From: a virus | Virus record (IMG/VR): IMGVR_UViG_3300024261_000062 | Span: 1 to 41,827 of that record | Strand: one strand, 5' to 3' | DNA: 41,827 bases | Shown here: in pieces, positions 1-41,827 of the stretch | How the letters are laid out: every line of letters begins with the position of its first letter | Position numbering within the stretch: position 1 is the first letter of the stretch | Translations under genes and position numbers: made by a program | The notes under the pieces: model-generated | Told to the model about the DNA's origin: nothing | Databases searched by the model: none | The model's input: only the letters and a program-made list of their open reading frames with translations

Positions 1-382
1 CATCACCTTGAAAAATATTACCTGGAATCTTTAACTTAGGTAAATGTTCTAATAAAGCACTCATTTTAGCATGAAGAGGGCCGCCACCGAAATGTTCATC
101 AACATCAGCTTGAATAAAACATGGGCGTCTCATTGACTTATAATCAACAAAGAATTTTCCATTAGGATGGATACCGGCGACTATAGCAGGAGCGCCATCC
201 CATTTAACAGTAACATTAACTGCTTCTTTATTATGACCGGCTAACATGTTTCTTAAAGATCTTAAAAAATCAATAGCACCTCTAGTACCATTAACACCAC
301 CATTCAACACCTCATCTTCGAGATGTTCCATATGAAGATTTTTTCCAGAGGCTTCTGCAAGAAATTGTTTATATTGTTTCAC
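1..382 (-). CDS. Conserved phage protein with KWDG motif (partial, C-terminus cut by window)
   Basis: Only the first 127 codons lie in the window. The start is GTG at 382, chosen because GGGAG lies 4 bases upstream and because it overlaps the TGA of the preceding gene (GTGA). The N-terminus KQYKQFLAEASGK resembles the T4 capsid-targeting peptide. At residues 57-65 the protein reads VTVKWDGAP; K-x-D-G is the lysine motif of nucleotidyltransferases (ATP/NAD ligases, capping enzymes). I remember similar proteins in marine T4-like phages annotated only as hypothetical. A ligase-like fold is inference; the remaining motifs would lie beyond the window edge. Real gene: high confidence; function: low. 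Confidence 0.8.
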   Translation of the reverse strand, partial: MKQYKQFLAEASGKNLHMEHLEDEVLNGGVNGTRGAIDFLRSLRNMLAGHNKEAVNVTVKWDGAPAIVAGIHPNGKFFVDYKSMRRPCFIQADVDEHFGGGPLHAKMSALLEHLPKLKIPGNIFQGD

Positions 383-1908
383 CTTACTCCCAATTTCCGT
401 TTCATATCCGCAAAACTTTTTCCAAGATCTCTATCAGCATTATCTCTACCAAATTTCAATTCATTTTTAAGAGAAAAATACCTGTCCAAAGCTGCTCCAA
501 GTTCATCGCTCACCTTTTTAAAATCTTCCGGTGAATTGTTATCATTCATCAAACCTTTTGAAGAGTAGCCAATTGGCTTACCTCTTTTATTTTTTAGAGC
601 TTTCACACTAGAATATTCAAAAGCCTGTTTATTAGATTGTTTTTTACTAAGTGATTTAAAAGTTGATTCTAATGAACTTCTTATTGCATTTTTTTCTTTT
701 ATCTTTTTCTCAAAATCGGTATCACCAGGATCAAAAATTGCTTCATTTTTGAAAGGACCTGTTTTTATTCTTGTAGATGATCCTGTACCAGAAAAACCTC
801 CTCCTCCAGTCCATCTTAACATCCATTCAGTACCTGGATTCCATTCTTTAGAAGTATAGAGATCTTTCCCATCTTTAAATGAGATGACATCCAATGATAT
901 TTTATCAAATAATGTAACATAATCCCATCCATGTTCTTTATAATCATTTAATGCATTGGCGTTCCATTGTTTTATAAATTCATTAGGATCGGTTAATCCA
1001 TTCTTTACAGTCTTATTAAAAACATATTTCGAGGCTTTGTCAAAAGGCATTGCTTCAACACAAATATCATGCCATAGTTTTTCGCAAGCTTTATCTGCTT
1101 GTCTTTGTGAACCGCCATTTTTTTCCATCCATAAAGTAGTATATTTTTTACTACCAAGAGAAAGGGCTTTAGGTATACCACCTTGCGCATTGCTATCCTT
1201 ATAAACACTTCTACCTCCAAGACCCATTTTATCTGCTTCTTTTGCTGTTATATCGCTACCTAAATCTTTGAACGCATTAATAAAAAATAATTTAGCATCT
1301 GCAAATTTGTCAGGTTTGGAAAACGTGCCACCAGATGCTTTAAGTTCTACATTATAACCGTCTGCTAATTTGACATCGCCTTTATTATCAGCATTACCCT
1401 TCGTTGCTCCGGGAGTAGCTAAAATAAATAAAATTTCACCTGGACCAATATTCTGATTATCTATTTTTGTTATATTTTCTATAAACTTATCTTTAACTTT
1501 TGGCCATATGGGGCTTCTAGTATTAACATATGAATCTAATCTTACTACTTTTTTGTGACTATCTTGTACCATTTTTTTACAATCAAATACTTCACCGGCT
1601 AAAAGTTCTTTTAAAAAATCCATTTGGTCATTAGCTGGTGCACCTGATTTATTAATTGCTAAAATGATAGAGTCAATAAAAGCTTCTTTATTCATTTTTA
1701 TGTTAGCAGTTTTACACTTCTCATCAAGAAGAGCAACCATAACATCTCGTTGCATAGCTTCGAGAACAGATCTTAAAACCTCATCTTCTTGAACATCTTC
1801 GATTTTATCGAGCACTTGTTTTTTGAGTGCGGGCGTTACTCTTTCTAAGAGAGTTCGAATATCCTTCTTAATATAACCCGGTGCCATAAAAGTTGTATAT
1901 GTTTTCAT
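379..1908 (-). CDS. Unknown 509-aa protein, possible PD-(D/E)XK nuclease with N-terminal capsid-targeting-like tag
   Basis: I start it at ATG 1908 (MKTYTTFMAPG) rather than the TTG at 1926, which lacks a ribosome site and overlaps the preceding gene. Residues 155-195 contain GPGE, then GDV, then VELKAS, spaced as in PD-(D/E)XK nucleases (E158, D178, E188, K190 as candidate metal ligands and catalytic lysine). The N-terminal 150 residues look helical and charged; the C-terminal 100 are basic. It overlaps the next gene downstream by 4 bases. Seen: motif and tag. Inferred: an endonuclease that may be packaged. It could also be a structural protein without activity. Confidence 0.72.
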   Translation of the reverse strand: MKTYTTFMAPGYIKKDIRTLLERVTPALKKQVLDKIEDVQEDEVLRSVLEAMQRDVMVALLDEKCKTANIKMNKEAFIDSIILAINKSGAPANDQMDFLKELLAGEVFDCKKMVQDSHKKVVRLDSYVNTRSPIWPKVKDKFIENITKIDNQNIGPGEILFILATPGATKGNADNKGDVKLADGYNVELKASGGTFSKPDKFADAKLFFINAFKDLGSDITAKEADKMGLGGRSVYKDSNAQGGIPKALSLGSKKYTTLWMEKNGGSQRQADKACEKLWHDICVEAMPFDKASKYVFNKTVKNGLTDPNEFIKQWNANALNDYKEHGWDYVTLFDKISLDVISFKDGKDLYTSKEWNPGTEWMLRWTGGGGFSGTGSSTRIKTGPFKNEAIFDPGDTDFEKKIKEKNAIRSSLESTFKSLSKKQSNKQAFEYSSVKALKNKRGKPIGYSSKGLMNDNNSPEDFKKVSDELGAALDRYFSLKNELKFGRDNADRDLGKSFADMKRKLGVR

Positions 1909-1915
1909 TTTTTCT

Positions 1916-2143
1916 CTATGGTACAATTACCGTATCCCCTTTTGTCCACTTGTCCATAATATCATTAAGTTCTTTAGCCATCTTTTTAATTGAATTAGCT
2001 TCCGCGCCCATCTGACCGTTATTCCGGGCCCATCTAGTAATTCTATTAGCGCGCTTAGCTACATCCTCTATTGATTTTACAGCTAACTTACTAAATGCCA
2101 TAGTCTCTAGAACTTCTTTTGCAGAATCTGCTACGTTATCCAT
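1916..2143 (-). CDS. Hypothetical small helical protein (75 aa)
   Basis: The start at 2143 (MDNVADSAKEV) is preceded by GGGAAG at the proper distance and sits two bases after the stop of the upstream gene; a longer reading to 2203 would overlap that gene by 59 bases. The sequence is largely helical with alternating charged and aliphatic residues and no cysteine or membrane segment. Position between two tagged proteins suggests co-expression with them. I recognise no family. Confidence 0.65.
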   Translation of the reverse strand: MDNVADSAKEVLETMAFSKLAVKSIEDVAKRANRITRWARNNGQMGAEANSIKKMAKELNDIMDKWTKGDTVIVP

Positions 2144-2144
2144 A

Positions 2145-2666
2145 TTACTTCCCTGAATTTTGCTTACACCATTGTTCAATTGATTTGACCAATTTTTTAT
2201 CAATTGAAGTTAATTTTCCATTTAAATTCTCACTCGCTCCATGAATATCTACTGGGTCACCGGATTGCCAACCGGGAAGAGTACCCTGTAACTTGTGCCA
2301 TTCCATGTTGCGGTTTCCTTTGTTGCGACCTATGGGGTCGTATACATCATCAGAATCATCAAGAAGCTTCGTCACATCCTTTCCTTTTTTATCTTGAAGG
2401 GTTATCGAAACGTTCCTAATTTCTTCTTTGTATCCTTCTCCTCCTTTTTCGCCTTCAATCATAATTCCCGGAATAATAAAGAAGTCTCCACATTTTATTT
2501 TTTTACCGTAATGGTTACCAGTACTATAATCTGTTTCAAGCTTATCGAACTGTTTAAAGCCTTTTTCAATATCACGAGCAAGATCTTCTTTTATATATCC
2601 ACCAAAATGCCCTCCGCTTAATCCATCCGTCCATCCTTCGAGGGTTAAATCCTTATAAGTTTTCAT
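2145..2666 (-). CDS. Hypothetical protein (173 aa) with capsid-targeting-like N-terminus
   Basis: Starts MKTYKDLTLEG, close to the T4 internal-protein targeting peptide (consensus as I recall it MKTYQEFIAE). AAAGGA precedes the ATG. The rest is acidic and glycine-rich, with a mixed beta pattern in the middle (GDFFIIPGIMIEGE) and no catalytic motif that I can name. It heads the run of genes at 1-2.7 kb, separated from the metalloprotease-like gene by 39 AT-rich bases in which I see no clear promoter. Unknown function. Confidence 0.7.
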   Translation of the reverse strand: MKTYKDLTLEGWTDGLSGGHFGGYIKEDLARDIEKGFKQFDKLETDYSTGNHYGKKIKCGDFFIIPGIMIEGEKGGEGYKEEIRNVSITLQDKKGKDVTKLLDDSDDVYDPIGRNKGNRNMEWHKLQGTLPGWQSGDPVDIHGASENLNGKLTSIDKKLVKSIEQWCKQNSGK

Positions 2667-2705
2667 ATTTTCCTTTTTGATTAATTATTAATATAGTTTA
2701 CTTAA

Positions 2706-3326
2706 CTATTTAGTCTTTTTAAGATACCGATATTTTTCTTTTGCCAGTGTTCTCATCTTATCTGCAACCTTAGTATCTATTGTAGCATACCTTGCATATG
2801 CATCGCAAGCTTTTTCTTTCTTTTTATAAAGAAACATGTCAAAAGCCAGTTCAGAACTGTAAGCATCTATCTCAAAGGGGCTTGAAAAATAATCAGAATC
2901 GGAATTAAATGCTTGTCCGTCTTTACTATCATCAAATTGCAACGAATGGGTTAATTCATGGACAAATGTAAGAACAAATTGTTCTTTATATCTTTCCCAT
3001 TGTTCTTCTGGAATGTATAATTGGTGGGTATATAGTTCTGGGGATAAATTTACTGTAATCTCTATCTCAGATTCAGAATAGTGTTCTTGTGGTACATTTG
3101 CTGCACCATCATATGTTAATTCATATAATGCATGTGTTCTATCTTTTCTTATATTAATATAACAAGGAAATCCTAATTGTTCTTCGATTAGTTCTCCCAT
3201 TTTGAGAGAACAATTTCGCCAGGATGTTATATATTTTAATGTTGATTCATTATATGCCCTTTCAAAGCATTTAAAAGACTGACATGCTGTTTCTATATTT
3301 TCTTTAATAAGATCTAATTCATTCAT
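2706..3326 (-). CDS. Zinc metalloprotease-like protein (HExxH)
   Basis: A 206-residue protein starting MNELDLIKEN. The start at 3326 overlaps the end of gene 41 by 8 bases; a longer reading to 3419 lies entirely inside gene 41 and is rejected. It contains FVHELTHSLQF, an HExxH zinc-binding motif on a predicted helix, followed about 30 residues later by FEIDAYSSE, whose glutamate could be the third ligand. No signal peptide. The arrangement resembles small phage metallopeptidases of unknown target. Real gene: high; peptidase activity: moderate. Confidence 0.75.
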   Translation of the reverse strand: MNELDLIKENIETACQSFKCFERAYNESTLKYITSWRNCSLKMGELIEEQLGFPCYINIRKDRTHALYELTYDGAANVPQEHYSESEIEITVNLSPELYTHQLYIPEEQWERYKEQFVLTFVHELTHSLQFDDSKDGQAFNSDSDYFSSPFEIDAYSSELAFDMFLYKKKEKACDAYARYATIDTKVADKMRTLAKEKYRYLKKTK

Positions 3327-4731
3327 ATTGGAAAGCACCGAAGTCCGCTTTATTGCGCATTCTATTGCCAGTGGATTGATCAAATAATGGTTCATCATCA
3401 TCTTGCCCACTATCTGCAATATCGTCTTGGGCTTTTTGTTCTACGTCATATAATCTCATTTTAGGTCTATCTATTCCAACAATGAACTTCTTATAAGATG
3501 TAGGATCATTATATCTATTTTTTAATTGTTTTACAAGTAATTGATTTAACTGTTCCATTTCATCTGAAGATATTATAGCAAACATAAAGTCTGCTGTTGC
3601 TGGTAAACCAAAACTTTCAGATGTATCTTCTAATCCTATATCTGTACTTGTAAACCCTGTTCTTGTAGTCTGTGTTGCAGAAAGAATTGGGACATTAAAT
3701 TCTACTGCTAATCCTCTCAATTCTTCTGCAATTGATTTAATATAAGTATACGAATTTACGTTTGCTCCTGTTCTAATTCTTGCGCTTGAACATATATTCA
3801 AATAATCTATGAATATTATATCAGGAGTAAAATTACGTTTCAACTTTAATTCTGATAAAAGATTTTTAAAATGCATTGCGCTTGCTGATGCAGTAGGATA
3901 TTCTTTAATAATAATTTTACCCTTAGTCTTTGCATTTATCTTATCAATTTTCTTTTGATACATATCCCTTGAAAGTTCTTCTAATTGACTAATAGGTATA
4001 TCTAAAAGATTTGCATCTATTCTTTCAGCGATCCTTTCTTCAGCCATTTCCAAAGTAATATAAAGAACATTCTTGTTTATGGATAAACAACTAGCAGCAT
4101 GATGGCACATAAAAAGAGACTTACCAACACCAGTTCCAGCAAGACATATATTAAGAGTTTTATTAGGTAACCCTCCTTTAGTGATCTTATTAAACATTTC
4201 AAGGTCGAATTCAATCTTCTCTTCAACTCTATGATAAAATTCAAATCTTTCATTTGCATCTTCAATAAAATCATGACCTACATGAGGATCAAATGATACT
4301 GCTAATGCATCTGACAATAAAGACGGAATAGCGCCTTTTTGTAAATTTGTTTTATTGTCGTTACCTTCTAAAATAGCAATCGCATCAACAACTGCATTAT
4401 AGATTGCTTTATCTTGACAGAAGGTTTCCGATTGTTCAATAAGCCAAGCAGTTACATCTTTATCCTCAGGTTTATCTAAGGTATTAATTATTTCTGTAGC
4501 TTTTTGGTATTCATTCTCATGCAAACCTTCTTGTTGATCTAAATCAATTAGAAGACTTTGTTTTGTGGGTAGACTATTATGTTTAACAATATAATCTTGT
4601 ACCTGTTTGAAGATAAGTTTTTCTGCATTATCTTCAAAATATTCTTGTCTTATATAAGGGGAAACTTTTCGGGAAAAAGGTTCATTGTGTATCAAATGAG
4701 ATAGTATTAGGTGCTCTATCCGTTGATTCAT
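3319..4731 (-). CDS. 41: Replicative DNA helicase gp41 (DnaB family)
   Basis: T4 gp41-type hexameric 5'-3' helicase that unwinds DNA at the fork and works with the primase. The 470-residue product has a DnaB-like N-terminal domain, Walker A GTGVGKS near residues 199-205, Walker B IIFIDYLN about 115 residues later, and a sensor-like SATQTTR. I set the start at 4731 because GGAGG lies 4 bases before it; this still overlaps the preceding small gene by 50 bases. The acidic C-terminus (DSGQDDDE) is typical of the family. It lies downstream of uvsX, so replication and recombination genes are co-transcribed. Confidence 0.95.
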   Translation of the reverse strand: MNQRIEHLILSHLIHNEPFSRKVSPYIRQEYFEDNAEKLIFKQVQDYIVKHNSLPTKQSLLIDLDQQEGLHENEYQKATEIINTLDKPEDKDVTAWLIEQSETFCQDKAIYNAVVDAIAILEGNDNKTNLQKGAIPSLLSDALAVSFDPHVGHDFIEDANERFEFYHRVEEKIEFDLEMFNKITKGGLPNKTLNICLAGTGVGKSLFMCHHAASCLSINKNVLYITLEMAEERIAERIDANLLDIPISQLEELSRDMYQKKIDKINAKTKGKIIIKEYPTASASAMHFKNLLSELKLKRNFTPDIIFIDYLNICSSARIRTGANVNSYTYIKSIAEELRGLAVEFNVPILSATQTTRTGFTSTDIGLEDTSESFGLPATADFMFAIISSDEMEQLNQLLVKQLKNRYNDPTSYKKFIVGIDRPKMRLYDVEQKAQDDIADSGQDDDEPLFDQSTGNRMRNKADFGAFQYE

Positions 4732-5101
4732 CGTCCTCCACAAAAGTTATTGGGTTTGTCATTTCTGCGTTGTCTTGTTCTAAATATCTGTCCCATAATA
4801 ATTTCACTAATATTTCACCAATCATAAATTCAAATTCTTCACCCTCTTCATCGGTGTGTTCAACACCTTCTAATTCGGGTGGTACCATTATAATATCATA
4901 TTCATACTTAGCAGTACTTTCATCTTCTGCATCTGGCGGGGCCACTTGAAATTTACCATACTTATAAATGACACCTTTAAAGGGTCCGGTTGTCATCTCT
5001 ATACATTGTTGTGTAACATCATTAGGATGTTCTGGATGAGGAACTAATCTATAATAAGTATTAATCCTAACATAATCCTCTTGTGTTAATTCATTCCCCA
5101 T
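4682..5101 (-). CDS. Hypothetical acidic protein between uvsX and 41 (139 aa)
   Basis: An acidic protein, with the C-terminal half rich in D and E ([11 protein letters not shown]). It contains a short beta-rich stretch ([18 protein letters not shown]) that reads like an OB/SH3-type fold, but this is impression only. Its start overlaps the uvsX stop by 11 bases and its end overlaps gene 41, so it is translationally coupled to both. The position suggests a helper in recombination or helicase loading; no sequence motif proves it. Confidence 0.75.
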
Positions 5102-6146
5102 TCTCTTCCTCTACAACCTCTTCTTCAAGACCGACTTCACCATAAAGAAATTCTTTATGTGCCACCACATCTATTTTATCTAAAATCTCTTTGGTGAAAT
5201 ACTTAGTAGGATTTTTTAGAATTGATTTCAAGAAAACTTTTTCACCATCTGGCATTTCTAATCTAGTAGAAACCTTTTTAAAGATTCCATACTTCTCAGC
5301 TAACTCTGCTAAACCATAATAACGATTTAATCCCTCTTTATATGTAAGAAGAACATCAATCATCTTATTCTCTTTAGTGAGTCGAGATTTAAAATTTCTA
5401 CAATGGACTATATTACCAATTACCTCAGTCCCATCCTTTTCTTTCTTCTTAGATAGGAATACTATGCTAGATGCCGCATAATGAAGGCCAGTTCCACCAC
5501 CCATAATCTTTTGAGGAAACAATGTTCCTATTTGATCATATGTGTGATTAGTAACAACAAGAGGAACTTTTGCTTTACCTCCTAACAAAGTAAGAACTCT
5601 AAACGTTCCTTTAACCATTTGAGCTCTGGTCATATCTCTTGTTTCCTTACCATCACTAACATCTTCCATCTCTTTAGAAGTAGAAAGATTACCTAATGAA
5701 TCTAAACATAACATCATTGGCGGTCGATCTTTTTCAGATTCTTCTAAATGTTTTTCTAAAATTTTTGTTGCTTGTGTTCTAAATTCTTGAACCGTTGCAA
5801 CGGGCAGGATAATCATTCGTTTAGAATCAATTCCTCTTGATTCTATCATCTGTCTTGTTAAAGCGGATTCAGACTCAAAGTAAATAACACCACCGCTAGG
5901 ATTATCTGCGAGAAACTGTCTGACGCAACCCAAGACAAAGAAAGTTTTGCCAGTAGAACTTTCACCTGCGAATGCAGTGATTTTATTAGAAGGTAATCCT
6001 CCATAGATACTCCCAGATAATAATCCGTTTAATATGTACGATCCTGTGTCGATAAAACTTTCGACATCTCCAGCTTCAACACCATCACTTACTTTTGAAC
6101 CATAAGTGTTGTTCGCTACTTTCAACATTTCATCAAAATAACTCAT
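5091..6146 (-). CDS. uvsX: UvsX recombinase (RecA family)
   Basis: Strand-exchange protein for recombination-dependent replication and repair. The 351-residue product has Walker A GESSTGKT at residues 61-68, Walker [11 protein letters not shown], and a MAW-type loop region ([11 protein letters not shown]). The C-terminus is strongly acidic ([11 protein letters not shown]), as in T4 UvsX. AAAGGA precedes the ATG at 6146, and a strong sigma70-like promoter lies about 28 bases upstream, making this the first gene of a uvsX-139aa-41-protease unit. Confidence 0.95.
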
Positions 6147-6173
6147 TTAATCCTTTCAATTTAATCATTATAT

Positions 6174-6202
6174 ATTATACCACAAGTTGAAACAAATGTC
6201 AA
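6174..6202 (-). promoter_or_regulatory. Sigma70-like early promoter for uvsX
   Basis: On the minus strand TTGACA (6202-6197), an exact 17-base spacer and TATAAT (6179-6174). Predicted start near 6167, giving a leader of about 20 bases that contains the uvsX ribosome site. The -35 lies inside the last codons of the upstream gene. Confidence 0.9.
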
Positions 6203-6504
6203 GCTTTTTCGATATCTAAATCCATAGTGGTAGGATCAAACTTTACTTTAAAAGTAAGTTCTATAGGTTTAAGTGTCCCATCTTTTAATGGTATAGGGAG
6301 CTTTCCTTCAACTGCTGCACCTAAAGCTTCTTTTGCTGTTTCAAACACGTGAGTAGGATCGGATTTAACAAGATCATCTAACTCTTCTTTTGCATCATCT
6401 GGGATGATACTATCAATCATTGCTTCCACGTGCTCCTTCGCGAGGTCTTGCGCTTTGTCTATAACAAGTCCTGAAATCACATTAAATAATAATACTGGTA
6501 GCAT
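6199..6504 (-). CDS. Hypothetical protein (101 aa)
   Basis: Start at 6504 (MLPVLLFNV) chosen for AAGGA 6 bases upstream; the longer reading to 6546 would run into the preceding oxygenase gene. The first 15 residues are hydrophobic (LPVLLFNVISGLVI), perhaps a membrane-associated helix, followed by an acidic helical segment and a beta-rich tail ending in DLDIEKA. Between the oxygenase and the uvsX promoter. No family recognised. Confidence 0.7.
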   Translation of the reverse strand: MLPVLLFNVISGLVIDKAQDLAKEHVEAMIDSIIPDDAKEELDDLVKSDPTHVFETAKEALGAAVEGKLPIPLKDGTLKPIELTFKVKFDPTTMDLDIEKA

Positions 6505-6514
6505 ATTTTCCTTT

Positions 6515-7414
6515 TTAATTAATCTGTTGTTCCCAACTCTGTTCAATATTATGTTGAGCTAGGGTCTGTTTAAAATATTCATCGGTAGAAATTGGTAAAT
6601 GTTTATCTGGTTCATCTGTGAAATTCTTAATTAATACATCTCTACCGGGATCCACAAAATAAGGCATTGAATAGCGAGATTTTGTATGGACTGTATTAAC
6701 AACTCTATGGTTGGTTGATTTTAACGTATCATTGGACCATCTTTGAAACATATCTCCAATGTTTAATACTATTGAATTTTTCACTACAGGAACATCAATC
6801 CATTCATTTGTTTCTCTATCTTGTACTTGTAGTCCACCAACATCATCAAAACGAAAGAGTAAAGTAATAGAACCATAATCAGTATGTTCTCCTCCAGACT
6901 CGTGTTCCTCTTGCTTCTCGTGTGCTGGATAATGAAGCATTCTCATATTAACATAACCATTCATATGCTTATCTATTAAATATCCTTTTTTATGTTTAAA
7001 CATACTTTCAAACTTATTGAAAAATTGATGGGAAAGACGTTGAGAGATTTGAAGGATAGATTGTGCTAATGGTTTAAACTCTGGAATTTCTGTAGGCCAA
7101 TATTGTTCTTGCATTCTTGCTGATTCAATCCAATTATATGATTCTTTCGAATCACCATCTCGACTCTGAATATATCCCATCTCACCCCAGCCGGCACGAC
7201 ATGTTGATGAACCCTTTACTCCATTATATACATATTTCTTTTTCACATCTAATGGTAGTTGAAAGAATTCTTCTGTGAGATATTTCCAATCTTGGAATTC
7301 CGATAACCATTCATCGTAGACATTTGTAAATACAGCAAAACCACGAGTCGTATATACATCATACATTTGTTGTTCTATTGCATTACTACGAAAATCGATT
7401 ATCGGAATAGTCAC
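6515..7414 (-). CDS. 2-oxoglutarate/Fe(II)-dependent oxygenase, isopenicillin-N-synthase-like
   Basis: A 299-residue non-haem iron oxygenase of the IPNS/gibberellin-oxidase type. The N-terminal IPIIDF is the family's DIOX-N signature; the iron site is HTD near residue 177 with a distal histidine in STNHRVV about 60 residues on, and RYSMPYF supplies the R-x-S that binds the 2-oxoglutarate carboxylate. The start appears to be GTG at 7414, 2 bases after the BMP gene stop, because later ATGs would remove IPIIDF. The substrate is unknown. It follows the binding-protein gene directly and was probably co-transcribed with it. Confidence 0.88.
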   Translation of the reverse strand: MTIPIIDFRSNAIEQQMYDVYTTRGFAVFTNVYDEWLSEFQDWKYLTEEFFQLPLDVKKKYVYNGVKGSSTCRAGWGEMGYIQSRDGDSKESYNWIESARMQEQYWPTEIPEFKPLAQSILQISQRLSHQFFNKFESMFKHKKGYLIDKHMNGYVNMRMLHYPAHEKQEEHESGGEHTDYGSITLLFRFDDVGGLQVQDRETNEWIDVPVVKNSIVLNIGDMFQRWSNDTLKSTNHRVVNTVHTKSRYSMPYFVDPGRDVLIKNFTDEPDKHLPISTDEYFKQTLAQHNIEQSWEQQIN

Positions 7415-7416
7415 AA

Positions 7417-8502
7417 TTATTTTGTAGGAAATCGAGAAACAACACCTTTAACAAAATATTGCATAGTCTCGAGTTGTGGTCTTTGTATTTCCCCAGCAGG
7501 AACTTTTGTTCCATCTTGTTTAGTAACACCTTGATCAAATGGATAGTATGTACCCATCTCATCATTGATCCAATTCATTTTAATTGTCTCAACTTTGTTT
7601 ACAACATCGCCGGGAACATTCTTACCCCATGGAGATAGACCTACACAATTTTCTTGTAGACCCCATGCCCATCGTTGATTCATTTCTAACTTACCGCTAG
7701 CAAGTTGATCAACGATATGTTTATAAAGAACGTTCCAATTGAACATCATACCTGTGATGTATCGATCTGGCCCATTATCACCCATAGGCGCATCATTACC
7801 CATACTCCAAACTTCTTTACCATCAGATTTCCATGCCTGTTGTGCAAGTGAAACCACACTAGGTGAATCAGTTGTTGTATAGAGAATATCATTACCATCA
7901 TCTAAGAGTGCTTTAGCAGCATCCATATCTTTAGGTGGATCAAACCAAGAGTTTATCCAAACAACTTTAACTTTAATATCTGGATTAACTGTTTGAGCTC
8001 CTAGAGTAAGAGCATTAATGTTTCGAATGATTTCTGGAATTGGATGTGATCCAACTACACCAATACTGTTTGTCTTCGTCAACAGTCCGGCTGCAATCCC
8101 TGTAAGGTATCGTGCTTGAAATGAATGACAAACATAATTGTCCATATTTTCATCATTACCTTTATAACCAGTGGCATGTAAGAAAACAGTATCTTTATTT
8201 TTCTTTGCTGCCTTCACCATTGGATCCATATAACCAAACGATGTTGCAAAAACAATGTCATGTTTTCTTGCAAGTTTGGAAAATACTTTTTTGGAATCTG
8301 ACTCTGGCACCATCTCAACCATTGAGACTTTGTAACCATGTTTTGTCAAGGATTGAAATCCTTGATGATGTCGCATTGACCAGCCACCATCATTATGCGG
8401 CCCCACTAGAACATAACCTATTGAAATTTGTTTCGCATTTAAAATACCAAATAAGGTTGTTGATACAACCAATACTAATAGAAATGAAATTAATCGTTTC
8501 AT
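7417..8502 (-). CDS. BMP-family (PnrA-like) periplasmic solute-binding protein
   Basis: A 361-residue substrate-binding protein of the basic-membrane-protein family, whose known members bind nucleosides or related solutes for ABC importers. Residues 1-23 form a signal peptide (K-R, then a hydrophobic core, cleavage probably after LNA); there is no lipobox cysteine, so a soluble periplasmic form is expected. Family features are GPHNDGGWS, DIVFATSFGYMD, SFQARYLTGIAAG and VVGSHPIPE. AAGGGA precedes the ATG. No permease or ATPase lies nearby, so it would have to serve a host transporter. The upstream UUCG terminator separates it from the preceding operon. Confidence 0.9.
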   Translation of the reverse strand: MKRLISFLLVLVVSTTLFGILNAKQISIGYVLVGPHNDGGWSMRHHQGFQSLTKHGYKVSMVEMVPESDSKKVFSKLARKHDIVFATSFGYMDPMVKAAKKNKDTVFLHATGYKGNDENMDNYVCHSFQARYLTGIAAGLLTKTNSIGVVGSHPIPEIIRNINALTLGAQTVNPDIKVKVVWINSWFDPPKDMDAAKALLDDGNDILYTTTDSPSVVSLAQQAWKSDGKEVWSMGNDAPMGDNGPDRYITGMMFNWNVLYKHIVDQLASGKLEMNQRWAWGLQENCVGLSPWGKNVPGDVVNKVETIKMNWINDEMGTYYPFDQGVTKQDGTKVPAGEIQRPQLETMQYFVKGVVSRFPTK

Positions 8503-8577
8503 CTTTCCCTTCCGAAAAAATTGTTGTTAATTTCTCTCGCCCATTACCAACAGGTCTTCCAACCCCTTCACGATTTG

Positions 8578-8602
8578 AAAAAGGCCCCCGAAGAGGCCTT
8601 TT
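8578..8602 (-). terminator. Intrinsic terminator with UUCG tetraloop
   Basis: Downstream of the 73-aa membrane protein gene. A 10-bp stem (arms 8602-8593 and 8588-8579, one G-T pair) closes a C(TTCG)G loop and is followed by a short T run. The opposite strand ends in a T-rich tract as well, so it may work in both directions. Confidence 0.85.
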
Positions 8603-8613
8603 ATTTTTTTGTC

Positions 8614-8835
8614 TTACTTCTTAGAGTAGATTCCCCAAAGTACCCATATTGAAACTAGGCCGATTAATCCTTCTGCACCTAATTGTTTTACGAGTGACAC
8701 TACTGAACCCACGATATCCATTCCGAGAAATGGTACAGCCGCACCAAAGATTACTTGAAGAACAACGCCAAGAGCAATTATTGCAAGACCTAATTCGGTT
8801 ATACCTCTAATCCAACTGAGCACGTTATCTAACAT
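8614..8835 (-). CDS. Small membrane protein (73 aa), two transmembrane segments
   Basis: Two hydrophobic helices, about residues 13-37 (LGLAIIALGVVLQVIFG) and 50-70 (LIGLVSIWVLWGIY), with a basic C-terminus (SKK). Similar small membrane proteins occur in marine T4-like phages as hypotheticals. Size and topology would allow a holin, but there is no lysis cassette around it and the nearest peptidoglycan enzyme is 3.2 kb away. It follows the phosphoribosyltransferase gene and is closed by the UUCG terminator. Confidence 0.7.
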   Translation of the reverse strand: MLDNVLSWIRGITELGLAIIALGVVLQVIFGAAVPFLGMDIVGSVVSLVKQLGAEGLIGLVSIWVLWGIYSKK

Positions 8836-8854
8836 AAAATTATCCTTTTAATTG

Positions 8855-9337
8855 TTATTGAAAAGTAAGAGGCGCAGACCACCAGGCTTCCCATGGAAAA
8901 TGAATCCAGAGATTCTCGGTATCTTTTGCTACCTCCCTTACGTAATAATGAGGTTCAAAATTAACTTCATTATTCCACCAAAGTGATGCAAACCTTACAT
9001 CACAATTGATTTCTAAGGGCTTGTCCTTTTTCGGGCCCTTAATAAAAGATGATATACGTTCAAACGTTTCACCACTATCGCATATGTCATCTACTATTAA
9101 AACTCTCTCATCAGTATTCCTAGGGAGATAATCTTCCCATTCTGGAAAATCTCTAAGAGAGCTCTTCACGGGCTTAAAAGGTTTTTTTAACCAATGGGAC
9201 ATCATAACGCCAGGCGTTAAACCTCCCCTACTTAAACCCACGATCACGTCTGGCTCAAATTTATCTAATGTAATCTCTCTACAGAGTTGATTAACATCAA
9301 GACACATTTCCTGCCAAGTGTACCATAATTTATTCAT
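8855..9337 (-). CDS. Phosphoribosyltransferase (xanthine/hypoxanthine type)
   Basis: A 160-residue type I phosphoribosyltransferase. The PRPP-binding loop is VLIVDDICDSGETF, and VIVGLSRGGLTPGVMMSHWL is the N-terminal PPi-binding region of the Gpt/Hpt family. The likely reaction converts a purine base and PRPP to the nucleotide, i.e. salvage for DNA synthesis. The start at 9337 has GGAG 7 bases upstream. A late-type GATAAATA overlaps the end of gene 43 just before it. Members of this fold also include regulators, so the exact substrate is uncertain. Confidence 0.88.
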   Translation of the reverse strand: MNKLWYTWQEMCLDVNQLCREITLDKFEPDVIVGLSRGGLTPGVMMSHWLKKPFKPVKSSLRDFPEWEDYLPRNTDERVLIVDDICDSGETFERISSFIKGPKKDKPLEINCDVRFASLWWNNEVNFEPHYYVREVAKDTENLWIHFPWEAWWSAPLTFQ

Positions 9338-9357
9338 AACAAAACTCCACTATTAAG

Positions 9358-9365
9358 TATTTATC
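9358..9365 (-). promoter_or_regulatory. Possible T4-type late promoter element (GATAAATA)
   Basis: GATAAATA on the minus strand, ending 20 bases upstream of the phosphoribosyltransferase start. It differs by one base from the T4 late -10 TATAAATA and overlaps the gene 43 stop. In so AT-rich a genome chance occurrence is possible. Confidence 0.35.
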
Positions 9366-11868
9366 AAACAAAAAACGCTTCCAAAGAACTTACCTTCTCT
9401 GGTGACCAGCCAATTACTTTCAATATTTCATTCAATGGTCCCCTAAATGATTTCTCAAATTGTTTCTCATAATCAATATAATCATGGAGGCCAAACTCTT
9501 CAGGTAGCCCCTCCATCATGGCTATCACACTATCCCTAATGGGATTAGGTTGTTTTAAATAAACGAACTTAATCTTCTCACCCTCTTGAATAAAAGGATG
9601 TTTATTTTGCAACTTCTTCTCTTTTAAAAAATGATTATATAAACGTGTTGCTTTCACATGTATCGGTGTTCCTTTAGCATATAAGGTATGACCACCATTA
9701 TACTTTTCAATTCCTTTTACAGATCTAGGAAAAGCTATATTCTCAATAGGTTCTTTTTCAAATTGATTTCTAAAATCAGCAATGAACTCTTGTATAGCAG
9801 TTTCATCTTTATTAATAATAATATCAAAAGACTTCTTTAACTTATCTCTACAAGATGTTGGTGTTGAGGATTTAACAGATTCAATACCCATAACTTTAAT
9901 TCGCGGGTTTGTATATCGAACACCTTCATTATCATGAACATTTAAAATATAATGTTTTTTACCAGTCCATATTCCTTTATCAGCGAGACATTCTCTTTTC
10001 ATATACATCTTCTGATCATAGGCGTTCATATACTTTGCTAAATCAGCATATCCTGTATCGATTATCTTTGTTATCTTCTCTTCACAAACCTTATCTAGGA
10101 AATCAATAACCTTTGATGTCTCCACATCCTCTGGGAATACCTTTTTAACTAAAGCATCCAAAGTAATATAAAGGGAGTCAGTATCGGATGCCAATACATA
10201 ATCAACCTCCTTTGTTTCCAATATTTGATTGAGATAGTTATTGACAGTGGTTTCCGCCCATCTGATACTGAGCTGCCCTCCTAATGTGATAGCTTCTGAA
10301 ATTCTTAAATCATAAAATCTAAAATATGGATTCCCGAAAGCTCCATAAACACTGTTCAACATTAACTTCATAGCTAATTGTCTATTGCCATATGAATCTG
10401 CTTCTTTCTGCAGTTTATCAATCTTCTTTGGATCTGTTTCTTTTTCTAACTTCTTCTTTGCCTCAATCATCTTCTTTTTAAAGATGACTCTATTATCATA
10501 CTTCTCTTGCATCAATCTAGGCAAGAATCCTTGTACATCTTTTCTGAATGCTTGACCACTTGCTGCAATGGTAATATCTTTTTCATAGAACTTATCTAGA
10601 TCGATCTTCTTATCTAATAGGTTATCAATGCCACATTGCTGTGTAATGCCTGTTAAAATAGTTTCAGGGCTAACATTGTATTGCATGATTAAATGAGGGT
10701 ATAGACTATTTAAATCGAAGCTAACAACCCATTTATGCATACCTGTTTGTACATCTTTTACATACGCGCCTACATAAGCTTTATTCTTTGTATTATCTTT
10801 CTTTGGTGGGACAACAATATTTCTATTCATTAAATCGTTTGCGAGAATCACTTCCCACATCATAACCATCCCAAATGTATCTTGATAATTTACTTTTGCT
10901 TCATATGCAAGAGCAACTACCATTTCGATTAACTTTTTCTTTTCTTCTAATCGCTCAACTAATTGTACGTCTTTAATATTATATTCAATAAACAGTTGGA
11001 AGTTTTCTTTGTATAATGTATAGAGATTACCATACTCTTCAAATGATAATTTTCTTTCCCCTAGTTCTATTGACGCGATGTAATCGAGCCGATAAGATTC
11101 AGCAGGGGGACTATTACGTCTGTAAACGTCAATATAGTCAATAACAGAAATGCCAATAATATCATGAAAAGTAACATCTTTTCCACGAAACTGAGTAACT
11201 CGCTCATGTATTAATCTCCATGGGGATAGCCTGCGTGCTTCTTTAACATCATATAACCTGACTATGCGATTATACAAATAAGGAATATCAAAACCTTGAA
11301 TATTCCAACCTGTAATAATATCCGGACCTAACTTTTCCCAGAAACCAAGAAACTCTTGTATTAAATGATTCTCATCAGAACATTGAAAATATTCTATATT
11401 GTCTTCATGTGCTTTATAATCCCCACAACCGAAAACATAATACTTCCCATTATTACCAACGGTGATTGCTTGTATTTCTTCAATTGCAGATACAGGATCA
11501 GGAAATCCATGTTCTGAACCAACCTCAATATCAATAGACGCGATTGACAATAAACCAAAATCATATTCTATACCTTTGTCTTTTGGAAAGTTATCATAGA
11601 TCCAACTATACCTATAAGTATTCATTCCATAAATTTGAAAGTTATCAACACCTTCATATCTACGAATAAAATCTCTTGTTTCTTTTATTGTTCCGGGTTT
11701 AACAGGAGCCAGATATTTTCCATCAATAGTTGTATGGCTTGACTTCTCTCTGGAAGGTATAAAAATGGTTGGTCGATATTCAACACGGTCATCAAACTTC
11801 TGACCATTCTCATATCCTCTTACTAATATGTGATCACCAATCTGATGAACATTGGTGTAAAATTTCAT
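9364..11868 (-). CDS. 43: DNA polymerase gp43 (family B) with 3'-5' exonuclease
   Basis: Replicative polymerase, 834 residues (T4 gp43 has 898). Exonuclease motifs: SIDIE (Exo I), GWNIQGFDIPYLYNR (Exo II) and YNIKDVQLVERLE (Exo III). Polymerase motifs: DLNSLYP (A), KLMLNSVYGAFGNP (B) and ASDTDSLY (C), all intact, so proofreading and synthesis should be active. The C-terminal SLEAFF is where T4 gp43 carries its clamp-binding peptide. It is translationally coupled by ATGA to a 54-aa gene and lies at the end of the replisome operon. No intein or split is seen. Confidence 0.97.
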   Translation of the reverse strand: MKFYTNVHQIGDHILVRGYENGQKFDDRVEYRPTIFIPSREKSSHTTIDGKYLAPVKPGTIKETRDFIRRYEGVDNFQIYGMNTYRYSWIYDNFPKDKGIEYDFGLLSIASIDIEVGSEHGFPDPVSAIEEIQAITVGNNGKYYVFGCGDYKAHEDNIEYFQCSDENHLIQEFLGFWEKLGPDIITGWNIQGFDIPYLYNRIVRLYDVKEARRLSPWRLIHERVTQFRGKDVTFHDIIGISVIDYIDVYRRNSPPAESYRLDYIASIELGERKLSFEEYGNLYTLYKENFQLFIEYNIKDVQLVERLEEKKKLIEMVVALAYEAKVNYQDTFGMVMMWEVILANDLMNRNIVVPPKKDNTKNKAYVGAYVKDVQTGMHKWVVSFDLNSLYPHLIMQYNVSPETILTGITQQCGIDNLLDKKIDLDKFYEKDITIAASGQAFRKDVQGFLPRLMQEKYDNRVIFKKKMIEAKKKLEKETDPKKIDKLQKEADSYGNRQLAMKLMLNSVYGAFGNPYFRFYDLRISEAITLGGQLSIRWAETTVNNYLNQILETKEVDYVLASDTDSLYITLDALVKKVFPEDVETSKVIDFLDKVCEEKITKIIDTGYADLAKYMNAYDQKMYMKRECLADKGIWTGKKHYILNVHDNEGVRYTNPRIKVMGIESVKSSTPTSCRDKLKKSFDIIINKDETAIQEFIADFRNQFEKEPIENIAFPRSVKGIEKYNGGHTLYAKGTPIHVKATRLYNHFLKEKKLQNKHPFIQEGEKIKFVYLKQPNPIRDSVIAMMEGLPEEFGLHDYIDYEKQFEKSFRGPLNEILKVIGWSPEKVSSLEAFFV

Positions 11869-12029
11869 TTATTTTGATTTTCAGGAATGCGATAATAATG
11901 TTCTACTTTATGTCCCATTGATTCAAGTGTTTTATAACACCATAATATTTGTTGGTCTATCCAACACCTACCTTTAAACGCCCCTATTGTATAAAGGAAC
12001 TGTAGGTAAATTAAAATAAGAAGTTTCAT
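11865..12029 (-). CDS. Hypothetical small protein upstream of gene 43 (54 aa)
   Basis: Begins MKLLILIYLQFLY and continues with a cysteine pair (GRCWIDQQILWCYK). The first 13 residues are hydrophobic, like a signal or membrane anchor. GGGAGAG precedes the ATG at 12029, and its TGA overlaps the gene 43 start (ATGA), which supports a real, translationally coupled gene. No family recognised. Confidence 0.65.
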   Translation of the reverse strand: MKLLILIYLQFLYTIGAFKGRCWIDQQILWCYKTLESMGHKVEHYYRIPENQNK

Positions 12030-12044
12030 CTTCCACTCTCCCTC

Positions 12045-12530
12045 TCATTTGATTAGTCCTTCTTTATATTGAGTTTTACCATTAACTCTCAAAGCAGTAT
12101 TAATCTTTCCACGATTTTTGCCATTTGTTTTAAAACTACAATGAACCCATCCACTTGATGGTTTCCCTTGTTGATAGAACTCTAGAATTAACTGGTCAAA
12201 TTCTAAATTATCTCTGACCCATTCTGCCAACTCATCGTTGCCAACTCTTGAACATTCAAAGTCTGCTGCTTCTCCATGACAATGTTGACTTGTACTAGAT
12301 CCTCCAACTGCCTTATTTAAAGCAGGTCCTCTGTAACCACTATTTACACGAACTGGTCCAAATTTTTCTCGAACTGGTTGTAAAATATGATTTGCTACAT
12401 TGGTAAGATTGACTAAAATTTGATCTGTGGCAGGTGTATTATCTAAGCCCATTCTATCTGCTGTTGAACTTTTTAGTAATTCAGGTAGGGTAAAGTTCGG
12501 TGCTACCCTAATATCTTCAGCTTCATTCAC
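12045..12530 (-). CDS. Peptidase M15-family peptidoglycan hydrolase
   Basis: A 161-residue protein of the zinc D-Ala-D-Ala carboxypeptidase/L-Ala-D-Glu endopeptidase type. VNSGYRGPALN precedes HCHGEAADFE (residues 83-91, the H-x(2)-G-x-A-x-D zinc motif), and WVHCSF supplies the last zinc histidine. It has no signal peptide. The likely role is cell-wall cleavage in lysis (endolysin) or as a virion enzyme. It interrupts the replisome operon and has a late-type element upstream, consistent with separate late expression. Confidence 0.88.
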   Translation of the reverse strand: MNEAEDIRVAPNFTLPELLKSSTADRMGLDNTPATDQILVNLTNVANHILQPVREKFGPVRVNSGYRGPALNKAVGGSSTSQHCHGEAADFECSRVGNDELAEWVRDNLEFDQLILEFYQQGKPSSGWVHCSFKTNGKNRGKINTALRVNGKTQYKEGLIK

Positions 12531-12546
12531 TTTTCACTCCTATTGT

Positions 12547-12585
12547 GGGGTCGCTGGTTTGAAAGTATTTATCCTCAACGACCCC
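12547..12585 (-). promoter_or_regulatory. Late-type element GATAAATA within the loop of an inverted repeat
   Basis: GATAAATA (12573-12566) lies 36 bases upstream of the M15 peptidase start. It is flanked by a perfect 7-bp inverted repeat GGGGTCG/CGACCCC (12585-12579 and 12553-12547), extended by two more pairs after a mismatch. No T run follows, so it is not a classical terminator. A structured late promoter or leader is the simplest reading. Confidence 0.45.
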
Positions 12586-12592
12586 GTCGAAC

Positions 12593-13066
12593 TTAGGAAA
12601 GCTTCTTTTGATTTGTTACAATCTTAATCTGCTTTGCCTTCTTTTCCTCAGGAATAATCTTCTCCATTTTAATTGTTAACATCCCAGCGTCTAATGCTGC
12701 TCCTTTAACAATTATATCATCAGAGAGAGTCCAACAACGTTTAAAAGAACGCTTTGCAATCCCTTGATAGAGAAAATCTTCATCTGATTTATCTGTTGTT
12801 GATTCGACGGTTAACACACCGTTTTCAACATTCACTGTAATGTCTTCTTCATTGAGTCCTGCAACTGCTAACTCTATTATATAATCATCTCCATCTTTTT
12901 TCAAGTTATAAGGTGGGTAACTTGAAGTTTGATTTTGATTTTGATTGATATTAGACAATTCTCCAAACACTCTTTCAAACATATGATCTAATCCAATTGC
13001 GGACTGAGTCAAGTGTTGTAAATGTTTGGGATTTGTAAACAGTGATGCGGCGTTTGTATATAACAT
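12593..13066 (-). CDS. Small heat-shock protein, Hsp20/alpha-crystallin family
   Basis: A 157-residue chaperone. The alpha-crystallin domain begins at YPPYNLKKDGDDY and includes ELAVAGLNEEDITVNVENG and the GIAKRSFKRCWTL strand; the tail ends IPEEKKAKQIKIV, where an I-x-I/V-like motif (IKIV) is expected for oligomer contacts. AAGGAG precedes the ATG at 13066. Hsp20 genes are common in marine T4-like phages; the role is presumed protein protection during infection or capsid assembly. Confidence 0.93.
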   Translation of the reverse strand: MLYTNAASLFTNPKHLQHLTQSAIGLDHMFERVFGELSNINQNQNQTSSYPPYNLKKDGDDYIIELAVAGLNEEDITVNVENGVLTVESTTDKSDEDFLYQGIAKRSFKRCWTLSDDIIVKGAALDAGMLTIKMEKIIPEEKKAKQIKIVTNQKKLS

Positions 13067-13092
13067 ATTATCTCCTTATAAAAGCAAGATTA

Positions 13093-13344
13093 TCAGTCTC
13101 TCCATCCCTCACCAGCGAGCAGATGTTCAAACCGATGTTTAAGAACAATCCATATTAATTCTAATATGGAATCGGCAGTATACTCACCAACCTCGTCGAT
13201 TGTATACTCACCTGTTTCAGGATCTGTTATGACTCTATCATAAACCAAGAGGTCATAACTATGTCCTGCTATACCATAGGGTCGGTCATCATAATCTTCT
13301 TTATCTTTCCAACCATATGTTTTATCATCAACGAAATTTGTCAT
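13093..13344 (-). CDS. Hypothetical acidic protein (83 aa)
   Basis: Overlaps the dUTPase stop by 4 bases (ATGA), so it is translationally coupled to it. Acidic and tyrosine-rich (DPETGEYTIDEVGEYTADS), with an aromatic/aliphatic helix (LELIWIVLKHRFEHLL) near the C-terminus. No known motif. Confidence 0.7.
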   Translation of the reverse strand: MTNFVDDKTYGWKDKEDYDDRPYGIAGHSYDLLVYDRVITDPETGEYTIDEVGEYTADSILELIWIVLKHRFEHLLAGEGWRD

Positions 13345-13850
13345 TTGCCTGTACTTCCAAAACCACCGTCGCGGTCAGTCTTTTGAGTAGGCTTTTTAGA
13401 CGTCTCCTCAATTTCGTAATGATTCATTTCGACAAGTTCGCCTTGAGCTACCCTGTCGCCATTATTTATAACAATTGTTTGAACTTCTGAAAGATTCACA
13501 CAAGCAATAAACAATGGATCCACGTAATCATAATCGATTACGCCTTCGCAATTAATTAAGCTCATGCCCTGTTTAATTGCTGTTCCAGATCTAGGGTGTA
13601 TTCTTACTGAATATCCATTTGGGATATCTAAAATCAATCCTGTTGGAATCAATGCCCTTTGAAATGGATGAATTGTTATAGAAGAATCTTTTCTTTCTAT
13701 AAATGTTTTTTTATCTTCATTCCAAACTTTATATCCAACTTCGCGTCTATAGTATGCATGTATATCAAAGCATGCTGAGCCTTTTGTGGAAAATTGGGGA
13801 ATTTGAACATCATCAAATAACTTATGTACTTTCAATTTTAGTGTCGTCAC
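13341..13850 (-). CDS. dut: dUTP diphosphatase
   Basis: Trimeric dUTPase that removes dUTP and supplies dUMP for thymidylate synthesis. All five motifs are visible: GSACFDIHA, HPRSGTAIKQG, NCEGVIDYDYVD, GDRVAQGEL and the C-terminal RDGGFGSTGK that closes over the active site. The start is uncertain: I prefer GTG at 13850 (GGAA upstream); TTG at 13865 would add five residues. It overlaps the regA end by 29 bases. There is an insertion between motifs 1 and 2 compared with the shortest family members. Confidence 0.93.
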   Translation of the reverse strand: MTTLKLKVHKLFDDVQIPQFSTKGSACFDIHAYYRREVGYKVWNEDKKTFIERKDSSITIHPFQRALIPTGLILDIPNGYSVRIHPRSGTAIKQGMSLINCEGVIDYDYVDPLFIACVNLSEVQTIVINNGDRVAQGELVEMNHYEIEETSKKPTQKTDRDGGFGSTGK

Positions 13851-14247
13851 TTTTCTTATTTCCAATATTATATTTTGCCACTAAATTCCATTCGTCCTTT
13901 TCTTTGAACGATATAATCTTTAGTTGATTGATGGGAACAATATTGTCATTAACTTTATCGTTATCCACAATTTGTACTAAATCCCATTCTGCTAATAGAT
14001 TAACTATTGTATTACGCCGTGCTGCATCATTATCTGAAAAATTAGATGGTTTCCCATCTAGCATAAACAACTCTTTAAAATGTACTATGTAATACCGACT
14101 TTGTTTATGAAGAATGTGACAACTCTGATATAGAGTCTTATCTTTCTTGGATGCCACACCAATTCTTGTTAAAGTCTCTTTTACTTTTAAAAAATCATCA
14201 GGTTGTTTCAGCTTGATTTCAACGAGCGCTTCGACCTCTATACTCAT
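13822..14247 (-). CDS. regA: RegA translational repressor
   Basis: RNA-binding protein that represses translation of early phage mRNAs by occupying initiation sites. The sequence follows T4 RegA closely as I remember it: PDDFLKVKETLTRIG, TLYQSCHILHKQ, RYYIVHFKELF and ISFKEKDEWNLVAKY. The tail after NIGNKK (DDTKIEST) is longer than in T4. Gene order 45-44-62-regA is the same as in T4. It overlaps gene 62 by 29 bases. Confidence 0.96.
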   Translation of the reverse strand: MSIEVEALVEIKLKQPDDFLKVKETLTRIGVASKKDKTLYQSCHILHKQSRYYIVHFKELFMLDGKPSNFSDNDAARRNTIVNLLAEWDLVQIVDNDKVNDNIVPINQLKIISFKEKDEWNLVAKYNIGNKKSDDTKIEST

Positions 14248-14644
14248 TTAACTCCTTCAATCCACCTGTAAATAATTTTTGCTTGAGAGTACGTAAGTCC
14301 TCATCTGTGAATATATCAACGACTTCCCTAGCTTTTTGCAAGGAGTAACCATAATATTCAACGATAAGATCTATGGCTTCGTACTTCTCGGCTTTTAACC
14401 ATCGACCAAATCTGTTCTTGGGTCTAATGATATTTAGCAAATAGTGGTATTGAAGCTTGTTATCTAGAAACGGTCTTACGTTCATTTCGTTAGCATGAAG
14501 CGCCGTATCAGAGGTAAAACTTAATGTTCTATTAATTAAAAAGGGTTTATAATCCCGTTCTATATGACCATCGGGATCATCTTGTAACAAATCTTTTTTC
14601 TTATAGTTTATATCTTTTACAAAATCAAATGGATTCATTGCCAT
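14219..14644 (-). CDS. 62: Clamp loader small subunit gp62
   Basis: Partner of gp44 in the T4-type 4:1 clamp loader that places gp45 on primer ends. Identified mainly by position between 44 and regA, plus the conserved-looking core RPKNRFGRWLKAEKYEAIDLI, where T4 has a G-x-R-x-GKW segment. At 141 residues it is shorter than T4 gp62 (187), as usual in marine relatives. The start overlaps gene 44 by 10 bases; ATG 14638 is an alternative. Confidence 0.88.
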   Translation of the reverse strand: MAMNPFDFVKDINYKKKDLLQDDPDGHIERDYKPFLINRTLSFTSDTALHANEMNVRPFLDNKLQYHYLLNIIRPKNRFGRWLKAEKYEAIDLIVEYYGYSLQKAREVVDIFTDEDLRTLKQKLFTGGLKELNEYRGRSAR

Positions 14645-15573
14645 TGTCCTTCAACCATTACTTCGATCAAGCATGCGGTTAGATTGATTTGTTGATCTGC
14701 TGCGAATGCAGATTTATATTGATAATCAGCCAATAATAAAATAATTGGTGGTAATGTGTTAGGTGTTAAATGTTCATGTAAATTATCATATAACTGTCTA
14801 TATATGTTTCTTGGATCTGTATGACTTGAATCATTCACCCATTTACGAACCTTTGTAAAGTTCTTTTCTTTTAATGCGTTGATAAGAGCAAGAAAGTTAG
14901 CATCGCCCAATTGACCGAGAACCCCGCTGTCAATACCACCTGTAGCACTATAACGTTGTAACTCATTTAATGTCCTTCTAAAATCTGGATAATATCTCAT
15001 TATTAATTCAACGAGAACCTTTTCATTATAGTTAACATTATTCTCGTCAAGGATTTGCTTTGTTCTATCTAACATAGATTGAGCAATCGCAGGTGCATCC
15101 TTTTTATCTATCTTAAATTCAATTACAGAACATCTAGAATGAATTGGTTCAATAATCCTATGTAAATAATTACATGTAAAAATAAAACTACAGTTTTCAG
15201 AAAACTGTTCAATAAATCCTCTCAAGGCTGGTTGTGTAGATTGAGGATTTAAATAATCTGCCTCATCAATTATAACAACTTTTCTACCACCCAGTAATGA
15301 AACACTACTACAATAATTTTCTAGTTTGACTCTCAATAAATCAATACCAGATTCTTGAGAACCATTCACAACAAGATAGTCAGAACCAATCTCCTTACAC
15401 ATTGCTTTCGCAATTGTTGTTTTACCAACACCAGGCCCTCCAGTCAATAATAGATTAGGAATATTTCCTTTTTCTACAAATGATTGGAATGGATTCTTCA
15501 GATGATCAGGAAGAATACAGTCTGCTACCTTTTGAGGTCTATACGCCTCAACCCATAATATATTATCTGTCAT
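14635..15573 (-). CDS. 44: Clamp loader large subunit gp44 (AAA+ ATPase)
   Basis: AAA+ ATPase that drives loading of the sliding clamp. Walker A GGPGVGKT at residues 45-52, Walker B VVIIDEAD near residue 103, sensor 1 FIFTCNY and the arginine-finger motif HSRCSVIEF are intact. The opening VEAYRPQKVADCILP is typical of RFC/gp44 proteins. Length 312 is close to T4 (319). It starts 5 bases downstream of the gene 45 stop. Confidence 0.96.
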   Translation of the reverse strand: MTDNILWVEAYRPQKVADCILPDHLKNPFQSFVEKGNIPNLLLTGGPGVGKTTIAKAMCKEIGSDYLVVNGSQESGIDLLRVKLENYCSSVSLLGGRKVVIIDEADYLNPQSTQPALRGFIEQFSENCSFIFTCNYLHRIIEPIHSRCSVIEFKIDKKDAPAIAQSMLDRTKQILDENNVNYNEKVLVELIMRYYPDFRRTLNELQRYSATGGIDSGVLGQLGDANFLALINALKEKNFTKVRKWVNDSSHTDPRNIYRQLYDNLHEHLTPNTLPPIILLLADYQYKSAFAADQQINLTACLIEVMVEGQWQ

Positions 15574-15578
15574 AATCC

Positions 15579-16265
15579 TTATACTGTCTGTTCAGTTGCA
15601 ATCCAATACTCAAGTTTCTTTTCTGTGTTCTTAAAATGTCCAAGACCCTTATTTGATATTTTCACATCATAAGTCCCTTTCATCAATTTAAGATTTTCAA
15701 GTTTGAAAATCATTTTAAAATTAGAATCAGAATTACCCAAGTCAACTGCATAACTGTCGACGGATGTTTTGGAATCAATTGCTTGCAATTTAATCTTTCC
15801 ATCCTTTGCTATAACAGCAATTTCTGGTAGACTCATAACTGAAGCTGCTCTCATAATAGAAACGAAATACTTCTCTTCAAGTTTAAATGAAGCTTCCGGT
15901 TCTGGCAACTTAATATCTTTTGCAAGAATCTTTTTTTCATTTTCAAACAAAGACATGTTGGCAAATTGATATTCAGCTATCTGATCTCCAGCTGTATAAT
16001 TATTTGCATCAACACTTGATTGAACTTTTACAGACTTTTCACTAAAGTCAAACTGTGGCTCAACGAATAAAGAAAGAACACCCAGAAACTTATTGAGATC
16101 ATAGATCGCAAAGTCTTGTGGGAACTCTTGTCCGAGTTCTGCTTTTGCCATTACATTTGTCTGTTCACTAACTGTCTTAATGACTTTACCTTTTTCGATA
16201 ACCAGGCTTTGATTAATCTCAGCAAAGTTTTTTAAATATTCAACAGTCTCATTATGTATAATCAT
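15579..16265 (-). CDS. 45: Sliding clamp gp45
   Basis: Trimeric processivity clamp, 228 residues like T4 (228). Recognisable clamp features are DFAIYDLNKFLGVLSLF, the acidic linker ILAKDIKLPEPEASF and the C-terminal strand KLEYWIATE. In T4 the clamp also activates late transcription with gp33/gp55, which fits the late-type promoter elements found in this window. It is followed immediately by gene 44. Confidence 0.95.
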   Translation of the reverse strand: MIIHNETVEYLKNFAEINQSLVIEKGKVIKTVSEQTNVMAKAELGQEFPQDFAIYDLNKFLGVLSLFVEPQFDFSEKSVKVQSSVDANNYTAGDQIAEYQFANMSLFENEKKILAKDIKLPEPEASFKLEEKYFVSIMRAASVMSLPEIAVIAKDGKIKLQAIDSKTSVDSYAVDLGNSDSNFKMIFKLENLKLMKGTYDVKISNKGLGHFKNTEKKLEYWIATEQTV

Positions 16266-16271
16266 ATTTTC

Positions 16272-17270
16272 CTATAAATGGTTAGGACTTTTTGAATAAT
16301 CAGGTTTCTCTGACTTCTTATCATCCTTGCGTTTTTTCGACGCGAGCTTTCTACGTTCTTTTCTATTCATTCCCTCTGCAGACTTTTTCTTTTTTCTGTC
16401 TTCTAAGAAAGGTCTATTCTCAGTATCATATCCATGCGCGGCATATTCCAATGCACCCATATCTGGTAAGTTACCGGAGAATACATATGTTCCAACATGG
16501 GATAATTTCATCCAAGGACATAGAAAAGTTTTGATATCTATCTTATGTGCTAATTGACAGAACATATAATCTTCTGATAGATAACGATCGGAATTTTCCG
16601 ATCTACCTTCACCCATCCAATGATCATTATCAATAATAGTATCAAAGAATGCATGAATGTATCTGGAACCGTCAAAGTGTTCTGAACGGTTATGATCTGG
16701 TTTATATCGAAACTTAGGATATTCTTTTGCGAACTTTTCTAATACTTCACGTTGAAGCATCATAAACCCAGTTCCTATTTCCAAAGCTTCTACTGGTTCT
16801 GATAATGAAATAGTTTGTTGACCTCCTACTGGATTGAAAACAAAATCACCTGTAAATCTTTCAAGCGTCATTGGATCATCATCAGCTAATCCTTTATCAA
16901 CAGCATTACGAACCTTCTCCCAAGCAATACACTTCTTAGGATATATACCACCAATGATTGGTTTCGTTTCATCACATAGCGCTGCTAGTGTAAGAACGTA
17001 ATTCGGATCGAAACAAATATCTGCATCAATGAACATGAGATGTGTATAACCGGATCTCAAGAACTCATCAACACAATAATTTCGTGCTCTTGTAATTAAG
17101 GATTCGTTGAATAGATAAAAGAATTTTAAATCGATTTGATATTTGGTGGCTGTAGTTGCTAAGTCACAACAAGCTTTTGTATACATTCCACTACACATTC
17201 CACCATACATTGGTGTAGCTACAAAAATCTTTTTCTTTCTTAACTCAGCTATTGGAACTTCGATCTGCAT
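16272..17270 (-). CDS. Glycosyltransferase-like protein (GT-A fold, DAD motif)
   Basis: A 332-residue protein with a nucleotide-sugar transferase pattern: N-terminal IFVATPMYGG, then ARNYCVDEFLRSGYTHLMFIDADICF, where DAD is the likely metal-binding triad, and an aspartate/glutamate cluster (SEDYMFCQLAHK) typical of the catalytic base region. The last 50 residues are strongly basic. It is the first gene of the replisome operon, 6 bases before gene 45. Similar proteins occur in marine T4-like phages; the acceptor is unknown (DNA base, protein or host glycan). Confidence 0.78.
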   Translation of the reverse strand: MQIEVPIAELRKKKIFVATPMYGGMCSGMYTKACCDLATTATKYQIDLKFFYLFNESLITRARNYCVDEFLRSGYTHLMFIDADICFDPNYVLTLAALCDETKPIIGGIYPKKCIAWEKVRNAVDKGLADDDPMTLERFTGDFVFNPVGGQQTISLSEPVEALEIGTGFMMLQREVLEKFAKEYPKFRYKPDHNRSEHFDGSRYIHAFFDTIIDNDHWMGEGRSENSDRYLSEDYMFCQLAHKIDIKTFLCPWMKLSHVGTYVFSGNLPDMGALEYAAHGYDTENRPFLEDRKKKKSAEGMNRKERRKLASKKRKDDKKSEKPDYSKSPNHL

Positions 17271-17310
17271 TCACTCCTTTCATATTAAATAAACAGAAAA
17301 CGTTATCATC

Positions 17311-17346
17311 TATTTATATTATAGGCGATAACGTTTAAAATGTCAA
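17311..17346 (-). promoter_or_regulatory. Overlapping sigma70-like and T4 late promoters for the replisome operon
   Basis: TTGACA (17346-17341), 17-base spacer and TATAAT (17323-17318) form an early promoter. Directly continuous with the -10 is a perfect late element TATAAATA (17318-17311). The operon beginning with the glycosyltransferase and gene 45 could thus be transcribed both early and late. Confidence 0.85.
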
Positions 17347-17360
17347 GGACTATTTTATTT

Positions 17361-18521
17361 TTATTCTTCTTTTGCTTCTTCGGCAGGTTCTTCATCTGTT
17401 TCAGGGGTTGCTGCAGGATCTACTTTACTCCATAGATCCATAAAACCATTTTTAGTATCTTCATCAAAACGATTGATCGAAAATTCGATCGCTTTCATCT
17501 TGTCTCTGAATACCATATATGAATTACAAATATTTACCAAACGACGTGTTGAGATAATCTCATCAATGCCACCGTCATCATAAGTCCTACGAATTACATC
17601 GGTCCACTGTACTAAGTGATCAACAAATGTTTCATCTTTGACTTCATAATTTGCGAGGATCTTGGTAATAATCTTTTTCTCTGTTGTCGCATTTGGATAA
17701 TCTTGTTCGAACGTTAATGGGAAACGATCAAGGAAAGCTTCATTAAGAATGTTTGTTCCAATGAATCTCCCATCCTCAGATCCTTTTCCTTTAGTATTCG
17801 CCGTCGCAATAATATTGAATCCAGGTGCTGGTTTAACGAGTCTGTTAATCTTCTTCAAGAAGATGTCTCCACCTTCAAGCACTGGTTGTAGACACATGAT
17901 TTTATTTGATGCAAGGTCAATCTCATCAAGAAGAAGAATTGCTCCTCTTTCCATTGCAACGATAACAGGTCCATCTTCCCAAACAGTTTCACCATCTTTA
18001 AGGGTATAGTGACCAAGTAAATCATCCTCATCAGTTTCAATTGTAATATTGACTCGAATTAATTCACGTTTACTTTTTGCTGCTGCTTCGAAAACCTCTT
18101 TGGTTTTCCCCATACCAGAAAGACCAGTAATGAATGTTGGAATGAACATTCCGGAATTTATGATTCTTACAAGTTCTGTAAAATAACCTGCTTTAACATA
18201 ATTAGGATCGGGGGAAGGTACGAATGAAACTTCTTCGCTAACCTTTTTAACTGCCGTCTCATGTTGCACTTCACGTGCATCAATTGCTTTAGGCTTCCGA
18301 TATTGATCGCCCCACTTTGCTTGTGGCATAATTTGTAATGCTTGTCCATAATTGGCAATCGAAAATTGATTTCGGCCAACTCTAAGTTTACTCAAAAAAT
18401 TCTGATTCGGCTCTTTAAGTCCTGCTTCCTCGGCTACTCTATTTACCTCAGATCTCTCAAGCACTTTTGAATCTCCATGTACTTTCTTCCAGGCTTCAAC
18501 TAATTGGTCTCGGTGTGTCAT
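17361..18521 (-). CDS. cobS: MoxR/CobS-like AAA+ ATPase
   Basis: A 386-residue AAA+ ATPase. Walker A is GLSGMGKT, Walker B ILLLDEIDLAS, followed by an NTKGKGSEDGRF segment (sensor 1 and pore loop) and SINRFDEDTK. The family includes CobS of aerobic cobaltochelatase and MoxR chaperones. Its neighbour is a VWA protein, the usual partner. With no other cobalamin gene here, a MoxR-VWA remodelling function is at least as likely as cobalt insertion. It has its own early promoter and an acidic C-terminus (EEPAEEAKEE). Confidence 0.88.
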   Translation of the reverse strand: MTHRDQLVEAWKKVHGDSKVLERSEVNRVAEEAGLKEPNQNFLSKLRVGRNQFSIANYGQALQIMPQAKWGDQYRKPKAIDAREVQHETAVKKVSEEVSFVPSPDPNYVKAGYFTELVRIINSGMFIPTFITGLSGMGKTKEVFEAAAKSKRELIRVNITIETDEDDLLGHYTLKDGETVWEDGPVIVAMERGAILLLDEIDLASNKIMCLQPVLEGGDIFLKKINRLVKPAPGFNIIATANTKGKGSEDGRFIGTNILNEAFLDRFPLTFEQDYPNATTEKKIITKILANYEVKDETFVDHLVQWTDVIRRTYDDGGIDEIISTRRLVNICNSYMVFRDKMKAIEFSINRFDEDTKNGFMDLWSKVDPAATPETDEEPAEEAKEE

Positions 18522-18557
18522 AATCTACTCTCTCTAAGTTATTATTCATTATGATAT

Positions 18558-18586
18558 ATTATACCATAAGTTTGACAAAATGTCAA
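18558..18586 (-). promoter_or_regulatory. Sigma70-like promoter for the CobS-like gene
   Basis: TTGACA (18586-18581), 17-base spacer, TATAAT (18563-18558). Predicted start about 30 bases upstream of the ATG at 18521. The -35 lies inside a short palindrome (TTGACATTTTGTCAA). Confidence 0.9.
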
Positions 18587-18590
18587 CCTT

Positions 18591-18650
18591 TTTGTTTATC
18601 AATGATTTCAACGCGTTCCTTATATCTTGTTGAAATTATTATAAAACAAA
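18591..18650. repeat. Long imperfect inverted repeat between the CobT-like gene and the next promoter
   Basis: Arms AATGATTTCAAC (18601-18612) and GTTGAAATTATT (18629-18640) pair with one mismatch, and TTTGTTTAT/ATAAAACAAA extends the stem outward. It shares ATCAATGATTTCAA with the repeats at 33401-33530. It lies just upstream of the -35, so it may terminate the upstream transcript or bind a regulator. Confidence 0.6.
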
Positions 18651-18656
18651 TTTGCA

Positions 18657-21209
18657 TTATGCTACCATTTCTGCAAATCGATTAAGCAGAACGCGCTTCT
18701 CAAGTTTTCCTTTCTGAAACTTTTTGAATGCACGTGTTATCTGCGCTGTAGTCAACTGCTTATCGGTATCAAGATCAATCTCATCTTCCGTCTGAACTGA
18801 CTTGTTTGCTTTAATCACATACAATTCTGAATATCCTAAGTTCGTACTTATAAAAAATCCGTTCCTATTATAGTCTGATTTTGCATCTGTATATGCATCT
18901 TGGCTGAATGATGATCCTGTTTTTATCCTTTGATCTTTTGATCCTATCCTACCAGCCTGATCTCCACTAGTACAAAGGAAGAATCCAACAACATTCGAAA
19001 ATGTTTTATACTTGTAATACTCAAGTGTATTACGTGTTTCACCCCAACTACTTTTACGTGTCCAATCAAATACTTTTTTTGTTTCGGTATCTACTAACTT
19101 ATTACGAACAGGATCGCCTCCTATTTGATTCTCAATGTTATAAGATCTAATCTTCCCATCTTCCTTGTCCGCTTTCCAATAACTGTGAGCTGAATTTGAT
19201 TCACCATCTGTTAAAATAATTGTATTAACAATATCTAATCTATTATCTTTTTTGAATCTATTTACATTTGGAATACTAAACATGATTGCAGAATTTAATG
19301 GTGTTCCACAAAGACGTGATAATGGAAAATTATATCGATTCGATATAGCGCTCCAATCCCATGTAGATATTTCTTTTTCTTCTCTCATCTTATCCCAAAT
19401 CATCTCTTGCTTGGTCTCTTTAATTACGCGAAGCTTCTTACCATATACATCTGCTTTTATCTTAGCCTGCATTCTTTTTCTTGCTTGATAAGGAGCGTTG
19501 TGAAACTCACTATCACATCGAAGTAAAGAAACAACCAACTGTTCTCTCATATCACGAAAATCTTTTGCTGACATTTTATCTGAAAAGATCTCCACTAATT
19601 GTACCGCTCGGTGATCACCTGCAGATGAAATATTACCAGCTATCTTTTCTTCTAAAGGTCTCTGTGCCTGTCTCACACTTATATCATGTCCATCTTCATC
19701 ATAAGCATAATCTATGAAGGCATATACTTCATGTTTGATTGCACACTTTCTACAAAAGTCTACTAATTGCAACAACTGAATAAATGTTGGAATCATCTTA
19801 TCATGCATCGATCCTGACCAATCACACAACATATATAATCCGTGATTCTTTCCTTCTGGAACGATCGTGACTTTCTTGAAAATATTATCTGAATATTTGT
19901 ATTTGTGAATATCTGTTAAAGATATGATTCCCGAATTAGCAGTCTGTGATCTTTTATATTCCGCTGCTTTCTTCTTCATCTCAAATTCTTTTGCGAGATA
20001 ATTAACAACTGGTTTATTATCCTTATCAACTAATTTCAAATACTCGCGTGCATATTCAAATGGAAGTTGTGATTCGGTTTCATATACCTCCGCCTTCTTT
20101 TCGATTCTGATCTTATGTTCTTTCATCAACTCTTTGTATGTGACAACCAAACCATTGTTTTTGATATTCAGTTTCGGTGAATTAAAATATCGAATTTCGA
20201 TCGCATCTTCATGAACTAATTCTTCTTCATGAGCTCTAAACTCTTTATCAGTAATTGATTGAGGTTCAGGTTTATCCCACGTCCAAGGATCTTCATCGTA
20301 CCATGTATCATCTCCACCTTCTGAACCACCAGCTTGATTTTTTGGAGCAGCTTCTTTTTGAGATTCATCTTTGGTTTGATCTACAGGTGATTCTCCATCT
20401 TCATTTGCTTTCAGTTGTTCTTCTGGACCATCTCCATCTGTTTCAGGACAACTATCAACTGGTGCATCACAATCTTCTTTGCTTACCTGATCTTCGTTTT
20501 CTGGATTTTCCTTATCTGGATTTGGAGGTACAATATCTTGCATATTGTCATTATCATCCCATTCACAATCTTCCTCACAATCCGAATCTTCTTCAGTGTC
20601 CATTTGCATCTGCATTTCATCGAACTGTTGTAACTGTTCTTCTCGATCTGAACACCAATCCCAAAGCTCACCTGTTAATTGCTCTACATCATCCCATGTC
20701 TCAAGATTTTCCATCTCGCGAACAAAATACATTTCCTCTTCAGTGAATCTTACTGCTTCGCGTAATCCACTTTTAAAATGTATATTGAGTTTATCAATCA
20801 GAGGAGCTGTATTGATATCTATTTTATATTTCTTGAATCCCATAAAATCGCGTTCATGCATCAAAACCTGATAACCTGCATGCATTGCTTTTGCAGCACC
20901 ATGATATTTGCGTTTGATCAATTTTTCAATTCTGGCATCTTCGACAATATTTAAAAACCCTTTGTAGTTTGGTCCGAATTCGGAAACCACTTTATGCCAA
21001 CCTTCTGCTGGCGTATATAAGGCGTGTCCAACCTCATGACAAACGAATAAGTCATAGACTTCTCCTTCCATCTCTTTAAGGATTGGAAGAACCAAGGTTC
21101 TTGATTTAGGATCAAATCCTGCGGTAGGAACTTTAGCATGACGGACCGTGATATTCTCGGAAACCATCAACTTAGCTAGGATTGATTTTTGTTCTCGTAG
21201 TTCGCTCAT
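18657..21209 (-). CDS. cobT: CobT-like protein: HExxH peptidase-like N-terminus plus VWA domain
   Basis: An 850-residue protein. The N-terminal part carries CHEVGHALYTP (HExxH, residues 58-62), a metallopeptidase-like motif. Residues about 200-310 are a long acidic low-complexity linker rich in D, E, P and Q. The C-terminal half begins with a VWA domain whose MIDAS motif DWSGS lies near residue 462, with IILTDGESNS as the third metal motif. It pairs with the adjacent MoxR/CobS-like ATPase. Marine phage annotations call this CobT; a chaperone/protease pair is the alternative. It has its own promoter at 21247-21275. Confidence 0.88.
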   Translation of the reverse strand: MSELREQKSILAKLMVSENITVRHAKVPTAGFDPKSRTLVLPILKEMEGEVYDLFVCHEVGHALYTPAEGWHKVVSEFGPNYKGFLNIVEDARIEKLIKRKYHGAAKAMHAGYQVLMHERDFMGFKKYKIDINTAPLIDKLNIHFKSGLREAVRFTEEEMYFVREMENLETWDDVEQLTGELWDWCSDREEQLQQFDEMQMQMDTEEDSDCEEDCEWDDNDNMQDIVPPNPDKENPENEDQVSKEDCDAPVDSCPETDGDGPEEQLKANEDGESPVDQTKDESQKEAAPKNQAGGSEGGDDTWYDEDPWTWDKPEPQSITDKEFRAHEEELVHEDAIEIRYFNSPKLNIKNNGLVVTYKELMKEHKIRIEKKAEVYETESQLPFEYAREYLKLVDKDNKPVVNYLAKEFEMKKKAAEYKRSQTANSGIISLTDIHKYKYSDNIFKKVTIVPEGKNHGLYMLCDWSGSMHDKMIPTFIQLLQLVDFCRKCAIKHEVYAFIDYAYDEDGHDISVRQAQRPLEEKIAGNISSAGDHRAVQLVEIFSDKMSAKDFRDMREQLVVSLLRCDSEFHNAPYQARKRMQAKIKADVYGKKLRVIKETKQEMIWDKMREEKEISTWDWSAISNRYNFPLSRLCGTPLNSAIMFSIPNVNRFKKDNRLDIVNTIILTDGESNSAHSYWKADKEDGKIRSYNIENQIGGDPVRNKLVDTETKKVFDWTRKSSWGETRNTLEYYKYKTFSNVVGFFLCTSGDQAGRIGSKDQRIKTGSSFSQDAYTDAKSDYNRNGFFISTNLGYSELYVIKANKSVQTEDEIDLDTDKQLTTAQITRAFKKFQKGKLEKRVLLNRFAEMVA

Positions 21210-21246
21210 GTTTCTCTCTCGTTCGCGTTTCTTATTCTGTACCTAT

Positions 21247-21275
21247 ATTATATCACAACTAGACCAAAATGTCAA
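21247..21275 (-). promoter_or_regulatory. Sigma70-like promoter for the CobT-like gene
   Basis: TTGACA (21275-21270), 17-base spacer, TATAAT (21252-21247), about 30 bases before the ATG at 21209, with GAGAGAGA as ribosome site. Confidence 0.9.
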
Positions 21276-21285
21276 CAGAAATGAT

Positions 21286-21334
21286 CATCAATGAATACAA
21301 TGGGTTAGACCCAATCGCTTTGATATCATTGATG
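21286..21334. repeat. Nested inverted repeat (hairpin element) upstream of the CobT promoter
   Basis: Outer arms CATCAATGA (21286-21294) and TCATTGATG (21326-21334) and an inner TGGGT/ACCCA hairpin (21301-21313). On the plus strand a run of eight T follows (21335-21342), as in an intrinsic terminator for antisense transcripts. The outer arm and GATATCATTG are shared with the repeats near 33.4 kb. The rest of the 175-base gap is AT-rich with no gene. Confidence 0.65.
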
Positions 21335-21385
21335 TTTTTTTTGAATTTTTTTTGAATAAAGATATTCTATAAATTATAAAGTAGT

Positions 21386-22294
21386 TTATGCTTCTTTTCC
21401 ATTTAAAGCTCCGTAAAATTCATTATGTTTTAATAAGTATTGATTTAAAACTTCATGTTGTTTCTTTTCCCCTAAGTGTCCTTTGTATAGGGCATACTCG
21501 TGATATATAATTCTATTGGCATCTTCACGAGACATAGTTTTTGAATAATATTCAACTAACCAATCATATATAGTTAATTTCCAATCCACCTGGTTTGTTA
21601 AATTTTTACCTGTTAGAAACTCTTCTACGAATATTGGAACTTTATTTTCTACTTCAATTAAAGCTTGATCAACATGAGTTGGACCGTGCTTATAAGTAGG
21701 CACCCACAACATAGAGAAAAAATGTTTAAATAATTTCTTATACATATTTCGACAATTATAAAATGTCTCTGCCATCTCATTAAAGTATTCATTATCTATA
21801 AGAGCATCTAATATAACTTGAGGTAATTCATTTGCATTTACTTTTGTGCCATCAAGATCTAATCCCATGCGGCTATCCCAATGGGGTCCTACCTGAACAC
21901 ATTTTCTTTCTACAACATAATTCTTTACAGAAAGACTTTTCATCTTTTGTTGATGTAGAAAGAAGTTTCCTTTTCTACCTGTGCGGAACCATGAATCTAA
22001 TGTACCATCATACTTCTTTGATTTTCTTTCTATTGTCAAAGGATACATTTGACGTTGTGTTGTAAATTGAAGGATCACCATTTCATAATCTTCAACAAGG
22101 CAAGTCCTCAAAGCAGCTTCCATATTATTCTGCCCACCTCCTGGCGATGCAAATAGATGGATCTCATGTTGAGGAAATTTCCTTGCTAATTGACGAGGCC
22201 AACCTTTCCAAGCATCAAATCCACCTGATTTATTAAGGAGACCTGATTGGCTTACACCAGCACTATGAGAGCATCCAATTATTCCAACTTTCAT
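21386..22294 (-). CDS. SGNH-hydrolase-like protein
   Basis: A 302-residue protein opening GIIGCSHSAG, where the serine of GCSHS would be the block I nucleophile, and continuing with ASPGGGQNNMEAAL, resembling the Gly/Asn oxyanion blocks. The region VDQALIEVENK onward is helical, and the expected C-terminal D-x-x-H is not clear to me. AAAGGA precedes the ATG. It lies at the downstream end of a cluster with a carbamoyltransferase and an acyltransferase, so action on acylated or carbamoylated glycans is plausible inference. Confidence 0.65.
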   Translation of the reverse strand: MKVGIIGCSHSAGVSQSGLLNKSGGFDAWKGWPRQLARKFPQHEIHLFASPGGGQNNMEAALRTCLVEDYEMVILQFTTQRQMYPLTIERKSKKYDGTLDSWFRTGRKGNFFLHQQKMKSLSVKNYVVERKCVQVGPHWDSRMGLDLDGTKVNANELPQVILDALIDNEYFNEMAETFYNCRNMYKKLFKHFFSMLWVPTYKHGPTHVDQALIEVENKVPIFVEEFLTGKNLTNQVDWKLTIYDWLVEYYSKTMSREDANRIIYHEYALYKGHLGEKKQHEVLNQYLLKHNEFYGALNGKEA

Positions 22295-22751
22295 AATCCT
22301 TTATATGTCCATGGTTAAAATTAGTAAAAACTTTTTTATAGTAAGGTAAAGTTTTTAAAAATTTATTATATTCAATTTCCCAAAATTCATGATTACAATA
22401 ATATTCCAAAAAAGGTTTCCAATGAAGACTCTTTTTAATTTTTACGTTTTTATTTCTCATTAATATTTTACTACCTTGAGGTCCTTCTACTTCAGATAAT
22501 GTCTTCTTACCTTCAGCATGTTCTCTATCTCTGGGATATATTTTATCTTCATCAAACCCTATGCTCTTATGAAAATCCTGATATATCAAATATACAGAAA
22601 TATCAGAACCCCTCTCTTCGAAACATTTGCGAATCAAATGTTCTTGATAATCAAACCCCAATTCTTTATCATCATACATACCATCAAGATGATGCTGTCT
22701 TAACATAAAACTTAATCGTTCTGCAGGTCCGATTAATACTTTTTCAATCAT
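22263..22751 (-). CDS. Hypothetical protein (162 aa)
   Basis: Begins MIEKVLIGPAERLSFMLRQHHLDGM and ends by overlapping the SGNH-like gene by 32 bases. The composition is rich in lysine and aromatic residues, with no membrane segment and no clear catalytic motif. Because it is coupled to the SGNH-like protein it probably takes part in the same modification step. No family recognised. Confidence 0.72.
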   Translation of the reverse strand: MIEKVLIGPAERLSFMLRQHHLDGMYDDKELGFDYQEHLIRKCFEERGSDISVYLIYQDFHKSIGFDEDKIYPRDREHAEGKKTLSEVEGPQGSKILMRNKNVKIKKSLHWKPFLEYYCNHEFWEIEYNKFLKTLPYYKKVFTNFNHGHIKDYESWNNWMLS

Positions 22752-22824
22752 ATATAAATGGATCTAAATCTTGTTTCTTTTTACCAAAAATCTTTTCTTT
22801 AATTTTAAGAAAGAACAGTAACAC
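22744..22824 (-). CDS. Possible small protein downstream of the carbamoyltransferase (26 aa)
   Basis: A reading frame starting GTG at 22824 (LLFFLKIKEKIFGKKK) and ending DLDPFIYD. It overlaps both neighbours by 8-20 bases and AAGAG lies upstream. Hydrophobic start, basic middle and an acidic DPFIYD tail resemble small hypothetical proteins I remember from T4-like phages, but the evidence is thin. It could instead be a non-coding spacer. Confidence 0.35.
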   Translation of the reverse strand: MLLFFLKIKEKIFGKKKQDLDPFIYD

Positions 22825-24253
22825 CCGTTCTCTTAGTGAAAGCTTCGGCGTCTTCTCTTGTGTTGACAATTGGTTGCCCTTTTACATTTAAGGAAGTGTT
22901 TAACAATACAGGACATCCTGTTATTTCCTTCCAAAGTTTTAATAATGTTATATGAGGTTCTGAATCAACAACTTGCAATCTTGATGTTCCATCTAAATGA
23001 ACAACACCAGGATATTTCTGTTTAAATTCTTCTGTTGCTGATAATGCACAACTCATATAAGGTGAATGAAATCCACCATTAAAATATTGTGCCACGTCTT
23101 CAGGTAATATCATCGGAGCAAAAGGTCTGAACTGTTCTCTACCCTTTGTTTCATTTATTTTTTGTTTTATTTTTTTATCAGTAGGATCTCCGAAGAGTGT
23201 TCTATTACCTAAAGCACGTGGTCCGAATTCACATCTTCCGTTTGCTACTCCAACTACTCGATCGATCATCAAGTGTTCAATTATTTCTTTGATCGGATAT
23301 GGTCCTTGTATATCATAACCAAGATAAGGAGTAGGACTAATATGGTTTCTTGTTCTTGCAAGAATACATCCAATAGCTGATCCAGAGTCACCTGGATTAG
23401 CTGGTATATAGATGTTAGAAAAATAATCAGATAATAATCTATTGGCACTAACATTTAAAGCACATCCTCCCACAAATACTATATTTCCATTATTTAATTT
23501 ATGAGTACTTAACTCTTTTAATATTTTACGAAACTCTTCTTCGTAAACATGTTGTGCGGCAGTGGGCACATCCTCAGGATGGATTTCTGGTTTCACATTC
23601 CACTCTGGAATATTTTTACATCCTTTATGCCAGGTCATATTTTTTGTTTCCCAACAATCTCTAATTCTATTTACTACTACATCATAAGGATATGATTGTC
23701 TAGCAGCAGCCCCCATCATAATATATTCTTCTTCATTAGGCTTCCAACCTGAGTACTGTGTCAATGCTGAATACATTAATCCTAACGACTTAGGATATTT
23801 CCAGTTCCATAATTTTTTAAATTTATGATCTTTAACATGCCAAGCAGTTAATGTTTCCCATTCTCCTATAGCATCAATACATAATACCATGCATTTAGTA
23901 AAAGGTGATGTATAATAACCATATGCCGCATGTGACCTATGATGTGGGGTATACTTCATCTTATAACGTTTAGTATTATATGGATGTGGCAACACAGGTG
24001 GCTTCCAGGCAGGCTTCTGTCCAGCATACCATCTTCGAGAAATCTTTATACGAGGATCTTCATAAAAATAAATTTTATCTGGTTCATCATATTCTTCTCT
24101 CACATAGTCTAACAAGCTTAAAGGTATTTGAGGATCATTCTTTTTTCTAGAAAATCTTTCAGCGTCGGTTGCAAATATCACCTCTTGTTTCACACTATCA
24201 TAAACAGCTAAGGCACCGTCATGTGATCCACAAGTAATACCCCAATATATCAT
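22805..24253 (-). CDS. Carbamoyltransferase (NodU/CmcH/TobZ family)
   Basis: A 482-residue enzyme that makes carbamoyl-adenylate and transfers the carbamoyl group to a hydroxyl, usually of a sugar. The opening GITCGSHDGALAVYD and HHRSHAAYGYYTSPF give the metal-binding histidines of the Kae1-like domain; GGCALNVSANR follows; the C-terminal domain has GRCEFGPRALGNRTLFGDP and GCPVLLNTSLN. It appears intact. The gene starts 4 bases inside the previous SGNH gene. It is known in marine T4-like phages; the substrate here is unknown. Confidence 0.93.
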   Translation of the reverse strand: MIYWGITCGSHDGALAVYDSVKQEVIFATDAERFSRKKNDPQIPLSLLDYVREEYDEPDKIYFYEDPRIKISRRWYAGQKPAWKPPVLPHPYNTKRYKMKYTPHHRSHAAYGYYTSPFTKCMVLCIDAIGEWETLTAWHVKDHKFKKLWNWKYPKSLGLMYSALTQYSGWKPNEEEYIMMGAAARQSYPYDVVVNRIRDCWETKNMTWHKGCKNIPEWNVKPEIHPEDVPTAAQHVYEEEFRKILKELSTHKLNNGNIVFVGGCALNVSANRLLSDYFSNIYIPANPGDSGSAIGCILARTRNHISPTPYLGYDIQGPYPIKEIIEHLMIDRVVGVANGRCEFGPRALGNRTLFGDPTDKKIKQKINETKGREQFRPFAPMILPEDVAQYFNGGFHSPYMSCALSATEEFKQKYPGVVHLDGTSRLQVVDSEPHITLLKLWKEITGCPVLLNTSLNVKGQPIVNTREDAEAFTKRTGVTVLS

Positions 24254-24942
24254 ATCACGTTCTCATTAAATATTATATCATTCACAGGTTCATTATTAAA
24301 CAACCTCTTTATATAGGATGATAAATTTTTATGATTCTCTTCTGTAAAATGATTTGATCTCCAATCTTTAAATGAAGGATCATAACCGGACTTTATCTCT
24401 GCGCGAGATATATCCATTAATGTTATGTCAGGTATAATAAATTTTTCTGTATTTTCTATTTCCACAGGGGCATATAAATCTCTATTATGTGAAGTGGAGA
24501 AATATATAACCTTTTCATATTGTTCTGATAAAGCCTTTAATACACATCTAGCCTTTGTTGCTTTGTGATAGTCCTTATAATTTATATGAAAATATTCTAT
24601 AAACTTTTTATGTTGATTAAGGTATGTCATTTGAGGTGATGAAAGCCATTTATCATTTTCCCACTCTTTCATATCATCAAATAGAACCGCACCTGCATGA
24701 CCAGGATATTGTAAGAACTCAAAATGAAATCTTCTTGGAATAGATTCGATATAAATTACTTTACCTTCTCTATGATTATGCCCTTCAAGAAAAATATTCA
24801 AAGACCAATCAATACTAGAACCCGCTAAACCAAAAACAAATGAAGGCTCATCTAAAAGATTGAACCATCTTTTTTCTGATGATATTCCTCCACCTTTTCC
24901 ATTGAGAGGATCACAATATGAATCACCGAATACGTGTATCAT
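24250..24942 (-). CDS. SGNH/GDSL-like hydrolase
   Basis: A 230-residue protein starting MIHVFGDSYCDPLNG, with the GDS nucleophile block, GLAGSSIDWSLN as the Gly block, and DWRSNHFTEENH near the C-terminus supplying the D-x-x-H pair. This is the pattern of esterases and deacylases acting on lipids or sugar O-acyl groups. It overlaps the genes on both sides by 4 and 20 bases, so it is tightly coupled with the carbamoyltransferase. Confidence 0.75.
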   Translation of the reverse strand: MIHVFGDSYCDPLNGKGGGISSEKRWFNLLDEPSFVFGLAGSSIDWSLNIFLEGHNHREGKVIYIESIPRRFHFEFLQYPGHAGAVLFDDMKEWENDKWLSSPQMTYLNQHKKFIEYFHINYKDYHKATKARCVLKALSEQYEKVIYFSTSHNRDLYAPVEIENTEKFIIPDITLMDISRAEIKSGYDPSFKDWRSNHFTEENHKNLSSYIKRLFNNEPVNDIIFNENVI

Positions 24943-25642
24943 GTACTTTAAAATGAGAGCAATCGTGTTCGTGATTATTAGTATTCATATTATATGATAA
25001 ATCAATACCTGTAAATGAACTCATATCATCAACAAATACTTTATTTCTAACATGGAGTCTATAGGCCCAATCAGTTCTAACCTCTCTATACATATCCCAA
25101 CTTTCTCTTTGAGTTGTATCGAGATTAAAGATCCATCTCTTATCATTAATACGTATTATATGTAATCTGAACTTGTGCAACGGTATAGATTTATTATACA
25201 TCTTATGTTGCCAATTACCTATTTCTGTGGAAACTGCTGAATAGAATAATTCAGATGGTGGTTTATATGCCTTCTCAAATCTTATAGTATCTATTTCATC
25301 TGGATGATATTGGGTTACTACATTATCTTCTTCAACATAAATCGTTGCTTTATCATACTCACAAATATCTATGCACCAGCCAGTTGGTGTAGCCGGTTGT
25401 AACCAGTCTCCATTTCTCCATATTCCATCTAACGGTTTAAAAAACCATGCTTCATTGGGAACACCGAGCTTATCTCTAGGAGGATGTTCTTCATCAAAAA
25501 TATTATCACTTCTAAGATCAGGTAGATTCCAAGAAAAATCAAATAGCATTTTTCTCGGCTTCTCTTTCCAATAATCATAAGCCGCTTCGGTCAATTTCCA
25601 AGTTGATACTGTACCGCCTGGACCATTAAGAAATATTTCCAT
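24923..25642 (-). CDS. Hypothetical protein (239 aa)
   Basis: Rich in tryptophan and tyrosine, with alternating beta-like stretches (KATIYVEEDNVVTQYHPDE, FRLHIIRINDKRWIFNLD). Starts MEIFLNGPGGTVSTWKL and ends in a histidine-rich tail (NNHEHDCSHFKVHD). No motif that I recognise. Its coupling to the downstream SGNH gene places it in the modification cluster. Confidence 0.72.
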   Translation of the reverse strand: MEIFLNGPGGTVSTWKLTEAAYDYWKEKPRKMLFDFSWNLPDLRSDNIFDEEHPPRDKLGVPNEAWFFKPLDGIWRNGDWLQPATPTGWCIDICEYDKATIYVEEDNVVTQYHPDEIDTIRFEKAYKPPSELFYSAVSTEIGNWQHKMYNKSIPLHKFRLHIIRINDKRWIFNLDTTQRESWDMYREVRTDWAYRLHVRNKVFVDDMSSFTGIDLSYNMNTNNHEHDCSHFKVHDTRIR

Positions 25643-25667
25643 TAGAACTGTTCTTTTTATCTTTCTA

Positions 25668-25907
25668 TTAGTTTAAATAAAAACTATCAATATCTCTCCC
25701 AGCACATTCAGGAGATAGTTCACCCATCTTTTCTATAATGGAATGTAATTTATCTACATCATTTTTATTTTTGGAAAAGAACTGGGATGATTTATAATTA
25801 TTTTTTTGTAGATACTCTTTGCATTCTCTTAATTCATGTAATTCAAACACAGTTGTATCCACACACAATTTATCGTCTACAATAGATAAAAACGCTTCTT
25901 TGTTCAT
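25668..25907 (-). CDS. Hypothetical small protein (79 aa)
   Basis: I start it at 25907 (MNKEAFLSIV), one base after the preceding stop; the longer reading from 25958 would overlap the LpxA-like gene by 50 bases. Charged and helical, with two cysteines (one in PECAGRD). No ribosome site is obvious, so translation probably depends on coupling. Unknown function. Confidence 0.6.
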   Translation of the reverse strand: MNKEAFLSIVDDKLCVDTTVFELHELRECKEYLQKNNYKSSQFFSKNKNDVDKLHSIIEKMGELSPECAGRDIDSFYLN

Positions 25908-25908
25908 A

Positions 25909-26508
25909 TTAGTATTTAGATCTTTCTTCGATAATACTTTGTCTTCTTTCATCTTCACCTTTCATATCCTCTACAGCAAGACCGTTTCGCTGTAAACCAA
26001 CTTCATTATACTTTTTAAATCTTGCTGGGACTCCATACCACAATGTACCACATTTAATATCAGCTCCCTTAGGTACGATAGAACCCATACCTAACATACA
26101 ATATGAACCTATAACTTGGAACTGATGTATTGATACACTATAACCTATATTTGTATTTTCCATAACATATACGTGCCCACCAAAAGCTGCATTATTACTA
26201 ATGATACAATTTGATTCAACATAACAATCATGTGCTATGTTAGAATTAATCATCAAATAACAATTATCTTCTATAGCTGTTAACTTTGACCATTCAGTTG
26301 GCATATTTACAGAAACAGATTCTCTGAATATATTATTATCTCCAATAGAAATAACACCTGTAGATTTATCTCTAATACTTTGAGCATCTGTACCGATACA
26401 AGTATAAGCTCCTATAATATTATTTTCACCCATCTCAACAACGTCCCAATTAATAAGAGCTGTCTTATGTATTTTATTTGAACCTACATAATACCAATCG
26501 CTAGTCAT
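25909..26508 (-). CDS. LpxA-like hexapeptide acyltransferase
   Basis: A 199-residue left-handed beta-helix protein. The repeating hexapeptides (e.g. IGAYTCIGTDAQ, VYVMENTNIGYSVSIHQ, IGSYCMLGMGSIV) follow the UDP-GlcNAc O-acyltransferase pattern, and HDCYVESNCIISNNAAFGGHV contains the catalytic-type histidine. The LpxA C-terminal helical domain is mostly missing, so it is shorter than LpxA (262). Possible reactions are acylation of a nucleotide sugar or O-acetylation. It overlaps the adjacent transferase gene by 4 bases. Confidence 0.85.
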   Translation of the reverse strand: MTSDWYYVGSNKIHKTALINWDVVEMGENNIIGAYTCIGTDAQSIRDKSTGVISIGDNNIFRESVSVNMPTEWSKLTAIEDNCYLMINSNIAHDCYVESNCIISNNAAFGGHVYVMENTNIGYSVSIHQFQVIGSYCMLGMGSIVPKGADIKCGTLWYGVPARFKKYNEVGLQRNGLAVEDMKGEDERRQSIIEERSKY

Positions 26509-27248
26509 GTCTCTGTCCTCACAAATAAAGGTTCATATTCATATTGTCTCTGTCCATCAAATTGATACTGCTTTTTATCTAACTCATAAATTATTTGTGA
26601 TGGGACATTACCTACTAGCCATGCTTTAGTATTTTTTAAATATGACTCTCTACCTTGACGTAAGTGTCTTACAAAACCATCTCTATTAGTCCATATTGGT
26701 ACTTTATCTTTTTGAAGTCTATATGAAATGTGATGATCAGAAGCTTTACCATTCTCCCAAACTCCTAAAGGATACTTTAATAAAATATCTCTAGTAAAAC
26801 AACTAGTTGCAAAACTTGCAATTGCAGTTTGAAAATTTCCTTCTTTACTTAATACCTCATCAACGGAAGCCCAAGGAGGATAGTCATCATATAAAGGTCT
26901 AACAAGAGATGCATTTTCATCTATTAATGGTAATGCATGAAATGAAACATTAGAGTGCGAACTTATTTTATCTCCGTACATTTCCATATTACACCAACCG
27001 GTGAATACATCGTACTTAGGTGCATTAGCTAATACAGTATCAATAGCTCTTTTATAGCTAATAGCATCATCTGACATAATAACATAATGACTGAAGTTAG
27101 TTTGTTTAACAAACATATTCATTTCATGTACTACTTGAGGTTCAGTAAATGCTTTAAACCATACTCTAGGTAAATTCCAATTCTCTCTCATAGATGTTAT
27201 AGCCGGAGGTATTATTCTTGGCTGCATTATCATTAATACAGGATTCAT
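26505..27248 (-). CDS. Glycosyltransferase-like protein
   Basis: A 247-residue protein with the look of a GT-A enzyme: FSHYVIMSDDAI gives an acidic DD metal site, FATSCFTRDILLKYP resembles the central acceptor region, and DHHISYRLQKDKVPIW places an acidic/histidine pair near the C-terminus. It is joined to genes on both sides by 4-base overlaps. Sugar donor and acceptor are unknown. Confidence 0.7.
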   Translation of the reverse strand: MNPVLMIMQPRIIPPAITSMRENWNLPRVWFKAFTEPQVVHEMNMFVKQTNFSHYVIMSDDAISYKRAIDTVLANAPKYDVFTGWCNMEMYGDKISSHSNVSFHALPLIDENASLVRPLYDDYPPWASVDEVLSKEGNFQTAIASFATSCFTRDILLKYPLGVWENGKASDHHISYRLQKDKVPIWTNRDGFVRHLRQGRESYLKNTKAWLVGNVPSQIIYELDKKQYQFDGQRQYEYEPLFVRTET

Positions 27249-27946
27249 ATCCAGTTGTCCAATATTTTAGGATTAAACTTTACTCTATTCAGTTGTTGAG
27301 GTTTTGGTTTACCATGAAAGTAAACTATAGAAGCATTATTTAATAAAGTTGGATTAGACATTATATGACACTTATAAGATAATATACGATTAGGAAATCC
27401 AATATCTATTCTGGGTACTCTTCCATCTTCATTAAATAACTTTCTCATCATCTCTAATTCAGAAGGAATATTCCACGGAGCTAATCTACAATGTTTTAAA
27501 ACCCAATCTCGTTTATTAGTCCAAACATCCCAAATATAATTAGATGTCTTATCACTAACAATACATATTGCATTACAAACATCACCTTCTATCATTGGAT
27601 CTGATATTAATCCAACATCTAAAGGAAAAGATAGAATGTCGTCAATGTTAGACATTATAACAGTGTCTAAGCCAATAATCATTCTACGATTAGTTGTAAT
27701 ATCTGGACGAAATAATTCAGCTAATAAAGACCAGCCTGGAGTGGTAGGGTCTAGGAAGGGAACAGAACGAATCGGTTCGTTGAATTTATAATCATCATCA
27801 ACTAAACAAACCAACTCAAAATCTGTTGTAATGTTTCTCTTTAATCCACGATAAAGTTTATCTGCCCATTCAGCGTTATATATTTCTGCAGAGTGTGGTA
27901 AACCCTTTCCGGTTCCTTTAAAGAGAGCGCATATAATCGATATCAT
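27245..27946 (-). CDS. Glycosyltransferase, GT8-like
   Basis: A 233-residue protein. I choose ATG 27946 (MISIICALFKG) over the TTG at 27958. It has DFELVCLVDDD, then MIIGLDTVI (D-x-x as metal site, as LDTD/DxD in GT8), and the C-terminal SIVYFHGKPKPQ that resembles the HxxGxxKPW motif of GT8 enzymes. It overlaps the end of the preceding gene by 29 bases. A likely step is addition of a sugar to a glycan or to a virion or DNA acceptor. Confidence 0.78.
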   Translation of the reverse strand: MISIICALFKGTGKGLPHSAEIYNAEWADKLYRGLKRNITTDFELVCLVDDDYKFNEPIRSVPFLDPTTPGWSLLAELFRPDITTNRRMIIGLDTVIMSNIDDILSFPLDVGLISDPMIEGDVCNAICIVSDKTSNYIWDVWTNKRDWVLKHCRLAPWNIPSELEMMRKLFNEDGRVPRIDIGFPNRILSYKCHIMSNPTLLNNASIVYFHGKPKPQQLNRVKFNPKILDNWI

Positions 27947-28130
27947 TAAATCGCTCAAATTGAATAGGCGTTAAGTCTCCATCTTCTGACAACGCCTTTA
28001 TAACATCATATTCTTCATCTAGTATTTGCAATTCATATTCAACTGAGTCTTTGACTCTCGCTGTCTTTACTTCATATTGTAATTCTTGTAATTCTTTTGC
28101 AATCCAAATTCGTCTAATATTTCTATTCAT
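27918..28130 (-). CDS. Small charged protein with structured leader (70 aa)
   Basis: Starts MNRNIRRIWIAKELQELQYEVK; a basic N-terminus followed by an acidic coiled region. AAAGGAGA precedes the ATG by 4 bases. Codons 2-7 form one arm of a perfect 15-bp inverted repeat with the leader, so its start and ribosome site lie in the loop (see the regulatory feature). Basic N-terminus plus such a leader would suit an RNA- or DNA-binding regulator that controls itself; this is inference. Confidence 0.75.
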   Translation of the reverse strand: MNRNIRRIWIAKELQELQYEVKTARVKDSVEYELQILDEEYDVIKALSEDGDLTPIQFERFNDIDYMRSL

Positions 28131-28206
28131 AATATCTCCTTTAAATATGTAGGGAGAAAAATATTAGACGAATCATGTCTGTGTCCGGTAAGTAAAACAC
28201 CTCCTT
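28108..28206 (-). promoter_or_regulatory. Leader hairpin enclosing an upstream ORF, ribosome site and start codon
   Basis: Perfect 15-bp inverted repeat: 28173-28159 pairs with 28122-28108, leaving a 36-base loop that holds AAAGGAGA (28142-28135) and the start ATG (28130-28128). Inside the loop TCTCC (28157-28153) can pair with GGAGA (28139-28135) and hide the ribosome site. A perfect anti-16S sequence AAGGAGGTG lies farther up at 28206-28198 with no start codon at the normal distance, possibly a ribosome standby site. Confidence 0.6.
28141..28176 (-). CDS. Possible leader peptide ORF (11 aa)
   Basis: ATG at 28176, peptide MIRLIFFSLHI, stop TAA at 28143-28141. It covers the 5' arm of the inverted repeat and its stop abuts the ribosome site of the 70-aa gene (TAAAGGAGA), so translation of it could open the hairpin and allow re-initiation. 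The codons are partly fixed by the repeat, so a real peptide is not proven. Confidence 0.35.
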   Translation of the reverse strand: MIRLIFFSLHI

Positions 28207-28235
28207 CGACCGAACGTAGCGACGTTAATTATAAT

Positions 28236-28457
28236 CTATCCTTGAACACCAAAATGTTCTAATAGATCGTTATAGTCACCAACAAATTTTCCATCTAATA
28301 TAATTTGTGGGACTTTCTTACTATTTGTTTCTTTCATGAGATTATAAAATAACTTCTTATCACTCTCAACAATAGAATACTTAATTCCTTTTTGGTCTAA
28401 TAAATCTTTTGCTTTATCACACCATTCACAATCGGGAACGGACTGATGCCTAACCAC
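28236..28457 (-). CDS. Glutaredoxin
   Basis: A 73-residue glutaredoxin. The active site is C-E-W-C (residues 10-13 in VPDCEWCDKAK), with the cis-proline VPQIILDGKFVG and the glutathione-binding GD later. The start is set at GTG 28457 because AGAGGG lies 6 bases upstream and it clears the preceding stop; ATG 28484 is the alternative. It could serve as electron donor for a phage or host ribonucleotide reductase. A CEWC site is unusual compared with the common CPYC. Confidence 0.88.
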   Translation of the reverse strand: MVRHQSVPDCEWCDKAKDLLDQKGIKYSIVESDKKLFYNLMKETNSKKVPQIILDGKFVGDYNDLLEHFGVQG

Positions 28458-28467
28458 AACATTCCCT

Positions 28468-28884
28468 CTAATCTCCAGATTCATTTTTTTTCATTTCTTT
28501 TTGTAATTGTTTTATTTGAAAAGCTCTTTGGACACACATGTTTGTATAGCTGGCTGCTATTTGTGCTTTTTCACCTTTAAGGGTTCCAGCCCATTCAGAT
28601 ACAAATTGATTCCATGTAATCATTATTCTTATATTGTCTAATATGCAACCACATATGGATTGTAATTCGGCGGGCCAGAATTCATTTAAAGATTGTGCGT
28701 TCTCCATCTTTTCCCAACAACCTTTAACAAAACCATATATAGCATCGCTAGGATACCAATAAGGATTAAACTGAGGTAGGTGTTTTCCTTCTTGAGCCTG
28801 AACTTTAAAAGCTGAAAAGATTAACAATGAAGAAAGAATTAAAACTAAAAATATTTTTTTAAATATATTTTCAAATCGGGCCAT
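28468..28884 (-). CDS. Secreted hypothetical protein (138 aa)
   Basis: Residues 1-30 are a signal peptide (KKIFLVLILSSLLIFSAFKVQA, cleavage probably after VQA). The mature part has cysteines (FVKGCWEKM, SICGCILDN, TNMCVQRA) that could form disulfides in the periplasm. It overlaps the preceding gene by 14 bases. Function unknown; location next to glutaredoxin is suggestive but may be coincidence. Confidence 0.75.
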   Translation of the reverse strand: MARFENIFKKIFLVLILSSLLIFSAFKVQAQEGKHLPQFNPYWYPSDAIYGFVKGCWEKMENAQSLNEFWPAELQSICGCILDNIRIMITWNQFVSEWAGTLKGEKAQIAASYTNMCVQRAFQIKQLQKEMKKNESGD

Positions 28885-29077
28885 CTGTTTTTATACTTAC
28901 GTGGTAACCTTGATCTTGTAGAGACTTAGCTATCTTTAGTGCTTGTTCTCTATCTATGCAGGGTCTTCTTTGGATATCTTTTTTATCAGGCGCGCTCCAC
29001 TTGACATTCTCTTTCATCTGCGCGTGATAATTATTACTTTTATTCTTATCTTTAAAATACTCTAACCAAATATTCAT
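28871..29077 (-). CDS. Hypothetical small protein (68 aa)
   Basis: Starts MNIWLEYFKDKNKSN; charged, with an AALKIAK-like helix (REQALKIAKSLQDQGYHVSIK) in the second half. It ends inside the start of the secreted protein gene. No motif recognised; no clear ribosome site. Confidence 0.6.
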   Translation of the reverse strand: MNIWLEYFKDKNKSNNYHAQMKENVKWSAPDKKDIQRRPCIDREQALKIAKSLQDQGYHVSIKTDGPI

Positions 29078-29094
29078 TTGATTATTTTAAATCG

Positions 29095-29137
29095 AAGAAA
29101 GCAAAAGGAAAGGCTGTGCTTACCAAAGGCATCAGCC
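29095..29137 (-). terminator. Probable intrinsic terminator after the acidic protein gene
   Basis: On the minus strand GGCTG-A-TGC (29137-29129) pairs with GCACAGCC (29119-29112) with one bulged base, followed by a T-rich stretch (TTTCCTTTTGCTTTCTT). Lies 17 bases downstream of the stop at 29154. A 25-codon frame through it is less convincing than a terminator. Confidence 0.5.
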
Positions 29138-29153
29138 ATTCCTAGGTACATTC

Positions 29154-30173
29154 TTATTTACGGTTTCCAGACAAGTATGATGCAACTTGTGCAACGAAAG
29201 AACCTTCAGGAAGTTCTACATTTGAACTTGCTTCACCTGGATCAAAGGAAGCGTCTTCCCTTGATACATAGTAACCATGATTCTGGTCGTCTGGGTTATC
29301 GCGCCAGTCGGTGTGTCTCTGCTGATCGCTTTTCTTACCCATTTTACCTGCAGCCTTTGCGGCACCACCTTTTTTGCTACCCTTCTTGTCAAAGTCTTTA
29401 CTATCACGATAGGCATCAAATTTGTCAGCTTGCCTTTTTCGCTTAGCGTCTGATTTTGCGGTTTTGGTTGTTCCTAGCGTTGGTTTCTGGGAGCTTGGAT
29501 TATCACGGATATCATTATAAGCTTTTTGAGCCGCGTCATCTGCTGTGGCAGAACTTATTTCATCAACAGGTTCTACTTCTTCTTTCTTTTCCTTTTTAGC
29601 GTACCATTTGTCTTTGTCTCTTTCTTGATCACCTTTTGGCACTAGTGCCCGCATATCTGGTCTTTTCCTCACGGGTTCTTTTTTGTGCATTCGAGGATTT
29701 GCGGCTTTGTGAGCTGCAAAAGCTGCGTCGCCTTGATACCAGGCAGCCTTGACATCATCTTGATCGTCTTCTTGAACTTCTTCATCATCGTCGTCTTCAT
29801 CGTCTTCATCGTCACTATCATCATCATCTTCTTTTACTTTAGATTTAGCTTCTTTTGCAAATTGAGGTGGGACTTTTCCTTTTTTAGGTTTGTCATCACC
29901 TTCATCTGAATCACTATCATCAGAATCATCATCATCACCTTCTTCCTCTTCATCATCTTCTTCTGCGAAAAGAGTTTGAGCGATTTTTAATTTCTCGTCT
30001 TCAATTGCGGCAACAACCTTAGCTTCAACGATTCCATTAAACTTCTCATTAGCTGCGTGTAACTCACCGGACAGGACTAAATCCACCAGTTCTGACGCAG
30101 GATTCGAAGGAGTTTCCGTGGCCTCAGTTGCATCGTCATTATTTACTTCTTCTTGTATTTCCTTATCCGACAT
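29154..30173 (-). CDS. Highly acidic late protein, possible prohead core/scaffold component
   Basis: A 339-residue protein. The N-terminal LVDLVLSGELHAANEKFNGIVEAKV and AAIEDEKLKIAQTLF resemble a segment found in T4-type prohead core proteins as I recall them. Residues about 70-145 are a D/E/S low-complexity block, then a basic, lysine-rich stretch, and the C-terminus ends GSFVAQVASYLSGNRK. A perfect late promoter element (30214-30221) lies 41 bases upstream. Scaffold or internal head protein is the best guess; high charge separation also suits a nucleic-acid-associated protein. Confidence 0.7.
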   Translation of the reverse strand: MSDKEIQEEVNNDDATEATETPSNPASELVDLVLSGELHAANEKFNGIVEAKVVAAIEDEKLKIAQTLFAEEDDEEEEGDDDDSDDSDSDEGDDKPKKGKVPPQFAKEAKSKVKEDDDDSDDEDDEDDDDEEVQEDDQDDVKAAWYQGDAAFAAHKAANPRMHKKEPVRKRPDMRALVPKGDQERDKDKWYAKKEKKEEVEPVDEISSATADDAAQKAYNDIRDNPSSQKPTLGTTKTAKSDAKRKRQADKFDAYRDSKDFDKKGSKKGGAAKAAGKMGKKSDQQRHTDWRDNPDDQNHGYYVSREDASFDPGEASSNVELPEGSFVAQVASYLSGNRK

Positions 30174-30213
30174 TGATACACTCCGTAATTTATTGTCAGT
30201 TTGTCATTTACTT

Positions 30214-30221
30214 TATTTATA
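30214..30221 (-). promoter_or_regulatory. T4-type late promoter TATAAATA
   Basis: Exact match to the T4 late -10 element, with expected start near 30207 and a leader of about 34 bases containing GGAG before the acidic protein gene. Confidence 0.75.
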
Positions 30222-30226
30222 CGATT

Positions 30227-30547
30227 TTAGAAGTCCTGGAAACTTTCTGTCTCATCCCATCGGCCTACAACGCCAATCATAGGGTCTTTATTAGGATGAT
30301 CATAATTTTTATTATCTAATATCTTTGTACCAATAACATATTCTAATACTTCAATACATTTATCAAAACGCATATTATGTATTGATTCTAATCCCATTAA
30401 TGTATTAAGTATGTTATCTTTATCAATATCAGGGTTCTCCATAACATTCTCAGATAGTAATTTTACATCATCTGAAATCTGTCCTAGCTGTTGTATAGAT
30501 TCTTCTAAATCAAATCTATCATATAAAGCACCTTGTGTTATACTCAT
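30227..30547 (-). CDS. Hypothetical protein (106 aa)
   Basis: Starts MSITQGALYDRFDLEE at 30547, with AAAGGA immediately upstream; the longer frame to 30586 would read into the tRNA-Tyr gene and is rejected. Mostly acidic helices (QLGQISDDVKLLSENV). The ribosome site nearly touches the tRNA 3' CCA, so tRNA processing could free the mRNA 5' end. Confidence 0.72.
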   Translation of the reverse strand: MSITQGALYDRFDLEESIQQLGQISDDVKLLSENVMENPDIDKDNILNTLMGLESIHNMRFDKCIEVLEYVIGTKILDNKNYDHPNKDPMIGVVGRWDETESFQDF

Positions 30548-30556
30548 AAATTCCTT

Positions 30557-30640
30557 TGGTGGGGAGAGATGGAGTCGAACCATCACAGTCTCAGACGGCT
30601 GATTTACAGTCAGTTGGGCTCACCTATGCTCAGTCTCCCC
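30557..30640 (-). tRNA. tRNA-Tyr(GTA)
   Basis: Class II cloverleaf with a long variable arm. Acceptor GGGGAGA/TCTCCCC, anticodon loop CTGTAAA (GTA), T loop GGTTCGACTCC, discriminator A and an encoded CCA. It lies within a protein-coding unit, directly between two genes, not in the array at 41.2 kb. Confidence 0.93.
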
Positions 30641-30931
30641 TTATGTTGGGTATTTTAAATTATATTCGTTCATGATCTCTACTATCTTATCACGGACTGT
30701 TTGAAAAACTTCTTGTTCTCCCTCTGAATATTTTTCTTCCTGATATTTAATTTCACTTCTAATAAACTGTTCTATGTCCCACATAGCTAAAGACCAGTTC
30801 ATACCATCAGCTGATTGACGATAATTCTCATGGTCTTCAGGTAACTCAAATTCTAATGTAGCTCTCATTGGCTTTATTTCCTTACCTTGTATATGGGTTT
30901 CATATTGCTTCTTTTTAACTTCAAAGGGCAT
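30641..30931 (-). CDS. Hypothetical protein, paralogue of the protein at 40171-40395
   Basis: The core ATLEFELPEDHENY ... MNWSLAMWDIEQFIRS aligns with AILEFNLPDDKEEF ... MDWALLAWDIDQKIRS of the second copy about 9.4 kb away. A further start at 30868 (MRATLEF) matches the start of the paralogue; the longer form overlaps the HAD gene by 11 bases. The stop is adjacent to the tRNA-Tyr 5' end. I remember this small family in various phages, without known function. Confidence 0.75.
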   Translation of the reverse strand: MPFEVKKKQYETHIQGKEIKPMRATLEFELPEDHENYRQSADGMNWSLAMWDIEQFIRSEIKYQEEKYSEGEQEVFQTVRDKIVEIMNEYNLKYPT

Positions 30932-31286
30932 CGCCGTTCAATGCCTCACTGATAGGGAACCACGCATCAGAGTTATATGACTTATCACAAATGTAAACAT
31001 CGAAAAAAGGTTTACCTACAATTAATTCATGGTAATTAACACCCCATCTTTTTAATTGTTCTGCGGTCTGTGGTTTCCAAAATTCTGGGTTATCTTTATA
31101 CGTTCTACAACCTCTTCCTGTCCATAGTATAATACGATGACCCTTTTCATATAGAGCGTTTATATGATCGATCCGATCCTGCCATGGTTCCATATCCATA
31201 TAAGTAATCGTATTATCATTTTTTTCTTTTCTTACTGTATCACGGTTAGTACAAATAGTACCATCAATATCGAAGCAATAATGCAT
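30921..31286 (-). CDS. HAD-superfamily phosphatase-like protein
   Basis: A 121-residue protein opening MHYCFDIDGTICTNR, which contains the D-x-D-G-T nucleophile motif, followed by GHRIILWTGRGCR (motif II Thr-Gly-Arg) and VGKPFFDVYICDKS (lysine and acidic metal residues). It resembles capsule-biosynthesis-type phosphatases that act on sugar phosphates. AAAGGA precedes the ATG. Confidence 0.85.
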   Translation of the reverse strand: MHYCFDIDGTICTNRDTVRKEKNDNTITYMDMEPWQDRIDHINALYEKGHRIILWTGRGCRTYKDNPEFWKPQTAEQLKRWGVNYHELIVGKPFFDVYICDKSYNSDAWFPISEALNGDAL

Positions 31287-31319
31287 TAGTAATTCCTTTC
31301 TAATTGTTAACGGACACGT

Positions 31320-31721
31320 TTACTTGAGTGCATGCTGTAGCCTTTCAACAAATGTTATATGAGCCTTTGGTGGTTTCTTAAATTGAAAACCATATGTTCT
31401 GCTTTCTAAATCTTTTAAAACATCCGCAATTTGATACGTTTCAAATTCATATATGTCGTTATTCATATCACCAGATTCAAACTGATGATGCCTCGCATAG
31501 TATTCTAAATTTGTAAGTGCTTCTTTATATATCTCTCTGTTCTTAGAATTTGCAGACATTATTGACATACGTAACCAATTTCCAATTCTATCTACATTAG
31601 GATAATAATTAAATCGATGTAACCACTCTTGCATGAATTCAACCTTCTCACGAACATCTTTTATTCGCTTTACTCGAACTCTTGCTACTTGCCAACTTAT
31701 ATTCCACTTGTCTGATCTCAT
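31320..31721 (-). CDS. Hypothetical basic protein (133 aa), possibly leaderless
   Basis: Starts MRSDKWNISWQVARVRVKR; basic and helical with tryptophans, no motif recognised. The promoter at 31728-31756 places the -10 only 6 bases before the ATG, so the predicted transcription start coincides with the start codon and there is no ribosome site. Either the mRNA is leaderless, or the true start is Met-30. Confidence 0.75.
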   Translation of the reverse strand: MRSDKWNISWQVARVRVKRIKDVREKVEFMQEWLHRFNYYPNVDRIGNWLRMSIMSANSKNREIYKEALTNLEYYARHHQFESGDMNNDIYEFETYQIADVLKDLESRTYGFQFKKPPKAHITFVERLQHALK

Positions 31722-31727
31722 ATTAAT

Positions 31728-31756
31728 ATTATACTACATACAAAACAAAATGTCAA
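31728..31756 (-). promoter_or_regulatory. Sigma70-like promoter immediately before a start codon
   Basis: TTGACA (31756-31751), 17-base spacer, TATAAT (31733-31728). The ATG of the 133-aa gene begins 6 bases after the -10, which is where transcription should start. Confidence 0.88.
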
Positions 31757-31766
31757 GGAAAAAGAA

Positions 31767-31937
31767 TTATAATGCTCCAAAGAAAATATATTGATCCATA
31801 AACGCCCAAACCTCGTGTGGTAATTCTGCCCACCTACAAAGTTTAATGAAGTTAAGTTGCCAGAAAGTATACCAGTCTATACTAACAAAACTATATGCAT
31901 AACCTAATAAGAATCCAATTAAAAGATATTTTAACAT
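31767..31937 (-). CDS. Small membrane protein (56 aa)
   Basis: Begins MLKYLLIGFLLGYAYSFVS, a single transmembrane helix, followed by an aromatic-rich tail (DWYTFWQLNF). Start and preceding stop overlap by one base (TAATG), supporting coupled translation. No family recognised. Confidence 0.65.
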   Translation of the reverse strand: MLKYLLIGFLLGYAYSFVSIDWYTFWQLNFIKLCRWAELPHEVWAFMDQYIFFGAL

Positions 31938-32146
31938 TATTCCTGTTCTTTTAAAACCCAGTAATATCTTCCATAAGGTAGGTGTGCGGTTTCACAATAA
32001 TCATAAATCTGTCCATAATGTTCTAATACGCCGCCTTTATCTGTTGTCTTCATATACTTGATAGGACAGTCTTCAGGGGCTGTAACCGCTATCCATGTAA
32101 CAATAATAGCTTGAACAGCTAGCATAACTGTGGTTGGTATAATCAT
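31937..32146 (-). CDS. Small membrane protein (69 aa)
   Basis: ATG 32146 overlaps the previous stop (ATGA). One hydrophobic segment near the N-terminus (PTTVMLAVQAIIVTWIAV), then a soluble tail with two cysteines (DCPIKY, YDYCETAH) that would lie in the periplasm if the helix is a signal anchor. Unknown function. Confidence 0.65.
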   Translation of the reverse strand: MIIPTTVMLAVQAIIVTWIAVTAPEDCPIKYMKTTDKGGVLEHYGQIYDYCETAHLPYGRYYWVLKEQE

Positions 32147-32316
32147 CGATGGCCTGACCAATTCATATAAGGATCATCATACATTTCACGTTGAGCTTGT
32201 TCCTTTCTCAACATTCTAATCATATCTCCACGTTCTTCATCTATAACATGCTGAGGTCGAGTATCTATATCTTCCATAGGTTCTTCAGCAACTTTCTTTG
32301 CTATTGTATCTACCAT
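32143..32316 (-). CDS. Hypothetical small protein (57 aa)
   Basis: Start 32316 (MVDTIAKKVAEEP) chosen because GGAG lies 7 bases upstream; ATG 32343 overlapping the previous gene is possible. Charged helical protein rich in E, R and M; unknown. Confidence 0.6.
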   Translation of the reverse strand: MVDTIAKKVAEEPMEDIDTRPQHVIDEERGDMIRMLRKEQAQREMYDDPYMNWSGHR

Positions 32317-32336
32317 TCCTTGACTCCATAAGTATG

Positions 32337-32474
32337 TTAACATTTCTCAGACTCTTTTATATGATATGTTAAGTCTCTTTCTAATGTAGCGACTCTCTCC
32401 ATAAGAATTAATATTTGATTTTCTAATCTATCAACCCTACTTGTATTAGGTTTAAACGGATTATCGTTTTTCAT
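32337..32474 (-). CDS. Hypothetical coiled-coil peptide (45 aa)
   Basis: Start 32474 (MKNDNPFKPNTS) follows the preceding stop by one base and has AAGG upstream. The segment SRVDRLENQILILMERVATLERDL has regular leucine/valine heptads, as in a short coiled coil, so oligomerisation is likely. Confidence 0.6.
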   Translation of the reverse strand: MKNDNPFKPNTSRVDRLENQILILMERVATLERDLTYHIKESEKC

Positions 32475-32475
32475 A

Positions 32476-32694
32476 TTAACCTTGATATTCATTGACATGA
32501 TTCTCTGCCTCTTCAATTGTTTCAAAAAACGTTCCGGAACGCTCTTCTCTCTTTCCATCTATCACTGTCCATTCTCGAACTAGATATTTTCCAGATGTTG
32601 GTGAATCCCAAATCACTTCTTTCTCTCTCAAGATTTCAATAGTTGCATATTTAAAATCTGGTACCTTTTGAATTCCTCTAACAATACTTGCCAT
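32476..32694 (-). CDS. Hypothetical protein (72 aa)
   Basis: Starts MASIVRGIQKVPDFK with AGGA upstream. Beta-rich pattern (YATIEILREKEVIWD, YLVREWTVIDGK) ending in a helix (TIEEAENHVNEYQG). No recognised family. Confidence 0.65.
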   Translation of the reverse strand: MASIVRGIQKVPDFKYATIEILREKEVIWDSPTSGKYLVREWTVIDGKREERSGTFFETIEEAENHVNEYQG

Positions 32695-32702
32695 ATTAAA
32701 TC

Positions 32703-32888
32703 CTATGCTAAAATTATATCATCATGGTCTGCACATTCTGCAGTTCCATCTTCATATTCAACCACGTAAGCTGGTCCGGTTTGTGTAAAAAATTGGTATT
32801 TAACTTCACCCGTTTGGGGAAGTAAAGACTTCCTGCTATCGAGTGCAATGACAACCTTATCTCCAACTAAAAAATTATTATCTTCCAT
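32703..32888 (-). CDS. Hypothetical small protein (61 aa), SH3-like pattern
   Basis: Start 32888 (MEDNNFLVGDKVV) with AGAGG 4 bases upstream. The pattern GDKVVIAL..., GEVKYQFF..., AYVVEYEDGT is like small SH3/KOW-type beta barrels. Function unknown. Confidence 0.65.
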   Translation of the reverse strand: MEDNNFLVGDKVVIALDSRKSLLPQTGEVKYQFFTQTGPAYVVEYEDGTAECADHDDIILA

Positions 32889-32895
32889 ATGACCT

Positions 32896-32988
32896 CTATA
32901 ATGCAAAGAAAAGAATTATTGTTAAATACATCAGACCACCAAAGACGACGGTCGTTCCTATGAATCTTAATATCTCTTGTAATAGCAT
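32896..32988 (-). CDS. Membrane micropeptide (30 aa)
   Basis: MLLQEILRFIGTTVVFGG followed by a hydrophobic end (MYLTIILFFAL). GAGAG precedes the ATG by 3 bases, and the gene ends 7 bases before the next start, so translation looks organised. Single-pass membrane peptide of unknown role. Confidence 0.45.
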   Translation of the reverse strand: MLLQEILRFIGTTVVFGGLMYLTIILFFAL

Positions 32989-33062
32989 AATCTCTCTCAT
33001 AATAAATTAAAGTTAACCGCCACCCTCCCAACTCTTCGCTTCGGTGGTTGATCACCGGTATG

Positions 33063-33326
33063 TTAAAACATGTGTGCGATCGTCTGATCGAACCATTCGT
33101 AGACAAAACCTACTGCCATTGGTACACATATGAACTGAGTACCAGGAAGTGCTGAACAGAATAAACTGAATCCACCAAATAACAAATTACTGTTATCTGC
33201 AGTGACAAGACCAACAGTACTTGTAGTCTCGACATATGATTGTAACGTTGCACCAACAAGTGGTTCATAGTTATGAAATCCTTCAATCATATCTTTTGCG
33301 ATCGTACTTACTTCTGGCTCTATCAT
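33063..33326 (-). CDS. Hypothetical membrane-associated protein (87 aa)
   Basis: Starts MIEPEVSTIAKDMIEGFHNYE with GGAGAG upstream. The second half is hydrophobic (LLFGGFSLFCSALPG, FICVPMAVGFVYEW) and could form one or two membrane segments. First gene after the promoter at 33364-33392, heading the group of very small genes down to 31.8 kb. Confidence 0.65.
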   Translation of the reverse strand: MIEPEVSTIAKDMIEGFHNYEPLVGATLQSYVETTSTVGLVTADNSNLLFGGFSLFCSALPGTQFICVPMAVGFVYEWFDQTIAHMF

Positions 33327-33363
33327 ATCTCTCTCCTCGGCTAGTTTTTTTATCTCTGTATAT

Positions 33364-33392
33364 ATTATATCACATCTAGCTCAAAAAAGCAA
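33364..33392 (-). promoter_or_regulatory. Sigma70-like promoter with TTGCTT -35
   Basis: TTGCTT (33392-33387), 17-base spacer, TATAAT (33369-33364). It has the same layout as the other early promoters but a weaker -35; it drives the small-gene unit. Confidence 0.8.
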
Positions 33393-33400
33393 CAGAAATA

Positions 33401-33504
33401 ATTATCAATGATTACAATAGAATAGTTAGAGGGTGTTGATATCATTGCTGATAAAAGATTATCAATGATTTCAATAGGATAATTAGAGGGTGTTGATATC
33501 ATTG
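33401..33504. repeat. Two tandem 47-base intergenic repeats with inverted-repeat ends
   Basis: Copies at 33401-33447 and 33458-33504 differ at 3 of 47 positions; period 57. Each opens ATTATCAATGAT and closes GATATCATTG, so each can fold into a hairpin, the second with 11-bp arms (TTATCAATGAT/ATCATTGATAA). A partial third copy (AATGATTTCAATAAGATAAT) overlaps the end of the radical SAM gene near 33521-33540. The 200-base gap contains only these repeats and the promoter. Confidence 0.8.
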
Positions 33505-33527
33505 ATAAACAAATATCTATAATGATT

Positions 33528-35525
33528 TCAATAAGATAATAAATTTGTTAGAAATTCTTTATATTCTTTGGGAATATAATGTTTATTATAGTTGTAATCA
33601 TAATAATGCAATCGTTCTGTTCTATAAAATTCTTTTAAATTATAATGTTCTTTATTAAAAAAGTCAACTGCTACTTTTGCGGCCAAAAGAATACCATCAT
33701 ATAAATTTAGATAATATGGTATTAATTTAAGATTTATTTTTTTAAAAGGTTTATTGTTTTTATATGCATAATCAAAGAATAGTTTTAACTCATGTTTATT
33801 TACATCAGGAAATATTTCTTTATTATTTGATTGTTGTTTAAATTTAAATAATTTCCGATTCTTATTAATAAAATCTGCATATACATTCAAATCAAAATCG
33901 TTATTCCCATAAAGAAATAATGTCATCATATCCTTTGCATTTTTTAAATGCGAGAAAAAATTTGATGTTTGGCTAAATGCAATTTGTCTTTTTAGTATGT
34001 TTCCTGTGAAACAATTTAATCCACTATCTTGTGTAAATTGATATATATTGGAGTTTGTATTATCATTAGCAAATCCAGCCGCAACAGAATAATCTCCTAA
34101 AGGGGTTCCCGGAAATGGGGAATAGAGTGCATTCCAATAATAATCTTCTTTTCTAAAATTAGATTTAGAAATTAGATCTAAACATTTTAAAGACTCTTGT
34201 ATAGGGTCTTCATAATAATATTCTTTTAACGGCAAGTCCTTAGATGGCTTTACATATTGTTTTGGTTTAACTGTTGGTAATCCGACTATTGCTTGTGTTC
34301 TTAATTCTATATTAAATCGTTTAACATTGTTAATAGCATCTATGATAGTTTCATTAGATTCGTGTCTGTCTAATAATAATTTTCTAATATTAGGATCACC
34401 CGATTCTATTGCCATAGATATACCTGCTACTATGTTATTTTTTGAAATAATATTTATTCTATCTTTACCACCTTTACCCGCCAACATTCCTGGTCTAGCT
34501 TGTATATAAAATGGTATATTAATTTCTTTCCATCTAACACTAAACTCCTTCCACCATTTAATATTGTTAAGAGAAATATCCGCTTGATCAAATATCGCTG
34601 TTGTTTTAATATTATATTTTTCATCTAATCTTAATATATCTTTACCTTCTTCGATTAGAGTTTCTATTGGTCTATCTTGTATTATACTAGGAGGCAAAAT
34701 ATTTGATCCATCATATGCTTCTTTTAAATTTTCTATTAAAGAACTTATATAACAATATGTGCAAGAATATGCACAACCAAGAGCAGTAAGAACAGATTTA
34801 ACTTCACTCAATGCATATATTTTAGTTTTGTCTGAAAAATTAAAAGTGTCTTCATAAAATTTTTCTCTATCCATACGAGGAATATTAGCATAAGGCATAG
34901 GATCGTGATATATTCCTGGTCGATATAATCCTAATAATATATCTCTAAAAATATTAATTCCCTTTCCTCTTACAACATAATCTCCACCAAATTCTTTTGC
35001 TTCTTTAAAATTATAATTATTATAATGACCGCCAATTATTATAGGTATTGTTTTTTTATTTGAAAATTTATATTGTTTAACCCAATCAAAAAAATAATTA
35101 CTGACACCAGTATATAAACTAATTCCTATCCAATCGGGTTTAAATTGTTCTATTACTTCATATGTTTTGTGTATATTACTTTCATTAACTAACAAATAAT
35201 ATCGTTCACCATTCATGTCACGAACTATACCACCCAATGCCATTAAAGTAATATTTTCTATTTCACTTATATCATGGCTAAGAAATAAAACTCTAGGTTT
35301 TAAATTAGGTTTAGTTTGTTGTAAATGTAATTTATAATTTGACCAATCACTAGTTATGCTATTAGGTGTATATAAAGTATTATTATATTTTCCTATTATG
35401 GATTTAATTTCAGGCAAATGTTCTTCTAGTGGATAACCTAACGGATTTTCTAAATTATCTTTTTTCTTTGGCAACATTTTTTGGTAGTCAATACTATTGT
35501 ACTTTGTCAAGAACAATGAAGACAT
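33528..35525 (-). CDS. Radical SAM enzyme with cobalamin-binding domain
   Basis: A protein of about 665 residues. The N-terminal half is a B12-binding-type Rossmann domain (VLFLSHDISEIEN, WIGISLYTGVSN, PIIIGGHYN). The radical SAM domain has TALGCAYSCTYCYIS near residue 255 (C-x3-C-x2-C), then SMAIESGDPN. The C-terminal 200 residues are unassigned. Such enzymes methylate or rearrange unactivated carbons. The canonical D-x-H-x-x-G cobalamin motif is not evident, so base-off B12 binding is uncertain. The start is uncertain: ATG 35525, TTG 35534 or ATG 35477; none has a good ribosome site. Confidence 0.85.
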   Translation of the reverse strand: MSSLFLTKYNSIDYQKMLPKKKDNLENPLGYPLEEHLPEIKSIIGKYNNTLYTPNSITSDWSNYKLHLQQTKPNLKPRVLFLSHDISEIENITLMALGGIVRDMNGERYYLLVNESNIHKTYEVIEQFKPDWIGISLYTGVSNYFFDWVKQYKFSNKKTIPIIIGGHYNNYNFKEAKEFGGDYVVRGKGINIFRDILLGLYRPGIYHDPMPYANIPRMDREKFYEDTFNFSDKTKIYALSEVKSVLTALGCAYSCTYCYISSLIENLKEAYDGSNILPPSIIQDRPIETLIEEGKDILRLDEKYNIKTTAIFDQADISLNNIKWWKEFSVRWKEINIPFYIQARPGMLAGKGGKDRINIISKNNIVAGISMAIESGDPNIRKLLLDRHESNETIIDAINNVKRFNIELRTQAIVGLPTVKPKQYVKPSKDLPLKEYYYEDPIQESLKCLDLISKSNFRKEDYYWNALYSPFPGTPLGDYSVAAGFANDNTNSNIYQFTQDSGLNCFTGNILKRQIAFSQTSNFFSHLKNAKDMMTLFLYGNNDFDLNVYADFINKNRKLFKFKQQSNNKEIFPDVNKHELKLFFDYAYKNNKPFKKINLKLIPYYLNLYDGILLAAKVAVDFFNKEHYNLKEFYRTERLHYYDYNYNKHYIPKEYKEFLTNLLSY

Positions 35526-35574
35526 ATAGAGCAATAAACGCTAAACAGAAACAGCATATTAGAAAAGGTTTCAT
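35494..35574 (-). CDS. Membrane micropeptide with CCxC (26 aa)
   Basis: MKPFLICCFCLAFIALYV, continuing hydrophobic and ending DKVQ. AGGA lies 5 bases upstream and the start overlaps the previous stop (ATGA), which supports translation. Three cysteines in the membrane segment are striking. It precedes the radical SAM gene; a single-pass membrane peptide is the neutral call. Confidence 0.5.
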   Translation of the reverse strand: MKPFLICCFCLAFIALYVFIVLDKVQ

Positions 35575-36137
35575 AGAGATCCTAAGCATCTTGCATTAAT
35601 CTTTGAATGGGGACGGGGGGTCTTTGTATTAGATCCCGTTACATAATGAAGTAATAGTTGAACTTGATATATTCCTTCAAAGGGCAATCGCCAATGTACG
35701 TGCTTCTTGGGGTCTTGCGTGTACAAGAGGGCATCTCCAATATTTAGCTTTATTGGAACATCGTCATCGATATATAGAGGCCATACAGACCCTTGATAGC
35801 TATCACTATAAAGGTAACCTGTAGGTATAGTAAGAGATATTTCACAGACGTCCTTATCTATATGTTTATTTAAACGTGCACCGATTTCATATACAATGTA
35901 ATATGAATAAGAAGGATAAATTTCCTTATCTTTAAAATATCGTTGCACTCTTGGTAAAAAAGCATTTAATGATGCTTCAGCAAAACGATCTTGATATGCT
36001 CCATGAGTTTCAGGTCCAGGTGTTTCATGTTTCTTTTTACTGTAAGGTTTAAATCGCTCTAATCGTTCATTGAGAGCATATACTGTAAATGCCTTACAAT
36101 AGTCTTCATCTATAAATCCAGGTATTACTTTAAACAT
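35571..36137 (-). CDS. 2OG-Fe(II) oxygenase, prolyl-hydroxylase-like
   Basis: A 188-residue double-stranded beta-helix oxygenase. YYIVYEIGARLNKHIDKD supplies the H-x-D, IKLNIGDALLYTQDP is the strand before the distal site, and KHVHWRLPFEG gives the distal histidine and a basic residue. Similar small oxygenases are frequent in marine phages, with unknown protein or nucleic-acid substrates. It overlaps the GT9-like gene by 8 bases. Confidence 0.8.
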   Translation of the reverse strand: MFKVIPGFIDEDYCKAFTVYALNERLERFKPYSKKKHETPGPETHGAYQDRFAEASLNAFLPRVQRYFKDKEIYPSYSYYIVYEIGARLNKHIDKDVCEISLTIPTGYLYSDSYQGSVWPLYIDDDVPIKLNIGDALLYTQDPKKHVHWRLPFEGIYQVQLLLHYVTGSNTKTPRPHSKINARCLGSL

Positions 36138-36834
36138 GTATCAACTGTGTCCCTAATTTATTGGCCATGGTTAATACATCCATCGGTCTACTATGTTCAG
36201 TTGTCCAAAATTCCTTTAAATCAAAGCTATGGCCCTTCCAAGGCATTGTTTGATTAAAATAAACTAAAGCGGGAACTCTCATCATTCTAGCTAAATGAGC
36301 AATACCACCTTCTGAACAAATTAAAAATTTACAATTCTTTAATACACTAGTTAACATATAACCATATTGATCGAAATTATATTCGATGTTATAGATCGTC
36401 TTGTTAGGTCCCAAGCTTGGAACAATAACTATCTTATGTCCATTTGCTTTAAGACTTCTTATCATCATTTCTATAGAAGTAAGATCTGCTACTTTATCTT
36501 GATGAGCAGCTGATTTCGATTTATGATGTGTATATAACCATATGGCTACATAATCCCCTCCTTGATGCATTTCTTTTGCCGGCCAATAAACATGATCGTG
36601 TTGACCTAATGGTGGATCATCTGTTTGAGTAAATGTTTTAAACTCATGTGTAATTAAATCATTAGGTTTAAAAAAGTTTAATACTCGTTTTACCTGTCTA
36701 TGGGTTCGAGGTTGTAAATGCCAATTAATTATTGTAGGTTCACTAGCACTTATATAATCATATGATATCTGATTTATTAAATCCCCAAACCCAGAGCTAT
36801 ATCCTTTATTTGTCCAATACTTGTTTATTTCCAT
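36130..36834 (-). CDS. GT-B glycosyltransferase-like protein (GT9/heptosyltransferase type)
   Basis: A 234-residue protein. GYSSGFGDLINQIS is a glycine-rich N-terminal loop; HKIVIVPSLGPN and LICSEGGIAHLARMMRVPALVYF resemble the donor-binding C-terminal domain of family 9 enzymes, where a (S/T)-x-(S/D)-G-x-x-H segment binds the sugar nucleotide. It is shorter than classical members (about 340). Overlaps a 64-aa gene by 29 bases. Confidence 0.7.
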   Translation of the reverse strand: MEINKYWTNKGYSSGFGDLINQISYDYISASEPTIINWHLQPRTHRQVKRVLNFFKPNDLITHEFKTFTQTDDPPLGQHDHVYWPAKEMHQGGDYVAIWLYTHHKSKSAAHQDKVADLTSIEMMIRSLKANGHKIVIVPSLGPNKTIYNIEYNFDQYGYMLTSVLKNCKFLICSEGGIAHLARMMRVPALVYFNQTMPWKGHSFDLKEFWTTEHSRPMDVLTMANKLGTQLIHV

Positions 36835-37000
36835 TTAGAAGTTTTCTATACATTTTATATGCTTTATCTAAAACATTATCTAGGTTCTGTGACATTTCTC
36901 CTTGTAGTGTCATTTGATCAATAATATATTCACCTGTGTATGGGTACATAGCATTAATATGTTTGTTAACTTTATTAATAACTAGTCTTCGAGTATACAT
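36806..37000 (-). CDS. Hypothetical small protein (64 aa)
   Basis: MYTRRLVINKVNKHINAMY, charged and helical, with AAAGGAG 6 bases before the ATG. Coupled to the GT9-like gene. No family recognised. Confidence 0.65.
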   Translation of the reverse strand: MYTRRLVINKVNKHINAMYPYTGEYIIDQMTLQGEMSQNLDNVLDKAYKMYRKLLNGNKQVLDK

Positions 37001-37009
37001 AGATCTCCT

Positions 37010-37681
37010 TTATTCGTCTACATTAACACATCCTACTATATGACATCTATCCACATCCATAGATAGATTAACTCCAGAGTGATAAACCTCTGTATTCATT
37101 AAATGAGCTCCTCCTGTTGGTTTTATTTGATGTACAACTTTATTACCATCATTGTCTTCTATAATATGAAAACTGTCACTATCCCCATATAAGGGAATAT
37201 GTATTCTCATTCCTAGATCATAATGCCATGATAGACACGATTTAGGTTTTAATAACATTAATCGAGTCCTATACATCTTTAGTTGTTTTATTAACTTATT
37301 CGTATATGGCATATCAAATATAGGAACAATAAAATCTTTTTCTTCGTGACCACCATCTTCTAATTCTTTAACTCTTCTCGATCCAAAATAAGGATCATTC
37401 TTTCCTTCAAAACAACCTTGTAATAATATTTGACAGTTTCCCGGTTTCTTCCATTCTGGGTTTAACTTATCAACTGTTTCTTCCACTTCTTTGTTTATCT
37501 TTTCTATATCAATATCTTCTTTGATTGACATAGTTCTTTTAGTACTTCCTAATCTAACTCTTAGTGGTGGTTGGGCTTTCCTTAATCTTTCTACATCTTT
37601 CATTGACATAGTATTATCCAATTGACTTCTGTTCGCTTTAATTCTCAAATTTTCTAGGTAACTATAATCTGGTATTTCCAT
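37010..37681 (-). CDS. Aspartyl/asparaginyl-hydroxylase-like 2OG-Fe(II) oxygenase
   Basis: A 223-residue protein. The C-terminal half has LSWHYDLGMRIHIPLYG (H-x-D and the R-x-H strand), GAHLMNTEVYHSGVNLS with the distal histidine, and a following arginine (DVDRCHIVGCV). This is the pattern of the aspartyl/asparaginyl beta-hydroxylase fold. The N-terminal 90 residues are basic and unassigned. It has its own promoter at 37714-37742. Confidence 0.8.
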   Translation of the reverse strand: MEIPDYSYLENLRIKANRSQLDNTMSMKDVERLRKAQPPLRVRLGSTKRTMSIKEDIDIEKINKEVEETVDKLNPEWKKPGNCQILLQGCFEGKNDPYFGSRRVKELEDGGHEEKDFIVPIFDMPYTNKLIKQLKMYRTRLMLLKPKSCLSWHYDLGMRIHIPLYGDSDSFHIIEDNDGNKVVHQIKPTGGAHLMNTEVYHSGVNLSMDVDRCHIVGCVNVDE

Positions 37682-37713
37682 TTATTATTATCCCTTGTGG
37701 TACAACATTTATT

Positions 37714-37742
37714 ATTATACAGCATTTTTTCAAAAATGTCAA
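37714..37742 (-). promoter_or_regulatory. Sigma70-like promoter for the hydroxylase-like gene
   Basis: TTGACA (37742-37737), 17-base spacer, TATAAT (37719-37714), 33 bases before the ATG at 37681. The -35 overlaps the last codons of the SET-domain gene. Confidence 0.9.
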
Positions 37743-38053
37743 CTAAAAACTTCATTAAAAGTAATTTTATATAAAGTATATGTCCAAGTAAGTTCTTCTC
37801 CCGACTCAATATCTTTTGAAGCACAAATCCACCACGAGCCATCTTCCATTAATATTTTACTACAATTGGGGTCATCAGAATGATTTCCGAATCCACCTAG
37901 AGGTGTGCGAATGTATCCATCTTCACTTTCTTTTCGAGGATGATGTGTAATCCCAATTAATGAATTGGCTTCAATTTTCTCTGTTGCAAAAAGTCCAAGT
38001 CCACTAATAGGAGATTTTTTAATTGTTATATAATCTGGAAGAGGGTTATACAT
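37739..38053 (-). CDS. SET-domain protein (putative protein lysine methyltransferase)
   Basis: A 104-residue minimal SET domain. SPISGLGLFATEKIEANSLIG is split here as its N-terminal SAM-binding G-x-G region; FGNHSDDPNCS gives the pseudoknot N-H-S-x-x-P-N-C, and SKDIESGEELTWTY the G-E-E-L-x-x-x-Y. It lacks pre-SET and post-SET zinc clusters. SET enzymes transfer methyl from SAM to protein lysines. The gene overlaps the radical SAM gene by 8 bases, so they are co-translated. Confidence 0.85.
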   Translation of the reverse strand: MYNPLPDYITIKKSPISGLGLFATEKIEANSLIGITHHPRKESEDGYIRTPLGGFGNHSDDPNCSKILMEDGSWWICASKDIESGEELTWTYTLYKITFNEVFS

Positions 38054-39389
38054 TTATATTATCCAGATGTTTTACTAATAAAGGGTCTATATAATCCTTA
38101 TAAGATTGATTTCTAACAGTATCTAAAATAACTAATTCTCTTTTAAACTTCTTATAATCCCCGTTATGATTATTAATTGCATTTTGTATTTGACCAACTA
38201 AATTATGAATATTAAATCTATACCACTTCTTATATTCTTTCCCTTTTATAGTTGCATGCACAGTATCTGAATCTGCCACAGTTGATATACCTGAATCTAT
38301 TACTTCTATAAGCCTATCTAATGATTCTTCTAAAAGTTCTATGGGAATATTTCTAATTGATGTTCCCCTATTACCTGGAAACATTTCTGCAAAATGAATA
38401 TAATAATTAGGGACCTTATGATATATACATTTATTACATATCCATTCTATATAATCTGCAGCATTCAAAACATTAATACCAGATAACACCATATTAAAAT
38501 ATTGATGTTTAATATTATTACATGTACTTAGATATCTATCTAGACTTTCATTTAATTCATTCCAATCAGAATGATGTCTGATATAATTATAAGTTCTTTG
38601 TGTGCCGTCTATACTAAATGTATGACCCTGTTCTTTAAAGTTGTTTAACAGATTTGCTAACTCAGGTGTAAATTGAGTAGCATTAGTATGGAACTTTAAA
38701 GTTGTATTTTTAGCAGTGCCATCTTCAACATACTTTTCTAATACCTTTACAACTCGTCTATCATAAAAAGGTTCTCCACCAGATGCTTTTAACATTTTTA
38801 TCTGATGAGTATTATTCATTAACCAATCAATTACTTCGTTAGACTCTTTATCATAGATAACACCTTTCTCTATTGGCATTGCTCTATCACTTACTCTCAT
38901 AAATTCATCGTGGGTTCCGTTAGCACGCATTGCCTCTACATCCTTACCTATCTGATGAGAACTTCCTATATTGCACATTCTACAGGCTAAATTGCATAGG
39001 TTAGAAAGGGATATGTCAAACTCAAATAAACCATCAGTTTCTTTACCTCCATCAAAATCAGAACATTGTCTAAACGATTCTAAACCTTTTTCTTCCATCT
39101 TCCAGCAGACAGTACATGCTTCATTCTTTATGCCATTTGTTAAATCGTTTCTTAGCTTTTCGTATTGGGGAGAATTAAATATGTCAAGGGGATTCATTCC
39201 TGCTAGCTCCGTTTCGGAAAGACCCATGTTGTAATGCATATCTGCAGCCTCTCCCTTTTGTTCCACAGGGTTCATCATCATGCAACAAGGTGTAACATTA
39301 GTTGGTCTCTTACCATCGCCAGACCACTTCTTAAAGGTCATAGATTTAAATGGATAATGGCAATATGTTGGATGGTCTTTAGGATTCAT
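38046..39389 (-). CDS. Radical SAM protein with auxiliary cysteine clusters (twitch type)
   Basis: A 447-residue enzyme. The SAM cluster motif CNLACRMCNIGSS lies near residues 133-145 (C-x3-C-x2-C), preceded by extra cysteines (PTYCHYPF, VTPCCMM, CTVCWKMEEKG) that could bind a second Fe-S cluster. MLKASGGEPF is the GGE motif and FSIDGTQRTYNYIRH follows. Related proteins occur in marine T4-like phages. Targets are unknown; peptide or sugar modification are the usual activities of this type. Starts at an ATGA overlap with a zinc-finger gene. Confidence 0.88.
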   Translation of the reverse strand: MNPKDHPTYCHYPFKSMTFKKWSGDGKRPTNVTPCCMMMNPVEQKGEAADMHYNMGLSETELAGMNPLDIFNSPQYEKLRNDLTNGIKNEACTVCWKMEEKGLESFRQCSDFDGGKETDGLFEFDISLSNLCNLACRMCNIGSSHQIGKDVEAMRANGTHDEFMRVSDRAMPIEKGVIYDKESNEVIDWLMNNTHQIKMLKASGGEPFYDRRVVKVLEKYVEDGTAKNTTLKFHTNATQFTPELANLLNNFKEQGHTFSIDGTQRTYNYIRHHSDWNELNESLDRYLSTCNNIKHQYFNMVLSGINVLNAADYIEWICNKCIYHKVPNYYIHFAEMFPGNRGTSIRNIPIELLEESLDRLIEVIDSGISTVADSDTVHATIKGKEYKKWYRFNIHNLVGQIQNAINNHNGDYKKFKRELVILDTVRNQSYKDYIDPLLVKHLDNINV

Positions 39390-39586
39390 ATATAAAATAA
39401 TATATCTGTCACTTCATTATTCTTATATTGATGGTGAGAATACATACACTTACTACAGACTTGACTAAACCCTTCAATATAACCAACGCGGGCCATTATA
39501 TTATCTGCTATATTATATTCTGTAGGTTTAGAACAAATCCTACAAATTTCTATTTCTGATTCTTCTTTTTGATCTGTACTATCCAT
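39386..39586 (-). CDS. Small zinc-finger-like protein (66 aa)
   Basis: Two cysteine pairs (ICRICSKP and VCSKCMYSHH) form a C-x2-C ... C-x2-C zinc ribbon. GGAGG lies 8 bases upstream. Translationally coupled to the radical SAM gene by a 4-base overlap; could be an accessory or substrate-binding partner, or a regulator. Confidence 0.75.
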   Translation of the reverse strand: MDSTDQKEESEIEICRICSKPTEYNIADNIMARVGYIEGFSQVCSKCMYSHHQYKNNEVTDILFYI

Positions 39587-39631
39587 CCGTGGCCTCCGCT
39601 CCTGGCTTTAGTGTCGTTTACCCAACAAATC

Positions 39632-39775
39632 TTAATCTTGTTTATAATGTCCATCTGACAAGTAATAAATCATCGCATCGATCAAATCGGGAGCACCCCA
39701 AGATATCACCAGCCATAATATTATCAAACAAACACTCATAAATCCACATATAGTGGAAACGTTATTTTCATTCAT
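39632..39775 (-). CDS. Small membrane protein (47 aa)
   Basis: MNENNVSTICGFMSVC leads into a transmembrane helix (LIILWLVISWGAPDLI) and a charged tail (SDGHYKQD). Weak ribosome site. It fills an otherwise empty gap between two zinc proteins. Confidence 0.5.
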   Translation of the reverse strand: MNENNVSTICGFMSVCLIILWLVISWGAPDLIDAMIYYLSDGHYKQD

Positions 39776-39785
39776 AAGTCATTTT

Positions 39786-39998
39786 CTAGTTCTTTTCCTC
39801 TTTGGATACTGATCTTTTATCACCGTATCCATCTTTGTACCAACCACCACCTTTGAGATGAAAACTTCCCAAACTCATTATTCTAGTAGATATTTGCCCA
39901 CAAAGAGAACATTCTATTGTTTTGGTTGTTGAGGTGATTTTGTCAAACTCTTCGGTTATTTCATCACATACGTTACATCGATATTCATATATTGGCAT
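39786..39998 (-). CDS. FmdB-type zinc ribbon protein
   Basis: MPIYEYRCNVCDEITEEF followed by IECSLCGQIS matches the FmdB family signature (P-x-Y-E-Y-x-C-x-x-C ... C-x2-C). These small proteins are thought to be regulatory. The tail GGGWYKDGYG is also family-typical. Confidence 0.9.
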   Translation of the reverse strand: MPIYEYRCNVCDEITEEFDKITSTTKTIECSLCGQISTRIMSLGSFHLKGGGWYKDGYGDKRSVSKEEKN

Positions 39999-40048
39999 TA
40001 TTATTTACTCTAATTTCCTTTTCTTCTTCTGCGAACAAATAATCTTGC

Positions 40049-40114
40049 TCAAAATTTTGACATGAACTTAGCAATTGGTTGAACGAATGGTAGTAACAGT
40101 ATTGCCATGAGCAT
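40049..40114 (-). CDS. Possible membrane micropeptide (21 aa)
   Basis: MLMAILLLPFVQPIAKF, ending SKF, with AGGAG exactly 5 bases before the ATG, which is the best evidence for it. An in-frame ATG at 40135 would give 28 residues but lacks a ribosome site. Confidence 0.35.
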   Translation of the reverse strand: MLMAILLLPFVQPIAKFMSKF

Positions 40115-40170
40115 ATTGACTCCTGTATGCACCATCGCAATTTGTTTAGTGATTCCTTTATGTTGTTTTA

Positions 40171-40395
40171 TTATGCAGGAAATTGTAATCCTTTTTCTTC
40201 CATTAAATCTCGAATATCATCTCTGATATGTTCAAGGGCTTGTTCACCAGTTTTATATTTTTCGGGTTCATACTTCAACAAAGAGCGTATCTTTTGGTCT
40301 ATGTCCCAAGCAAGTAATGCCCAATCCATTGCTTTGGCGGCAACATCAAACTCTTCCTTATCATCTGGTAAATTAAATTCTAATATAGCTTTCAT
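40171..40395 (-). CDS. Hypothetical protein, paralogue of the protein at 30641-30931
   Basis: A 74-residue acidic protein (MKAILEFNLPDDKEEF, AMDWALLAWDIDQKIRS) that aligns over its whole length with the second copy near 30.8 kb. Overlaps the zinc protein gene by 4 bases (ATGA). Function unknown. Confidence 0.8.
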   Translation of the reverse strand: MKAILEFNLPDDKEEFDVAAKAMDWALLAWDIDQKIRSLLKYEPEKYKTGEQALEHIRDDIRDLMEEKGLQFPA

Positions 40396-40688
40396 TCTGT
40401 TCCTACTTTTTTTACTTCTTCATCTTCTATATACTCAAATCCCATCTTCTCTACTTCATCTAAAGAATATGGTTCTGCTCTACACTCTGCGGCCACTTCC
40501 TCTTTTTTTTCGCCTCTGCGATAAGTAATAAAGGTGTCGCATTTATCACAATGTGTATAGAACTCCTGCACTTTATCGGGGTCAATCGTGTCTAAATTAC
40601 ACAGATAATTTTTTGATTGCCAAGACACATCATTTGCCCCACACTTCGGACATTTTATGTCTACGTTTATTTCATCATACATTCCCAT
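40392..40688 (-). CDS. Zinc ribbon protein (98 aa)
   Basis: MGMYDEINVDIKCPKCGAND and YTHCDKCDTFI provide two C-x2-C pairs for one zinc ribbon; the C-terminus is acidic. Similar small zinc proteins are common in phage genomes. Could bind nucleic acid or a partner protein. Confidence 0.8.
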   Translation of the reverse strand: MGMYDEINVDIKCPKCGANDVSWQSKNYLCNLDTIDPDKVQEFYTHCDKCDTFITYRRGEKKEEVAAECRAEPYSLDEVEKMGFEYIEDEEVKKVGTE

Positions 40689-40694
40689 ATTATA

Positions 40695-41120
40695 TTATTT
40701 TTTATTAGAGATGTCTATAAATTTTTTAGAAATCTTATTAGCTTCATTTATATCTATTGATAATTTTTTTTTGTTTATTTTAGACCATTTCGCTTCTTTT
40801 TTAGTGTCAAAATAGAAATCACCCCTTTCTATAATTTCTTTTAGGTTAGGAGCCTCACCCAATACATCATAGGGGGTCTTTTCTACTACAATAGCAACAT
40901 GAATTTCGGGTTCACGCAGTGAACCATATGTCATATATTCAACTTTATTCACGCCTTTGGTGTGTTCAAGAAATGTTCCTAACCCATAAGCAAAATCATA
41001 ACAACCCCCCTGTAAATACCAACTAATATCTTTGCTGCCCCTGAAAGTAATTATAATGTCATCAAGACTTTTTCCATTAATAACAAGTTGTTCCGTTATA
41101 TATTGTCTAAAAGTTTCCAA
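40695..41120 (-). CDS. Unknown protein with capsid-targeting-like N-terminus and Cys-His-Asp pattern (141 aa)
   Basis: The start is TTG at 41120, chosen for AAGGAG 4 bases upstream. The N-terminus METFRQYITEQ resembles the T4 capsid-targeting peptide and contains I-T-E, matching the (L/I)-x-E cleavage rule of the gp21 protease. Further on GGCYDFAYGLG, IHVAIVVE and YDVLGEAP give a cysteine, histidine and aspartate in the order seen in papain-like/transglutaminase-like folds. A late-type element lies upstream. Function is inferred only. Confidence 0.75.
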   Translation of the reverse strand: METFRQYITEQLVINGKSLDDIIITFRGSKDISWYLQGGCYDFAYGLGTFLEHTKGVNKVEYMTYGSLREPEIHVAIVVEKTPYDVLGEAPNLKEIIERGDFYFDTKKEAKWSKINKKKLSIDINEANKISKKFIDISNKK

Positions 41121-41162
41121 TTTTCTCCTTTTTTTGTTGTTCTATCGTACACTGCTTACTAT

Positions 41163-41170
41163 TATTTATC
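41163..41170 (-). promoter_or_regulatory. Possible late promoter GATAAATA
   Basis: GATAAATA 42 bases upstream of the TTG start of the 141-aa gene, between it and the tRNA array. One base from the T4 late consensus. Confidence 0.4.
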
Positions 41171-41213
41171 ACTATGGAGGAAATCTCAACTCTCGGTATC
41201 ATATCTTTTTCTC

Positions 41214-41287
41214 TGGCTGATCATGTAGGAATCGAACCCACATCTTCAATTTTGGAAATTGAGGTTTTACCATTAAACTAATGACCA
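41214..41287 (-). tRNA. tRNA-Trp(CCA)
   Basis: Acceptor TGGTCAT/ATGATCA (one G-T pair), D stem GTTT/AAAC, anticodon stem TCAAT/ATTGA with loop TTCCAAA, T loop TTCGATT, discriminator G and encoded CCA. Confidence 0.9.
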
Positions 41288-41305
41288 ATTATACTAACAA
41301 GGCGT

Positions 41306-41381
41306 TGGTAGGCGTGGGTGGATTTGAACCACCTTTGGAAGTATATAAGACTCCGAGCTTAACCAATTAGCAGACACGCCC
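41306..41381 (-). tRNA. tRNA-Ile(TAT)
   Basis: Acceptor GGGCGTG/CACGCCT, anticodon stem GGAGT/ACTTC with loop CTTATAT (anticodon TAT, codon AUA), T arm GGTGG/CCACC, encoded CCA. Direct reading of AUA rather than a lysidine-modified CAU. Confidence 0.88.
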
Positions 41382-41396
41382 AGTATCACTAAAATA

Positions 41397-41470
41397 TGGC
41401 GGCCTTTGAGGTATTTGAAACCTCCCTAAATGCTTGACAAGCATTCGTGCTACCACTACACCAAAAGGCC
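41397..41470 (-). tRNA. tRNA-Asp(GTC)
   Basis: Acceptor GGCCTTT/AAAGGCC, anticodon stem AATGC/GCATT with loop TTGTCAA, T loop TTTCAAA-type, discriminator G and encoded CCA. Confidence 0.92.
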
Positions 41471-41476
41471 AAATTG

Positions 41477-41553
41477 TGGTGGCGGGAGTGAGAATTGAAC
41501 CCACTTTATACCTGCTTATGAGACAGGTCAAGATGCCTACCTTGCCTCCCGCT
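41477..41553 (-). tRNA. tRNA-Met(CAT), atypical
   Basis: Anticodon stem CCTGT/GCAGG with loop CTCATAA, D stem CAAG/CTTG, T arm GTGGG/CTCAC, encoded CCA. The first pair is an A1-C72 mismatch, position 8 is G instead of U, and the 11-24 pair is A-U. Could be elongator, initiator-like, or Ile(CAU). Confidence 0.82.
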
Positions 41554-41570
41554 ATTATTATTTATGAGTG

Positions 41571-41643
41571 AGCGAGTAGAGGGATTCGAACCCCCACCAA
41601 AAGATTGGAAATCTCTTGTGCTACCCTTGAACACCATACTCGC
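41571..41643 (-). tRNA. tRNA-Gly(TCC)
   Basis: Acceptor GCGAGTA/TACTCGC, anticodon loop TTTCCAA (TCC), T loop TTCGAAT. The 3' end reads TCAC, so CCA is not encoded, unlike its neighbours. Confidence 0.9.
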
Positions 41644-41707
41644 AGTCTATTATAGTTATTTTGCCAGAATAGTTAGTTCGTCAAGTTATTTCTCAACTTT
41701 TTTTCAC

Positions 41708-41799
41708 TGGCAGAGCCGACAGGATTCGAACCTGTGGAAGTTTTATTAAACCCCTCTTCATTAGCAATGAAGTGCTTTAGGCCACTCAGCCACGACTCT
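41708..41799 (-). tRNA. tRNA-Ser(GCT)
   Basis: Class II: acceptor AGAGTCG/CGGCTCT, anticodon stem CTTCA/TGAAG with loop TTGCTAA, long variable arm, T loop TTCGAAT, discriminator G, encoded CCA. Confidence 0.92.
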
Positions 41800-41807
41800 A
41801 TTAATTT

Positions 41808-41827
41808 TGGCGGAGGACACAGGATTC
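41808..41827 (-). tRNA. Partial tRNA (3' end only)
   Basis: The last bases of the window read, on the minus strand, GAATCCTGTGTCCTCCGCCA: end of a T arm, acceptor 3' strand GTCCTCC, discriminator G and CCA. Identity cannot be read; the 5' acceptor should be GGAGGAC. Confidence 0.7.

Follow-up and report, generated by a model that had tools for sequence, protein, structure and literature searches.

An order-conserved four-enzyme cassette in uncultured marine T4-like phages and its possible role in decorating a target molecule

Introduction

Many genes of marine T4-like phages encode oxygenases, glycosyltransferases, or radical SAM enzymes without known substrate, and one proposal for phage oxygenases is that they merely drain 2-oxoglutarate. 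What such enzymes modify, and whether they do so together, is the question raised by an accessory enzyme cluster in IMG/VR record IMGVR_UViG_3300024261_000062 (positions 1 to 41,827; this whole stretch of 41,827 nt is referred to as the window). From the window alone, two radical SAM enzymes, a SET-domain protein, two oxygenases, a GT9-like transferase, a zinc protein, and a Cys-rich micropeptide had been predicted to form a linked set acting in post-synthetic modification. The observation behind this original prediction is largely right, and its interpretation is supported in part. Four of the enzymes recur in the same order in uncultured marine T4-like phages, a pattern suggesting that one target molecule is chemically decorated by the virus in the course of infection. 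With just four genes in a conserved order, this minimal unit provides a small testable system for what such enzymes modify, and a demonstrated product, if found, would help account for a broad category of viral genes termed ‘auxiliary’.

Expanded radical SAM genes have been described in the same broad group of phages. The T4-like marine phage TARA_ERS488813_N000010 encodes 12 of them (PMC5332604), and radical SAM cassettes are found in pelagimyophages (PMC7029224), but in these reports the genes are given without function. The four-gene order was not found as a named system in the literature searched.

A conserved core of four genes

Every ORF of the set is present on the minus strand, with ends that mostly touch or overlap. 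According to the coordinates, the zinc protein gene overlaps that of the twitch-type radical SAM protein by 4 nt and the latter overlaps SET by 8 nt, while one of the oxygenases, a phrog_2954-family protein, shares 8 nt with the GT9-like transferase and 19 nt with the micropeptide, as expected from the coupling proposed for these genes. SET is not coupled to the AspH-type oxygenase located 3' of it, as a consensus promoter sits between the two.

Relatives (among them L001 to L006), like the window from uncultured marine T4-like phages, were found among 2.9 million viral contigs. In 7/7 distinct phages the twitch radical SAM, the AspH-type oxygenase, the GT9-like transferase, and the phrog_2954 oxygenase lie in the same order and on the same strand. 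When used as separate queries against the 2.9 million contigs, the GT9, AspH-type, and phrog_2954 profiles retrieve the identical eight contigs; the twitch query retrieves seven of these eight together with distant relatives, the eighth contig ending before the twitch gene. Between the window and the more distant L003–L006, all 12 core adjacencies persist, compared to 7 of 30 other shared adjacencies. Because adjacency in the core outlasts that of neighboring genes and core dN/dS is 0.15–0.45 across relatives, showing purifying selection, the conservation of the core is more than chance. Its catalytic motifs are also invariant across relatives. Linkage therefore holds for the four core genes, which keep their order, but is largely refuted for the remaining ones by their distribution: SET, the zinc protein, and the B12-binding radical SAM are lineage-limited or unlinked in the neighborhood comparison.

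The four genes could instead be early genes that act separately and are kept together via cassette exchange in a tRNA-rich region. An array of six tRNA genes predicted by ARAGORN (41214–41799, minus strand) flanks the cassette on its 5' side in a plastic region, and tRNA genes interrupt the cassette in L001 and L003–L006. In L003–L006 they separate twitch from the other three core genes, together with clpS in L004–L006, and twitch therefore need not share the pathway of those three. The cassette is also a mosaic of alleles, with the window twitch closest to L001 and the SET, AspH-type, and B12-radical SAM genes closest to L002, and in pelagiphage Mosig homologues of both oxygenases occur singly and apart. 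However, the same phages differ in the arrangement of neighboring genes but not in the order of the core four, recombination within the cassette swaps alleles with no gene loss, and intervening genes (SET, ClpS, tRNA, and a possible third oxygenase in L001) have been inserted or replaced without breaking the set. Separate action of the four genes is accordingly considered unlikely.

The core enzymes

Profile scores above cut-off confirm the two radical SAM enzymes and the SET domain. The first core gene (38046–39389) encodes a twitch-type radical SAM protein of 447 aa that matches NF033640 (N_Twi_rSAM) with 230.6 bits against a cut-off of 170 (E 3.3e-68). It contains CxxxCxxC and GGEP motifs and an N-terminal Cys set (C10, C35, C36, C92, and C95); the Cys residues and GGEP are invariant in an alignment of 12 relatives, and dN/dS is 0.15–0.24 across relatives. 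Cassette-bearing contigs G001 and G002 contain 15 and 13 N_Twi matches, respectively. Bacterial N_Twi relatives sit among radical SAM genes arrayed in tandem, in at least some cases on contigs that look phage-like, and inspection of their neighborhoods for function indicated no substrate. Many SPASM/twitch radical SAM enzymes, as well as SET proteins, have protein or peptide substrates.

The second core gene (37010–37681) encodes an AspH-type Fe(II)/2-oxoglutarate (2OG) beta-hydroxylase-like oxygenase of 223 aa. Its profile matches the beta-hydroxylase of PDB 7v4f (E 1.3e-8) with the catalytic domain covered, and the facial triad and 2OG Arg (H153, D155, H201, and R212) are all invariant. As a single sequence it gives no Pfam match to PF05118 at E up to 1, and a relative in phage Mosig carries the Asp_Arg_Hydrox annotation. 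The structure 7v4f is that of Cpz10 from the caprazamycin pathway, which hydroxylates an aminoacyl-nucleoside, a glycyluridine-type intermediate, and not a protein (PMC9814697). The HxD, distal His, and Arg of Cpz10 align with the phage enzyme, which differs in being extended at its N-terminus by a region that is rich in Cys in L003, L004, and L006. With Cpz10 as the nearest solved enzyme, the cassette might serve to produce or modify a metabolite that diffuses, for example a derivative of a sugar or of an aminoacyl-nucleoside type. A PRPP synthetase gene directly 5' of twitch in L003–L006 is consistent with such a pathway, as is the large island of the related phage G001, which encodes halogenases, an AMP-ligase, and B12-binding proteins. 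It is nevertheless very doubtful, given that the cassette lacks a scaffold-forming enzyme (NRPS, PKS, or ligase) and that PRPP synthetase does not adjoin it in the window, L001, or L002.

The third core protein (36130–36834, 234 aa) is a putative GT9-like (heptosyltransferase-like, GT-B) glycosyltransferase, as suggested by a TIGR04372 match (E 0.0028) and by its best fold matches; with PF01075 (Glyco_transf_9) it scores 12 bits, below the gathering threshold of 22. Its FGD18 and SEGGIAHL motifs are invariant. In a Foldseek search with the AlphaFold model (pLDDT 75.6, pTM 0.71), TibC ranks at the top and WaaC is nearly as good (E about 2e-3). Relatives were found neither in 50,697 phage records nor in GTDB genomes at the sensitivity used, and solved structures gave only chance matches to the GT9 and phrog_2954 profiles. 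TibC is a protein heptosyltransferase of the bacterial autotransporter type (PMC4358343). Although it is the best fold match and its acceptor is a protein, TibC is about 400 aa long compared to 234 aa, and the two share about 11% identity (Foldseek E 1.5e-3).

GT9 is typically a family of LPS heptosyltransferases, and with WaaC among the top fold matches, the main rival to a protein or peptide acceptor is a host surface glycan. The GT9-like enzyme would add a heptose-like sugar to LPS or an envelope glycan, the oxygenases and radical SAM enzyme would modify sugars or lipid substituents, and the resulting receptor change would exclude competing phages. The same phages encode other glycosyltransferase-like proteins, an acyltransferase-like protein, and a NolO-like carbamoyltransferase; pelagimyophages have been proposed to alter host O-chains (PMC7029224), and early or middle expression is compatible with superinfection exclusion. 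On the other hand, LPS is not a known substrate for AspH-type oxygenases or SET, no sugar-nucleotide biosynthesis gene occurs in the cassette or its immediate neighbors, and the GT9-like protein, at only 234 aa, stays below the PF01075 threshold and is short. Surface remodeling is thus a possible explanation, though clearly short of a probable one.

The fourth core protein (35571–36137, 188 aa) is oxygenase-like and belongs to phrog_2954 (E 3.3e-24). Both proteins predicted as oxygenases are present, but the 223-aa protein is of AspH type and the 188-aa protein is a phrog_2954 member rather than a prolyl hydroxylase, with no match to the Pfam prolyl-hydroxylase family (2OG-FeII_Oxy). Relatives in 129 phage records are labeled as 2OG-Fe(II) oxygenase or ferrochelatase; for the latter label, no Pfam ferrochelatase match appears at E up to 1. 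The protein displays the pattern H92xD94...H148-W-R but lacks the canonical 2OG-binding Arg/Lys about ten residues past the distal His. Its AlphaFold model (pLDDT 40) is unusable.

The nearest homologue in a cultured phage (32%), S-SCSM2R_301, is fused to a 2OG oxygenase domain. It opens a cluster (PQ898602, SSCSM2R_301–310) that continues with glycosyltransferases, a radical SAM maturase-like protein, and another 2OG oxygenase, and so offers a precedent for the combination. In contrast to the cassette, its glycosyltransferases look GT25-like and show no kinship with the GT9-like enzyme, its radical SAM protein is unrelated at blastp level, an AspH-type enzyme was not seen, and the cluster additionally has genes for an aminotransferase and an amidinotransferase. 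Mixed clusters of a similar kind thus already exist, but the four-gene core has no name, and no relative of its transferase was detectable in cultured phages.

Expression and the adjoining tRNA genes

A consensus sigma-70 promoter, TTGACA-17-TATAAT (37714–37742, minus strand; 12/12 match), lies between SET and the second core gene and is found at the same position in L001 and L002. Six consensus sites are observed in the window against 0.21 expected, and like promoters precede replication genes. Because the perfect promoter resembles those before uvsX and cobS, the second half of the cassette, with the last three core genes, is probably expressed early or in the middle of infection and not late. 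The late motif TATAAATA is absent from the cassette and occurs once upstream of the prohead gene. Post-synthetic modification, as first proposed, is the best reading for the core. Late timing with virion assembly is opposed by the promoter type.

Nucleic acids have also been considered as substrates, in the form of hypermodified tRNA (tRNA-Tyr in particular) or glycosylated phage DNA. The tRNA-Tyr gene starts directly after twitch in L004–L006, and an oxygenase paired with a glycosyltransferase is a known scheme of DNA hypermodification. Yet the oxygenases are not of TET/JBP type, and TGT or thymidylate-synthase-type genes are absent in six relatives, where control searches were positive. PF12851 and PF00303 had no match in the six partial genomes, the TET/JBP control search being silent as well. 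Modification of nucleic acids has very little probability.

A candidate protein or peptide acceptor

In the preferred reading, with a confidence of 0.38, a single acceptor, most probably a protein or a peptide, undergoes oxidation, radical chemistry, and sugar transfer early in infection. In early-to-middle infection, both Fe(II)/2-oxoglutarate oxygenases would hydroxylate side chains of this acceptor, which may be encoded elsewhere in the phage or in the host. The twitch radical SAM enzyme would further functionalize C-H bonds, for example by dehydrogenation, epimerization, or cross-linking, and the GT9-like enzyme would transfer an NDP-sugar, perhaps heptose. Optional enzymes (the SET lysine methyltransferase, the B12-radical SAM, and the possible third oxygenase of L001) could widen this chemistry in individual lineages. 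Least certain in the scheme are the sequence of the reactions and the assignment of a protein or peptide as acceptor. TibC, a protein heptosyltransferase, counts for this assignment as the top fold match, as do the protein or peptide substrates of SET and many SPASM/twitch enzymes; the substrate of Cpz10, the WaaC fold match, and the missing 2OG-binding residue of the phrog_2954 protein count against it.

The toolkit of proteusin (polytheonamide) RiPP pathways comprises radical SAM, B12-radical SAM, Fe/2OG hydroxylase, and N-methyltransferase enzymes, and is similar in its reactions to the cassette plus accessories. By analogy, hypermodification with glycosylation as the last step might leave a protein of phage or host with residues that are hydroxylated, altered by radical chemistry, and capped with sugar in early-to-middle infection, a reading that is quite improbable. 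Unlike proteusin pathways, the cassette has no conserved precursor peptide, N-methylation would proceed via a SET protein, and a glycosyltransferase is added. Among small ORFs within the cassette, none is common to both sub-clades as an acceptor or precursor, and the conserved in-cluster precursor peptide of RiPP gene clusters is missing, with no small frame shared. The 64-aa ORF, a 47-aa secreted-looking peptide, and the zinc protein were rejected as precursor candidates, none being conserved within the cassette in all phages.

Accessory genes

SET, the zinc protein, the micropeptide, and the B12-radical SAM were rejected as members of the system on their distribution, being additions in some lineages only. 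The stand-alone SET-domain protein (37739–38053, 104 aa) matches PF00856 with 45.4 bits (cut-off 22.4, E 1.2e-11). Its motifs GNHSDDPNC (NHSxxPNC type) and ELTWTY align to KMT2A, and its PDB matches include 1n3j, the viral SET of PBCV-1. SET is found in the cassettes of L001 and L002 and is missing from those of L003–L006, and P-SSM7, P-RSM6, Kolga, PH1, and L119 carry it with no cassette. A literature search on phage SET lysine methyltransferases returned nothing relevant.

The putative zinc-binding protein (39386–39586, 66 aa), recognized by CxxC pairs, adjoins twitch in the window and L002, while an unlinked homologue lies several kb away in L003–L005. Between the second and third core genes, the conserved frame of the 64-aa ORF (36806–37000) is kept only in L001 and L002, with dN/dS of 0.25. 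The 31-aa micropeptide (35494–35589), overlapping the end of the fourth core gene, turns out not to be Cys-rich as described but a hydrophobic, single-TM peptide with two conserved Cys, its frame being conserved in L001 and L002.

The B12-binding radical SAM, a 668-aa ORF (33528–35534), matches PF02310 (36.8 bits, cut-off 32.1) and PF04055 (41.6 bits, cut-off 29.5) and reaches no NCBIfam subfamily cut-off. Its start is probably ATG 35477 (649 aa), because homology to L002 begins there, and it would therefore not overlap the micropeptide. The gene is present and near-identical in two of the seven phages (window and L002) and absent at the corresponding site of L001. With a dS of 0.029, it is younger than its flanking genes. 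The 3' end of the cassette is marked in the sequence by 57-nt imperfect direct repeats with inverted repeats (33396–33531, minus strand), which are present in the window, L001, and L002 and align at the same place in L003.

Gene content and family assignments

The window, a 41.8-kb fragment from a virus record of a public viral-contig collection, bears the marks of a T4-like phage (DNA polymerase, UvsX, DnaB-like helicase and clamp loader), and its polymerase shares 49% identity with the enzymes of marine Synechococcus myoviruses. No cultured-phage nucleotide match was found for its 33.5-41.8 kb region. Here the minus strand encodes, in order of transcription, a zinc-like 66-aa protein, a twitch radical SAM enzyme, a SET protein, an AspH-type oxygenase, a 64-aa ORF, a GT9-like transferase, the putative phrog_2954 oxygenase, a 31-aa TM peptide and a B12-binding radical SAM enzyme.

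The AspH-type enzyme matches PDB 7v4f by profile (E 1e-8). Assignment to GT9 by sequence is weak (12 bits, cut-off 22), but the best fold matches of a usable AlphaFold model (pLDDT 75.6, pTM 0.71) are the heptosyltransferases TibC and WaaC (E about 2e-3). The phrog_2954 protein conserves HxD...H, and its database label, ‘ferrochelatase’, found no support in this analysis. In the cultured Synechococcus phage S-SCSM2R, a homologue and a second, 2OG-oxygenase-like domain form one fused protein, which favours an oxygenase. ‘Ferrochelatase’-labelled homologues also lie within runs of 2OG-type oxygenase genes in the cultured pelagiphages HTVC008M (L103), HTVC023P (L105) and Mosig (L106), adjoining neck or tail genes in the first two; the label looks like a misannotation.

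Linkage of the four core genes

When 2.9 million viral contigs were scanned with the GT9, AspH-type and phrog_2954 profiles, each profile returned the identical eight contigs, three of which look like one phage. The twitch scan returned seven of these, the eighth starting after twitch, plus one distant relative. Counting the window, seven distinct phages carry the set; such scans reach only close relatives, which makes a missing match elsewhere weaker evidence than a match. Between the window and the four more distant loci (L003-L006), 12/12 core adjacencies are kept versus 7/30 other shared adjacencies; the close relatives L001 and L002 are collinear with the window throughout and thus uninformative here. 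Purifying selection acts on every core gene (dN/dS 0.15-0.45). The original refuting outcome for the accessory enzyme cluster at 33528-39586, independent occurrence in relatives with linkage not conserved, is not seen for these four genes and is largely seen for the others, SET and the B12-radical SAM gene among them, which occur in some lineages only.

Accessory genes

SET and the 64-aa ORF are confined to the window, L001 and L002, while ClpS replaces SET between twitch and the AspH-type gene in L004-L006 and L014, and PRPP synthetase directly precedes twitch in L003-L006. The B12-radical SAM gene is shared only with L002 (99% identity, dS 0.029); at this position in L001, the micropeptide is directly followed by terminal repeats. 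L001 also has a possible additional oxygenase between GT9 and phrog_2954 (2OG-FeII_Oxy, E 0.0035, below cut-off). The cassette is mosaic: the window's twitch is 95% identical to that of L001, whereas its SET and AspH-type oxygenase are nearer L002. SET homologues of P-SSM7, Kolga and the phage contig L119 have unrelated gene contexts.

In L119, the same small genes precede each of two near-identical SET genes (4777-5082 and 8651-8947), indicating a multi-gene tandem duplication where the cassette is absent. At the cassette end (33396-33531), 57-nt repeats with inverted repeats align at the same position in L001, L002 and L003. A short secreted-looking peptide (window 39632-39775, minus strand; L005:11424-11543; L006:11509-11643) lies upstream of twitch in the window and downstream of it in L005 and L006. 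Identity over its C-terminal 20 residues (DPDLIDALIYYLSDGYYK) is 80-85%, and the peptide was not found in the remaining contigs tested.

Predicted expression and a candidate RNA element

A perfect TTGACA-17-TATAAT promoter at 37742-37714, between SET and the AspH-type gene, is preserved in L001 and L002. Against an expectation of 0.21, the window holds six such sites, every one on the minus strand; by coordinates, the genes just downstream of the others include uvsX (6146), a peptidase (21209) and a CobS-like ATPase (18521; PHROGs label ‘porphyrin biosynthesis’). One late-type motif TATAAATA is found 41 bp ahead of the prohead gene and none in the cassette. Judged by consensus only, this pattern points to early or middle expression, and twitch and SET, located before the promoter, may form a separate unit. 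In L001 and L003-L006 the cassette is broken up by tRNA genes, so what is conserved is gene order, not one strict operon.

A conserved structured RNA candidate of ~210 nt, starting GGGTAAACGACACTAAAGCCAGG, is present in L004:8319-8520, L006:7392-7593, L119, L120, L122 and L125, and adjoins tRNA genes in some loci. Eleven of its 49 predicted pairs show compensatory changes, and it has no match in Rfam or in cultured phages. The window retains only its 5' end (39601-39623, minus strand).

Proposed chemistry

In the simplest reading of this entirely computational analysis, the pair of probable Fe(II)/2OG oxygenases, together with the radical SAM enzyme and the sugar transferase, would yield a hydroxylated, glycosylated acceptor. 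Twitch-type radical SAM enzymes often have peptide substrates. Since amino-acid side chains are the main targets of the twitch/SPASM radical SAM, AspH and SET families, and also of TibC, a protein or peptide acceptor is favoured. No small frame within the cassette is common to both sub-clades, so the acceptor is probably encoded outside it. On the other side, GT9 enzymes usually act on LPS, and Cpz10 (7v4f), the closest solved AspH-type enzyme, works on a nucleoside intermediate (PMC9814697). The hydroxylated and glycosylated acceptor, preferably a protein or peptide, is therefore a tentative reading (probability about 0.38), and a surface glycan is the main rival, somewhat less likely.

Known relatives and other modification genes

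Marine T4-like phages rich in radical SAM genes have been seen before, without a function (PMC5332604; PMC7029224), and pelagimyophage core genes are reported to include an aspartyl/asparaginyl hydroxylase (PMC7029224). 2OG oxygenases are abundant in cyanophages, with 24 in S-SCSM1 (PMC9602691), and a role in 2-oxoglutarate levels has been proposed (PMC3037559). S-SCSM2R carries a mixed cluster comparable to the cassette. No name for the four-gene unit was found in the literature searched, and tblastn against 50,697 phage records gave no relative of GT9 or the B12-radical SAM enzyme.

One cassette-bearing phage (G001) also carries a large island (L113 and L114; G001:C1:8000-46000) of about a dozen tandem radical SAM genes, two tryptophan halogenases, two large B12-binding proteins, PhyH and TauD oxygenases, a nitroreductase and an AMP-ligase fragment, which has the look of a natural-product-like cluster carried by a phage. 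Comparable arrays turn up again in further viral and MAG contigs (L008, L025, L028, L031, L054, L058, L060). Among the products encoded on related phage contigs are isocitrate lyase, a glutamine-synthetase-like protein, PRPP synthetase, ClpS and ClpP (L009:18277-19488; L004:3671-4714; L005:9036-10004, 11500-11868, 18351-18938). The window itself has a second modification-type region (21386-28130) with a NolO-like carbamoyltransferase, several proteins reading as glycosyltransferases, an acyltransferase and SGNH hydrolases, and an extra 2OG-Fe(II) oxygenase outside the cassette (6515-7414; PF03171, E 1e-25).
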